Positions 1 through 64,000 of a stretch of 64,000 nt of DNA are shown piece by piece. The stretch is from Romanomermis culicivorax (taxonomy: Eukaryota > Nematoda > Enoplea > Mermithida > Mermithidae): assembly GCA_963922205.1 (NCBI GenBank), contig CAWUHX010000139.1, positions 868,001 to 932,000 of the forward strand. Direction: 5' to 3'. The notes beneath the pieces are model-generated. The model did no database searches. It saw only the letters and a program-made list of their open reading frames with translations, and was not told where the DNA came from. Position 1 is the first letter of the stretch; each line of letters begins with the position of its first letter. The position numbers were made by a program, and so were the translations under genes.

Positions 1-1
1 C

Positions 2-2098
2 ATACACTATTGCCAAGCACTCCCTTTCCGTGGCTGACCACTTTTTCTCATCCGCCTTTAAAATTCTGCTATTATAAGCAATTACCCAGCGGTCTGACTT
101 GGTCTCCTGGTAAAGGACTGCTCCTAGTGCCGTTCCGCTGGCATCTGTCTGAAGGACAAAGTCCCCAGACCCATCCAAAACCGGATACCTAAGGAATGGC
201 ACAGACAATAGTGCTTTTTTCAGGCTCCTAAAAGCCTGATGGTGAACCTCCGTGATTTCCCAAACACAGTTCTTCCCAGTTAATTTATACAACGGTTCAG
301 CGTGTTTAGCCAAACCTGGTATGAACTTTTTACACCACTGCAACATACCTAAAAACCTTTGCAGTTTACGTTTAGACTCTGGGAATGGGAAATCATTTAT
401 AGCTTTGACCTTTTTCGGATCTGGGGAAACTCCATCCGAATTTAAGATATGTCCTAAAAAATGAACTCTCTCAGGCAAGAATTCACACTTCTCCGGCTTC
501 AAGGTCAAATGAACCTTTCTTAGAGCTTGCAGGACTAGCTCTAGATTAACTAGGTGTTCTTCAAACGTATTTGAGAACACAATAATATCGTCTATATAGA
601 CTAGACAGATTTTCCAAACATATGGATGCAAAACTCTTTCCATCATACGCTGGAATTCGGCTGGCGCATTTTTTAGGCCAAAGGGCATGACTTTAAATTG
701 ATAAAGCCCTTCTTGGCATATGAAAGCAGTTTTTTCCTTGCTTTCTTCATCCATTGGCACTTGCCAATATCCTGATTTGAGATCTAAGGTAGTATAAAAC
801 TTGGCTTTACCTAAACAGTCTAGATAGTCATCCATTCTAGGAATGGGATACTTATCATCCTTGGTAATGTCATTTATACCTCTAAAGTCCACTACTGGTC
901 GCTTGGTACCATCCTTTTTACCTACTAGAAATAACGGAGCTGCCCAAGGCGACTTTGATGGCTCTATTACACACTTTTTGAGCATATCTTGCACATGCTC
1001 ACGAACATGTGGCCGTAAATTTATGGCAGTCCTGTGGTACCTTTTGGCCACAGGGGCTGCATCGCCTATATTGATTTTACAGGTCAGGTAGGGCGTAGTA
1101 GTTGGCGGATCATTGGGCAAGCTGAACACGTCTCTGTATTTTGCGAGACATCGTAGAGCTTGTTCCAGTTGCTCTGATGGTATGTTGGATTTAGCCAGCA
1201 TATTGTACAAAGCTTCCTTGAATGCTTTCTCCTCTGATTGAGGAGCTTCAGGTCTAGCTTGAACTGCACAAGTTTGCAGCTTCTCCAGATCCTCAACTAT
1301 TTTCCCCTTGAGTTGATCTTGGTTATCAGTATCACACAACACTGAATTAGTATGGCCAATTATTTGATTTCTTTTCAAATGGCATCCTGATCCTGTGTTG
1401 TTGGATACCATAACAACAAAATCCTCTTTTGTACCATCTACTATGGTACTATCAATGTGGAACCTTTCTTCATTCTGTTCAGACTCTACTATGATTCCAT
1501 TAAGGCGATTTTCGCCTACCTTATCCCAAAGTTTTGCCCTCAGCAGTATATCAGTGCCACTAGGTAAGTAGATAGGATTCACACTCACCACTGGCACTGA
1601 AACCTTTAACAGGCAAATCTTTGGCTGATACTGGTCGGCGGCGCTCATTGTGGATTCCGTGGCGCTCGTGGTCATGACCTCTCCACAATTCGATTGGGGC
1701 TGGTCCGGCGTCACGTATATCCGTTGTTGGTGGTTGTTGAGCGTCATCGTCCTATTCCTGAAATCTATTATGGCTCCTACCTGAGGGTGAGCCAAAAAGT
1801 CTGTTCCTACAATTACATTTTCACCTGCTTCAGGTATAACAATTGCTTGTACGGGGAACTGTCCACACAATGTATCCATCCTAAATTGGATATACCCATG
1901 GGCTTGGACTGTCTTACCGTTGGCTACAGTGACATTTAATATCCTGGGATATTCAGTGTAATCCGGGCCCAAGGTTTCTTTCAGAAACTTAGCCGACATG
2001 ACAGTGCACTGAGCTCCTGTGTCAATTAGAGCCATTGTCTTACGACCTCCTATAACAACCTCAATATGGAATGGGGCTGTTCTGGGGTACGTATCCAG
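2..2098 (-). CDS. pol: gypsy-A pol: aspartic protease, reverse transcriptase, start of RNase H (partial at window edge)
   Basis: About 699 codons are open without a stop from 2098 to the left edge, in the same frame as gag. In order: a retropepsin with the active-site triplet Asp-Thr-Gly-Ala at about 2012-2023; a linker; reverse transcriptase with the FYTTLDLKSGYWQVPM block and the catalytic YIDD at about 585-600; and the beginning of RNase H with its first catalytic aspartate in QTDASG near 138-150. This order is that of Ty3/gypsy pol. There is no methionine at the start. The frame follows the gag TAG directly, so translation is presumably by stop-codon read-through. The rest of RNase H and the integrase lie beyond the window. 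No damage is visible in the part seen. Confidence 0.88.
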   Translation of the reverse strand, partial: MDTYPRTAPFHIEVVIGGRKTMALIDTGAQCTVMSAKFLKETLGPDYTEYPRILNVTVANGKTVQAHGYIQFRMDTLCGQFPVQAIVIPEAGENVIVGTDFLAHPQVGAIIDFRNRTMTLNNHQQRIYVTPDQPQSNCGEVMTTSATESTMSAADQYQPKICLLKVSVPVVSVNPIYLPSGTDILLRAKLWDKVGENRLNGIIVESEQNEERFHIDSTIVDGTKEDFVVMVSNNTGSGCHLKRNQIIGHTNSVLCDTDNQDQLKGKIVEDLEKLQTCAVQARPEAPQSEEKAFKEALYNMLAKSNIPSEQLEQALRCLAKYRDVFSLPNDPPTTTPYLTCKINIGDAAPVAKRYHRTAINLRPHVREHVQDMLKKCVIEPSKSPWAAPLFLVGKKDGTKRPVVDFRGINDITKDDKYPIPRMDDYLDCLGKAKFYTTLDLKSGYWQVPMDEESKEKTAFICQEGLYQFKVMPFGLKNAPAEFQRMMERVLHPYVWKICLVYIDDIIVFSNTFEEHLVNLELVLQALRKVHLTLKPEKCEFLPERVHFLGHILNSDGVSPDPKKVKAINDFPFPESKRKLQRFLGMLQWCKKFIPGLAKHAEPLYKLTGKNCVWEITEVHHQAFRSLKKALLSVPFLRYPVLDGSGDFVLQTDASGTALGAVLYQETKSDRWVIAYNSRILKADEKKWSATERECLAIVY

Positions 2099-4741
2099 CT
2101 AATGTTGTTCCTGAGGAGTAGCAGGTGTGCCTCTCCTCACTACTTGTATTGATGGTACTATAGGTTGTCGTGCAATTGCATTCATTTGCACAATACTACC
2201 TAATACAACATTTGGGCAATCCACTCTCTGATTTACTTCACCTACAGGACTCATTTGTGATTGCCTTGCAACCATCACACTCGAATAATCCTTTTGGGGT
2301 GGCTGATTTGTGAATTGACCCTGTTGCAGAGTCTGAGTCGGACCCGTAATAGCCTGAGGTGGCTGAGGTTGCTGTATTGCAGCCTGTTGTTGATATTGCT
2401 GCATCTGTTGGAACTGCTTCTGCAGCTCCTTTTGCCTTTTGAACTCTAGGAACTCGTTGTAATCGGAGTTCTGTAAATAACTCTCCTGGCTATCCTGATA
2501 ACCTGAATAGCCTACATTATACGCACCTCTACCTCTGCTATTAAAGTTGGCATTTGGGTAACCTCCTCTACCTCTATAGTTACCTCTAGCAAAAGTGTTG
2601 AAGCTTCCCCTGTTGAAGGTAGGGAAGCTGGCTCTACCTCTGCTCCTGCGCTCGGACAACACTCTCAATGTCCTGCAGTCTGCAGTATTATGTGTTATGT
2701 TCTTATGGAACTCACACCATGGCTTTGTCGGATCTCGGGAAACTTGACCTCCCTGACTAGTACTAGGTATGGCCACATCAGACCGATTTTCCATTTGCCT
2801 GTTATCAACCTTTTGCTGGAGCTGGTCGAACCTTTCGACTAGTTGTACCATCTCTTTAGAGATTTTTAATAGAAGAGATTCTTTCTTACCTTTTTCGGTC
2901 TGAGCCCTAGGGGCTTCCCGAACTGGAATCTCCTCTATCTCAGGAGAATCACTCCTTGACCTTTGGATTTGGGCCTGTACCTGATTACCTACAGTTTGAT
3001 ATGGTTGCCGAAACCTTTGCCTCTGGCCTTGTTGATATCCTTCTGACTGGTTCCTAGCAACTACGGCAATTTCAGGATCATGCCCACTAGGCATACCTAC
3101 TTCATTAATTACTATAGGATCCTGTTGTGTACCCTTGGGTCCGTATCTCTGGAAGGCATTCTTATATCTACGTTCAATGTCATGAACTTCAACTGCTAGA
3201 TCATACCAAGTTCTAAAGGTATGTTTTGAATTCTTAAGTTCCGACTGGAACGTGGGGTCACTCTTATATATGAAGGTGTCAATGATCAGTCTCTGTTTAG
3301 ACTGATAGTCCAAATCGCCTTTAACTAGTTCCACTAATATACTGACCCTTTTTAAAAACTCTACGGCCTGTTCATTGGGTCTTTGTTGAATCTCAAATAA
3401 CTCCCTGGTTAACATTTCCAGGTTACATTCAGGTGCAAAGACATTTATAATGGCTCTCCTGGCTTCCCTATAGGTCATGTTGTCTCCTGCAACAGCCTTC
3501 GGTCTACCCTTGGAAAGCCTCAGCAGTGCTTCATACTTAGCTGATTCGGGTGTATCCCTACGGAATTCCCCTTCGAGTGCTGTTAAGAAGCTAAGCACCT
3601 GCTGATTTACCATACCCTCATCTAAAAGTTTGGGTAACACACCTTTAACGATATTCCTAACTACAATCTCTTGTGCCAAATTATTTGATGGCACCTCCCT
3701 CCGATCATAAGCTGCTGTTAACACTGGATCAATATCAGAGTTGAGGGATTGCAGCATAACTCTATTTGGATCTCGTTGAGGTGGTACACCTCCTTGATTT
3801 GATGGCATGGGGTCTCTGTCAAACCTGTAATCCCTATATGGGAAACATGCCAGTTGATCTGGTCTAAGGGTATCTGGATCAACTATATTTCCTCTACCAT
3901 CATAGACCACTCTTGTTAAAGTTGGATGCTGCGAAGCTATCTGATTTGGGTTTCTGAAGTCTGCTGATTGCTCAGCTCCCTCGAATCGAAAATCTCTAGC
4001 TGGACCTCTCCAACTTTTGGGCTCAAAGTTAAGCCTTTGCCCTTCATCGATATCAGGCCTATTACTAGGCCCTGCGCCTGCATTCATTTCAGCAGTGAGA
4101 CGGTTGTCTCTTTCTGCACCCCTAACACATGGTCTAACCTGTCTATCCGGCTCCTGTCCGCGCCTGTCGGCTTCCCTTTTATTGTCCTCGGTGGCGGCAT
4201 TCGCGATTATGTCGAACAAGGCTTCGACGGTCCCTTTCAATTCGCGTAGCTGCGTCGCCAACTCTTGATTGGACATCTCAGGAGCTCTTTCCTGCGGTTG
4301 GAATCGCTCTTGTTCCTGGGGGATCCTCTCTAATCGTTGATCGATTTCGGGGTCCCTTTCTTCCAAATTTGGTCGAATCTCGGGCGTAATTACGTCCCTT
4401 TTCGGTCCTGCTAATTCGACCTTTGGCGGCGGTGACCTTTTGACATTTCGCTGCGGCGGTCCATCGGCGTCTGGGTTCGGATTTGCCAGGCCCGCCTCCT
4501 GCGGATCGATGGCAATCACTGGTGGTCGGTCAATTGGTACGCCTGCGTCTTGAGGGGTAAAATGCATTGCATTTTGCTGCAATGGCTGAACCCTCGCGGG
4601 AGTTTGATCTGGGATCACTGGGTCCGGAGCAGCATGCCGTTGCTGATCTCTGTCTCCCAAATTGACTAGATTCCCAGCACTCGCCACTCTGGGTGGTGAT
4701 CTACGTAAAGTATTACCTCTCGGTATCCTTTTGTTAGGCAT
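2099..4741 (-). CDS. gag: gypsy-A Gag polyprotein
   Basis: An 880-codon frame starts with MPNKRIPRG just after an A-rich leader and ends in TAG. The N-terminal third is polar, proline- and arginine-rich. A capsid-like helical region follows (roughly residues 340-560, with a FLTALEGEF segment and a second helical stretch around [11 protein letters not shown]). Near residue 690 there is a variant nucleocapsid zinc finger, [14 protein letters not shown], spaced C-x2-H-x5-H-x3-C rather than the classical CCHC. The C-terminus is rich in RG and Q. Gag of this size is long for Ty3/gypsy. It should form virus-like particles that package element RNA. The gene is intact. Confidence 0.85.
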
Positions 4742-5104
4742 TTTAAATCCTGCTAACTTTCTGTAGAAACCTGGAGGATTTTCTTTTCTCCTAGTCTGAC
4801 TACGAAGTTCCGTGGTAAGGAGTTAAAAGCCACCACTTGTTGTGCAGGTCTTTCCTTAAGAGGCGTAAGAAAAGATTGGGTCTGAACTGACCTGTTAGAA
4901 CTGATACCTTGGCTAAGCCTCGGTGATCTGTGCAACAGTCCGGTTATCCCCAGACCTACCACAACAAAGATAAACTTTGTTCTAAATACGGGGGCCTTAC
5001 CAAGGACCTCCGCAGTCTCCTAGATGAGACAAGGAATCCCCTCAGGGATAAACTTACTTGGGTATAACCCGAAAGGGGTTTCCCAAAACTTACTTGATGT
5101 AAGC
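4742..5104 (-). other. gypsy-A leader between LTR and gag
   Basis: About 360 bases of probable 5' untranslated leader (primer site and packaging region) precede gag. No gene is seen; a 69-codon frame at 4753-4962 has no recognisable content. Confidence 0.4.
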
Positions 5105-5440
5105 CGGCGCCTGGGCCTCTGGCCCTCCGCCTTCGTCGATGCGAATATTCTAAATAAATAAACGAATATATTAAACAATATGTCCGACGAATTATGCAAA
5201 AAGAATGTGGGTATACCACAGTGAATAACTCAATAAGAAAACAAGTTGCTGGGAAAATTGTATTTAGGGACGCCAGCAATAAAGTCAAAAAATAATAAAA
5301 AACTCGAATATCGTGAACAATGATTTTCACTATCACTTTCGTTCTTTCTTTGGCGCTCCATTCTATGCAAATGTCTGCGCCGCTGGTCGTCCCTGTCGTC
5401 GATTTGCATGTCGATTTCCCCACACGAATTGGCATCAACA
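5105..5440 (-). repeat. gypsy-A 5' LTR (inner boundary approximate)
   Basis: The minus-strand sequence starts with TGTTGATGCC exactly where BEL pol homology stops, as expected for an LTR terminus. It contains a TATA-like AT stretch near 5160-5190 and a GC-rich segment near 5105-5135. The inner end and the primer-binding site could not be fixed because the second LTR is outside the window. Short open frames here (for example 4956-5450, minus) look like chance. Confidence 0.5.
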
Positions 5441-6899
5441 GGGTGCCCAACAGACGAAGTTACATTAGCTGAAAGCATTTTGATCAAAGACGCACAAAAA
5501 CGATACTACCAAGACATTATCATAGACTTAAAACAAAATTTACAGATAAAAAGTCACAAACAATTGGGTTTAAAACTTGACAAATTGGGTTTCATTCGAT
5601 GTTATGGACGATTACAAAATGCAAACATGAACTACGATACAAAATTTCCTTTACTATTACCTCGACAAGCATTATTCACAAAACTTATCATTTTAGACAG
5701 ACATAAAAAGGTAATGCACTTTGGTGTAAACCATACATTATCAGAAATTCATAGATCTTACTGGATACCAAAAGGACGTACGGCTGTACAACAAAACATA
5801 AAACAATGTTTCATTTGTCAAAAATACAACAATGGGCCTTATCAATTACCTAAAATGCCTCCTTTACCAAAAGAACGTGTGATACAATCAAGACCTTTTC
5901 AATTTGTAGGCATTGATTACTTTGGACCACTGTGGGTTAAATATCCCACAGAAAAAACAAAGATCTGGGTTTGTCTTTTCACATGTTTAACAGTTCATGC
6001 CATACATTTGGAATACATCATTGACTTAAGTGCTATCACTTTTTTGAACTGTTTCAGACGATTTGTGTCAAGACGAGGTAAACCTGACAAAATTATCTCA
6101 GACAATGCGCCACAATTTAAACTTGCAAGAAAAGTACTGGACAGTGTTTGGAGTGATATTTTTATACATGAAACTGTAACATCATACTTTGCAACTAACA
6201 AAATAACATGGACATTAATAGTTGATTATGCTCCATGGCAAGGAGGTTTCTATGAAAGACTCATTGGTATCATTAAACAGGCACTGAAACGATGCATTGG
6301 TAGACAATTACTTGACTTCGAACAATTCATAACTCTCATACCTGAAGTTGAAGCAGTGGTCAATACACGACCATTAACATATCTACAAGATGATGTAACA
6401 GTACCTCAAATACTTCGACCAGTTGATTTTTTAATACCTCATTCACAAATTGGCACTCCATTGTACAATGAAACAATAGATGATCCTGAATATCATCCAC
6501 AACAATATCTTAATTCAGTTTTACAACTTACACAATACTGGAAAAGAACACAAGAAATACTTGATGACTTTTGGGGGCAGTGGTCAAACGATTACTTACT
6601 CAGTTTACGTGAACGAACTGCATTACATCACAAAACACCAAGAGTACATCAAACACTAGAACCAAAACAGAATGACATAGTTTTGATCAAAGACGAAAAT
6701 TTAACACATGGACAATGGAAACTTGGTCGAATAATAAAACTTAATCCAAGTGCAGACAATGAGATCAGATCCGCTGAAGTTGAACTTAGCAATAAGTCAA
6801 CACTCAGAAGACCAATTAGTCATTTATATCCACTTGAAATACCGAGTAACAGTGATAATTCAATTCAACCTGAACATGAAATAGTGAACGTTGTTTATC
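5441..6899 (+). CDS. pol: BEL/Pao integrase (3' part of pol)
   Basis: The open frame (5408-7297) enters from gypsy-A LTR sequence, so only the part from about 5441 belongs to BEL. It shows the HHCC zinc module (His near VMHFGVNHTLSEIH and Cys in CFICQK), an rve-type catalytic core with the first Asp in FVGIDYFGP and the second in IISDNAPQF, and the third acidic residue in GGFYERLIGIIK. It then has the tryptophan-rich C-terminal module (DFWGQWSNDYL, ending in HLYPLEI) typical of BEL/Pao. All three catalytic acids are present, but the gene has lost its 5' half to the gypsy-A insertion. The same frame runs on directly into the envelope signal peptide. Confidence 0.88.
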
Positions 6900-7936
6900 A
6901 GCCCACTTCGACATTAAAGCTTCAATCATTATTTTTGTTCATTTCATTATGCTTTTATTTTTTTACCTCAGTACATTGTCAAACTTTAATAACACGACAA
7001 AAAACTGTCAGTCATATGTGCAAAAGCTTTGATTTTCGTGCATTAGTTTATTCTCCGAACTGTGTCACAAATGGAATCGTAATTCAAAAAACAGACAATG
7101 AAAACTTATGCTTCTCAAAGGTCTCATGTCCAATTGGTCACTTAACAGCACAGGGCAAATGTGGAATAAAATGCCAATGCCCACAATGGGCCTATGACTG
7201 CTCATTTTACACTGGACTGTTATCAAAACCAGTTTCAAATCAAAGGACATACTTGAGCTATCAAAACCTAATATTTGTTCATTTAAACCAGATTTAAATT
7301 GTGACAGGACTCCAATACATATTCGACTAAATCAAATTCAGTTATTCGATAATACAACACATTTTGTCAAAGATCTACAACCTACATTTTCTACAACCAA
7401 CACTGAAGAATTTTTTTGTTATGGGGAGGGCGACTTTACAGTCGGAACACCTGAATACTGTGAAAATCACAAATGCTCAGCTTTTGGCAAAAAATTTTGT
7501 CTATACAATCAACATGACATTGTTAACTTTGTAAATGACGATGGACAAATCCCCATTAAAAGTTAGGGTTCTATTCCAGTTACAGTATACTATGCCAAAT
7601 CAAATCACAACTTTGACATCACTCAGACATGTAGCAACTGTACACTGTCTTGTACAATTGGTGGTATATCTATACACTTAGAGGAACATATTAGTTTCAT
7701 TGAAGTATGTTCAAAACCATTCTGTTACAAAATTAGTCATCCACAACTACATGAAACTGTACAATTTACACGTGAAATTATTATTAAACCATATGACGTT
7801 GACGTTTCTATATGGATTCATGGTGTACTTGTTAAAAAAATTAGCATTCACTGCACATCATTTCCGTATTGTGAAATTATCAACTGTTACATGTGCCGTG
7901 ATTTACTTTACAATCCACAGTGCACACCAAAGGTGA
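6900..7936 (+). pseudogene. env: BEL envelope, N-terminal (Gn-like) part, frameshifted and with a stop
   Basis: Directly after the integrase, in the same frame, a hydrophobic segment (SLFLFISLCFYFF, about 6930-6970) looks like a signal peptide, followed by a cysteine-rich ectodomain. The frame is lost by an indel between about 7230 and 7297; coding then continues in the frame used by the downstream Gc part. In that frame there is a TAG at 7564-7566. Beyond it cysteine-rich sequence continues to the membrane segment near 7.94 kb. The composition and position match the N-terminal glycoprotein of phlebovirus-type envelopes. It should have been a secretory-pathway membrane protein; it is now broken. 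Confidence 0.65.
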
Positions 7937-9473
7937 CACTTATCCTGTTCATTTTTATTTTATATTTTGTACTTGGAGCTTTTTATTTTCTATACAAGTT
8001 GACAAAATCATTTTGTAATATTTGTCACTGTGGAATTTTAATACTTCATTTAGTAATTCGAGGACTTAAGTCATTACTTTATTATCTACATTACTGCATA
8101 TTTCAGAAACGTACAAATACTGTTACAGTATCTAGAATGAGTACTGTTAATTTCAAACCATTTAATTTTCGACCAAAATTTGCTAAAAACAATATACTAA
8201 TGACAATTATTTGCATATTACTTTTACCAGTTCTAACAATGAGTTGCAGTGATGTGACATCCCTCACTGCAGCTAACTTTGCCTGTACTCGAACAGGAAA
8301 TGGTTCACTTGAATGTACATTGTCTGAAACAATACGACTTTCATTAGTACCTCAAGGTCAAGAAACTTGTTTAACAATTTACAGTGAACAACGTGAACCC
8401 ATTGGAACAATTACAGTAGAAGTTAAAAAAATTTCACTTGAATGTCATAATAAAAACGAATATTTTACACGATCATTTACAATGCATGTACAGTCTTCAA
8501 AATGGTGTTATTCACGTGGTTCATGTACAGGTAACAAATGTGTTGACATTAAAATCGATACAATGGTAAATGAACTTTCAGGAGAAGCTAATAACAATCC
8601 TGGTTTTACATACTGTGCAGAGTCATGTGGCTGTGCTGCATGCCGATGTTTTACTTGCAGTTCAGCTTGTCTGTATTACAGAACTTATGCAAAAGCACTT
8701 ACTGATACAGTTTACGAAGTTTTCTCTTGTCCAGTTTGGTCATATAAAATACAAGTAAACATTGGAATGATATTTCAAGATGAAAACTTTAAACATGATT
8801 TTTCACTAAAACCGGGAATATCACATGACTGGAAAAATATGAAACTACAAATTCCTAGTATTTCAAACCCGCCAGTGCCAATCTTAGGGAGCCAGTTCAT
8901 GACAGATGGAATACGTACGGTAATGATAAAAGCATCTGCATCTGGACAACCAATATCTGGAACATTTGGACAACTACAGTGTGCAAACCATGACAAAGCT
9001 TCAAAATTTGACTGTTATTTACCTCACGACATTTGCAGTTGTCAGTCACAAGAGTCTCGAGCTTCATGTACATGTACTGAACAAATATTAGAAACACTTT
9101 TTGAAAAAGACGAATATTTGATACCACTGATGACAGAAGGGATTTCTATAACAGGACACGGAACTAATATCGAAGCAGAATACAATAACATAGCAGCTCT
9201 AGAACTACAACTTACAATGCAAGGTTTTCATCTAAAAACAACTGTTAACAAAAATAAATGTGTGGTAATTCTGGTGGAATTGGTTGGCTGTTATAATTGC
9301 TTAACAGGAAACAAATTAACCTACACTTGTACATCAGATTTTGGACAAGCACTAGCACATGTAGCATGCTTAAGTACAACATTTACGACGATTTGTACTG
9401 ATCAAGAACTTTTTTACACGAAAACTTTGCGTTTTAATCATGCTCTAATTAATGAAACTTGTACTTTGCCCAG
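7891..9473 (+). pseudogene. env: BEL envelope, Gc-like (class II fusion-type) ectodomain, truncated by Harbinger
   Basis: The open frame first gives a transmembrane segment (about 7937-8010) and then a second hydrophobic stretch (near 8190-8240) ending before Cys-Ser-Asp-Val, resembling the internal signal that separates Gn from Gc. The ectodomain is cysteine-rich and contains CGCAACRCFTCSSACLYYR (about 8620-8680). This is very like the cysteine-rich loop of phlebovirus G2 proteins, which are class II membrane fusion proteins. The frame stays open to the Harbinger insertion at 9474; the last codons of the 7891-9489 frame are transposon sequence. The membrane anchor lies on the far side of the insertion. 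Confidence 0.8.
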
Positions 9474-9506
9474 TTGCACCAACGACTAGTTACTCATAAC
9501 TAGCTA
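9474..9506 (+). repeat. Harbinger left terminal inverted repeat
   Basis: These 33 bases are perfectly complementary to 12829-12861. The core GTTGCACC recurs just inside at 9534, 9588 and 9675, each followed within about 20 bases by an ACTAG motif, forming a subterminal repeat array likely bound by the transposase or its Myb-like partner. Confidence 0.9.
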
Positions 9507-9786
9507 TGAGTTGGAATAAAAATGATAACTAGGGTTGCACCAACGTTTTCTACTAGTGAATGTTTAACTAGAATACTAGCGAATTGGGTTGCACCAAGTT
9601 TTTAACTAGTCAGTTTTTCATGAGTATACTAGTTCTCATAAACTAGCGATTTTTGAACTGGTTTATGAGTTGCGGTTGCACCAACATTTTCAACTAGTCT
9701 TTCTTCATCAACTAGTGAATAAAACCGCATTTATTTTCTACCAGTCGAGAGGGCACGGTCTAAGAAAGTTGGTTGGTTTTATTGAC

Positions 9787-11225
9787 ATGTACGAAATATC
9801 GGATAGTTCGGATAACAGCGATGTTGATGATATTGATGTGGCTAGAGGAAGACTGTGTAGGCCGCGCATAAATTTTGATTTAAAGGATTTTTCCGAGAGA
9901 TTCCGATTTCCTAAAGAAACGATCGAAACTATCTTGGGAGATATTGGTCATTTGCTTATCGCTAATACGGATAGAAACTTCCCTTTAGAACCGAAAGAAC
10001 AGTTATTGTTATGCATTCGATATTTGGCTTCCGGATCATTCATGCAAGTGGTCGGTGATGCGCACGGTCCACACAAATCAACGGTCTCTAGAAAAGTTCA
10101 TAAAGTTGTGACGATTTTAAACAATCATTATTTTGATAAAATTATTAGCTGGCCCCGCGATATCGCCAGCGTTGTGAACGATTTCTATCAAATTTCGAAT
10201 TTTCCGTGTGTTATTGGATGTGTTGACGGGACGCATATACCGATTAAAGCACCAAGTATAAACGAGCCTCAATACGTCAACCGAAAAGGTGTTCATTCGT
10301 TGAACTGTATGATGATTTGCGGTCCTGATTACAAATTTTATTACGTGAATTCGAGGTGGCCGGGTAGTGTGAATGACGCCAGAGTATTACGCACAAGCAA
10401 CATTGCAGGTAAATAGAAAAGTATTATTTCCGTAGCTTACTGTGGAACTATCAAGTTTACCCCAAACCCCCCCCCCCAAGATTCCAGGAAATTTTTTTTA
10501 TGAATCCTGAAATTTGAACATCGGGGAGTCAGGGTTCGGGTCTACAATTTTAGCCGGGGTACCTGCGGGGCCGGGTCAGGACCCGGGTACCCGGCACATC
10601 TCTATACACCAGACATGCACGGAAAGAATTTTACAGGGGGGGTCCTCGGGCCCTGTGGAGGGGAGTCTGGGACAAAAAATCTACTTACTTTCGAAAACAT
10701 AAGAAAATAGGTCAAAAACAGGTGTAAACGCTCAAAAACGTGTATTTTAACATTCCACAGTGTTTCCTGACCCGTTGCAACACTATTTCTTATACCCCTG
10801 GTTAAATTTAAAAATTTGCAGGAAGATTTGACAATGGTTGGCGGCCTATACCCGGAGCTGTTTTGTTGGGAGATTCAGGTTACCCGAACAATGATTGGCT
10901 CGTTACGCCAATTTTGAAAGTTGATGCCTTGATGACAGAAGCTGAAAGAGCTTATAACAGAGCTCATAAAAGCACGCGGAGAATTATAGAAAATTCGTTT
11001 GGAATTTTGAAGAAACGTTTTGCTTGCCTACAATTTTTACGATTAAAACCGGAATTTTCGGCTGAAGTTGTGAAATTGTGCTGTATATTGCATAATATGT
11101 TACTATCCGGTAATGTTATTGATGTAGACGATGTACTCATCATTGAAGATGACAATGATATTCCTAATATTGAAAATAACGCACCTCAACGTCGTAATTT
11201 TATTGTTCAAAGTTTCAATCATTAA
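9787..11225 (+). CDS. Harbinger transposase (DDE_4/nuclease family), two exons
   Basis: Exon 1 is 9787-10408, the intron 10409-10821 (GTAAAT...TTTGCAG), exon 2 10822-11225. Splicing keeps the frame and gives 341 codons. The start chosen is the ATG giving MYEISDSSDN; the frame is open upstream but enters repeat sequence. Catalytic residues: first Asp in VIGCVDGTHIPI, second in LLGDSGY, and the Glu in RIIENSFGILKKRF, all as in PIF/Harbinger transposases; WPGSVNDARV is also conserved. An N-terminal helical segment before the catalytic core is typical. It should cut and paste the element in the nucleus together with the Myb-like protein. The intron contains a run of nine or ten C near 10468. Confidence 0.9.
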
Positions 11226-11277
11226 AAGTTATAGTGTGAAATGTATTGTCAATCATTCAGCATTGTGCGTAAACATG

Positions 11278-12552
11278 TCAATACATATAATGATACAGAT
11301 TTTCGGAACTACCCGGTTGTTCATAAGCAAGAACGGGAGGTGCAGTTTCACTACGAACATTGCAAGTAATCGAGGCTGCCGGCCCATCATCCGCCAGTTG
11401 CTTTTGTAGCAAGCGTATTTCCAGTTGCGCCTTGTATTCGAGCGAGTCGACCAATTTCAATTTTTTCTCCAAATACGCGTTAGATAGCTTCAAGTTAACG
11501 ATTTGTAAAGAACGCTTTTCATCCGTGCCAGGAGTCGCATCATCCGTCGAATCTTTGTCAATCATTGAGGATATGCGTTTTTTTGCAACTTTTTTGTTCG
11601 AAACGGAGCTGAAATACAATTGCTGATGTCAGGGTGGCCACTACTTTCCTGAAATGAAATTCCCGGTTTTTTCCTGGTTCCTCCCGGAAAAATTCTTGGT
11701 TTTTCATTACATTTTAAAACTATGTAAAAGAAATTGCGTTTTACAACAAAAATTTGAATCAGTTATTTAAGAGTAACACAGCGGTTTAATCTTTTAAGCT
11801 CATGAAACGACATAAATGTGTAGACAATATTAGAAATTAGCTTATTACAGGGGAATACTGCTATTTTCACGTCATTTCTCATCATATTTAGCTTTTTCAG
11901 CTGTATTAAACTAATTTCAATCAAAAAATACGGTTTGCAGAGGAATTTTCCGTAGAAAACTGTTCGAAAATTTTCTTTTCTCCAAAATTGTTTGAAAGTA
12001 GGTGGGCCTTTAGGTGAAGTGTAATACACCCCATACCCCCTCCCATGTTGCAATACATACACTTTTTATTCTTTGTATTGTCTTGTGTATCCCCAAATTA
12101 ATAAAACCATTAATTTTTCACCTGATGCTCATATCCGTGTCCTCAATAATTTTCGCCGATTCACAATACTTTTCCGTTCGATCCATTGATTCCATGATCG
12201 ATAAACCCATAACAGCTGCTGATTCGTTACCAATGATGTTGATGACTTTTTCGCCGACTGCTGATAAACCGCCATCTTCGTTTCCTTCGCCGGTTCTTTG
12301 TAATTTATCCCGCTTTGCGACACTAGCTTTCCGAATGTTTGGCCAAACGGTATCACGAATGTAGGCATACGTTGAATCGGAAGAAAAACCATACCCAATA
12401 CTTTTACCGAACTCGTAAACTTCTTGCCAGGCTTTGCAACGATCATTTTTCGTTAGACAATCGCTAAATTTTCCGAACAAGATATCTTTCTTCTCCTCTA
12501 TTTTTGTTAACAGCAAGACTTTCAATTTTTCCGAATTAACAATTTTCGGCAT
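11278..12552 (-). CDS. Harbinger Myb/SANT-like DNA-binding protein, two exons
   Basis: Exon 1 is 12552-12122, the intron 12121-11609 (GTGAAA...TTTCAG), exon 2 11608-11278; the joined frame is open for 253 codons. Residues 1-80 have the trihelix/Myb-like pattern common in Harbinger second ORFs (tryptophans in KAWQEVYEF and VWPNIRKA). The exon 2 part is a predicted coiled coil (LEKKLKLVDSLEYKAQLEIRLLQKQL). In studied Harbinger elements this protein binds the ends and helps import the transposase. It is convergent with the transposase, the two stops being about 50 bp apart. Confidence 0.82.
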
Positions 12553-12828
12553 AGTTATCGAGAGAAATATAATTTCAACACATACGTTTAGGTTTGTGAA
12601 TAATCTCGTAGGCTGCGCGCGACAACAATATACACATTACACAATGAGAAGACTTCTACTAGTCTAAAATCGCTAGTTAAAAAGCCTGCGTATTATGAGT
12701 AAGTGGTGCAACTCGTTTTCACTAGTCTAGTTGAAAATACCCGACTAGTTACTCATGAATGATAACTAGCGAACATTGGTGCAACTCGTTTTAACTATAC
12801 AAGTATATAAATCTTTTATACTAGCTAG

Positions 12829-12861
12829 TAGCTAGTTATGAGTAACTAGTCGTTGGTGCAA
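12829..12861 (-). repeat. Harbinger right terminal inverted repeat
   Basis: Exact inverted copy of 9474-9506. Two further inverted cores (GGTGCAAC) lie inside at 12705 and 12778. The junction to envelope sequence is the 10-bp palindrome CTGGGCCCAG. Confidence 0.9.
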
Positions 12862-13185
12862 CTGGGCCCAGCTGGTGAAACATTTTTACATTTAGCAGGC
12901 ATCCTCGTTTTCATTGACAAGGAGCATCTTATTAATGTCACTAACGTCATAACTATAGTAAATGACACAACACAAGCTTTAGACTTTAATTTCATGGTCG
13001 GTTCAATATTACCTTCTAATTGGCTCAAATATACAGTAGTAATAATAGTTACTGTCATCAGTTTTGTATTATTTTGCTTAATAATCCCACGACTAATATT
13101 TTTTTGTCGACCACTTATTCTGGCACTTTGTCACAATAAACCACACCAAACTACACAGAACATTTCACATTACAAACAATTTTAA
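12862..13185 (+). pseudogene. env: BEL envelope C-terminal part with membrane anchor
   Basis: Right of Harbinger, an open frame continues envelope-like sequence: a short ectodomain end, then a hydrophobic segment (about residues 65-87 of the frame starting at 12853; VVIIVTVISFVLFCLIIP) and a short basic tail ending ISHYKQF. This supplies the membrane anchor missing from the 7891-9473 part. The TTG start of the listed frame is transposon sequence, so it has no start of its own. Confidence 0.75.
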
Positions 13186-13306
13186 ATACAACGTTATTGA
13201 AAAATATAATACATGTATATACTGTATATTTATATGAATACGTCTGTAATCTAATCTTGTGTTATATTACGTTAAACTTGTAAATTAATTATAAAATTAT
13301 TTATAG

Positions 13307-13480
13307 ATGTCACACACAAGCTCGCTACCTCCTACTCCAAATCCACGGAGCGATAGTGATGATGAACATGTTGACAAGTCCTCCAACAAATGCTGGAAAC
13401 GACAACACTTCAAAAATACATCTGACCCATTAAACTTACACAAGATGACACGATGCCAAATGCCCCTATTGTTGACATGA
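13307..13480 (+). CDS. Small ORF of 57 codons downstream of BEL env, function unknown
   Basis: Starts ATG immediately after TTTATAG, which resembles a splice acceptor, and encodes an acidic, serine/proline-rich peptide beginning MSHTSSLPPTPNPRSDSDDE. It lies between the envelope stop and the polypurine tract, so within the element. I do not recognise it. It could be a spliced accessory exon or chance; the length alone is weak evidence. Confidence 0.3.
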   Translation: MSHTSSLPPTPNPRSDSDDEHVDKSSNKCWKRQHFKNTSDPLNLHKMTRCQMPLLLT

Positions 13481-13576
13481 CCAATGTTGATCGCCCTGAT
13501 GAATCTAATAGTGTAATCTATTTCAGTATAATAAAAATGTATTGTTGTAATATAATATAAGATTTTCGTGAATGAT

Positions 13577-13587
13577 GAAGGAGGACC
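13577..13587 (+). other. BEL polypurine tract, start of 3' LTR to the right
   Basis: GAAGGAGGA at 13577-13585 followed by TGATATAAG from 13588 fits a polypurine tract and LTR start. The LTR end cannot be set because the 5' LTR is out of view. Confidence 0.4.
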
Positions 13588-16012
13588 TGATATAAGTCCC
13601 AGCACTTGTAAGGCCCAGTTTTCTACTCTACTTTAATTTGCTTCAAAACTAGTTGGTCCATGAGGATGGCACCCGATAAATGAACGATAAATGAATAATA
13701 AAACAACAATAATACAAAAAAAATGATTTGTCGAGGATTCTTTGCATTGACGCACAATAAAATATAATGGCTTTTGCTTCACAACAAGGCTTCACATAAA
13801 AATACAACCCAGATTCAGAATCTGCATAAAAATCCTCTTTTTTCCCCGTTTTCTTGTCTTTTATATTGCTTCTTTGAACCATGACTTTGCGCTGTTGGAG
13901 GTCCACTTCCAATCGTTGCTTTGCTTACCTACTTCTGCTTACTGTATGCTTCTATTGCCACGCCTTTATGCTTTAATTCAGGCTTAATTTCCATGCTTAC
14001 GTGCTTTAATCTACAGTATGCTCAGCCACACGCATATATTTTTACTTTTTCATGTGTTTTTCAGTTTTCCATGTGTTCTACCTAAATCTTGTGTCTGGGT
14101 CGGGGTTTCTGTATTTTCTACATGGGCAGGTGTGTTTACGTGTCTGGGGGGCGGGGGGAATGATTATACCTACAGAATGTATGTTTTTATGTGAATTATG
14201 AGGGCCAGGTGCCAATGTGCAAATAATTGTGTACCTGTTAATTGGGTCAATGGTGTGTGGGACAATCAAAACATAATACTTCACATAAATTTATAGGAAT
14301 GTTAGGGTGTGAATTCCAGACACCTTTGAGAGGATAGATTATAAAATGAATTTATATTTGATAATGAATATAACATAGTGTACATTATGTATCTACATTT
14401 ATGCATTAGCATCTACGCTACACACTCAATGGAGGAAGAGCAACCCAAACTGTCATAAATGTGAGTGAATTAGAGTTGATCAAAATCACAGAAAAGCATA
14501 CACAAGTCACTCAAATAGAAGATATGAAGCCAAGAAGCCAAAAGAAATGCAGCATCATAAACACAATGAAAAAAGTGGTTATCAATGTTCCAAGTTCAAA
14601 GAAGAAAACTGTCAGCAATTTTTCGAAAGATTTTGAGGAAATGGAGAAAACTTCAAGGCCAAAAAAGTTTCTTTTGTGTTTCAAAAAAAAAAATCTACAG
14701 TCAATCTCCAAAAAGTCAAAGAAACAGAATCAAATCTGCCACAGAAGCAGTTCAGCTTTAATTTTTTTATGTTTCAAAAATATCTTCAAAAATAATTTCC
14801 ACCAAAATATTTACAACTTATGGTTCTCAAACAAAGTATCCCTATAACCGAACATTTCCTTTAATAAATATGTATGAATTCTACTGATAAATCTTGTAAC
14901 ATAAGGGCCACATGAATGTTGCCTGCACATTAAGGATTTTGTTTACAGGTGCCCTAATTAGCATAAAAGTCTAAAAGCATGGAAAACATGTATGAACTAA
15001 GATCTGAAAACTATTGAAACATCATATCTACAAGTTGCCAGTGTACAATAGGCAAATGTAGAAGATGAGTATTAAAACCAGAATCAAAAATAAGCAAGAC
15101 CTGTGCTAAAATCAATATTTTCAGTTGTCAATGGTAAAACAGCCTTTCCACCCATAATTTTTATGTTTCAATAGAAAAGTTGAATATATACATAGTTGCT
15201 TTTTGGCTGGTATGATATAACAGTTGTTAAATCTTTGAGAACAAAGTTTAGCCTATTCATCTCTAAAAAACATTTTAAAAAGCAAAGAAGGATAGTATAA
15301 CAACAGAAGTTATTGTTATTTGACGTTAAACCACACAAATATTTGGAAAGCAGAATTGTTTATATATGGGCGTTTTATAATGAAACATAAAAGCAATGAA
15401 TTAGAAGGGAATCAATGCATATCTTCAGAAACATTGGAAAACCAGTTTGAAGGCAATGTTCATGCACTCCTTTTGGATAACCTACTTTCATTTTAATTAT
15501 AATGATCTATTGGACTCAGAAACCTCCAGAAACGAGTTTGAAGACAGCCTTCATACACTAAAAGGGGATCACCTAATTTTCTTTGAAATAGAGGAATTCT
15601 GTTGTTATGCATATATAAAAATCTTTATTTTCACACAAACAACTAGGTACTGAATTGAATAAAAATAAAATAAAACAATAAAGCAAAAAAAGTTCAAAAT
15701 AAAGAACGCAAAACATAAAACAACTATAACCAAAACAAAGAAATAAAAATACCAATAAGACAGGCAATGAAAATTTACAATAAAAATAGCAAATACTAAC
15801 AATAAAACTTTAACCAACAAGGTGAGACAAAATATAAAACTATAAACCTACATTGCATGAGGTATAAACACTGGTAAATCAATAAACAATGTGACAAATT
15901 CAACAGAACATGTACAATTATTAAACTTTAAATTTAAAAGTTAAAGAAACAAAAAACAACTTAAATGACCAAAAAAATATCGCATATTTTAGAAGACATT
16001 TTTTTTACTACT
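13588..16012. other. Probable BEL 3' LTR, then AT-rich sequence with no gene
   Basis: The first few hundred bases are probably BEL LTR. The segment near 13920-14060 has several TGCTTA/TGCTTT motifs. A lysine-rich frame at 14461-14847 is low complexity and not credited. From about 15650 the plus strand is strongly A-rich. No RNA or protein gene recognised. Confidence 0.4.
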
Positions 16013-16691
16013 TGTCACTGCCTTTCTCAAGTTTTCGTGAATTACTGTAGATTTAGGTAGCAACTGACTAAAACTGGGGGTTTTGGTATTTATTCGATAA
16101 CTCACAGTAAATAAGGTGGATAAGGCAATAATTACAAAGGCGTGACAGAGGAGCGTGAGGGTAACCCATAGTGATTGGGCCTTAAAGATTGACACAAATT
16201 ACTCGAAAATAAACAGTCATTCTCCAGGTAACGGATGACAATTCGGAAGCAGGAAAATGGCTGGTATTGAAGCCCAAGTCCCGTAAAGTATAGGCAACGT
16301 GATTGTCTCAAACCAAATGTAAGTCGTTTCGAAGTCCAACAGACTGTAAGGTGCAATCCAGGGAAGTCCCCTAAAGACAAACCAACCAAAGCAGCAAGCG
16401 TAGTGGCCTAAAGTACCAAAAAACTAAAGACTGGCTCTTCTTTAAATTCCGAGTCGACATCCATGTTCTTGGGGTGTGGTTCTGGGAGCCCGGCTGTGCA
16501 TAATTAGTTTCCAAATTGTCAGAGGGTTCAAAACATATGAACCCATTTTTGTATTTTGAGGAAAAGTGTTTTTTGGTTAAGGATGTGCCAACCTTTCCGT
16601 TTCCAGTTGAGTTAATTACAAGTGCGAAAATATGTGTGACAAAAACAAAGTACTTGAAAAATAGTCTGGTTTCCAACCAGGAACCCAGACT
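16013..16691 (-). repeat. Partial gypsy-B-type LTR, opposite orientation
   Basis: This is the reverse complement of most of the gypsy-B LTR: the LTR end (...GTGACA) lies at 16013 and matching continues to about 16691 (block near AAACCAGACTATT), where it stops roughly 140 bp before the LTR start. No primer site lies beyond the end, so it is a solo or 3' LTR remnant. It faces the intact 5' LTR of gypsy-B about 400 bp away. Confidence 0.78.
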
Positions 16692-17097
16692 GTGAGGATG
16701 GGCGACCTTCGTGCATTTTCCTCTGAACGGGTAGACTTGATGTTTCTCAGCCAAGTCATGGGCCCAGACCTTGATTTTTGTGAGGGGCACTGCTTCAGTC
16801 CCCACTGGTGATGCAGAGCCCTCCAACAGGTGGTACAGAAGCTACCACCCAGTGTTCGAGAACTGTTAAATAATGCCTGTACCAGGGGGCCCCTTGCCTG
16901 CCTCAGCAGGGGGAGGGATGTTGTGATGAGGGCGTCACACTTCCCTAGGAGAGAATGTGATGTTGCGCGACCTTTGCGCATTTTCCTCTGAACCGGTAGA
17001 CTTGATGTTTCTCAGCCAAGTCACAGGGCCCTGGCCTGGATTTTTGTGACAGGCACTGCAGCAGTCGTAATAGGCGATGCAGGGCTGTGCAGTCTGT
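16692..17097. repeat. Segment with two diverged direct copies of a ~92-bp unit
   Basis: 16702-16793 and 16967-17059 are similar direct copies (CATTTTCCTCTGAAC, GTAGACTTGATGTTTCTCAG and more), 265 bp apart, with weaker similarity continuing beyond. On the minus strand both read CxxKxHQVYxFRGKCxKVA, so they may be the tail of a lost element's coding or untranslated region. Identity unknown. Confidence 0.6.
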
Positions 17098-17902
17098 TGT
17101 CAAGGATTGTAAAAATTTGTATAGTTTTTGTGTAAGTTTTCGCAAAAATATATATTCTATTTATTCCTCATTTTCTCGTCACATGTACCGTATTAGAAAT
17201 CCATTAGTGTTCTCTATTGTTTTCAAGAGTCTGAGTTCCTAGTTGGAAACCAGACTATTTTTCAAGTATTTTTTTGTCACACATTTTGGCACTTGTAATT
17301 TACTCAGCAGGAAGCCGAAAGGTTGGCACATCCTAAAACAAAAAACACTTTTCCTCAAAATACAAAAATGGGTTCGTATGTTTTGAACACTCCGACAATA
17401 TGGGAACTAATTATGCACAGCATGGCTCCTGGAACCACGCCCCAAGAACATGGATGTCCACTCGGAAATTGAAGAAGAGCCAGTCTTTAGTTTTTTTGGT
17501 ACTTTATGGGACTATGCTCGCTGCTTCGGTTGGTTTGTCTTTATGCTACTTCACACGCTCCCACCTTACAGTCCGTTGGACTTTGAAAGGATTTATGTTT
17601 GGTTTGAGGCAGTCATGTTGCCTATACTTTATGGGACTCCGGCTTCGATACCAGCCTTTTCCCTGCTTCCAAATTGTCATCCATTACCCTGAGAACGACC
17701 ATTTATTTTCAAGTAATTTGTGTCAATCTTTTACGGCCAATAGCTACGCGCTACCCTCGCGCCTCTTTGTCATGCCTTTGTAATTATTGCCTTATCCACC
17801 TTATTTACTGTAAGTTATCTAATAAATACCAAAAACCCCAGTTTTAGTAGGTTGCTACCTAAATCTACAGTAATTCACGAAAACTCAAGAAAGGCTGTGA
17901 CA
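17098..17902 (+). repeat. gypsy-B 5' LTR (805 bp)
   Basis: Starts TGTCAAGG and ends GGCTGTGACA. The start matches the 3' LTR at 25563 and the end matches the inverted copy at 16013. AT-rich AAATATATATTC at about 17148 could be the promoter; AATAAA occurs at about 17820. Confidence 0.85.
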
Positions 17903-17909
17903 TAAATCT

Positions 17910-17927
17910 TGGTGACCTAATAACAGT
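17910..17927 (+). other. gypsy-B primer-binding site
   Basis: TGGTGACCTAATAACAG follows the LTR end after seven bases; TGG is the complement of a tRNA CCA end. The priming tRNA was not identified. Confidence 0.5.
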
Positions 17928-18232
17928 AGGTAAATTTAGAAAAACAATGATCCTTTTCGAATCTTGTCAGGGACATATTTGATTTTCCCCCTCTTTCTAA
18001 AAAAAACAACATATTTTTGTCTTTTTTCGATTTTCTGAAAATTGGCATGGAAAAATCAGTTCGGTTTCTCCCCTTGCAAAAACCAAACAACTTTTTGATT
18101 CACATAAGCATTTTTTTGGGTATCATAACTAGGTTTTCGTGCATACAAAATCTGGAAAACAAACGTGTGGAAACCCCAAGTGAAACATTTCTGTGCATTG
18201 AACAAGAAGCTAAAAGTCAAATTATCGGAAAA

Positions 18233-19400
18233 ATGCCTTTTCAAAATCCAGACCCACTTGGTCATGTTGTTCAGGATGCGTTAGCTGCAGTCTTGGATCA
18301 GAGGCTTCAAAATCTTGATGCCCAAATGAACAGAAAAGCTGCCCATACAGAATCAACCATGAATTAAATTCGAGTAAATCACCTGCGTGGTGACATGCTT
18401 TCTGCCAAAATTAACGATTTTCCGTTCTTTTCTGGGCTGCCCCATGAAAACTTTACCGAGTGGGCCAAAAAACTCGAAAAACAGATGATTTTGAAAGGGA
18501 TAAAAAACAAAGACGATCAGTTGAAAAGAATTTTTTTGGAGTTCCACCTTAAAGGTGATGCCCTCACGAAATTTGAAAATATTTCAAGCTCCGAGGATCC
18601 ACCCACTGACTATGAGCAATATAAAGTTGCTTTGGAAAGGGCATTCCCCAACCAACGGGACGCCCTGTTTCACAGACAAAGTTTAAAAGATTATAAGCAA
18701 AAGAGAACAGAAACAGTAACCGCATATTTCAATGAACTTGAAAAGATGGGAAGGCTTGCCTACCCTACTCTTGACAAAATTGCAAGAAACACGGTTCTTG
18801 AATCAATTTTTTCGATGGGTTTCAGGCGGACGTCCAAAAAGCCCTAAACTTTAAGCGTTTCCATAATCTGAATCATTTAATTGAAGAAGCAACTTTCGTG
18901 GAACAGGAAATTTTGCAAGATGGGGCCAACGTGGTCTTTTCCCCTTCGGCAAGGTATAACGTTTGGTTGCCAGAGCCTGTTCTTGCTTTGCAACCCTCAG
19001 GAAGTAATACAAAAAAAAACAAATCGATGAAATGAATGAAAAATTGAATAAATTATGCATACAGATGCAGCAAAACGTACAACAAAAACAACATGCCAAT
19101 AGAAAATCCATGACGTGTCATAGGTGTGGCAAGGTTGGTCATTTTGCCAGTGAGTGCAGGTCTAGATTGCAATGCGAAATTTGTGGGCGAAATGGCCAGT
19201 TAAAAAATGACTGCAAATCAAAATGCTTTCACTGTAAAAAATGGGACACAAGAACAGATTTTGTAGGCAGTTGAGAGATGCCGAATGCTACACATGTAAA
19301 AGAAAAGGGCACAAGAGCAACAGTTGCCCCCAAAAATCAAGAAATGCCCAAAATAACCTTCAAGGGTGCCCAAATGGGTACCCTCTTGATGGTGATGACC
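18233..19400 (+). pseudogene. gag: gypsy-B gag (capsid and multiple CCHC knuckles)
   Basis: The likely start is the ATG at 18233 (MPFQNPDPLGHVV). A TAA at 18365 interrupts, then the same frame (18395-18847) gives a retrotransposon Gag domain (FFSGLPHENFTEWAKKLEKQ, LERAFPNQRDALFHRQSLKD). A frameshift near 18830 and another stop near 19032 precede the nucleocapsid. Zinc knuckles: CHRCGKVGHFASEC; CEICGRNGQLKNDC, where the His is Gln; a third broken by a frameshift near 19240; and CYTCKRKGHKSNSC. Four knuckles is many for Ty3/gypsy. The protein would package RNA; it cannot be made intact here. Confidence 0.78.
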
Positions 19401-20045
19401 CTGATTTAGTTGCAGAAGTCAATAATTCATCTCAACATTGCTTTTTTGTACTGTCTTTATTATTGATAATGTTTGACGATGGGTCTGAATCACTTGACTA
19501 TGATGATTCACCAACCTCAACACCCAACGTAGGTGTGGGCCACCTGGCAAGTCAATCCCCTGACAGCCGCCCACCAACTACACCGTGATCATCGTGTTCT
19601 GATGATGAAACAGAAATAATACGAGTGGGCCAAAAAGAAAACCGAGCCCCAGGATTGGAAACACCACAAGTTGACAGCAACGGGCTGGACGAAAAACCAA
19701 ACGTGGCCCCGCCGCCCGACAAATATCGAATTCCAAAAATTCAAAGACAACCCAGGGTTCCATTATTGGAACCTGGCTCTTTGGAGCCAAAGGTGGCTGC
19801 ATTGCGAGAAAGAAGCTCCCCAAATGCCTATTTGGAGAGGGTTAGGTAAAATTGATCACAACAAAAGAAAGTTGCATGCACATATGATAAAACAAAAATT
19901 TTTTCAGGGTGTAGCGGAAATGACTGTTATTGCCCTTGTAGCGAATGCAAAGGCAAATGCACGCAGGCCAGCAAGAGCCGATGAAAGGCCACCAAGGCCA
20001 GAAAGGCACGATAAAATAAAGAAATTCGTGCAGCGATTTTTTTAA
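19400..20045 (+). other. gypsy-B linker between gag and envelope
   Basis: Two overlapping frames, 19625-19849 and 19671-20045, give proline- and charge-rich sequence. They may be the end of gag or a short extra ORF. No domain recognised. Confidence 0.35.
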
Positions 20046-21790
20046 ATTTTTGCATACTATTGTGTGTATTTTTGTGCCTCATGGTGGGCAGACAAATAAA
20101 AACCTTTCAACTTTGTGGAGTTTTGACCAGAGGGCATGCCATAGAAATCCCAAAAACTGTTGCATGTGTTAGGCCACCTTCAAGTGAAAATCCAACTCTT
20201 ATCACAGGACAGGTCTATACATCTTTGGCCAAACCCAAACATACCACAGGGTTCAAGTGTACTCTTCGGCTGCGAAAAATCTGTACACAAGTTGGGTTTT
20301 TCGGCTCAAAAAGTATAACTTTTGACCAAATTTCCATAAAAATTTTGACCCCTTTCGAATGCAAAATAGCAATGGAAATAAAAACCTTCCAGGGTCAGTC
20401 TGTGAATGAAACTACCTCCAGCATTTGGTCAACAAACAATAAACTTGACCTACAGTATAAGTGGTGCTGTTTCGATAACTGTCAAACAGTAGAAAATTTG
20501 ATTGTTGAAGAGGGACAAGTCCCCTCTTGGGACGGCAAGAATCTTATCAGCACCCTAGGAGATTTAGGCGGTTGTAAAGCAAAGGCCGGCCAGCCGGCCA
20601 TTGCGTCATGGCTGATGGTGTGGTACTGTGGGATGAAACCCCTTTATAAAAAATTTGTCCATTCGAACTCAAAAACTCGTACAAAATCAAAATAAGTGGG
20701 TCCCACATGATCATTGACGATATGCAAGCAGCATTTTTTGTTACAAATAACTGGTTTGACCACCCAAATTGCCCAGAACTCAAAAACGCACTTTACACCG
20801 AGCAGGGCATTGTAGTTCAGTTTGACCCATCAAATCTTACCCAAAGTGAATCCAGTAAACACATAAGCGCTCTTTATACATATAATAATGCCGAGTTTGA
20901 CCTCATAAATTTAAAACTCAATTTTCTTGAAGAAAAAATATGTAATTTTGAACTGCAAAGTTTTCAAAATGTGTGGAATGAACTTTGCCGCCAAGCCCAG
21001 CGCTATCTGGACTTGATATGGCAGTTGTTGCGCCTCGACGCAACCCTTGGAGCCAGATCTTTTCTCCAACGAACTGACATCACAGCACAATTTACAGGAG
21101 AGGCCATAACCCTATGGCCCAGTCATCAAATCAATGCGACTGTGGTGTATAAAAATCACAAAATTAATGGGACTTCCTTCAAAAATCTTCCCGTGGCGGT
21201 CAATAACAAACTCATGTTTGTGACCCTGGGTGGCACTGACCTCATGGAAGAAAGTCAGAAGGTCGACTGCAACCATATGCACATGCCCATATTCAAAATT
21301 AATAACACTCGGCAAAACCCATGTTAGCAAGCTCCCATTTGAAGTGATTTGGAAGGGCAACTTCACAGTATTCCATTTAAATGCACCACCCTTTTTTCAC
21401 GATAAGCTGGCAGCAGTGTCAACTAGTGTGACTTTTTTGAAACAGTACATGTACAAAACACACAACCTGGAACAAGTTGTGGACAGACTAATCAATTATA
21501 CATCAGAAATGTCCCTTCACTCCAGCTCCATGTATGAAGTTCTTTCAGGGAGTGGCCAAGCTCTTGGTCACACCCTTTCAGGGGCTGGTCAAGTTCTAGA
21601 ACACGTCATTGTCAGTACCCAACAAGGTATGACACAGGGTTTAAACAATTTTCTCAAAGGATGCCTTCAAATGTTGATTAATTTGGTGGTCATAGTGGCA
21701 ACTATAGTTGGAACCCTCTATCTGTGCTTTTGGTTAAAGGGAGGCTTAAACTTTACGAAACAAATGAGAAACATCACATATGAGCTACCA
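20042..21790 (+). pseudogene. env: gypsy-B envelope-like glycoprotein, class III (gB/chuvirus G)-like
   Basis: A hydrophobic leader (FLNFCILLCVFLCLMV, about 20040-20085) opens a cysteine-containing ectodomain in three frames broken by indels near 20650-20690 and 21300. At 20974-21120 the segment WNELCRQAQRYLDLIW ... LDATLGARSFL ... AQFTGEAITLWP has the pattern of the central helix region of class III fusion proteins of the herpesvirus gB/chuvirus G group. Potential N-glycosylation sites and a glycine/serine-rich stalk (near 21530-21610) precede a transmembrane segment at about 21668-21733 (MLINLVVIVATIVGTLYLCFW) and a short tail. Capture of chuvirus-type glycoproteins by LTR elements is known; this position is not usual. 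The family call is from motif pattern only. Confidence 0.6.
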
Positions 21791-21899
21791 ACAAGACCTC
21801 AAAATCAATCACAAATGCAACCCCTACCACCCAGTTTGGGTCGAGCACTCATAGAACTGGCAAATATGCAAAGTTCCTATACTACCCATAGATATATTG

Positions 21900-22678
21900 C
21901 AGTACCGGATCACCAAGCTCCTTTAGCCCTGAAGTTGGAATATATAAACAGCATGAAACTACATGATCAAAGAACCCCCGACATAAACGTAATTGTAAAT
22001 AAGCCGGTTCTAGCTAATGCCATGGTTGATTGTGGAGCTACTAACACAATAATCAACAAGAAAATCACCGATAAGATTGAAGATATTGAAATTAACCCAA
22101 CAACCATTGTGCCCATAGCAGCCAATAATTTGGGTGTGGAACTTGTTGGTTCGGCTTTCATCACTGTGCAAGCAGGCAAAGAAATCCAAACACTGTTAGC
22201 ATACTTACAAGAAAATTGCGCTGTTGACCTGCTTTTGGGTTCAAACTTCTTGTTTGGGTTTAGAGAATGGTCAATAAACAATGAAAAAAGCTTTATGTGA
22301 CTTGGAAACACCACCATCCCATGCACTGGCGTACAGTATCATTCCTTACGAAGATGTGGTGGTATTCATTTAGATCAAAATCTCATTTTACTGCCCCGTT
22401 TGGTTACCCAATTGTCGGTTCCTGTTTTGGACATGTATAAAGGCGTGCATGTGGTTCAGTTTGAACCCAGGGACGCCCAAGCTCAAAAAGTAGGAGTCTG
22501 TTTTACAGCTTCAGTTTCGCGGAATATTGAGGGCAGAGATCGAATTTCAGTTATGAATCTCCTAACCAACGAAATAAAGCTTTTCCAAAATACTTGTGTG
22601 GGCAGCATAAAAAATTCGTTTCAAAAACAGAAAAGATTCACAGCATACAACTTGAAGAAGCAAAAACTGAAAACATAA
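21900..22678 (+). pseudogene. pol: gypsy-B aspartic protease and linker, in frame with the envelope tail
   Basis: The frame 21230-22300 contains the envelope anchor and, about 100 codons later, a retropepsin: active site VDCGATN (Asp codon at 22028; Cys replaces the usual Thr/Ser) and the C-terminal hydrophobic-Gly motif LLLGSNF near 22226-22250. A TGA at 22298 interrupts, then the same frame continues to 22678 through sequence typical of the protease-RT linker. Having anchor and protease in one frame means either an envelope-protease precursor or separate expression by splicing or internal initiation. Confidence 0.72.
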
Positions 22679-22679
22679 A

Positions 22680-24177
22680 TGAAAAGCAAGATTTCAAGAA
22701 ATGGTTGGTTGATAATATCTATTTGACCAATACTGACCTCAATGAAGAAGAGAAAAACATGATTGTGGAAATTCTAGCCCAATATCCCAATCTGTACGCT
22801 GCATCGGACATGGGTCGTACTTCATTGTTGAACACACAATTGATACACAGGGTATAACACCAGTGAAACGACCCCTTTTTCATATTGCCCCCAAAGAAAA
22901 AGAAATAATTCAAGAAGAGATCAACAAACTTAAGCAAAGTGGGATCATCAGCAAAAGCCAATCCCCTTGGTGTACTAATACGATTTTAGTGCAGAAAAAA
23001 GATGGCGGTTACCATCTTTGCATCGATTTCCGTGGGTTGAACGATGTGACTAAAAAGGACACATACCCCTTACCTTGCATCAATGATATTTTTGATGCCT
23101 TGCGTGGTATGCGTTACTTCACAACCCTCGATCAGGCCAATGCATATTACACCATCCCCGTCGCGGAAAGCAATCGGGAAAAGACGGCATTCAATTGTCC
23201 TTCGGGCCTATACCATTTCAATTATTTGCCCTTCAGCCTATGCACTGCACCGGCTAGTTTCCAATGCCTAATGGACGTTCTTCTGTCGGGTTTACAATGG
23301 CAGACATGCCTTGTTTACCTGGACGACATTCTTATTTTTGCAAAAACTCACAAAGAAATGCTTACGCACCTAGATGACATTTTGGGCCGCCTGGACAAAG
23401 CTGGCCTTAAACTAAGGCTGGGAAAATGCAAATTCTCACAGTCATCTGTCCAATATTTGGGACACGTCATTAATGAAACCAGAATATTGCCCGATCCGCA
23501 AAAAGTTAAAGCAATTCTAGAAATTCTGTTCACAAGTTGCTAGCCCTTTCACAAAACTTCTCAAAAAGGATGCTATTTTTGAATGGGGCCCAGATCAACA
23601 AAACGCATTCAAAACTTTGAAAGCACATATCACATCGGCACCCCTCTTGCACAGTCCAAATTTTTCGACACCGTTCATACTCCAAAGAGATGCTTCCCTT
23701 CTAGGTGTGGGAGCTGTCCTTAGTCAATACGGGGATGATTCCTTGGAACATCCCATTGCTTTCGCTAGCAGAGGATTAAAACCTGCTGAAAAAAACTATC
23801 CAATAAACGAACTGGAAACTCTTGCAGTCGTCGAATTTGTGAATTATTTTCGACCATATCTTTTTCAGCAGGAGGTCATTATTCATACTGACCACACTGC
23901 GGTTAACACGGTTCTCACATAAAAGAACCTCAATTCGCGAATCGTTTGGTGGGGAGTTGCTTTGGCAAGTTTCAAATTTAATATTCAGCCCAAAGGGGGC
24001 TCGGCCAATAGAAATGCAGATGCAGTTTCCAGGTTCCCATTAAAAGATGCGGAACCGGCATTTGATATCGAAAATTTGGAAACTAGACCAGAATTAAATA
24101 CGTTAAACATCGAACCTGAAAACAGAACCCTTGCCCTTAGATATGGGCTTGAGGATGAAATTGACGAAAATCAGTAA
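22680..24177 (+). pseudogene. pol: gypsy-B reverse transcriptase and RNase H
   Basis: RT frame 22863-23543 shows QSPWCTNTILVQKKDGGYHL, the YFTTLDQANAYY block and catalytic YLDD at 23316-23327, all Ty3/gypsy-like. The preceding linker is in another frame (22594-22857). After about 23530 there is a deletion or frameshift, then RNase H (23617-23922) with RDASLLGVGAVLSQ, the ELETLAVV helix and HTDHTAV, ended by a TAA; the connecting part continues at 23962-24177. Confidence 0.82.
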
Positions 24178-24180
24178 ATA

Positions 24181-25540
24181 ATCAAAAACTTAGCGGAACT
24201 TCAACATTCTGACCACGACACGCGACAAATCATCAATGAAATTAATAAGGGTCCAGATGCAAAAATAAACGACCTTTACATCATCAAAAATAAACTTTTA
24301 TACCAGAACTTCGAAAACGAATATAAAGTCTATGTTCCAAAATCATTCCGCACAGAGTTTCTAAAATCACATCATGATAGCAAATTTGCAGGCCATTTTT
24401 CCTCCTGGAAAACTTATGGAAATGTGCGACAATGATACTTTTGGCCCCAAATGGGGAAATTCGTGGAAGAATATTGCCAAACGTGTCAAAAGTGCCAATT
24501 CAACAAGCCCACTAGACACGCGATCAAAGCGGATTTGGTTTCAGTTTGGGCTTCACAACTATTTGAGCGAATGGGATTGGACTGCATGGGTCCTCTCCCT
24601 ATTTCCAGCAATGGAAACTGTTATGTTGTAGTTTTTATCGACTATTTTACTAAATACATGGAAGCCTTTGCTACCCCTAACATAAGGTCACAAACAATCA
24701 CTTCTCTGTTTGTTGAAAAAATCGTTTGTCATCATGGAGCCCCAAAAATCATTCATTGTAACAGGGCTTCGGATTTCACAGCACATCTTTTTACAAATAT
24801 CACAAAGTCATGCAACACAGAAAAAGTACACACTACTCCTTATCATCCGATGGGTAAGGGGGAAGTAGAAAGGTGCAATCAAACCCTCGCTACCCATATT
24901 TGTATGTATGTGAATGAAAATCATTCAGATTGGGATGATTATCTTTCCTTCGCGGTATTTTCTACAAATGTTCATAAAAATGAAAGCATGGGTTACTCAC
25001 TTTTTCAACTTGTGTATGGGCGACAACCCTTGCTGCCATCCCATGCAACATTCAGTTTCCAAAAGCCACCCTGTATGGTTGATTTAAGCAAATATGCCAA
25101 CAAAATAAAAGATGACTTGTCAAAAGCATTCGAAAACATACAGGCCACCCTGTTGGCTTCACAAAATCGGTACTAAGAACAGTACAACAAAAAATCACAC
25201 AATGTAAAATATAAAACTGGAGATTTAGTCCTTCTGAAAACTAGACTCGTTCCTAAAAATCAGAGTCCTAAGCTGGTCTCCCAGCAGCACAGACTGTACA
25301 AAATCGTCAAAGTGGCATACCCAAATGTCGAAATTGAGCAGCCGGATACACAGAAAGTTCACAAAGTGCACGCTAATGACACTGTCCCTGCATCTCTGCT
25401 GTCCATCGTACAGCATCATCTGACTGGTCCAGCAAAGTTGAATGTGTCAGGCATCATCAACACTCAGTCGGCTCAATTTGGCGTCATTGCTTTAGTGGTC
25501 ACGGCCTCCAAACCACAAGAGAAGGTTGGGACCAAGGGCG
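24181..25540 (+). pseudogene. pol: gypsy-B integrase
   Basis: The HHCC module is present (HHDSKFAGHF ... YCQTCQKC) but contains a TGA near 24435. The catalytic core has Asp in GLDCMGP and Glu in GKGEVERCNQ. The second position reads IIHCNRASDF, with Asn where the catalytic Asp of the usual SDxG motif is expected, so this enzyme would be inactive. A TAA at 25174-25176 precedes the C-terminal module (KSHNVKYKTGDLVLLKTRL), which runs close to the polypurine tract. No chromodomain seen. Confidence 0.8.
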
Positions 25541-25550
25541 TTCGCCTTTG

Positions 25551-25562
25551 TAAGGAGGGGAA
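25551..25562 (+). other. gypsy-B polypurine tract
   Basis: AAGGAGGGGA directly precedes the LTR start TGTCAAGG; this is the plus-strand primer site. Confidence 0.7.
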
Positions 25563-26150
25563 TGTCAAGGCGTGTAAAAATTTGTATAATTTTTGTGTAA
25601 GTTTTCGCGAAAATATATATTCTATTTATTCCTCATTTTTTCGTCACATGTACCATATTAGAAATCCATTAGTGTTCTCTATTGTTTTCGAGAGTCTGGG
25701 TTCCTAGTTGGAAACCAGACTATTTTTCAAGTGCTTTGTTTTTGTCACACATTTTTGTCCTCGTAATTTACTCAACTGGAAACGGAAAGGTTGGCACATC
25801 CTTAACCAAAAAACACTTTTCCTCAAAATACAGAAATGGGTTCATATGTTTTGAACCCTCTGACAATTTGGAAACTAATTACGCACAGCCCGGCTCCCAG
25901 AACCACACCCCAAGAACATGGATGTCGACTCGGAATTTAAAGAAGAGCCAGTCTTTAGTTTTTTGATACTTTGTGCGACTACGCTCGCTGCTTTGGTCGG
26001 CTTGTCTTTACATGACTTCGCTCGCTCGCACCTTACAGTCCGTTGAACTTTGAAACAATTTATGTTTAGGTTTGAGGCATTCGTGTTGCCAATACTTTAC
26101 GGGACTCGGGCTTTGATACCAGCCCTTTCCCTGCTTCCAAATTTGGTTGT
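25563..26150 (+). repeat. gypsy-B 3' LTR, truncated
   Basis: Matches the 5' LTR from its first base to about LTR position 570 (CCCTGCTTCCAAATT). The last third is missing and replaced by short inverted LTR fragments. Confidence 0.8.
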
Positions 26151-26190
26151 TCTCAGGGTATCTCCAGGTTTGGTCATTCTCTGGGTAACA
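26145..26190 (-). repeat. Two short inverted LTR fragments at the truncation point
   Basis: GTTCTCAGGGTA and GGTCATTCTCTGGGTAAC are inverted counterparts of the LTR segment found at 17683-17705 and in the 16.2 kb copy. The arrangement looks like strand switching during repair. Confidence 0.55.
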
Positions 26191-26760
26191 CTTCCTATTT
26201 TTATTCTTATCATTTTGTTTATTCAATCTTCTGTTTGTCGATTGCTTGTTCTTCACTGTTTTATTCACTTTCCTTTTCCTTCAACTGCTTTTCATGCTGT
26301 TCTAATATTCATCTTTATTTTTTATTTGCTTAATTTCTATTTCTTTTGTTTTAACTTCTTCTCTTTCCTATTTTTTCTTTATGTTACCTATTTTTCAATT
26401 TTGTCTTTTTTTATTTGCTTTGCTTTTCCTGTGCATTTATTTACTCTTATGTTTTCTGAGTTTTAATTGATTTTCTTTTTTTCGTTTTTTTATTTCATTT
26501 CTGTTTGTGTCTTTTTACCTCTTTCTTTTTATTTCTCTTCCTTTTCCCTCTTTTTGCATGCGTTTTCGTGTTCTATTTACTTTTCTTTACTGTTCAACTT
26601 TTTTATGCTTCTTTCCAATTTCTTCCAATTCACCCCTTTTTTTCTCTTCCTTTACTTCACTGCACTGCTCATAGCTGTTGTGTTACTTCCCTCCTTGTTT
26701 TTCTTCTTGTATCTTTTTCTTATATTGCTGACTTGAAATCATATCCCTTGTTCTATTATA
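26190..26760 (+). repeat. Long pyrimidine-rich tract
   Basis: About 550 bases are strongly T/C-biased on the plus strand. The open frames here (26050-26783) encode only Phe/Leu/Ser-rich sequence and are not genes. Confidence 0.7.
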
Positions 26761-29700
26761 TTCATGTCATGTATTTTATTTGAAGCCATTGTGAAAATAT
26801 TCCAAATTTTCTTTTATTGAAAGGGATAAAAGAGATAAATTTGACTTTCCTCCCATAGAAAATATGTTCCATCCTTTGATACATATACTTGAAGTCAGAT
26901 AAAGAAACTTATATGTAAGGCAGCTACATCATGCACTCCACACGCAGTCCCTTCCATAATAAGCATAATAAGCGTTCCTGGTGACAGTCACTGTTGGAGG
27001 CTGTATGGCTCACTGTAGATATTCATTTTCAACATTCCCAGTCTTGCTGCAGACTCCATGGAGGTCTTATTAGTTACCAGTGGTTGATGCTGGAACTAGG
27101 GTAGACTGAAGTGGATGAGTACTAATTTGAGCAAGAAACCAGAGAAACCAGAAGTTACCTGAAGAAACAACAAAAATTTGTTGAAAATAATGACTAAAAA
27201 TGATTCAGTCACTGATATTGATGAGGAAAGTAGGCATCATGGAATTTATGCCAATAATCAATATCTGAACAGACACCCTGTCCACAGGTTCAGAATCATG
27301 AATGTTTAATTTCACTTTACAGGCAAATGAAAAAATATGTGTTACATTTGTTTCTTGCTAGTTTTATAATTTTCTACTCTAAGCATCATTGTTTTTTAGA
27401 TATTAGGAATTCAATGAGGACAATGTTGACGTGCAACATGTGCAGGCCTACCATGCAATGGCCGTGTATTTGTCTGACATGCAGCAACATTATTTTGTTC
27501 AACAAGTGTCTGTGAAGGGTTCATTTGGCATTGGGAGATATACCCGAAGATTAACATAGACCTCCTGTTTTAATGTGCCCATTATGTGTTGTAGTGTGTT
27601 CCTACTGATTTTCAGGATTTCCTAATAGTTTGTCAATTTTATAATGTTGCAAGCAGGTACAATTTGGATCAGGAGAAGTGGACCACTTTCCAGTGTACAA
27701 AAGACGTTATTGTGAATATTATGGGGTGAAAAATCGTTCCACAAAAGAATATTGGCATAATCCTAACAACTTTTAAGAAAAATATCGACAACTTGGGAAA
27801 AAGTTGAAAAATTGGAATTCAAAAATGGTCTTCCAGAAACAATATACAACAACTACATGCTAAAGTAGCCAGGGACAAAACGAACTTGACTGGACAACTT
27901 ACATTGATGAGTTTATCACAGTACAAAATAACTGATCTTATGAATTATACTAGGTGACCAAAGTAGCACTAATTTTAGAATTTTACAGAAAATGAATTAA
28001 TGAAGAAAAAAGTGATAATTGAAACAACAATGAGAAATAAATTATCAAGTAGCCGAGATTGTTGCAATGAGATAACAGGAATCATGTCTTAGATTAAAAA
28101 GAAAAGGGAGAGGAGAAAATTCTAAGAACTCGAGAAAAACTTGGTGAAACTTATTTTTTAAATATTGATTCATCTCATTGGAATACATATATAAAGAAAT
28201 AAACAGAAGGGAAAAGTAATTTTTTATCATTGAATATTCAACAAACTCACCCATCACACTTCTAATGAATCAATGTATGATTTTACACATTATATAAAAC
28301 ACATTTCATGGAAGTGTTTCTTCATTGTGATCTTTCCTTAACCAGAATGTTACCTAGTGCTGTAGCAACCATGACAAACATTTCTCTTTTATGGACTGTA
28401 TCAACAGTACTTCTAGTAACTGGTCAAATGAATGAAGCATTGATTATTGAATGACTTGGTTACACATTCTGAGTTCCTATATGTATCCTTAATGAAATTT
28501 GGTCCAGTCTACATGCCTCTGATTTAATGAATTTATACCACAACAGGCACTCATTTGATACATCTGGAACTTTGTAGAAGATAAAAATCATCAACCAGCT
28601 CAAATGTGATGGATATTTGTAATCTGCTCAAACCACTTAGCTTGCATGATTAGGTGTACACCATCTCTACAGAGGAACAAATGAAATTAGCTGCCTGTAT
28701 AGTACTCTAGAATGTACCCTTTCCAGAAAATTATTCGATTGAAGAAGATGGTCAAATCTCCATCAGAGGACTATGAGAAAATAAAGGTCAAGAATGGTGA
28801 GAAAATACAAATTAAGAATGGTGGAAAAAGGATTTTGATTATTTGTATGTCAGATTCATTATCCTTTATAAGAGAAAAAATGTGCTTTGGTGGGAATGTT
28901 GTTAATTCTGCCAAGGAAAGAGATTTGTGAACTTTGTGCTTATATTCATTCTTTCATTTTTGCTTATGCCTAGCCACCTTGATCAAGATTCCCCCCCTAT
29001 TAATGTCATGACCCATGGCCTACTGTAGCAGACAAATTGTTTAAAACCAGGTGTCACTCTGTAGTTTGCTCATTTCTTAGTTCTCAAGCATTTCTATTGT
29101 TTTAGCCATCCCCTCACACCGACCTTCCTGTACTCATCTATTAATTACCATATATTCACATGCTTTGTGCTGCATTTTTTTTTTGCGAAAATGTACATTT
29201 TACATATTTTTATTCCTCTCTCCTCTTCTTGTACCACATTCCCCTGTCATTATTATCATCGAACAAAGTCGTCTCATGGACATCATTTTTGCCCCTAACC
29301 AACCCATTTGCTAATCTCAGTCGCCATCCCACATGACCCCTCCCGCTGTCCACTTACTCACCATAGCTGCTCCAGCCGGACTAGGTAAGTTTTGGAATAA
29401 ATTATTGTTAGGGGTAGTTAAGGGCTACCCTTCTTAAGTCAGTTTCCTCCTTAAGCGTTCCACTCAGTTAATAACAGCTCCCTCTCCTTGAGGTTGGGTC
29501 CAAAAAATATCTCTTGATTCACAATCATGGTCCCACCTGCAAGGTCATCTAACAGATGGCCCTATTTGTCACTCATACTAAACAGGACCATTTTTGGTCA
29601 CCTCTAGCCTGGGGGCATTGTCCTTATTCTACAATAATAACCCTAGAGCAGCACCACAGTGCCTATAGTTTCTTCTATAGCTAGTACCAGCTGGTTTAGG

Positions 29701-30550
29701 TCCAATAGCAAAAACCCTCAGTCTTAGTACCAGGCGTACCGCCCCTATTTTGGTGGCCTATCTCTCTTACAGGGACATGGGGGCTATAGCTCACCTAGGG
29801 TGACATGGCAAGAAGGTTAGCTTTTGTGCTATGTGGGACACATGTTTCGTGATCCTCAAATTTTGGATGTATAATTGCAAGTATCTTTTGGTTTTGATAA
29901 AATCAAGTAAAGGCCTTAGAGTGATGATGTGATAAAAAAATTTGACTTTCCAAATATCAGGATTCCAGTTTATTTCAATTGTTAAATAATTTCTAGTAAA
30001 CATGATGCAGTGTTATATCAATCCGAACCTACTAGAATCCTAGCGAATAATTTTATTAGTCAGTCTTCCAAAACTGAGGACTCATGCAAAAATGTTTTCA
30101 ATGCAAATAAAAAACAGATGTGTACAAGACAGTCTTTTTTCTCAGATTGACTGTGTGGCAGTTAGAATTATCTATTTTTCATTCCATGGACATCCATTTT
30201 CCCTTAATGTCCCTCTCACCTGAAATTCTGCATTCCCCAGTAATGAGTGAAATTCTCATTCCCTGAACACATATGTCCCAATTTCCCCCAATGCAAGAGA
30301 TGGGGAAGATCCACATGTTTTAACTAAATCAGAAGCAGATCCCAAAAAATTGTGTGATTAGATCCTGAACCTAAACAGCAAATCCGATCACATCCTGATT
30401 GAATGTGGATTCTATATACAGCAGGAATAATTGAGTATGTATAGTTTTTCAAAATCAAGTTGTATGAATTTTTTCCTTAACTGTTCAAGATTATCATGAT
30501 AATTATTAAAATGAGAAGCAAATTGAAACAACAGCTCAAAATCAATGAAC
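26760..30550. other. AT-rich sequence without recognised genes
   Basis: No family recognised. A stretch near 27412-27557 reads protein-like (NVDVQHVQAYHAMAVYLSDM) without frame support. The 28980-29800 segment is GC-richer; TGTCATGACCC near 29005 could begin an LTR, but no partner is seen. Some of this may be decayed Polinton sequence. Confidence 0.35.
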
Positions 30551-30652
30551 TGGACTTTTTTGTGGGCTCTTATCTGCATCATTGAGGAATGACTGAATAA
30601 AATCTGCAGTGAAGAAGTTTTTCATATTTCTGATAAAATTGTAATTTACAAA

Positions 30653-30886
30653 TCACAATCTAAAAAAGCCTTTGGGAGATGGAATTTGAAATTTTTGGGG
30701 GATAGGAATTTCTGAAGAAAAAGAAATATCAATGTTTGATTTGAAGCATTCTTTGGATGCACACTCACATAGACAAAGAATTAAAACTATTGTAGCACTA
30801 TTTATAATTGCATCACATTGCGGTTTTCTTGCTTTTGCTAATACTTGTAGATAAGGTAGATTTTGTTTCAGTCTTTCTGGAACCAT
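30653..30886 (-). pseudogene. Polinton/adintovirus-like small protein
   Basis: The 77-codon frame starts MVPERLKQNLPYLQVLAKAR and has ICLCECA-type spacing (LILCLCECASKECF). This fits a small protein I associate with the packaging ATPase in Polinton-like elements of invertebrates. It lies just downstream of the ATPase on the same strand, in the expected order. The second half looks degenerate. Role unproven; probably virion-related. Confidence 0.5.
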
Positions 30887-30929
30887 TTTTTCTCTTATTT
30901 TGTATCATTTTTTCCATATTTATAGATTA

Positions 30930-31496
30930 AGGTATATAGAATGTTCAGCTTTCTTAAAAATGTTTCTCTTGAGTCTCGATTCATTGGGTGTCTTGGATGT
31001 TAAGTCAATAAATAAGTAACCATGTGGTGGTTTGATTGCATCTGCATAGGCGTCTAAGAAATATTTAGTGTGCATGGTAAATAAAAATCAGGCTAATGTC
31101 AGGGATTGCAGCTGGTCTGCTGGATTTTCAAATAGAACTGAATAGTCTCTTTGATTCTTGAAGTTCCCAAGCCTTTAAAACATGCATTCAGCACAATCTG
31201 TATTATGCTGATTTCTCAATGATGACAGCTGGTAGTGAAAAATTAGGTAAATGGCCCATTGTTCTTTAGTTCCTGCATTACATCATCAAGGATGCCTAGC
31301 TGTACTTTCCCTGGCATTTGTTCTATATCTGGTATGCCTTTTATAAACTTGACACCTTTAATTTGTGGATCCTCTTCTGTATAACACCACCATACATTAT
31401 ACAGCTTTGGTACAATAATGTTTTCATGTTTTGCAAAAACTGTGTTCCTCCAATATTGGTTGGTCCTGAAACTATGTATGCAAATGGATGTTCCAT
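30930..31496 (-). pseudogene. A32-like packaging ATPase of a Polinton/adintovirus-like element, broken
   Basis: Starts at 31496 with MEHPFAYIVSGPTNIGGTQF, a Walker A in which the Lys of GKT is Gly. A frameshift follows, then the frame 31512-31243 carries Walker B LGILDDVM inside PDIEQMPGKVQLGILDDVMQ. Past a stop the sequence continues with recognisable remnants such as DAIKPPHGYLFIDL near 31040. The FtsK/HerA-type ATPases of these elements pump DNA into capsids. This copy has lost the catalytic Lys and the frame. Confidence 0.6.
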
Positions 31497-32329
31497 TACT
31501 TTGATTGCTCATAAAACTTCAATTCTTTCTTGCTTCAAATAATGTAAAATTTCTTACACCAATTCTTGAAATAGACTTTGTATCTGTTTTACTCTTTATT
31601 TAGAGGTTTACCAATTTGTTCATGCATAATAGCATCTGACTCTGCTACCTGCTCTTCTGCATAGGAAGTTCTTTTTCTGCAAAAAAAGTTCCTCCGAGAG
31701 AGATTTTTTGAAACCAATTCAGGGGAACTCTTCTTCTGTATCCAACTATGCCCTCATTCCATAGACTTCAATAGAGCTGTTCAAGGAGCAGAATCTAGAG
31801 TTTTAGAAAAATATACTGAAGCTGAAGTAGAGCAAAAGTGGGTCAGAGCTCAGCATGGTGTATAAATACTGTGACAGCTACATGGAAAGAAGCAAGATGG
31901 AAACTCCAGGAGAAATAGTCAAATTAGTAGAAATTATGGGTAATCACTATGTAAATGTCAGGCAGCCAAAAACATGGGGCCTTAATCTGGCCATTGTTAG
32001 AAGATTCCTAAAAAGACGATAGGAGATGCATAGATTATCGAAACGCCTCCTGGAATTTCGCCTCTAAGCTCACAAAATGTGCCATACTGTGAAATGTGAA
32101 AAAATTGTTCCATCTTGGGGATCATTTGGACACTAAGGCCAAACTTTTCTTCGAAAATTTGTGTGATAATTCTTTTTTAGATTGTATTAATTGTATTTTA
32201 CAACTGTGAATTTGAAATAAAATTAAAAGTGATAGAAAAATTACTGGAAAAATTTTTACCCTGAAAAGGGTTATTTGGGAGTCGATAATCTTTTTAGCTG
32301 AGCAAAAAAACTGAGTCTGAAAATGAGCA

Positions 32330-33075
32330 GATCAGATGTTGAAAAAACCCAAGCTTTATACAGTCTCCCTAAACCTGTTCCTAAAAATTAAAGACATGAC
32401 AAGATTTTTGAAACAGAAGCAGCAAATGAGCACTAATAAGGTATTTCAATAGTACTTGAATTCCAATCATATGCACTCTTCCACTACAAAAAGCAAAGTC
32501 AAAGCTAGTGTAATTGAATGCTGAAATCCTACATTGAAAGAAAAAATGTGGTGGTACTTTACAAAAAACAATACATATGAGTACATTGATGTCCTGGATG
32601 AGCTATTCATAAATCACAACTGCTCATCATCCCACTATAGGAACATCACCAGACAAATATTTAGTGAAAAATGAATGAGAAATCCTCAATAAAGTTTTTT
32701 TAATTTAATCTATCCAACTGAACGACAAAATTAAGATTGGAGACAAAGTCTGACTGAGTAAAGTGGAACTTTCAAGACTTTCAAGAAAGGGTTCTGGCCC
32801 AACTAGACAGAGTAATATTTTCTCATCAAAGAGAGGTTTGCAAGAAACCCAATAGTTTATACCCTCAAAGACCAATTAGACGAGAAATTAGAAGGAATTT
32901 TCTATGAATCTGGGCTGCAAAAGGTTGAAGCTGATGCTTATTATCCACAGATAATGGAGGAAATTCTAAAGATCCATAAGAGAGGAAAAAAGAATGATTA
33001 TCTGGTACAATGGAGAGAATACCATCAAAAATTTGATAGCTGGAATTCCGATCTGAAGAAGCTATAAATATAAAT
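32330..33075 (+). pseudogene. Polinton-type integrase with chromodomain, broken
   Basis: Fragments in order: a catalytic-core end with MWWYFTKNNTYEYIDVLDEL (about 32550-32610), then the C-terminal module ending NPIVYTLKDQLDEKLEGIFY and QKVEADAY (about 32850-32950), and a chromodomain NDYLVQWREYHQKFDSWN (about 32992-33050). This layout is that of Polinton/Maverick and adintovirus integrases. Several stops and frameshifts are present. It is divergently arranged with the ATPase about 1 kb away. Confidence 0.68.
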
Positions 33076-33204
33076 TTTTCACATCAAATTTGAAAACTGG
33101 ATGATTTCACATTAGGGAAATTTTTCCTCCAAATAAATTCACTCAATGAATAAGTTGTGAAGGAGAATGATGAATTCACCTACTTTTTACTAAAACTCTT
33201 AATG

Positions 33205-33214
33205 AAACCCTATT
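33205..33214 (+). repeat. LINE-2 target-site duplication, 3'-side copy
   Basis: AAACCCTATT, identical to 43650-43659, directly adjoins the T-run that is the element's poly(A) tail. Confidence 0.6.
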
Positions 33215-33485
33215 TTTTTAAATTTCTTTATTGGCCAAGAGGGGGTATGAAAAAAGGCCTGGTCTTACGGCCCACGACGATAACAAAAAAACTATACAAT
33301 AATGTCCAGCAATATAAAAACTTGCATGTAATTTATCTGGATTAATGCTATAAACTAAATAACATAATTCTTACCTGAAAATTAAAAATATTCAGACGGA
33401 GAAAAAAATGAAGCAAAAAAACATAAATGACAATTAAACTACAGTGATTTTATGTGTGAAATAAATTTTTACAAAACCTTATTTT

Positions 33486-34402
33486 TCAAACATACGAAAA
33501 TAATGCAAAAATAGAAAAATCAATAAACACAAATTTCGGTTTTACCCCAAAAATAAAGTTTTCAATTTCTAAGGAAAAGTTATTATCAAGTTTCTTCAAA
33601 ATTTGTGCAATTTTTACCCATATTTCTGAAACTCTCAGACAGGTAACTAATGCGTGGAAAACATCCTCTCTTTCCTCATTATTCGAGGCTAAACAGAACT
33701 TACAATTCCAATTTGAGCTTGGACTCATATGATTGATTTTTGATCTTGTAAGTAAAAATCTATGAATTATAGAAAAATGCAAATTTCTCGTATATGTCTG
33801 CAAATTTCACAGGTCCTATACTCAAAAGATTATTTATTACATTAGAATTTACGCCCAATTTCTATTCCCAATATCTTGTTATTTTTGGCTCTAAATTTTG
33901 TACTTTATCCTTTGTTAGTTGAAAACAAAGTAATTTTGTAGAAATTTGACCCAAATTCAGAGTTTGATTATTTAGCCCAATTTGCATATTATCCAAAAAT
34001 TCTATTTTTGATTCAATTGCTGCTAATCTAATCCTCTTATATAATTCAGGGGCACTGGTTCTGCTCAATTGTCGTTTTGTTTTATCTTTTACCTTATCTA
34101 TAAAGAACCAAAAAATATTACCAAAGTCCTTTTTCTGACATCTAATTCGAAGCATTAAGCTCATTGCTCTAACTTTTGTCTCTATATCAGCCAAACCCAA
34201 ACCCCCCACTGATGTACGCAGTTTAAGCTTAGCAGTAGCCACAAGATTCCTATTTGATTTATTGGAACAAATGAAATTTGCAGTGAATTTTTCTATCATT
34301 TTTAAAAAATCTGAACTAATTTTGCAAAAAAGGGAAGAATACCACAATTTTGATAAAAAATATGTGTCAATTATTTTAGCTCTTGCATAGTAGGATGTTT
34401 TA
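33486..34402 (-). pseudogene. LINE-2 ORF2 3' part (thumb region and C-terminal zinc finger)
   Basis: Frames 34449-33862 and 33803-33486 continue the RT protein from 39527: coding rejoins exactly across the LINE-1 insertion (…NLAS at 39.52 kb and NLASSKTSYYARAKI here). The end carries CKFCLASNNEEREDVFHALVTC, the C-terminal Cys-His motif of L1/Tx1 ORF2. One stop separates the two frames. Confidence 0.75.
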
Positions 34403-34416
34403 CTTGAGGCTAAATT
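34403..34416 (+). repeat. LINE-1 target-site duplication, 3'-side copy
   Basis: CTTGAGGCTAAATT, identical to 39513-39526, followed by the T-run complementary to the poly(A) tail. Confidence 0.9.
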
Positions 34417-34784
34417 TTTTTTTTCTTCATTCGGAATAATCACATACAATACGACATAAAGTATTTAGTACACACGCAAAGGAAAAAGAAAAACATATTC
34501 ATAGTACTACTTACCCTTGAGGCTAAGGGGTGGCTCTATGGCCGTTTTGATTTGTTGAATTGATTTTCATTTTTATGACATCACGAGTTCCAGGATAGAT
34601 TTTTTTGCTTCATAGGGGTGAGGATCCAAAAGCTTTAGGAAGCAGCTGAGGTCATTTTTAAAGTGTTTAAAGGATAATTGCTATTTTGTATTTGCAACGT
34701 TGTATATGTGAAATTTTGTAAAGATTATCAGAATATTTACGATGTTTGACATTATATTTTTTTCTGCCAGTTTGGTTCCCAAGA

Positions 34785-37700
34785 TTATGTCATTTTTTCG
34801 AATTTAAAATTTGGTTCTACAGACTTTCTTACAGCATGTTTTACATCATTCCAAAATATTTTCACTACAGGACATTCTACAAATATGTGTAGTATATCTG
34901 CTTTTTCATCACAGTGTTGGCATTTGTCCGATACCTGTATTTTATATTTTGTAAGCAGGTAAGGGGTAATCAGAATGTTGTGGAGAATTCTAAACTGGAA
35001 TTGCTTATATTTGTTGCCAACTTTGAGTGTGCTCAGAATTTTCCAAGATTCGTCAAATTCTCTTCCTGCTGAGAGTTGTAGTTTCTTTTCCCAAGCTAGT
35101 TCGCCTTTTGGGATATTTTGTTTCGCTTCAATCATATGTTTTTTTGCTTTATCTAGGTCATTAATGTTGAAGGATTGTATGTTGTATTCAAATTCACTCC
35201 ATGATGTTTGATATCTGCTTAGAAACTGTTTCCATTTTTTAGGTATGGCAAAAATTACTTTAGCATAGTCAATCCAGCTAATTTTGACTCCTTCATTCTT
35301 TAATTTCTCATAGGTTTTGATGGACCATCCATCTTCCAACCAACAATATAAGTAGTTAGATCTCATTCCTTGTATATTCGGTAAGAAGATGGATTTCTTG
35401 TCTATTAACATGCATCTGTTGTTGTTTATTCTTTGTAGAATTACTTCAGCAGGTGAAGTAATCTCGAGCGTATTGCTAATGGGAATGTATTGAAGAGTGT
35501 CAAGTACCTCAGTGCAGAAGGGTGACAGGTATATTTTCAATTTGCTTGTGGAGAAATTCGACTGAATCAGTTCTGCCAATCCTCCCACCTTTGCCAACTC
35601 ACATGTTCCTAACCTACTCCACATACCAGGATGATTTACTAGCCTCTTGATCCATTTTGATTTGAGAGCTGTGATGGAAATTTGCACATCTGGCATCTTT
35701 ATACCACCATTTTCATAGCTCTGTATCATTACTGCAGATTTTATTTTCAGTTTCGATCCATTCCACATGAAGTTCTGCTGCATTTTTTTCAGTTCTCTCA
35801 CAATTTCCTTACTCACTGGGAGATTTAAGAAATCATAGTTTAATGTGGACATTATTAAGTAATTCCACACCGTGACTTTTCCAAAGAATGTTAATCCTCG
35901 GGTCTTCCATATTTCACATTTTCTCTGACATTTCGTGATTTTTTCACCAAAATTTTTCATGTTCATGAGCTCGTCATTGTAGGAGAAGTGTATACCCAGT
36001 ATTTTTAGCACATCTTTGACAGGGCATTTACATAAAGTTGTTTCTCTGCTGCGATTGTCTCCTAATCCCAATACTTGTGTCTTGTCCAGATTTACCATCA
36101 AACCTGAAATGTCAGCAAATTCGTTCAATATTGAGATAGCATTTTCCATGTCTTTTCCATCTTCAACTAGAATTGTAGTGTCATCAGCATACATCGAAAC
36201 TTTATGATTTTCACCTTTAATTTCCAACCCTTTATATTCTTTAGATTCACGTAGATTTATAGCTAAAAGTTCCATTGCACATATGAAGATGTACGGTGAG
36301 AGAGGACATCCTTCACAGACACCTCTTTGCAGTTTGAATCGCTTGGTTGAGAAACCTGCATTTTGTACTACTGCTTCAGCTCCATTATATAGTGTATTTA
36401 TCCAATTGCAGAATTTCTCGCCGAAATTGAATTTCCTCAATGAATTAATCATGAAGTTCCAATCTCATGAATCAAAGGCTTTTTCTATATCAAGAGAAAC
36501 CAGATAGCCCGCTCTTCCTGTTTTTTTTACAGTGGTCAATGATATCTAGTATGTACCTTATATTTTCACCAATCTGGCATGAAACCTTTTGGATCTTCAT
36601 GTATGATTTTGGCTAATGTCTTTTTTAGTCTAATTGCCAGTACTTTTGCTAGAATTTTATAGTCCACATTCAACAGAGATATTGGACGCCAGTTGGCCAC
36701 ATCACCTAGGTCTTTCCCAGGTTTCCGAATTAGTGTTATTATACTTCTCCTCTGGGAATCACCCAGAACTCCATTTTCAAGACCGTAGTTTAAGGATTTG
36801 ATTAAAGGTACTCTTACCAAGTCCCAATATGTTTTATAGAATTCTACTGTAAGGCCATCATCTCCAGGAGACTTGCCATTTTTCATGCTTTGAACCACTT
36901 CATGATACTCTACAGTACTTATGTCTCTTTCGACATATTCTTTGGTCTCATTTGTTATCTGCTCGTATTTATGTTTTGCTGTTTTTTTGAAAAAATTCTC
37001 CTGAACGACTTGGGCAATGTTTCTTTTTTGATACAGTTTACTGTAGAAACCATGTAGTCAATTCATTATTTCTAGAGGAACTGTCGTAAGGTTTCCTTGT
37101 GCGTCTTGTAAACTACTTATGTGTTTTTTATTATAATTTCTTTTCTCCATGTTCAAAATATATTTGTTTGGCTTCTCTCCTTTTAGATTCCACCTTAGTT
37201 TTGTTTTTTCCATTGAAAAAGCTATTTTCCTCTCTATAATTTCGTTGAGTTCTGCATAACAACGTTATATCTTTCTTGGTTTCCTCCAACCTCCAAATTA
37301 TCTATTTGGCTCTGTAGTGACTGTAATTCTGTTCTCAGAGCAATTTCTCGGTTCTTTCTCTTTTTTGAGATTTCCTTGCAGTATATTATAGTTTTATTTT
37401 TATATCTTGTATTTAACATATTCCCATGTATTCACTGGATTACTTTCCAAACTTTTGCAGTCCGCAAGTGCGTCTTTTATCATTTCTTCCAGCAGTTGCT
37501 TGTAATTTTGGTCATCTTTTAGAGTGTTATTGAAGTGCCAGAAACCCGGACCTCTTTTCCTGCAAAGATTTCCTTCTAGCTGACACATGACAGCCTTGTG
37601 GTCTGAAGGTAGTCCACTAATGATGTTACAATCACTTACTTGAGTAACAACTTCTTCTGAGATGAAAAAATAATCTAGACGACACTTCACCATTTGATTT

Positions 37701-38350
37701 GACTCACTCCAAGTGTAACTTCTTTTGGAGGGATACATAGCTCTATAGATATCCACTAGATCAAGCTTCGAGATACATTCCAATACTTTTGCTACTGAAC
37801 GTTTTTTTGTGGTCCCTTCTTTTCTTCCTACTTTGTCTAGTTTCTCATTTAACGTGACATTGAAGTCTCCACCCATGATTACTGATCCGTCTTTCATGTT
37901 AAAGTCTTTCAAATCAGCAAAGAGTTCGTCGAAAAAATGCAGTTGTTCTTTCTCAAGCACCGGTGCATACACATTTACCAATACTAACAGTTGTTCCTCA
38001 ATTTTTAATTTTAAAAACACATAAAAAACACCGGTTTTGTCTGTTTTCACTCTAAGGACTTCATGTGCAAAGGTATTGTTTAATAGTATGGCAACTCCCT
38101 TAGAATTAGTTCGCCCGTTTGATAAAAAAATTGATTGAGAACCGCAGCCCCACTCTAGTCTTATCCTATTTGCTATTTCCCGCACAACATGAGTTTCTTG
38201 CAGAAAGAGGATATCAACTTTGTTTGACTTTGCATAATAAAATATTTGTCTCCCCTTAGCCTCAGGTTTTATAGATTTACAGTTCAACGATAAGAAGGTT
38301 AACTTATATGACATAAGACAAGAAAAAATTTGCGTCATTTGCTGGGCCAT
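34785..38350 (-). pseudogene. LINE-1 ORF2: APE endonuclease, reverse transcriptase, C-terminal zinc finger
   Basis: Frame 38350-37400 is an APE endonuclease (FLSLNCKSI, FLQETHVV, VIMGGDFNV, SDHKAVM). A frameshift near 37.41 kb follows, then 36898-36566 opens the RT (MKNGKSPGDDGLTVEFYKTY, NWRPISLLNVDYKILAKVL). Near 36.47-36.58 kb another frame change and a TGA interrupt the VSLDIEKAFDS block. Frame 36452-34785 continues with GVCEGCPLSPYIFICAMELL, catalytic MYADDTTILV, and the C-terminal CQHCDEKADILHIFVEC finger. The protein nicks the target and primes reverse transcription. Three breaks show it is no longer functional. Confidence 0.87.
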
Positions 38351-38659
38351 TTACTAATTTTTTGTAGATTTTTTTTCCACTTGTGTTTTGCATCTCAGAA
38401 AATAGTTTTTCCTTTTTTAGAAATAGAAACTTAATTGTTGAAATTTGACAAAAATGAAAAAATTACTCGTTTCAAGTTTACAAGCTGCTACTAGATGAAG
38501 ATTGAAAACCTGCAAGCCGAAGCTTGAGGCGCATAGGTAACAATTAATTTAAACCCCAAAGGGCACGAAGTATGCATCACTTCCAGGTGATGCCAAATTT
38601 ACCACCATTTTATTTCTACCATTGAATTTTTTTTATTAACGTGTTAAACAGCAAGAAAA

Positions 38660-39163
38660 TTATGACGGAAAGAGAAAAAAGGTTAGTTTACACATTAACC
38701 CAGAACAAAAAAAAACAAAAAACGAAAAACTCACTGTTGCAATAATTTTTTCTTGGCGAATTTTTCCCGTTTTTCTTGACGTTGTTTCTTTGTCAAATCG
38801 TGTTGGAGGTTTTCTAGTTTTGTTAAAGTTCGCTAGATTTTCGGCGTGGATCGCTACTTTTTGCTTGTATTCCAAACTGGCAAAGACGACTTTTACCTGA
38901 CGTTGGACGCCTTCTTTGTTTGGAAAAACGCCGATCCAGTCAATCTTTAACGACCCAACTTCTTCGTCCACCATCGCCATTTTTTCCGATATAAAACGAC
39001 CAATTTCTTGCTGTTTTTGTTCAGCCGTCAACTTTATATCAATTTTGTACGTATCTGTCGGAAAGTTTAAGAACCAGCCAACTGATTTCTGGACGATTCG
39101 TTCAACCGATTCGATTCTTTGCTCCAACGAACTCGACTCGATCTTCAATGGGTGCTTTTTCAT
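38660..39163 (-). CDS. LINE-1 ORF1-like protein
   Basis: A 167-codon frame upstream of ORF2 on the same strand, starting MKKHPLKIESSSLEQRIESV, with a short coiled-coil-like beginning and a basic middle (QVKVVFASLEYKQKVAIHAE) resembling the nucleic-acid-binding part of LINE ORF1 proteins. The hydrophobic C-terminus probably reflects a late frameshift. It is short for an ORF1, so it may be partial. Confidence 0.5.
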   Translation of the reverse strand: MKKHPLKIESSSLEQRIESVERIVQKSVGWFLNFPTDTYKIDIKLTAEQKQQEIGRFISEKMAMVDEEVGSLKIDWIGVFPNKEGVQRQVKVVFASLEYKQKVAIHAENLANFNKTRKPPTRFDKETTSRKTGKIRQEKIIATVSFSFFVFFCSGLMCKLTFFLFPS

Positions 39164-39512
39164 TGCTGTCGATTCGATCGTCCAACTTTTGTCATTTCGA
39201 ATTTCCCAAAGGTATAATGTTGCCGCCCATTTGTTCAGCCTTGTTTCAATATAAAAATGTTTGTCGACGTAAAAAGATTCGTTATATTGCTAATCCAATA
39301 ATTTAATAATGTAAAAAACATCTGAAAAGTTTGCTCCGGCCTGGCGAAAAATTTCTCATACAAAACACAAGGCGTCATTGACACTATATCATAGCCCAGC
39401 AAAAATGACGCAAAAAGAAACTAAAACACAATAATATAGGTTGGCATGTAAATTTTTCACAGAGAAAAAAAACCGAAGCCACCTTTCTCCACCAATGCTG
39501 ACGAAAGAATCC

Positions 39513-39526
39513 CTTGAGGCTAAATT
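39513..39526 (+). repeat. LINE-1 target-site duplication, 5'-side copy
   Basis: Second copy of CTTGAGGCTAAATT, inside LINE-2 ORF2, marking the 5' end of LINE-1. Confidence 0.9.
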
Positions 39527-41929
39527 ACCCTTGAATCTGTTGATCTCTTCCTTTAGTAGCTTTAAGTTCTCCTCACAGTCTGTTCCTTGTTTATCAAAAT
39601 AAATTCCATAAAATTTCAATTTTTCACAAACATACTCTCCAAAATCACTTTCCTTAACTTGTTTTTCACTGTCTCCTATACAAAGTGTTTTAGTTTTTTC
39701 CTTCTTTAGAGTTGCACCACTAGCTTTTTGAAACCTATCATATACCCTAAAAATTGTGCTAATTGATTTTAAATCCTCAACAAAAAAGTTTGTGTCATCT
39801 GCATAACAGTTTACCTTATATTCCTTTCCTAATAGGTGTAGTCCTTTCACTGATATTTCCTCCCTTAAATAATTAAAACTGTTTCTGAGACTAGGACATA
39901 CAAGATAGGAGACAAAGGGCACCCCCGGTCACTTTGAATGGGAAAGTTTCATAGCCGTTTATCATTAAGGCTGAATTTGCATATCCATTTTTGTGAATTA
40001 TTCTAATCCAACTTATATGTTTTTCTTCAATATTAAAATATTTTAGTGTATCAAAAACATATTCCCATTCAATTATGTCAAAGGCAGACATATGATCTAG
40101 TGATACTATTATTCCTGATTTTTTTGTTTCATTCAAATAATTTATTACATTATAAATTCTTAGTAGTCTGTCTCTAATATCTCTTTCCTTAACAGCACAT
40201 GTTTGATCTTCATGTACAATTTTTGGCATTATTCTTTTTAGTCTATTTACTAGAATTTCCGCTAATATTTTGTAGTCTACATTTAACATTGTTATTTGTC
40301 TCCAACTAGTCCTTTCTGATTTATCTTTTTCGCCCTTATAGATCTGTGAAATTACACCTTGTTGCATTGAACTGCCCAATGTTCTTGAACCATACATTGC
40401 TGTCAACATTTTTTTAAAGAAAGGGACCAAAAGATCAACAAATTTTTGATAAAATTCTTATGGAATTCCATCACCCCCAGGGGCTTTTCCTTTTTTCAAT
40501 GAAAAAATAGCATCCCTAATTTCTTGTTCTGATATCTCTTCATTTAACCTCTCATTTTCCTCTGTATTCAATTTAGAAGTAAAGCCTTTTTCCAAAACCA
40601 AATTTTTTTGTTGTTTGTCTACCTTGTTAGATTTGAATAATTTTTCATATTGTTTTCTGTGTTCTTCTAAAACTTCAAGTTGGTCCTCAATTAATCTTCC
40701 ATCTTCACATTTTACTGATGTTATTATTCTATTTTCTGCAGACTTTTTTGCATCATTTTGGCTGTAGCCAGAGAGCAACGATCCACTAAGATATCACTAT
40801 AATGAGTTTTTATCAACTTTTCTTTAATTTCTTCTTTAACTATGACTTTATATTCGTTTTTTCTTTCCTTATATTCTTCCCTTAGACTTATGTCTTGTGG
40901 ATTTTGTTTGACTTTTTCTTGTAGTTTCTGCATGCTTTTTCCTGCATTTTCCTTTGTTTCTTGGCGTATTTTGACTATTTTCTTTTTCAATTGTATAAAG
41001 TCCTCTTTTATATCCAACTTGAAACTTTCCCATCCTTTGACTAGATTTACACTAGTTGAATTTGCTAGTTTTTCAAAGTTAATGAAAAAAATTTTTTCTA
41101 TCTCAATTTTAATCTGATAATCTTTTGTACTCAAGAAACAGGTGTCTATTTTCCAATACGATCGACCAATTTTTATAGAAAGAAAGTCTAACCTAAAATT
41201 AACAGTAAAAAGTTTGTGATCACTAATTCCCTAGTCTGAGAAAGTGAAGCTTTTGAAAGCATCACAAAGTAGTCTAGAACTATAAATTTTATCAATTCTT
41301 GAACTAGTCTTATATGCATTTGAAACATGTGAGGAAAGTTTTAATTTTGGGTATCTTTCACGAAAAACATCAAATAGACTCAGTTTAGACTTTATTAATT
41401 CAAAATTATCCTTCCCTGTTTCACTCTCTCGTATTCTTTGGGAATCCCTATCAAGTACACCATTTTCAGTAAAATTAAAATCTCCTAACACTATCACTTC
41501 ATCATGATGCCTAAGGTTTTCACAAATTTTCTTGTAAAGTTTATCATAAAATTCTTTTCTCATTGACTCCTTTGCAGGTGTGTAATTAGTTAAAATGTAA
41601 AATTCTTTCTTTTCTATCTCTGCCAAAAAAGCCATTGCTCTTCCCTGTATTTCAAATATTTTTCTTCCTAATCTTAATCTTGAACTATGATTAACTAACA
41701 AGGCTATGCCTGCAGTATGCATGCTCAGTGAATTTGAAAATTTAAGTAAAAATTGTTTGCTAAATATGGATTTACACAAAAAAGTATCTCTTTTATTTGT
41801 AAAATGGGTTTCTTGAATAGACAAAAAATCAAGATTTTTAGTTTTTTCAAAAATCTGACTGATTTTCAGCTCATTTTTTGTCAACCCTGCACTGTTTAAA
41901 GTTGCTACCTTTGGAACATTACTTTGCAT
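39527..41929 (-). pseudogene. LINE-2 ORF2 5' part: APE endonuclease and reverse transcriptase
   Basis: Frame 41929-41231 is an APE-type endonuclease (SIQETHF, VIVLGDFNF). A stop at its end and a frame change lead to 41134-40724 and 40778-40458, with PGGDGIP at the RT start. Then 40430-39891 has RQITMLNVDYKILAEILVNRL and VSLDHMSAFDIIEWEYV, and 39922-39389 has the catalytic CYADDTNFFV. The order is L1/Tx1-like. At least four breaks mean no enzyme is made. Confidence 0.82.
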
Positions 41930-42000
41930 AGTATGTTACATAGAAGGGCTATGCCAAAGTATGAAATGCAGGGTTTTCTAACTAAACCAAAAATTTTATT

Positions 42001-43512
42001 TTATAGTTTGTGCTGTTTAGATCCTACGTTTTCAGGCGACAATACATCACAGGACCTCTTACTATGAACATTCAATAATCGGTTCGTATTTTCGGCTTCA
42101 TTTTTGAAACCGGAGTCATAACCCAATGCATTTCGAACTTGCATCAAAATATTGCCAAATCGATCTTGGCCCCAATTTCCCTTGTTTTTAATTCGCTCGT
42201 CATCCATTGAAATTCCAATTCCCCAAAATGAGTCGAATGGGTTGGTTTCCACTAATTCCTAATCCATCGTATTGAATAAAGCACGCCGTAGAGTTTTATT
42301 TGGAGCATACTTTTACCAATTGGCATCGTATAACATTTTTTCCGCGAAAATATGCCAAGGCAACTCGTTATGCCATTCTATTTGTTCGCCGATACGTCTT
42401 GCTATTACTGGTGTTGTTGAATTTATGATCTATTTTTCCAGGTCAGTTCGTTCCATTTTTCGCGCTTTCTGCGCAAATAAAAAATGTTCGGTTGATTTAT
42501 ACTCAATATTTTTTACAGTAAAAGTTGCATTATAATGATTGGACAAAATACATTTATACAAATAAAAAGGCACATAATCAACATTAAAATTTTTCATTGC
42601 GCTTATACTAATTAAATTTGGCATATTATTGGAATTATCATTTTTTTCAGTTTCTCTTGTTATAGTATTATTATCTCTTGCATCTAATTCATTATTCGAT
42701 TCCACAGTTGATGTTGTTGAGCATTCTGAGTAAGTTGGATAACGATTAGACGATGACATAACAGTAGGATAAGTTTTTGTTATAATCGGTGGTTTTGGTA
42801 AATTGTTGAATTTAATGGAACAGTGTTTTTTAATATGTCCGAGTTGCATGCATTTTTTACAGTAAATATTCATCCCTTTGAACCATAACTGAAGTGTAAT
42901 TGGTTTCGTCATTGAGGAAGCCTTAAACCAAACAACTCCGGGTAGTTTTAATTCTGGTGGTATTATTATTTTAATTAATCGTACTCCACTTTTAATATTT
43001 GTGCATCCTTTAATAGACGCAAACTGTGTAATATTGTCATCCGAAATTTTCAAACCTTGATATTGATTGATGAGCCATTTTTCAACTTCCTCGTGAGTTA
43101 CATAATTTGGAATATTATTCCTGTATAAATGCCCCAAATTCAAAATTTGTACAATTTGCAATGGACGTGGTTTAAAAACGTCAACTTTCAAACTAAAAAT
43201 ATTATATTTTGATGCAATGGCTGAATCCCGTTTTTCCTTTGAATCGTGATTTAGTTTCAATGTATTATTATTCAATAACATAATATTTTCTGGTAATGAA
43301 TTTTCATTATTCTTTGATTCCAATTCGATACAAATATGGACCAGAGTCTTTTTTCGAAATATTGTATCATTTATCGATAAAAATGCCATTTTATTAATTT
43401 TGATTTCATATTTATTTAAAGGTGTCGATTGATCCGTAGTGATCATAATTTCATCCATGTTTGGAGCATTATCTTCTCCATCAATATTTTTCCCATCACT
43501 ATTTTCGCTCAT
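42001..43512 (-). pseudogene. LINE-2 ORF1: CCHC zinc knuckle followed by NADAR domain
   Basis: The 360-codon frame 43512-42430 starts MSENSDGKN. It has an RNA-binding-like middle, a CCHC knuckle CKKCMQLGHIKKHC near residue 220, a linker, and from about residue 310 the start of a NADAR fold (CILSNHYNATFTVKNIEYKS, then EHFLFAQKA). After an in-frame TAG the same frame continues with two more stops and ends with NPFDSFWGIGISMDDERIK and WGQDRFGNILMQVRNALG, the typical NADAR C-terminus. NADAR proteins (YbiA/RibX-like) act on ADP-ribose or riboflavin intermediates. Its role in an ORF1 protein is unknown. Three stops within about 180 bases make this copy defective. Confidence 0.75.
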
Positions 43513-43649
43513 TTGACAAATAATAAAAGACGATCAATTCAATAAATAATTCGCTCAAATTGAACCGTCTGGGCTTACAATGAAGATATAATATGGCCAG
43601 AAAACCTTAATATTTTAGGGTAAAAACTATATTTTAATATTTTAAGGTA

Positions 43650-43659
43650 AAACCCTATT
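43650..43659 (+). repeat. LINE-2 target-site duplication, 5'-side copy
   Basis: Second copy of AAACCCTATT at the presumed 5' end of LINE-2. Confidence 0.6.
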
Positions 43660-44200
43660 TACTACCAAGAAAAACAAAACAGCACTGAGTTACAAAGAGA
43701 CCCCCAATAAAAAACCAAAACTCACATATATTGATATGGGTCAGGATTTACCTTTCAAAACAGTCAGAGAATGGATAGATTTTTTCAACAATTCTATACC
43801 CCAAAAAAATCAGACAAAACATTAAGTCATCTCTGAGTAGCAAAAATATTGCTTTCTTAAAAGTTTCAGACAGTAGAGTACAGCTCCATGCAAGGCAGCC
43901 TTCATATTACTTCACAAAGAATTTGACCTAAAGTTCAAAATTGCACCGACAATATGCCTTAATCCCATGATTGAAAAACACAATTTTGTACATATTCTAT
44001 ACCAGATTTTTTTCATGTGCCCACCACAAATCGAAATTCTGGCTATGCCACTGCTTTGAAACTAAGTTTCAGGAATATAACAAAATAACAAAAACCCACT
44101 TGCTGTGCACAAGAAAAGATTTGTTGGGTGGGTGTCACCAACAGTGTGGGGCTCACAAACATGAATGAAGTGAAAAAGAAATAATGCCTTATAGCAAATG
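43660..44200 (+). other. Possible continuation of the Polinton-like block right of LINE-2
   Basis: Plus-strand fragments such as KPKLTYIDMGQDLPFKTVREW and DFFNNSI (about 43720-43800) look protein-like and would follow the integrase at 33.1 kb if LINE-2 were removed. The similarity to the gene usually next to Polinton integrases is only a weak impression. Confidence 0.25.
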
Positions 44201-47200
44201 CACAACATTGTGGCAAAAAGCTAAAAATTTTTTTCTATTAAATGGATTTCATGGTAATACAGGATAGCAGTGTATAACTGATACATCATCCATGAAACAC
44301 ACATACAAAAGGGAGGCCAAACTGGGAGTGTGCTGACTGCTGAGCTGACTCAAATTTTAGAATATTCAAACTTCATCCCCAACTACTTTTCTGACCTAAA
44401 AGTATGTTTTTAGTGCTATAATTCTGTTTGATGAGGGGTGTTTTTCCTCGTGCTGCAAGTTTTTCACCATTCTCAACATAATTTCACCATTCTCAACATA
44501 ATTTTTCTAAATTCTAGTCAACGAAAACTTTTTCAGACTCACACAAACAGCTCCAAGAAGTTACTGAAGTTCATTATAAAAAAAAATTTTATGTTAAATG
44601 TTAATATTTACTTAATACTTGCAAATATATTCTTCATATTTCTCTATAACCCCCCTAGTCATTGGCTCCATTATTATGAATGGGTTAAATGAATTTTAAT
44701 ATGCTGGAAGGATTACAACATTATTTTATCAAAACTCAAGACAGGGAAAGTAACTAAACTGTCAAGCATGTAGCTGCTTTGAATTCTGATAAGCAGAACA
44801 AGGCATATTCATTTTTTACAGACTATCTTGGATAATTTTGCCAGCATGAACGAATAGTTCCAGGCTGCAAATAGTGATCTGTTGAAATTAGTCAATAATT
44901 TAGTCAACTTTTACAAAAAGTGAGAATGTATTGATCGTCTTCAATTAATTTGAAGGATTACATGTTCTGGGATATTATAAAAAATTGTTGTACCACAGCA
45001 GCTGCTCATTGCCAGTACAACAAACTTACCTACATTGGATTTTACAAATCACTTGATGAATTCTTGGTCAGCTTTCTTTTTGTAGAATACCAGACGTTTG
45101 AAATCATTACCATTCCACAGGATATTACCATTGACAGAGCTACAATTACCAGTTGTAGCTTGAAAATTTCCCACATTTCTGAGGTCAGTAATTAAACTAT
45201 GACCATCAGAGGAAGTGTCTGTCCTTCCTCAAAGAAGAAGTTACTAACATTCTGTCATCCTTCACTACAACACTATTCACACCTCACTTGTAGTGTCTGA
45301 TTGGTGTGCCATAGGCCTGTAGACTTCTCACTGAATTTATGATTCTTGAATATTCTATTTTCATATTTTAATCAAAATTTCGTCTGTTTAATGGTTTTAA
45401 ATCCAAGAAATATAGTGAATGTGCAAACATTTTGTTCCCAGATAAAACACTGGTAAGCTTTGGTTGGGGCTGATGTATTTACTCAAAATGCATTTTTTCC
45501 TCTCTCTCATGATTGGTTTACACTCAACATTTCTGGGAATATTGATTGCAATGCCACTTCCTGACTGACCACATATATGGAATTCTTACTGATTAATCAA
45601 TTTTACTAGCCATAACATTAATGATATCACAGAAACCACATAGATTACATGATTATTTATTGGCATTGGCTTAATATGAGCGAGAATATATGTGAGCATA
45701 CCCAAAATTTGCATTTCCTTATATTGCAATACTTTTTTCTTCTTCAGAATCAATCAGACCCTCTTCATCCAGGTCATGGAAGAGCTCTCTGGCATTACTG
45801 ATGGGAAATTTCATTGCTGGTTCAGGCATCCTCTTTCTGTTGCTTGTATGTCTCTGTTTTCAAACCATTTGGGAACAAATTTCACATAAGCATTTCCTTT
45901 GTGTTTCCCTACCAGCAGAATGCCAAAATTCGCCTTCATCTAAAAAATCTCTCAGAGTTTCTTGTTAGTTTTGTATGATGATATCATGATTAGTGACCTA
46001 GCTGAATTTTGGAATAGTTCCTCAATATTGAAATTAACTATGCTTTCTATTTCAAATTCATAAAAAAAGGTGTTTTCTTTCCTAAAAATTATCCAGAACT
46101 GCCCATGAAAAATCCATTCAGCTCTGATAATCACTCTTTTACTGCATTTTTAACTTGATATTTTAATTCCACATGTCCTTTACAATTTTTCAACATGATA
46201 TCAAGTTCATTGAATTTTTCCCTGAACTCATTAATATCAGACCATTCACCTATGTTGTCTTTTGGTGGAGAATAGAGATCAAGAATCACATTTTCTATTA
46301 CATTATTTTCCAATAACCAAATAGAATATGATGGTTTTATTTTATTATCTGGGAGTCTACTGCTGTCCACTGGATTAGTTTTTGCATCATTATCTGTAAA
46401 TATATCACTATATGTGATTAACAATTCAGGTATAACCTCCATATCTCTTTTTATATCTAACATGTTACATCATTACCATGCAGTTTTTTCCAAAATGCAG
46501 TCCTTATCAACATCTGAAAAGTTCACATTAATGCCATATTTTGGACCTCTCTGGTGACTACTATAAAGCTGAAATATTTCTCATTACCTTGTCTTGAGGC
46601 CTTACAGTACTCTGCCTTGTGCCAATTTTTTCCCCACTTTTGACAGCTGACACCACAGAACTGTTCCAAATGTCAAACTTGTCAGCTATTATAACATATT
46701 TTTGTTGGGCATTCTTTTGTAAGATGAACACTTTTGGGTCATTATCCACATCTTTTGTCACTGATGATATTTCATGAAGATCTTCCAGCTGGGCCACTTT
46801 TTGTTGTAATTTCTCCATTTTTTCTTTCCCTGAATAATCAACAGCTACTACCTTATTATCCTATTGAGAAGAACCTCAATTGCTGCAGATTATAGGACTA
46901 ACATGTCTGTGCTATGCAAAAATGAAGAATCATAGACTGCAAATGAATTATCTTACTGGAAAAATTTTGGATCCTGATACTCTAGAGCATTGAAAAATGA
47001 ATCCTTCCAAGACCCATTTGATGATTAAAATTTCATTTTTCCAGCCTAATGCTGTTTATTCTGGAACAATCAGCTGATGACGACCTCATAACTACATAAA
47101 AAATCAGCTTGAGGTCAACAATGTTACATGAATTTGGGAGAACCAACTAAATTCATGAATAGACACCGGCACAAAACACCAAACTTTTTTGTAGTTTTGA

Positions 47201-50200
47201 TACTAGAAGGCTAGAAAATGAATCTTTTTGTTAATTATTTCCTTGATATTTGGTGTCATTATAAGTGAATTTGTAGAAAATGTGAATTAGCTCTACAGTC
47301 AGCTTATTGAAAACTTGTAAAATATTCTTGTCCATAATCAGTTTCTAACTGTAACCACTTCAGTTGTCAAGTAATCGGTTGTTCATATTTGCACAAGCAA
47401 GTAATTAGCATTCATAATTTGATGTATTCAAAATTATGTAAGTATTGGCACAACTCGGTTATGTACAAAATTAGTTCTCCTAGCCAGGTACAGTAAGTAA
47501 ATAAGGTCAAAAAAAGAAACCACTAATCCCCATTAGTTTTCCATTTTTACCTTATCAAAACCCCTCTGGGTGAACAACTTCAAGGAACTTGCCCTATGCA
47601 AGTAAAACCAATCAGCTTCCTCCAATTTTCCTCTGCCCAATAAGCAATTCTACCCAATCAAACCTTTCATGGGGATCTGACTTAACAACAGATACCAGTT
47701 GGTACATATAATTTAAGAAGAATTAACAGTAATCAAATCCAAAGTTATACATACAATTTAGGTGTCACAGAATACTGTTCCAAATATGTGTGTATTGCTG
47801 TAGATGATAATTGGAGCAGAAAAAAATACTCACCACTTTAGGCCGAAACAAGTATGCAAAAAGTATTAAAATGAACAGTTTCTTAAAAGAGGTCAATGAA
47901 AATTGAAGAAGACTTGGTTCAATTGATCAACTGGGACAAATAATTTTTTTCCAAGGTTCTCCAAGGATAAAAGAAAATGTGTTCTGACAACAGGGTTTAA
48001 TGACAACAACAAGAACAACAATTATAAAAAATTATAAAAACAAATGCATGGTTCATTTAACTGGGATAATTATGCAAATCAAGGTTTTTCTCACCCATAA
48101 ACACCTAATAGTTCAGAAGCATTGTATCTGTACATAGCTAATCTCAAAAAAGTTTTGACAATACTTGTGGCCCTGGTGTCAGATATGAGAACTGTTTGAG
48201 CATGCTTTCTAAAATAGTTTCCAAAAACAATTAGATTTTTTCCAAGATAGGCACAACATGAATAGTGGGGATTTTGAAAGGCACAGAGTAGACTATTGAA
48301 AGATCTAACCCAATCCTATATGTTTTGTCCTATGCCTGGCTACCAAATGCTTTTTGGCCAAAAGAGTGGTTTCATTGATGTCTTGGTGGCCAAAGAAATG
48401 AGCACCATGAGAATGACGCAGTGCAAAATTATGCAAGTTTCCAGATAAGTCAATTTTATCTAGTTCACTTTGTACCTTTTCTGTGGATCCTATTATATGG
48501 AGGATAAAAACCTTTCCACCCAATATCCCATTTTTTACTATGTCTGATCAAAATTTGGATTAGTACTTATGCTCAATTATCTATTGTTGATTGACATTTC
48601 TGATTAAGGTAATGAAAATCTTCCCATTAATGATGTTTGCAGAGCTGACACTGACAGAATTTTTGTCTATGGTGCACAAATTCAGGGATTGGGAATCCTT
48701 ATACAATTGTTACCATCAATGCAGTGGCTAATAATCATTATACTAATCTATCTGATACTAAAATGAGTGAAGTTCAATTATTAAAATCAGGACTGCTGAA
48801 GTATTATGATGTGAATATTAATTTGCACATGTTTTGCTATCCTGGATGATATCATTGGGTAAGATTAGGATTAAATTCACAGAGCAATGATCATGTCAGT
48901 GGTTCATAAAGCACACTCTAAAACAGTTTTTCAAGTTTATGGTGAAAAAGTGTTATTTCAAAGTCTATATGCATTATTGAGGCAGACTAGAAAAGTAAGT
49001 TAATGGCTGAATTGCTAACAAGTATAGTTGATACAAAAGATAAGGGTATTAAAGCTTGAGCATCAATTTAATTTGATGACAGTTGAAGATTAATAGAAAA
49101 CAGGAATATGCAGTTCACTCTTCGAAAACAACAAATGAAGCAATTTGACTGACTCCTGTTTCTTTTCCCAAGTGCAGCACACCATGAAGAGTAGGATGAT
49201 AAACTAGAAAGTCAAAAATTGTTCCAAATATGTCAGTAACATTGATCAATGATTTTTATATGTTTTTATCCAATCCAAAACTTTCCTTCTAGAAATACAT
49301 AAAAATAGTTGTCCATTTACTGGCATTGATGATTATAATTTAACTTTTATGATTATGAGTGGGGGACAAGGTACACCTCGAGTATATTGATTAAAATTCT
49401 TTGATTCCAAGTCATTACATTATTAAGTAGAGGAGGAAATATAAAAATATATCAAGAAAAATGAGTACATTGCATGAAATCATGTCAGATTGATACAGAA
49501 TCAAATTTCAAGTTTTATCAAAAAATTCATGATGATACAACCTTATCTTTGTTAAACTGTCTGGAATCCTGGGTTTTGATAAGGTAAACAAGTGAAAAGA
49601 ACTATCTTTGCAAATTTGTCTTTATGCACTCAACCATTGGAGTATTTAAAGGCTTTACATGATCATACATTAAAGAGTCAAGAAAATCTCTAGAATGAAC
49701 ACATTTTTCAATTTGATGAGCCTAGAATCATACAGAAGAATAGACATTATTTGCACACAAATGGCAAAAACAGCACTGTAGCTCATATACAACACTAGTT
49801 AAAATATCCAACTTTAGCATGAGTCATCTAGTAGATCAGATTCAGTTTGCTTGGAACAAATACTTATTTGCACAGATTCCAATAGCAATTTGACCTCTAT
49901 GATCTCACACATGATCTTAAACAAAATTCGATACTCCAGGGATAATACATTCCAAACTGTACATGAACTCATTGTTGACTGCAGAGTTATGTGCATGAAA
50001 TATTATGAATCAAAGGCTAGTGAAAAACAAGCAATATGTATAATACATGGTTGTACACTAACATCTTTATCAAAATGATTCACAATGTTAATCTATAAAT
50101 GAAAGATTGTGGTTCAAATTTTCAAAATTATCAATCTTATCCTATTTAGTTCTGTTTTTCACATAAGTAAGTATTATGATCATTGTAATTGGCCAAAAAA

Positions 50201-50500
50201 GGTTCCAAGTGTTCTTATAGAACAGCTCCCAGTTTTCACTAATAGAACAGGGTACAAATTTTTTGGAAGGAAACATTTGACTTGGTCATTTTGCAATTTA
50301 CATCAACTAAAATGTCTTTTTCAGTATGGCAAAATAATTTCCATTTTTAAGACCCGCAATCAAAGACTGAAATGGCTGTGATCAGTCATTCAATATTTAC
50401 TGTGTAGAACAGGTCGATGCTTGAAATTGTGTGCAATAAATGAAGAGTTACACAAAAATAATGATGTGAATATGAAACATCTGGCAAAAACTCTGAGTTA
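44200..50500. other. AT-rich region without confident genes
   Basis: Short minus-strand frames at 46131-46463, 46561-46818 and 48305-48523 are unrecognised. A tandem duplication of TTCACCATTCTCAACATAA lies near 44460-44500. A plus-strand segment near 48620-48840 reads protein-like with one frame change. Probably old element debris. Confidence 0.35.
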
Positions 50501-50539
50501 AATGACTTGTATAATTAGCATTGCATGAAAAATCAAAAT

Positions 50540-50940
50540 GCATGAAATGGAAGGGACAGTGACGAATGTATTCAACTACGAGGCAGATATGTCACTCCAG
50601 CAAGGAGTTGTAGGAGACACTTGCAGCAGTTGAAGCAGTCATAAAGAAAAGTGATGAGGGTGTAGGGCCTGTACTTGAACACATAATTGATGCAGAAAGA
50701 CAAAATATGAAGGACAGGCTGAACACCTTGTTTAAGGTAATAATTTTATTGATTTTTAATAGACTTGCTGTTGCATCAGTTCTGCTGCTCACTGGATTCA
50801 TATTCTACACAGCAATCTTTAATTGGTGCCAGGGCTTCAGAGAAATCAGCTTATTAGTGAATAATGAAATTTCTAGTTTTAAAATTCACTTTAGTAAACA
50901 AAATATGTTGATTTATCAGCTGAAACAATCATTTACATGA
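50540..50940 (+). pseudogene. env: Envelope stalk and membrane segment related to gypsy-B env (copy 3)
   Basis: The sequence NYEADMSL, then (after a frame change) GPVLEHIIDAERQNMKDRLN and the membrane segment AVASVLLLTGFIFYTAIFNW parallel the gypsy-B envelope tail (NYTSEMSL, GQVLEHVIVSTQQGMTQGLN, membrane). Only the C-terminal part is recognisable. No protease follows clearly. Confidence 0.5.
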
Positions 50941-51033
50941 AAATTGTGAATTTTCAGCTGATTTTAAAAAAATTAGGGAAGTTTCTCAGGATATTGAGAA
51001 GCCTATTTTATGTGAGGAAGTGCAAATGCAGTT

Positions 51034-51432
51034 TCAAGTCAAGTACCATGATGAAATCAATTCAGTGAGCCTACTTAAATTACAAAAATAGATGCAAAAT
51101 ACTGACCTGAATGTAATAAAATAAAGGTAAGAATCGTTCTTCTGTTGAAAAGTCAGGAGCAATGAATGACAAAATAAGGCACCCCATTTGCATTGGAACA
51201 CATATTGATTTAAAAATGAAAATGCATTTCCCAATTGTGATTGTGGTTGCAAAACACTGGCCATTAAATATATTGCTTCATGACCTGCAGGAATAACAAA
51301 AAACATTTTTGTTGATTTTGAAATATTTATGTGTTCACTATTGATAGCGCCTGTGTTCTTTTTGAAAATTCCAACTTGCTGACCGAATAGCCCATTCTTC
51401 AACTGTTCTCCATTCGTTCTAATATATTGCAT
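51034..51432 (-). other. 132-codon open frame of unknown nature
   Basis: Starts MQYIRTNGEQLKNGLFGQQV; the segment MFFVIPAGHEAIYLMASVLQ and GNAFSFLNQYVFQCKWGALF has balanced composition and looks like real former coding sequence. I do not recognise the family. The last third is low in information. Confidence 0.3.
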
Positions 51433-51449
51433 ACATTTGACATTGTCAT

Positions 51450-53880
51450 AATTATCATCATTTCAATACAAGTCAAGTGAAACCAGTTTGATTTGAATGA
51501 AAAGTTGTTGATCTCAATATATGAGAAAACTAGTCAACTTGAAGATGCTCAAGTTTTGAGATTCCCACCATCCACAGGATTATTATATTTCCATGTGAAT
51601 GATGTACAGATAATAATAACAATAATGATAATGATTTATTAGTGGCAAGAGTATCTAGGAAAATTAAAATGCAATGAAACCATGTGAATCATAAAACAGC
51701 AATTAATTGAATAGTAAAATGAAATATAGAAATTATATTGCAATGTAGCAGATTCCAGGAATTATCTTCACAACTTGTATTCCAGGACTTTTAGGCCGGC
51801 CTGCTTGATAACCAATGTTCTGAGAGGGATCAAAGTTATTTGTCTGAATCCAATTAAATTATAGTATGCAAGCATTCATAATTCATTCACCAGTTCTATG
51901 AATAACCATGATGTTTTCAGAAATTTTGACCATTCCAATTCAGTTGCCTGAATTTGGGATTTTTTAACTGTATATAAATTTCTAGTGTAAAAATTGTTAT
52001 ATCAAAGTGAAGCTACTTTTTTGGATATCCCTTCTCCTATCAACCTGAAGGGAATGTGTAGTATGATGCTAAGCTGAGCATCAGTTGAAATTAATTGGCC
52101 ATACATATGGTTAGCCACTTTCAGCTAATCAATACCAAGCAATAGATTTGCTTTGATTCCATCTGATTAGTGCATATTTTTCTTTGCAAGATTGACGTTA
52201 CCATCAGAATTTTGATTGAAACTGAATGTTTGAATTTTATAATAGCTGAAAAAAAGTGCTTTTGATCAAATGGGGCAAGAAGATATGGTATTATCCCTGG
52301 AGTGATATTGATGGGGATTAGGTTTATTTTTAAATGTATATCATTTCATTTTCTTTTGTATATCAAACTACAAATCCAACCAATAGTGGCAAAAACTTAG
52401 CTAGGAATTCAGATTTTCAGAAAGTACAAGAGCTGGAAAACAATCGATTCGACCATCTTGGAAACAGTTACTTCAGTATGTTTGTACTAAGCTTGTACTT
52501 TTGAAATCTGCTCTTTTGCATAGTTTTACAATTGCAGCAGCAGAAACTGAACTTTGTTCCCAACAACAGGATGCTGAAGTTGCTGGAAAGGAGAAAATTC
52601 CATTGCTGATTCAAACATGATATGTAGTGAAGGAATGGAAGTATTTTTGCCTAAATTATCCTAGGGAAAGATTTCCTCCTGATTTGCTGGAGCATCATAA
52701 CAAGTTTTGTGCACAAAAGGCCTATTTTTACATGATTTCCAAAATAGACTGTTCTGTGCAATATATACAAGCTATTTAATATCATTTTGTCATTTGTCAT
52801 TCGAAGTCATTTGATTCATTCAAACCTTGTTTTGATGGTAAAGGATAATCGTTTTTGAAAGATACTCATATTAAACCTTATACTTCATTCAATATGTTAT
52901 CTGGAATAAACTTAGCTTCCACATCAATTGTTCAAGTTGATTCATATGATTTTTTATCAGAACATTTTTGCTTCTCTGTCCAATCCTTTGCACTCACATG
53001 ATCTTCTGCTCTTGCCTGGAAGGAAGTAATTAATCCGATGAGCATAGATAATTTTTGATCAAACAAATCTCACTCAACTCGTCAAACATATTCTCAACAC
53101 AAATCTCACTCAAGTCTTCAAATAGCTTCTCAGCACAACAATTCGACAATGATGATAACAGATTAATCACGATTTCAATGTTCAACAAGCTAGCATCAGT
53201 TCAAGTGTTGATTGTTTCTGTATCTAGCTTATTACCAGTCGTCCATGATCCTGAATAGCTTCTTCTCGAAACAATGTCCAATTACCACTGTAATATCTGA
53301 AAAATATAACAAAATTAATATTTGTTTATTTCAACAACTCTTTCATCATGCCTAGCACCCCTAACACACTTGAAGAAAATTGATCCCCTGAAAAATAGCA
53401 TCTCAACAAATGGCTGAAAATCCCACCCCATTTGTTGGATTTTTGAGCTAAAACTACAGTCAAACCAACCTGGACTCATAATCCACCTCTCAACAGGAAC
53501 AATAAATCAAAATCTCCTCATGATCATTGCCTCTATTTTTTATGTCTGGTCTAACAATAACATGAACACTATAGATTATACTACCTGAATCAACACATCT
53601 AACTGCATCTTACTCATGATCTATGTCAATCATGAATGAAAAATCCTTAATTTCCTCTATCCTGGGACATTATGCTAAAAACACACTCCTCAGTAAAACA
53701 AAACAATACCAAACAATTGTACAAATCACTACCTCATAATATATATACACCATTGGGTCCTAAATAACATCAAGACACACAATAAGCCCAATAAATTGTC
53801 TATCATCCATGGTGCTTCAGGCATACAGGCCTATAAATTTATCCTTTCTGTTCAATCAGGTCTCCTTCACAACCAAAAAT
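51450..53880. other. AT-rich sequence, no gene seen
   Basis: Short frames only. A direct repeat of CACAAATCTCACTCAA lies near 53063-53120. The right end probably contains unreadable envelope sequence of copy 2. Confidence 0.35.
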
Positions 53881-53904
53881 TAGCATTCTATTCTTAGCAG
53901 TTTC

Positions 53905-54480
53905 ACTATTGTTATGGGGACAGATAAGGTACTCTTCAAAACCATTAGAGCACCTGACTTAATGGAGTCCAGCACAACAGTGCCTTGCTTACATAAACCA
54001 ATTGGGATCTTTAACTGTGGCAAGGAGTGGTCAACCCATTCTGGACATATCCACATCTTTCAAATACCTGCCAGCCTTCTTTGTAAAGCTCAATACAAAG
54101 TTCTTGATTTTAACACTCCAAGTCTATTGTAAAACCGAGTGACCTCTGCACTAAATATCTACTATGCACTGTTTGGACCACATGTTTAAAAACCCTACAA
54201 ATTAAAAAGATGGTAAAGCTTTTTGGTGAACTATACATCTGAAATCTCCATCAACCCAGTCGCAGTGTATCAAACAATAATAGATACTGGATCAGGTCTG
54301 AAAAAATCCATAGAAGGGGCTGAACACATTATAACTGGAACCCAACAAAGTTTTGCATCCCAAATGAATGTCTTACTCAAAGGTCTACTCGAGCTTATGT
54401 TCAACATATTTGTAGTTGCACTCATAATTTTATTCTTGGGTGTAGTTTTTGCTTCAATGATATTTGAGTAGAGGGAATAT
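53905..54480 (+). pseudogene. env: Envelope tail related to gypsy-B env (copy 2)
   Basis: PDLMESSTTVPC (about 53960) matches the gypsy-B segment TDLMEESQKVDC. The frame 54223-54471 has VNYTSEISINPVAVYQTII, TGTQQSFASQMNVLLKGLL and a membrane segment (FNIFVVALIILFLGVVFASM), aligned residue by residue with the gypsy-B stalk and anchor. The upstream ectodomain is degraded by stops near 54.13-54.2 kb. Confidence 0.7.
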
Positions 54481-55040
54481 TGTCATTCATCTCCCCCTTT
54501 TTCTATGTCTCCCATCAACCTTGGGACTAGGTGCAGCTCTGCTCAGGCTAGCAGAGCTTAGAACCAACCAGCTACCACACTACAGTGCTGCTACAAACTG
54601 CATCACTGCTATGTATGATATCAACCAAGTGCACCTGAGGAGGAGCAGTTATCTGCTATGATAGCATTCAATTACTGTTTGGGTGAGTTGAGGACCTCTT
54701 ACATTGATGTAAAGCTTAAAAACATATTTACAGTATCAGCTGAGTACTGAAGCTGTTTTCTCAATCGTTCACCATGAGTTGGCTTACCAGGTTGATGGCA
54801 TTATTGTCATCCCAACAAGCCTAAATCTTTTAATGCCAATGAACAACAAATCAGCCTCTTTGGTGCAGCTTATTTAACCATCCCAACCTATGACATTGAG
54901 GGAAAGATCATTCTTCACATACATGAGAACAGCACAATAGATCTAATCCAGAGAACAAAGTTTATTTCCCACTTCAAGAACATGCAATTTAATTGGGAAA
55001 GATCAACCATAACCTTCAAGGAAACCCTTGAAGTATGAGT
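54480..55040 (+). pseudogene. pol: Protease remnant following the copy-2 envelope
   Basis: After the anchor come SPLFLCLPSTLGLGAALLRL (gypsy-B: PLPPSLGRALIELANM), then TSYIDVKLKNIFTVSAEY at the place of the active-site strand, and EGKIILHIHENSTIDLIQRTKF parallel to gypsy-B AGKEIQTLLAYLQENCAVDLLL. The active-site triplet is lost. The order envelope-protease is the same as in gypsy-B. Confidence 0.6.
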
Positions 55041-57980
55041 TGGTCACTATAAACTTGATGGTATATTAGGTAAGTTGTGATTATCTCTAAATTGACTTCT
55101 GTAGAAATGTATCTTATTGCAGAAAAAAATATTTTTGAATTTTATGGATGTTATTGCTGTTCTATATGTATGACTCCTCGAAATCAATCAACTCCTGACG
55201 CTCAAACCAATGCAGAAATCATTTATGAAGGAACAATAAAAAAATTATATAACTGTGAAATATGGGCTGTTGTTGTGGAACTTTGGGAGTGTTAATTGCT
55301 GCACAAAAAACAAAGGGAAACCTTTTTCGATGCAATCAAAATTGTGGAGCCAATAAATCCTAGAGACTATTCTTTTTAGAAAAATACTTGTGTTTATTAT
55401 TTTTCATCATTTTTCCAAGGTCGAACAAATGGGGTCAATGATTAAATTAGAGGCACTTCAGATGGTACACCTGCAGGAAAAAATGATTTATGTACTTCTG
55501 AAGTTTGTCACCATATTTTGTTCTGTTTCTAAAATGACTATTGACCATATTGATATGAGGTCAACTTCACAAAAAGCAGAAACAAATTATGAAGGTGGGT
55601 AATTCATATTTGTTGAGCATATCAATACAAGTGGTGAAGAAAAATTCTGATTTGTTATTTCAAATTTCTATGAAAACAACCAAAAATCAAAATTCATCAG
55701 AATATAGAAAAAATCAACTTTAAAGATTTAAAAGGAAGTAAAAATGTCTACCTGTAGGATAAATTTTGGCATCACATCAAAATCATGGCAGGCTAATTCA
55801 ACTAGTGATCACTTTAAAGCCCATTTGTTGATTTTTCATACATGAAAAACTTTTCACTCAAATCCGTCTCATATTGATGTTATGAACTTTTATACAAGGG
55901 ATGGTTGTTATTTCAGTTTGTGGTGGGGCAATAAGCTCCGTTGTAATATGCATGAGGCTTATAGTCAGTCAATGACTGATGGGTTCTATGACTAAATTTG
56001 AGTCTTTTTGGATTTCTATCCATCTAAAATTCAAATTGGTTATTTTTTTATCAGTGATTTTTTTAAAACAAAAAAGATTTTCAATGACATCAAAATACTC
56101 TCCGACCACTACTGCCAGCTACCCTGCTGACTTTCTCCTCAACCACCACTGGTTGCACCAGCACAGCTCCTACAACCAGTGCTGCCCCTCCCAAGTTGCT
56201 ATTGTCTGAATGACCCTCTCTCCCTAGAAAAACACAAACATAAAAGAAAAACATGAAGATTGAATAAATGCCAAGCACTAAGGAGAAAAAATCATCCAGT
56301 TTGTTCCATTGTATACATACTGGCTCACGAATTCAGGGTAGTGGCATCGGCATTCTGTCAGGAAGAGCTTGTGCATAACTGCATGTGGAATGATAGCAAA
56401 ATATTATCAGATTTCACAATGCTTAATTCTCAGAGATGCAAATCAACAAGTGCTTGTTCTTCAGGAAAAAATTTATCCACAGAAAAAAAATTTTTTCCCA
56501 AGAGGCGCCTCCATCATCACCACTGCGGCAGCCTTCCTTTTCATGGCTGTTCAAACAACTGAATTCCTTAAATGGCAAAAAGTAAAATAAATACAAAAAA
56601 TTACATGAAACTTACAATATAAGTAACTTTATAGATCAAAAAATCTATTGGTTCAATTTTCTACCCCAACTGAGGCACACAAATGGGAAGTTGATGCCTC
56701 CAAGCTCATGATCAAGGGGGAAGCTGCTTCAGGTCTTGCAAAGTGGCATTTCTACTACGACCAGGACACCTGAAAGAACCAATTGATTGTTTGCCAGGTC
56801 CATATTCTTATGGGGGATCAGGGAGATCAATCAAATTGATGCCTGCACTGATTGTTGGATGTAGCCCTGCCTTTACTGTGGCAACTAATGCCAAGAGCTG
56901 CTATTTTTGCCGTGTGAGTTTTTTAATAAGTTTTTTCTGAAGGAAAATTTTTGAAGCTCATCTACTTTTTCATGTATCATAGTTTGAAGTGAAATTTAAC
57001 CTCAAGAGTGCGAATCAGTATCAGAACTTGAATCGGTTTTTTACAATCAAAAACCAAAAACTTGATTCAGAAAAACTTATTTGGAGGAAATGAAGAAAAA
57101 ACAAAATTCTCAGCTTACAAACCTCAATATTGTTGGAGAAGTAGAATTCTGTTGATAAAATGAGTACTTGATCATGTGTCTTTCCCATGGATGTTCCCAA
57201 ACATCAAAATGGTCATTTAAGTTAGTTGGAGTTAAGCTCCGCCTACTTTTCAGATAACTAAAAATTTGACGGTGATGAACATCATTGGGAAAGAATGGGT
57301 GTTATTTTGTGGCTTAAATAAAAAAAGTCTGTAGGTTGATTGATGCATCAAATGGCCCTTTTGTAAATGTTTTCTCTAAATATGGATACAAAAAAATTTA
57401 CTCAGTGTAGCTTTGGCATGCCCCTGAAGGAAGGAAAAACTCAGTATCTGCCCCAGCATTGATATTTTTTTACACAGAAATTAAACAAATGAGAAAGAAA
57501 GCAGAACAAAATTTTCGGTCCCAGCCTTTTGAAATTGATTTTCAATCAGTGCCTGTGAAAGTTTTGAATTATTTGTAGACATGATTATGGGTGTGAAAGA
57601 ATATGAAAATACAGAGATAGGTTTTTGTAGACCTTTTTCTTCTTTGTGTTTGTTACCACTTCCAATGAACAACAAGAATCAATCCATTTAAACTTTAAAG
57701 AATTGTTTCATGCATATTTAAAAAAAAGACTTATGTTGCTGGTTTTGTTCAATGCTTAGTAGCAGACACACTGTTTGATGAGATAACATTTCCTTGGTGG
57801 GAAGATAACATTTTCTTGGGTGGGGAATATTGTGCTGTCCTATGCTAATAGCCTTTAAACATAAATATATCATGGATGTCCTTTGTTCTCTAGGCAGATT
57901 GCTTGATGATACTTGGTAATATGCAATTATGATTTCAAAATTTGGGAATTCAAGGATTTGTTTTCAGGTCTTGTCATACC
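55040..57980. other. AT-rich sequence without recognised genes
   Basis: Expected RT/integrase of the copy-2 element was not found. Small frames (55077-55295, 55390-55602, 56260-56590, 56743-56940) have no recognisable motifs. Confidence 0.35.
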
Positions 57981-57984
57981 TGTA

Positions 57985-58160
57985 CTTGGGGGAGTTGGGG
58001 GGGGGGACCCTCCCAGCTTGGTCGAACTCTATACCCAAATGTTGGCACCCCCCCCCAACTTGATCGGACCATGTACCTCACCCCTCCCCAACTCGGTCGG
58101 ACCATGTACCCAACCCTCCCAACCAATATGTGTTTGCTACCCCCCTCCCCCCAGGCCAAA
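57985..58160 (+). repeat. C/G-run minisatellite, about 32-bp unit
   Basis: Repeats of the type AACTTGATCGGACCATGTAC separated by C-runs occur two to three times, preceded by a run of G (near 57999-58008). Frames across it (for example 57913-58272) are repeat artefacts. Confidence 0.65.
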
Positions 58161-59150
58161 CTGGAGAATGTATGAACAGGTTGATCCCTTTCCTAATTTA
58201 CTTCAAGCATGCTTGGTGTACTGTACTTTTCAAAGCAGAATGCCATGCCGGATTTCTCCCGCCATTGTGTAATTGTGAGCACTGTTTTTTTTGTGGAAGA
58301 TTTTCTCCATGTATGCCCAAAATTTTTTTGCTCATAATTTCCTATTTTTGTTGCCCAAAAGAAGACACCATTATTCGAGGAAAAGTGGTGCCTGTTGGAG
58401 TGTGTCGTGTCGTGTTTTTTTCTCGCGCATTACTGCAGAGTTTTCCACTCTGCCGAGTGTTTTTTATTGTGCGACTGCCGACACCAAAACGTGATTTTTG
58501 GCACAAAAAATTTTGAGCGTTTGTGCTAATTGGTGCATAGATTTTGTCCGATGATCTGACACCAAATTTTCTTTATTTTCAGATGTTTTAGTCTAGTCTA
58601 GGCTCAGAAAAGTCGGAAGACACAAATTTTTTTCGGCGCTTTGCACCTATTTATTAGTTTTACGTACGTTACATGTACCTTCTCATATTTGGATGACTGT
58701 CCTGTGTATAAGTGGAACAAGCGAACGACTTTTCTGGGAACATACATTACATGAGTGAGTTGAGTTACTTCGTCTTTCGCCTTGGACTGGCCTCCATTAT
58801 TACCGTTATTTCTAATGCTAATGGTTAGTTAGCAGAGCACTAGCAGTCAGTATTTCAACAAAAGTTAAGGTTTTTCATTTTGATCGATTTTTTCTCCCGA
58901 GGCTTGAAATTTTTCAAATGTTTTTCTGGGAAAATCTTGTCATCATTCTCGTGAAAAACATCAACTCATCAAATAGTGTGCTCCACTGCTCCTTCTTCCG
59001 CCCCCCCCCCCCTATGGCTGGCGCCTTGTCAGCCAGGCTAGGCTAGACTCACGCACTGTTTTTTTCTCCGAACCTTTTTCCACAAATGTGGAAAGGGGTC
59101 AAATTTTTTTTTCCATGCGTGAAAAAAAATTTTTTTGGAAAATTTGGGGA
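58160..59150. other. No gene seen
   Basis: Low-complexity stretches, including a C-run at about 58999-59010; nothing recognisable. Confidence 0.35.
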
Positions 59151-59154
59151 ACAT

Positions 59155-59406
59155 GGTGGCCAAGTGAAAATTTCCAAAACGGCTGTTTTTGGGGGTTTTA
59201 TGGTGTTGGGCATCCAATGGAAGTGGAATTGGGTCTCGGAAAGGGACAGGAAGGAAAAAAAATTTGAATAAATTTGATGCAAATTTTTTTTCAAAAATAA
59301 AGGGCATGTGTGCAGGACAAATTCCGATACTCAATTCCACGTGCGAAGATGCAAACACCATGAAACCGCCAAAAACAAGCACTTTGGAAATTCTCACTTG
59401 GGCACC
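59155..59406. repeat. Imperfect inverted repeat (foldback or MITE)
   Basis: Arms of about 85 bp at 59155-59240 and 59323-59406 are complementary with scattered mismatches (for example GGTTTTATGGTGTT against the inverse of AACACCATGAAACC). Overlapping frames on both strands are explained by this symmetry. Confidence 0.7.
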
Positions 59407-59539
59407 AGGTGTGCGACAGTCACAGTGTGTACAGTAAGCACGCATCTAGCCCCGAAACTCACTATCCTACTGCCATCTCACAAAAAAATGACCAAAATTG
59501 AGCAGGTGTAACTGAAATGTATTTAAAGTAAGACTCACT

Positions 59540-61725
59540 TTATGCGATGATGTCACCAAATTCCTCGACGTCGGAGTCTTGTTCATCTTGCGTGGAGCTG
59601 AATTCACTCTCGTTAGCAGGGCCATCTTCCTCATCTTCGGACGCGGTAATGCGAGCATCATAAAGTTGGCCGGCTAGGCGAAAAAATTCCAACGTCGGGT
59701 CCACGTTCATTTCGCGGCACTTTTTTTGAAACATATATCGGGCGAGGTTGCCGGCAATGTGACCTTTTATTCGACCTCCTGATGGCATGGAACTTTTTGC
59801 GGCACGCCAGGATGATTCAATGGCATTTGTATGAACGCCGGTTTCTGGGTCTTTGAAGTTGAGGCTATGGTTGACGGACAGATGGTGAAAGCCCTCATCC
59901 TAAAAAGTGGGAATATGTAAAACTCAGAAGTATCATAGTCCAATGAAGCTAAACAGTACCTCCAAGCAGTTGTACGCCTTCCATAAGTCGCTATGTATCG
60001 TGGTGCCGGGCTTTATCCACTCCTGGATTATTGGTAAGAGGGTGGACATGGACCGATCTTCAACGGGCACCATGAAAACATGACCAGTGCCTCGTTCATA
60101 TCCGCCAAAGACCCAAACACCGTCGACGTGATGTCCTGCAAACACAATATGCACAGATTTCCACAAAAGTATACGATTGAAGCAAAACAGCCTTACCTCT
60201 GTGATATTTGCGTTTTCCAAACTTTGATTCGTCAATTTCGACGACCATTCCTGGGCCGCCCAACTTTTCGGGATGCAATATGAAGGCATCGAGTACAACT
60301 TCGCGGCAAAATGACGCCCAATCAACGAGGGTGTGGGAGTCACTGATTCGGCATTCCTTGCCCGCAAGTCCTAAAGTTGAACCTTCAGCCCAAAAATGGG
60401 CAAAACCCAATATTTGATGGAGCGGCAATTTTGATTTGGCGAAAAATGTCCCTGTCCTGAAAAGGCAAAAATATAGCAGTTTACAATAAGGCAAAAATAT
60501 AGCAGTTTACAATTTGGGACTGGCAGGGATTGGGTGTATGAGGGATGCCTCCCGTGGCCGCCGAAGGCGGCCACGAATTTTTATATGACACTTAGGCTGA
60601 GGCATGTGGCTTGAGGCCCCTAATGGGATGTTGCCACTTCACTGTGGCATGTGCCTATTGCAACACAAGAGTATTTATTGCCGGAGTCAGGCATGTGACT
60701 TAGTAAGAGGCCCGTCAGTGGTGTGCCACTTCACTTTGGCATGCCTGTTGCTACACACCTTCGGCCGCCAATAATAACGTGTAGCAACAGGCATGCCAAA
60801 GTGAAGTGGCACACCACTGACGGGCCTCTTACTAAGTCACATGCCTGACTCCGGCAATAAATACTCTTGTGTTGCAATAGGCACATGCCACAGTGAAGTG
60901 GCAACATCCCATTATGGGCCTCAAGCCACATGCCTCAGCCTAAGTGTCATATAAAAATCCGTGGCCTCTTGACACTGCTGTGACCGCCTCCATTTGGGGC
61001 GAGCCCCCTGACCCTGGTGACCTCCCCAACATGGAGCGAGCATCCTGACCTCCCCTGACCTCGATGTGACCTCCCCAACATGGGGCGAGCATCCTGACCT
61101 CCCCTGACCCGGACGTGACCTCCCCAACATGGGGCGAGCATCCTGACCTCCCCCGACCCTGAGGTGCCCTCCATAACATCCCCCACCTGGGGCGACCGCT
61201 CATCATGACATTACCCTGGCCACATGTGGCGGCCATCCCGACATCTGCTGACCAAGGTCTGACATCTGCCCCAACCAGTGACTCTGCCCTGACCCAGGCC
61301 GTGTCACTGTCCGCAGAAATGTATATTACTCACCGAAATTCCACCGTTTTTCTGCATTTCTTCGCCTTTTGCTTCGCCCGGGAACTCCTCTTGTCGCATG
61401 TCCACCGTAAGCCGTCAATCCTGAAATATAAATAATTGTTACTTTACATATCTGAGCAAGTGAGCAGAAAATAACCGGTTGTTGTCCACTCCCAACGTCA
61501 TCGTCTTTCCACATTTTGGGCAGGGCAGCGTCCCTTGTGCAGGCACTAATCCCCATGCCGCCAGCTGGCCAGCCATGTCCAACGGGGTCATTCCACCATC
61601 AGTGACGTAAATAATGTCACGGTTTGTGACCTGCATAATATTTAGGCAAATAATGAACTAGTATTATTTTCAAAAATCAAATCAACTTGTCAACTTACAT
61701 CCCAGTTCAATAAATCCACATCCAT
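59540..61725 (-). CDS. Merlin (IS1595/ISXO2-like) transposase, six exons, open throughout
   Basis: Exons in gene order: 61725-61699, 61630-61476, 61420-61334, 60456-60197, 60135-59960, 59899-59540; introns begin GT and end AG, and phases agree, giving 354 codons. The N-terminus carries a zinc ribbon (CPKCGKTM, then LRWTCDKRSSRAK, where the usual fourth Cys is Ser). The catalytic core has Asp in VVEIDESKFGKRKYHRG, Asp in TTIHSDLWKAY and Glu in NAIESSWRAAK, the DDE set of IS1595-like enzymes, with HVDGVWVFGG conserved. The acidic tail is DEQDSDVEEFGD. The GTTATT donor of intron 2 is weak but required by phase. Terminal repeats of the element were not identified. It may still be functional. Confidence 0.85.
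60457..60510. repeat. Tandem duplication of ~22 bp at the Merlin intron end
   Basis: AAGGCAAAAATATAGCAGTT occurs twice in a row next to the 3' splice site of intron 3, so two near-identical acceptor-side sequences are present. Confidence 0.7.
60569..60966. repeat. 398-bp near-perfect hairpin inside Merlin intron 3
   Basis: Arms 60569-60756 and 60779-60966 are complementary over about 188 bp with very few mismatches, separated by a 22-bp loop. Within each arm a CACTTCACT(G/T)TGGCATG motif occurs twice. Probably a foldback element; as RNA it would form a long stem. Confidence 0.9.
61019..61165. repeat. 49-bp minisatellite, three units plus partial
   Basis: Units start GACCTCCCCAACATGGGGCG at 61019, 61068 and 61117, with a diverged fourth. 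The three long frames across it (60921-61236, minus) are repeat artefacts. Confidence 0.85.
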
Positions 61726-61734
61726 TACAGACCA

Positions 61735-61820
61735 ATAAATAACAATCGTCAAAAATAAACTCGTCCAAAATAAAACCGTCCAAAATAAAATCGTCCAAAA
61801 TAAAATCGTCCAAAAATAAG
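61735..61820. repeat. 15-bp tandem repeat, about five units
   Basis: AATAAAATCGTCCAA repeated with small changes just upstream of the Merlin start codon. Confidence 0.8.
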
Positions 61821-62100
61821 CGCCAATAGATGTCTAAAAAATAATTATGCAAATTATTAGTAGTTGAACAGCTGGTCTTAATAACTCAATCTGAACAAAT
61901 AAACATGCAAATTAGCCAAATAAGCAAGCCATGCTAACAAACGGCCAATATGCAAATGAGGTCAAGGGTCAAACAAGGCAGGTATTCCTGTTGCTGGTGC
62001 ACCCCCACCTTTAAGCACTATAACAGTTAAGTATACCTACAGTATATAGCCAATATCTTACAGAATTGTAGCGCCAATAGGAACCTGCGGTACAATTATT
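61820..62100. other. No gene seen
   Basis: AT-rich, no recognisable content. Confidence 0.3.
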
Positions 62101-62690
62101 AATATACAAATCGCCATTTACGCTTCTTTTCACAATAGCAAATCGATGTCTGTGAGTTCGAATATTACCATCGTAGAGGCTGAAAATCAAAACGTAGTGA
62201 CCATTAAGTGACCAGTTGGGAAATTAATGAAATCATGGAATAATTTTAATGTCAGCTATTTGAACATGCTGCTTATACGTTTCTAATTTTCAGAGCTGCA
62301 TTGGCGTCCGGTCCGGTGGTCATAAAATTGGATTTTACACAAGTATTGACCAATGACCATCAAGTGACCAATGCGGAACATGCGCAAAATATGTCATATA
62401 ATTTATATTTATGGTAAATCAAGAGCGTTGATTACAATTTTTTAATTTTCAGAGCTCCATCGTTGTCCGATTGCCGAATGACGGCTTAGTGACCAATACC
62501 GAAAATACCGAAAAAAGTCCGGAAAACTTCTATTTATAGCAAATCGATGGTGCCAATTACGTTTTTTGTGTTTTCAGAGCTCCATGTTTGTCCGATGATC
62601 CAGTGACCGCTTAGTGTCCATGTACGAACATGTGGTAATTAGCATCGATCGGAAAACTTTTGTTGCTGCCAGACAGGTAGCGCGTTTACA
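62100..62690 (+). repeat. Diverged tandem repeat of about 120-160 bp
   Basis: The block TTTTCAGAGCT(C/G)CAT followed by a GTCCG and GTGACC(A/G) pattern occurs at about 62289, 62449 and 62572, with AAATCGATG-like sequence before the units. TTTTCAG resembles a splice acceptor, but no coding frame runs through. Confidence 0.55.
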
Positions 62691-63660
62691 GTTTTTTGTG
62701 TAATTTTATAAAACTGACAGAAGTTTCGCATGTTTTTATGACCAGGATGTATGTTTTGATCGTCTATTTTTCACAATTGTGTTGATATGATCTGATTAGA
62801 AGACCATGACATCTAAATTTTTGTACATACTTTTTTGTGGGGTTTATTGTATTTCCCCGAACTGCGAAATTGGTGGGGTTATACTGTAGGTAATGAGGAG
62901 AAACTTTGACGTGTCGGGCTCACAGCGGCAAGCGCACAAAATGCGACGTCACCTGCGACGGACGACTAGCGATAACTAACAGCAAGTGTGAAACGAGTGT
63001 GGCAGGTTTGGACGACTGAAAGCTCTGAGCTCAGGTAAACTAATATCAATTTGGATTTTACTATACGCAAAAGGCACAATTACAATATAAACGTAACCGG
63101 CGAAATTATAAATTTGAGTTAAAGTTTATATATTACAACATGACACAAAAGTATCAAAATAATTTTTAAAAGGTTTATTTGACAGAAAGATTCTTATCTT
63201 TTATAGCTTCGTCCAAGTGGAATGGTACGTTTGACCTCAATCCAAGTGAAGTGGCAAACGGACTGCGTTCGAAAAACGGGCCTTGATTCACCTGAACTAG
63301 CGAAACTAACGATTTTAGAAGTTTTTATGACAGCTATCAAAATCGAAAGTTTTTCATTGTATGCCCTTATTCTAACGTTTTTTATGCTAAAGTTATTTTA
63401 TTCTTAAAGATAATAAAAAGCGGCTTGTATAGTTACATAAGGCGTCTAAGCTACAGTAAGAAAGAAATGGCCTTTCACTTTTCACAGAACCAATAAAATT
63501 TGTGAGAGGCTTTTTTGCATCAATCACACTCATACTGTCTGTTCTAGTTGTAAATAAAGTGGAATGCTCAGAAACATGCCCATTGTAAACCTGAACTGTA
63601 TAGCATCGTGGGAAAGTCTGTTTGGAGTTTACTTATTGTTGCATGTCTGTCAGTAATTGA
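62690..63660. other. No confident gene
   Basis: A 61-codon frame at 63222-63407 is unrecognised. Otherwise AT-rich non-coding sequence. Confidence 0.3.
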
Positions 63661-63672
63661 GTTTTTGTCGAC

Positions 63673-63866
63673 ATGGCGCTTCAAGGTGTTGATCCGAATA
63701 TTCTCCAAATTGCTACGATTTGTCGGACTGAAGTGACTGCCAATGATTTTGCTGTAGCCAATAGTCTTCTGCCAAGAGTTCCTGGAGTTGGACAATTAGG
63801 AAATCGTCCCCCGTGTACAATTCGTCCGAACTGTACAGGTTTTCTGTACCAGTGTGTCGTCAGAGG
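63673..63866 (+). CDS. Possible first exon of an unrecognised gene
   Basis: Starts ATG in the context GTCGACATGG and encodes MALQGVDPNILQIATICRTE and on to NCTGFLYQCVVRG, with balanced composition unlike the surrounding sequence. At about 63867 CAGAG|GTAAAA is a good splice donor; without splicing the frame runs on to 63945. I recognise no family. It could be host or another mobile element. Confidence 0.35.
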
Positions 63867-64000
63867 TAAAAAGGCCCATGTCAAAAATGAAAGTTATTGG
63901 TATCATACTTCTGAGCTTCAAATCGAATATAAAATATACAAATGAACTGGCTTATAAAAAAACTGCTTGAATGCTGCAGCTCCAATGGGTGGGCCTGGCC

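What the first reader, a model, noticed from the sequence alone, without database searches (positions are those of the whole stretch)
18233..25560. LTR retrotransposon with the envelope gene placed between gag and protease
In gypsy-B the order is gag, envelope, protease, RT, RNase H, integrase. The membrane anchor (21668-21733) and protease active site (22028) share one open frame. In usual retroviruses and env-bearing Ty3/gypsy or BEL elements env is 3' of integrase. A single rearrangement is unlikely because the independent copy at 54.2-55.0 kb shows the same envelope-protease junction.
Basis: partly seen in the sequence, partly recalled or inferred. Interest (0 to 1): 0.93.

Follow-up and report, generated by a model that had tools for sequence, protein, structure and literature searches.

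The report
Envelope gene inside retrotransposon Gag-Pol
In a parasitic roundworm, an abundant group of virus-like jumping genes carries its cell-entry (envelope) protein in the middle of one giant protein, between capsid and protease, instead of at the end where retroviruses keep it.

Summary
The genome matches Romanomermis culicivorax v2 in size and scaffold number. The window copy is an old, frame-broken gypsy-type element, but its env does lie between zinc knuckles and protease. In 18 of 18 relatives first fetched (mostly long-frame copies) gag, env, protease and RT lie in this order in one frame, 16 of 18 without a stop. Of 44 RT-anchored copies examined, 42 keep env sequence directly 5' of protease; two, of one degraded lineage, lack the env ectodomain. 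Ten env lineages in this genome, metagenome proteins and an Acrobeloides nanus protein share the env-before-pol order. Env and pol trees agree on forks supported in both. Seven of 11 LTR pairs are identical. By sequence, env is a chuvirus/gB-type (class III) fusogen. A signal-peptide-like segment precedes env and an anchor ends it. Likely mechanism, inferred: one Gag-Env-Pol polyprotein crossing the ER membrane twice. Ten text searches found no such order in print; one relevant paper was not available.

The parts
17098..17675 (+). 5' LTR of the window copy (stretch that aligns with the 3' LTR; begins TGTCAAGG)
18233..18847 (+). gag start and capsid part, interrupted by a stop before 18395
   Evidence: ORFs; PF03732 at 18395-18844
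19032..19390 (+). CCHC zinc knuckles (nucleocapsid), in two frames
20016..20104 (+). signal-peptide-like segment before env, broken in this copy; position by likeness to lineage A
   Evidence: ORFs; intact in relatives
20060..20695 (+). env N-terminal part
   Evidence: matches all 18 relatives; no Pfam match by itself
20707..21327 (+). env core, Monjiviricetes_fusion PF24664
   Evidence: 8.7e-12
21668..21733 (+). membrane anchor of env
   Evidence: hydropathy of relatives
21980..22297 (+). retropepsin, active site D-C-G-A at 22028, same frame as the anchor
22863..23540 (+). reverse transcriptase
   Evidence: PF00078 6.4e-32
23617..23922 (+). RNase H (by likeness to P0001 and P0002, where Pfam finds RNase H in P0001)
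24451..25176 (+). integrase
   Evidence: PF00665 8.2e-9
25563..26143 (+). 3' LTR (aligned stretch)
53908..54489 (+). second, divergent copy: env C-terminal half and anchor, with stops
54835..55029 (+). second copy: part of protease, same strand and frame number as its env

Best explanation
Shown by sequence: this is a gypsy-type LTR element in which an env of the chuvirus/gB type sits in frame between nucleocapsid and protease, so that intact copies code for Gag-NC-[signal peptide-Env-anchor]-Protease-RT-RNaseH-Integrase in one frame. Inferred: the chain is made from one unspliced RNA and passes the ER membrane twice. Gag is made in the cytosol; the internal signal peptide sends Env into the lumen, where signal peptidase can cut Gag free; the anchor stops transfer, so that protease, RT, RNase H and integrase come out in the cytosol and are cut loose by the protease. 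All parts end on the side where a budding particle needs them, and Env could serve cell entry. The place between two cytosolic halves works because Env brings its own signal peptide and anchor.
For: One frame gag to RT without a stop in 16 of 18 copies. In copy C41 the only stop of that frame lies 10 bases before the 3' LTR, so no room for a 3' env. A hydrophobic anchor at the end of env in 12 of 12 copies and a second segment before env in 10 of 12; with a shorter window 10 of 10 loci of eight lineages have a signal-peptide-like core directly before env. No start codon before it is conserved in the five lineages compared, and no splice site. Env under purifying selection: dN/dS 0.12 in L018 against L024, with 0.11 for the anchor-protease linker. 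Cysteine columns shared by env of 15 proteins (16 columns). Sequons and cysteines are denser in env than in gag or pro-RT in 5 of 5 copies (small margins in L009 and L013).
Against: No RNA or protein data. The chain gives Gag, Env and Pol in equal amounts, unlike retroviruses. The splice scan was a rough consensus scan. The fold was not confirmed (pLDDT 32). Lineage B's signal segment is weak. One lineage has lost the ectodomain, so env is not always needed.
Confidence: 0.6

Rival explanations
1. Splicing sorts the products: env is removed as an intron to give Gag-Pol, or a 5' exon is joined to env. The gene order is as seen, but the full polyprotein is minor.
For: Retroviruses make Env from spliced RNA, and single-ORF elements such as BARE and Cer1 splice their RNA (PMC3735527 abstract start; PMC10309623 passages). 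Candidate sites exist in each copy.
Against: No acceptor or donor column shared by 3 or more of the five lineages compared. Env runs into protease without a stop, so a spliced env RNA would still make Env-Pol.
Confidence: 0.24
2. Env no longer serves entry: it is kept as a membrane tether that holds Gag and Pol at an internal membrane.
For: It is fused to Gag and Pol; one lineage lives without the ectodomain.
Against: The ectodomain is under purifying selection (0.12) and keeps its cysteines across lineages; a tether would need only the hydrophobic ends.
Confidence: 0.12
3. Artefact or a single rearrangement of this copy.
For: The window copy is broken into several frames.
Against: Same order in many scaffolds, ten lineages, other records and another nematode.
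Confidence: 0.01

Closest known systems
Env-bearing Ty3/gypsy elements (errantiviruses and kin)
   Same: Gypsy-type protease-RT-RNaseH-integrase, LTRs and an env; class III env in gypsy elements is already mentioned for insects (PMC13172572, passages)
   Different: Known ones carry env 3' of integrase (recalled; not checked by a call here); here env precedes protease in the same frame
Anakin (BEL/Pao element with chuvirus glycoprotein, mosquitoes)
   Same: Chuvirus-type glycoprotein captured by an LTR element (PMC7642597, passages)
   Different: BEL/Pao pol; the same paper places env of Roo, Tas and Cer-7 downstream of the polyprotein; Anakin's own order was not in the passages I saw
Cer1 of C. 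elegans
   Same: Gypsy/Ty3 element of a nematode with no stop between gag and pol (PMC10309623, passages)
   Different: No env between gag and pol is mentioned in the passages seen; it has a spliced CERV protein
Chuviruses (Jingchuvirales, Monjiviricetes)
   Same: Fusion glycoprotein family PF24664
   Different: Negative-strand RNA viruses with no reverse transcriptase; no chuvirus sequence was compared directly
Alphavirus structural polyprotein (recalled)
   Same: Capsid first, then an internal signal, glycoprotein and anchor in one chain
   Different: Likeness of layout only; no homology tested, no reverse transcription

Membership tests
Ty3/gypsy (Metaviridae) LTR retrotransposon | LTRs beginning TG with short target-site duplication | tested here: met
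   LTR pairs in 11 of 11 copies tested; 4-bp duplications in the 3 copies whose two flanks were in hand
Ty3/gypsy (Metaviridae) LTR retrotransposon | Order protease-RT-RNaseH-integrase | tested here: met
   Window and P0002
Ty3/gypsy (Metaviridae) LTR retrotransposon | RT placed among named Metaviridae in a tree | not tested
   No named reference RTs were at hand
Canonical env-bearing gypsy element / retrovirus | env 3' of integrase | tested here: not met
   env is before protease; frame ends 10 bases before the 3' LTR in copy C41
Anakin (BEL/Pao with chuvirus glycoprotein) | BEL/Pao pol | tested here: not met
   No DUF5641 on the pol pieces, while the BEL fragment of the same window has it
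Monjiviricetes fusion glycoprotein (PF24664) | Score over the curated cut-off | tested here: met
   44.2 bits in the window, 56-70 in three relatives, cut-off 27; only about 110-180 of 653 profile positions are matched
Class III (gB-like) fusion protein | Class III fold | tested here: inconclusive
   Sequence: 21 of 21 PDB matches of lineage D env are gB, best 0.0054; P0008: 7 of 10 gB, best 0.014; lineage E env none. Model pLDDT 32
Class III (gB-like) fusion protein | Membrane fusion activity | not testable with these tools
   Needs experiment

The most novel reading that the evidence does not exclude
A separate, old and still-spreading kind of reverse-transcribing virus of nematodes and perhaps other animals, whose whole coding capacity is one Gag-Env-Pol polyprotein threaded twice through the ER membrane, so that capsid and replication enzymes are born on either side of their own fusion spike.
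Probability: 0.5. Interest if true: 0.92.

Novelty: new variant of a known kind. Interest (0 to 1): 0.84.

Why it matters
Retroviruses and env-bearing retrotransposons are taught as gag-pol-env, with Env made from its own spliced RNA. Here a large, recently active clade keeps env inside the polyprotein, before protease. If the inferred mechanism is right, it is a second workable route from retrotransposon to enveloped virus that needs no splicing, and a directly testable case of how Gag, Env and Pol can be sorted across a membrane and dosed from a single chain. It also adds nematodes to the hosts of LTR elements with chuvirus-type glycoproteins; Dezordi and colleagues (2023) reported no clear capture by Gypsy (PMC10084718, passages), although a 2026 paper mentions class III env in insect gypsy elements (PMC13172572, passages).

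Tried and rejected
Artefact or single rearrangement: rejected. An additional 3' env: no room in the one copy checked end to end. Conserved splice borders and a conserved start codon for env: none in five lineages (rough scan). Env-less relatives: gypsy-A of the window has no env by tblastn, is a more distant family (RT 41-47% to lineages A-G) and its upstream ORF is taken as gag by position only (0 Pfam families); the C146/C239 lineage lacks the ectodomain but keeps a signal-peptide-like segment. Structure model of P0008 with five sequences: pLDDT 32; no fold search was made. Viral contigs with P0008: 18 pattern matches, 0 relatives. Prokaryote contigs with P0009: 10 pattern matches, 0 relatives. 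Two of the eight pieces (L016, L018) were cut from the wrong end and show gag and zinc knuckles. Synonymous change is saturated between most lineages, so dN/dS is quoted for L018 against L024 only; L016 against L017 have too few changes. Long branches make the places of P0006, P0004, P0009, P0003 and gypsy-A unsure.

Text searches for prior report. Chary and Hayashi 2025 (eLife 108449), on env-carrying retrotransposons across animals, is cited in PMC13172572 but is not held; I have not read it and it may bear on novelty.

On checking the draft I mended: lineages ten, not nine; the R. culicivorax match figures; and added the insect class III gypsy env, for which I lowered interest from 0.86 to 0.84 and interest if true from 0.93 to 0.92.
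Full report
What was claimed.

Where the window lies. The window is G000:C139:868001-932000 of a genome of 359,112,060 bases in 595 contigs. Romanomermis culicivorax v2 is 359.1 Mb in 595 scaffolds (PMC10879605, Table 1 as shown in passages). Two proteins named R. culicivorax match lineage A: P0007 by env at 77-86% and P0010 by env at 74%, NC at 64% and gag at 49%, each over parts.

The window copy. Pfam finds gag, zinc knuckle, Monjiviricetes_fusion (PF24664), retropepsin, RT and integrase in that order on the plus strand. The anchor (from about 21674) and the protease motif (22028) share one frame. The copy is degraded: its pieces lie in several frames and its LTRs are 89% identical. The copy at 53908-55029 repeats env-anchor-protease in a much diverged form.

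Relatives in the genome. The RT search listed 150 matches, which is its cap; 53 lie in open frames of at least 2,400 aa. I fetched 18 from several identity groups, most of them with long frames: 18 of 18 have gag, env N-part, env core, anchor region, protease and RT in that order and in one frame, and 16 of 18 are open without a stop from gag to RT; L025 and L026 are interrupted. The window's NC query missed the knuckles in 3 of 18 (L016, L017, L025). As a harder test I took 20 copies with frames of 1,374 aa or less: 20 of 20 have env sequence directly before protease, though L038 has lost the env N-part and core and L050 keeps only the anchor end; gag was in view in L038 only. Eleven loci, nine distinct places, found by or around env matches have protease after env in 11 of 11; they were chosen by env, two places overlap others, and they are not in the count of 44. 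Five further RT-anchored loci: four have env then protease, one (L084) does not. A sixth (L087, 381 bases) matches the L084 junction at 97% and has no env match. So 42 of 44 RT-anchored copies keep env sequence before protease.

The exception. L084 and L087 belong to a lineage with four RT matches of 93-100%. In L084 gag and protease are near each other, but a signal-peptide-like segment remains between them. Its nearest other RTs (66-73%) are of the group of lineage G, which bears env in the two members examined (L036, L085). The simplest account is loss of the env ectodomain. L084 has shifted frames and its RT a stop, so it is not an intact env-less family; the other two of the four places were not examined.

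Lineages. Env of ten lineages (A-J) was sampled, G twice. Gag before env was seen in A-F; in G-J the fetched stretch did not show a gag match. Env identity between A-G is 34-60%. Lineage H has about 385 aa between env end and protease, against about 45-55 in A and E, in frames of about 3,100 aa. Trees of protease-RT and of env share the forks that both support at 83 or more: A+B+C, then E, then D, then with F and P0001/P0002, then G. They differ in two weak places: within A-B-C, and whether F or P0001/P0002 branches first. Env and pol have thus travelled together within this clade. Deeper placements are unresolved, and gypsy-A, which has no env, falls among them, so one capture with losses and several captures both remain possible.

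Elsewhere. A search with an env region of lineage A found P0001-P0003, with that of P0002 also P0004-P0006, and with env alone P0007-P0010. P0006 is a 2,766-aa Acrobeloides nanus protein (a nematode of another class). P0002 (2,604 aa), P0004 (2,535 aa) and P0006 carry gag, env, RT, RNase H and integrase in that order; P0005 carries gag, env and protease; P0001, P0003 and P0009 carry env, protease or its Pfam domain, and RT. Protease lies after env by alignment in P0002, P0005 and P0006 and by its motif only in P0004. P0006 env is very divergent (19-24%), with an insertion, yet has the 16 shared cysteine columns. P0008 and P0009 bear bacterial MAG names, which I take for eukaryotic contamination. 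The organisms behind P0001-P0005 are not known here.

What the env is. PF24664 is over its cut-off in the window, in the three rightly cut relatives and in 68 of 68 listed genome places, with 0 of 14 control genomes matching. The PDB sequence search with lineage D env gave 21 matches, all herpesvirus glycoprotein B, best E 0.0054; P0008 gave gB in 7 of 10, best 0.014, the other three caspase-6 at 0.85 or worse; lineage E env gave none. The fold was not confirmed.

Signal peptide and anchor. Over gag to RT of 12 copies, 12 of 12 have an anchor at the end of env and 10 of 12 a second hydrophobic segment just before env; lineage B (L013, L014) fell below the cut-off. With a shorter window 10 of 10 loci from eight lineages, B included, show a signal-peptide-like core directly before env; this is hydropathy, not a trained predictor. 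Methionines before it are not conserved.

Selection and age. Between L018 and L024 dN/dS is 0.05 for gag, 0.62 for the NC-env linker, 0.12 for the ectodomain, 0.35 for the 33 anchor codons, 0.11 for the anchor-protease linker, 0.05 for protease and 0 for RT. LTR pairs are identical over the aligned 568-902 bases in 7 of 11 copies and 97.7-99.9% in the other four. The three copies with both flanks in hand show 4-bp duplications. Spread was recent; whether any copy moves today was not tested.

Mechanism. One frame, an internal signal peptide, a conserved ectodomain, an anchor and no other coding space argue for a Gag-Env-Pol polyprotein that crosses the membrane twice. That it is made, threaded and cut this way is inference; splicing remains possible, and how the amounts of Gag and Pol are set is open.

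Novelty. The capture of a chuvirus glycoprotein by BEL/Pao elements is known, and the same paper places env of Roo, Tas and Cer-7 downstream of the polyprotein (PMC7642597, passages). The follow-up found no clear capture by Gypsy, and two nematode glycoprotein insertions without a named element (PMC10084718, passages). Class III env in insect gypsy elements is mentioned in PMC13172572 (passages), so the env type in a gypsy element is not new; the place is. Ten searches found no report of env between gag and protease. One likely relevant paper could not be read.

Noticed in passing
window 22028; L009, L013, L015 protease: Protease active site D-C-G-A instead of D-S/T-G in lineages A, B, C and the window copy (one copy per lineage looked at), while D-H have DSG or DTG; A, B and C include copies with identical LTRs.
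   Followed up: partly
window 5324-7297 (+): BEL/Pao integrase with DUF5641 running in frame into a hydrophobic segment and a cysteine-rich tail that looks like an env (by eye; no Pfam match for the tail).
   Followed up: no
window 45073-45639 (-): A lone, frame-broken env N-terminal fragment of the same family.
   Followed up: no
window 60569-60966: Inverted repeat of 188 bases, 99% complementary, with a 22-base spacer.
   Followed up: no
window 16013-16691 (-): An inverted LTR of the same family next to the element, 87-90% like its LTRs.
   Followed up: no
L081 (G000:C5): Lineage H has an extra stretch of unknown nature between env and protease, about 385 aa in all, in frames of about 3,100 aa.
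   Followed up: partly
window 2-4822 (-): Gypsy-A: an env-less gypsy family with at least 138 close matches in the genome, many in frames of 2,305 aa.
   Followed up: partly
P0006 (Acrobeloides nanus): Its env carries an insertion of about 200 aa and two protease-like motifs lie after it.
   Followed up: no
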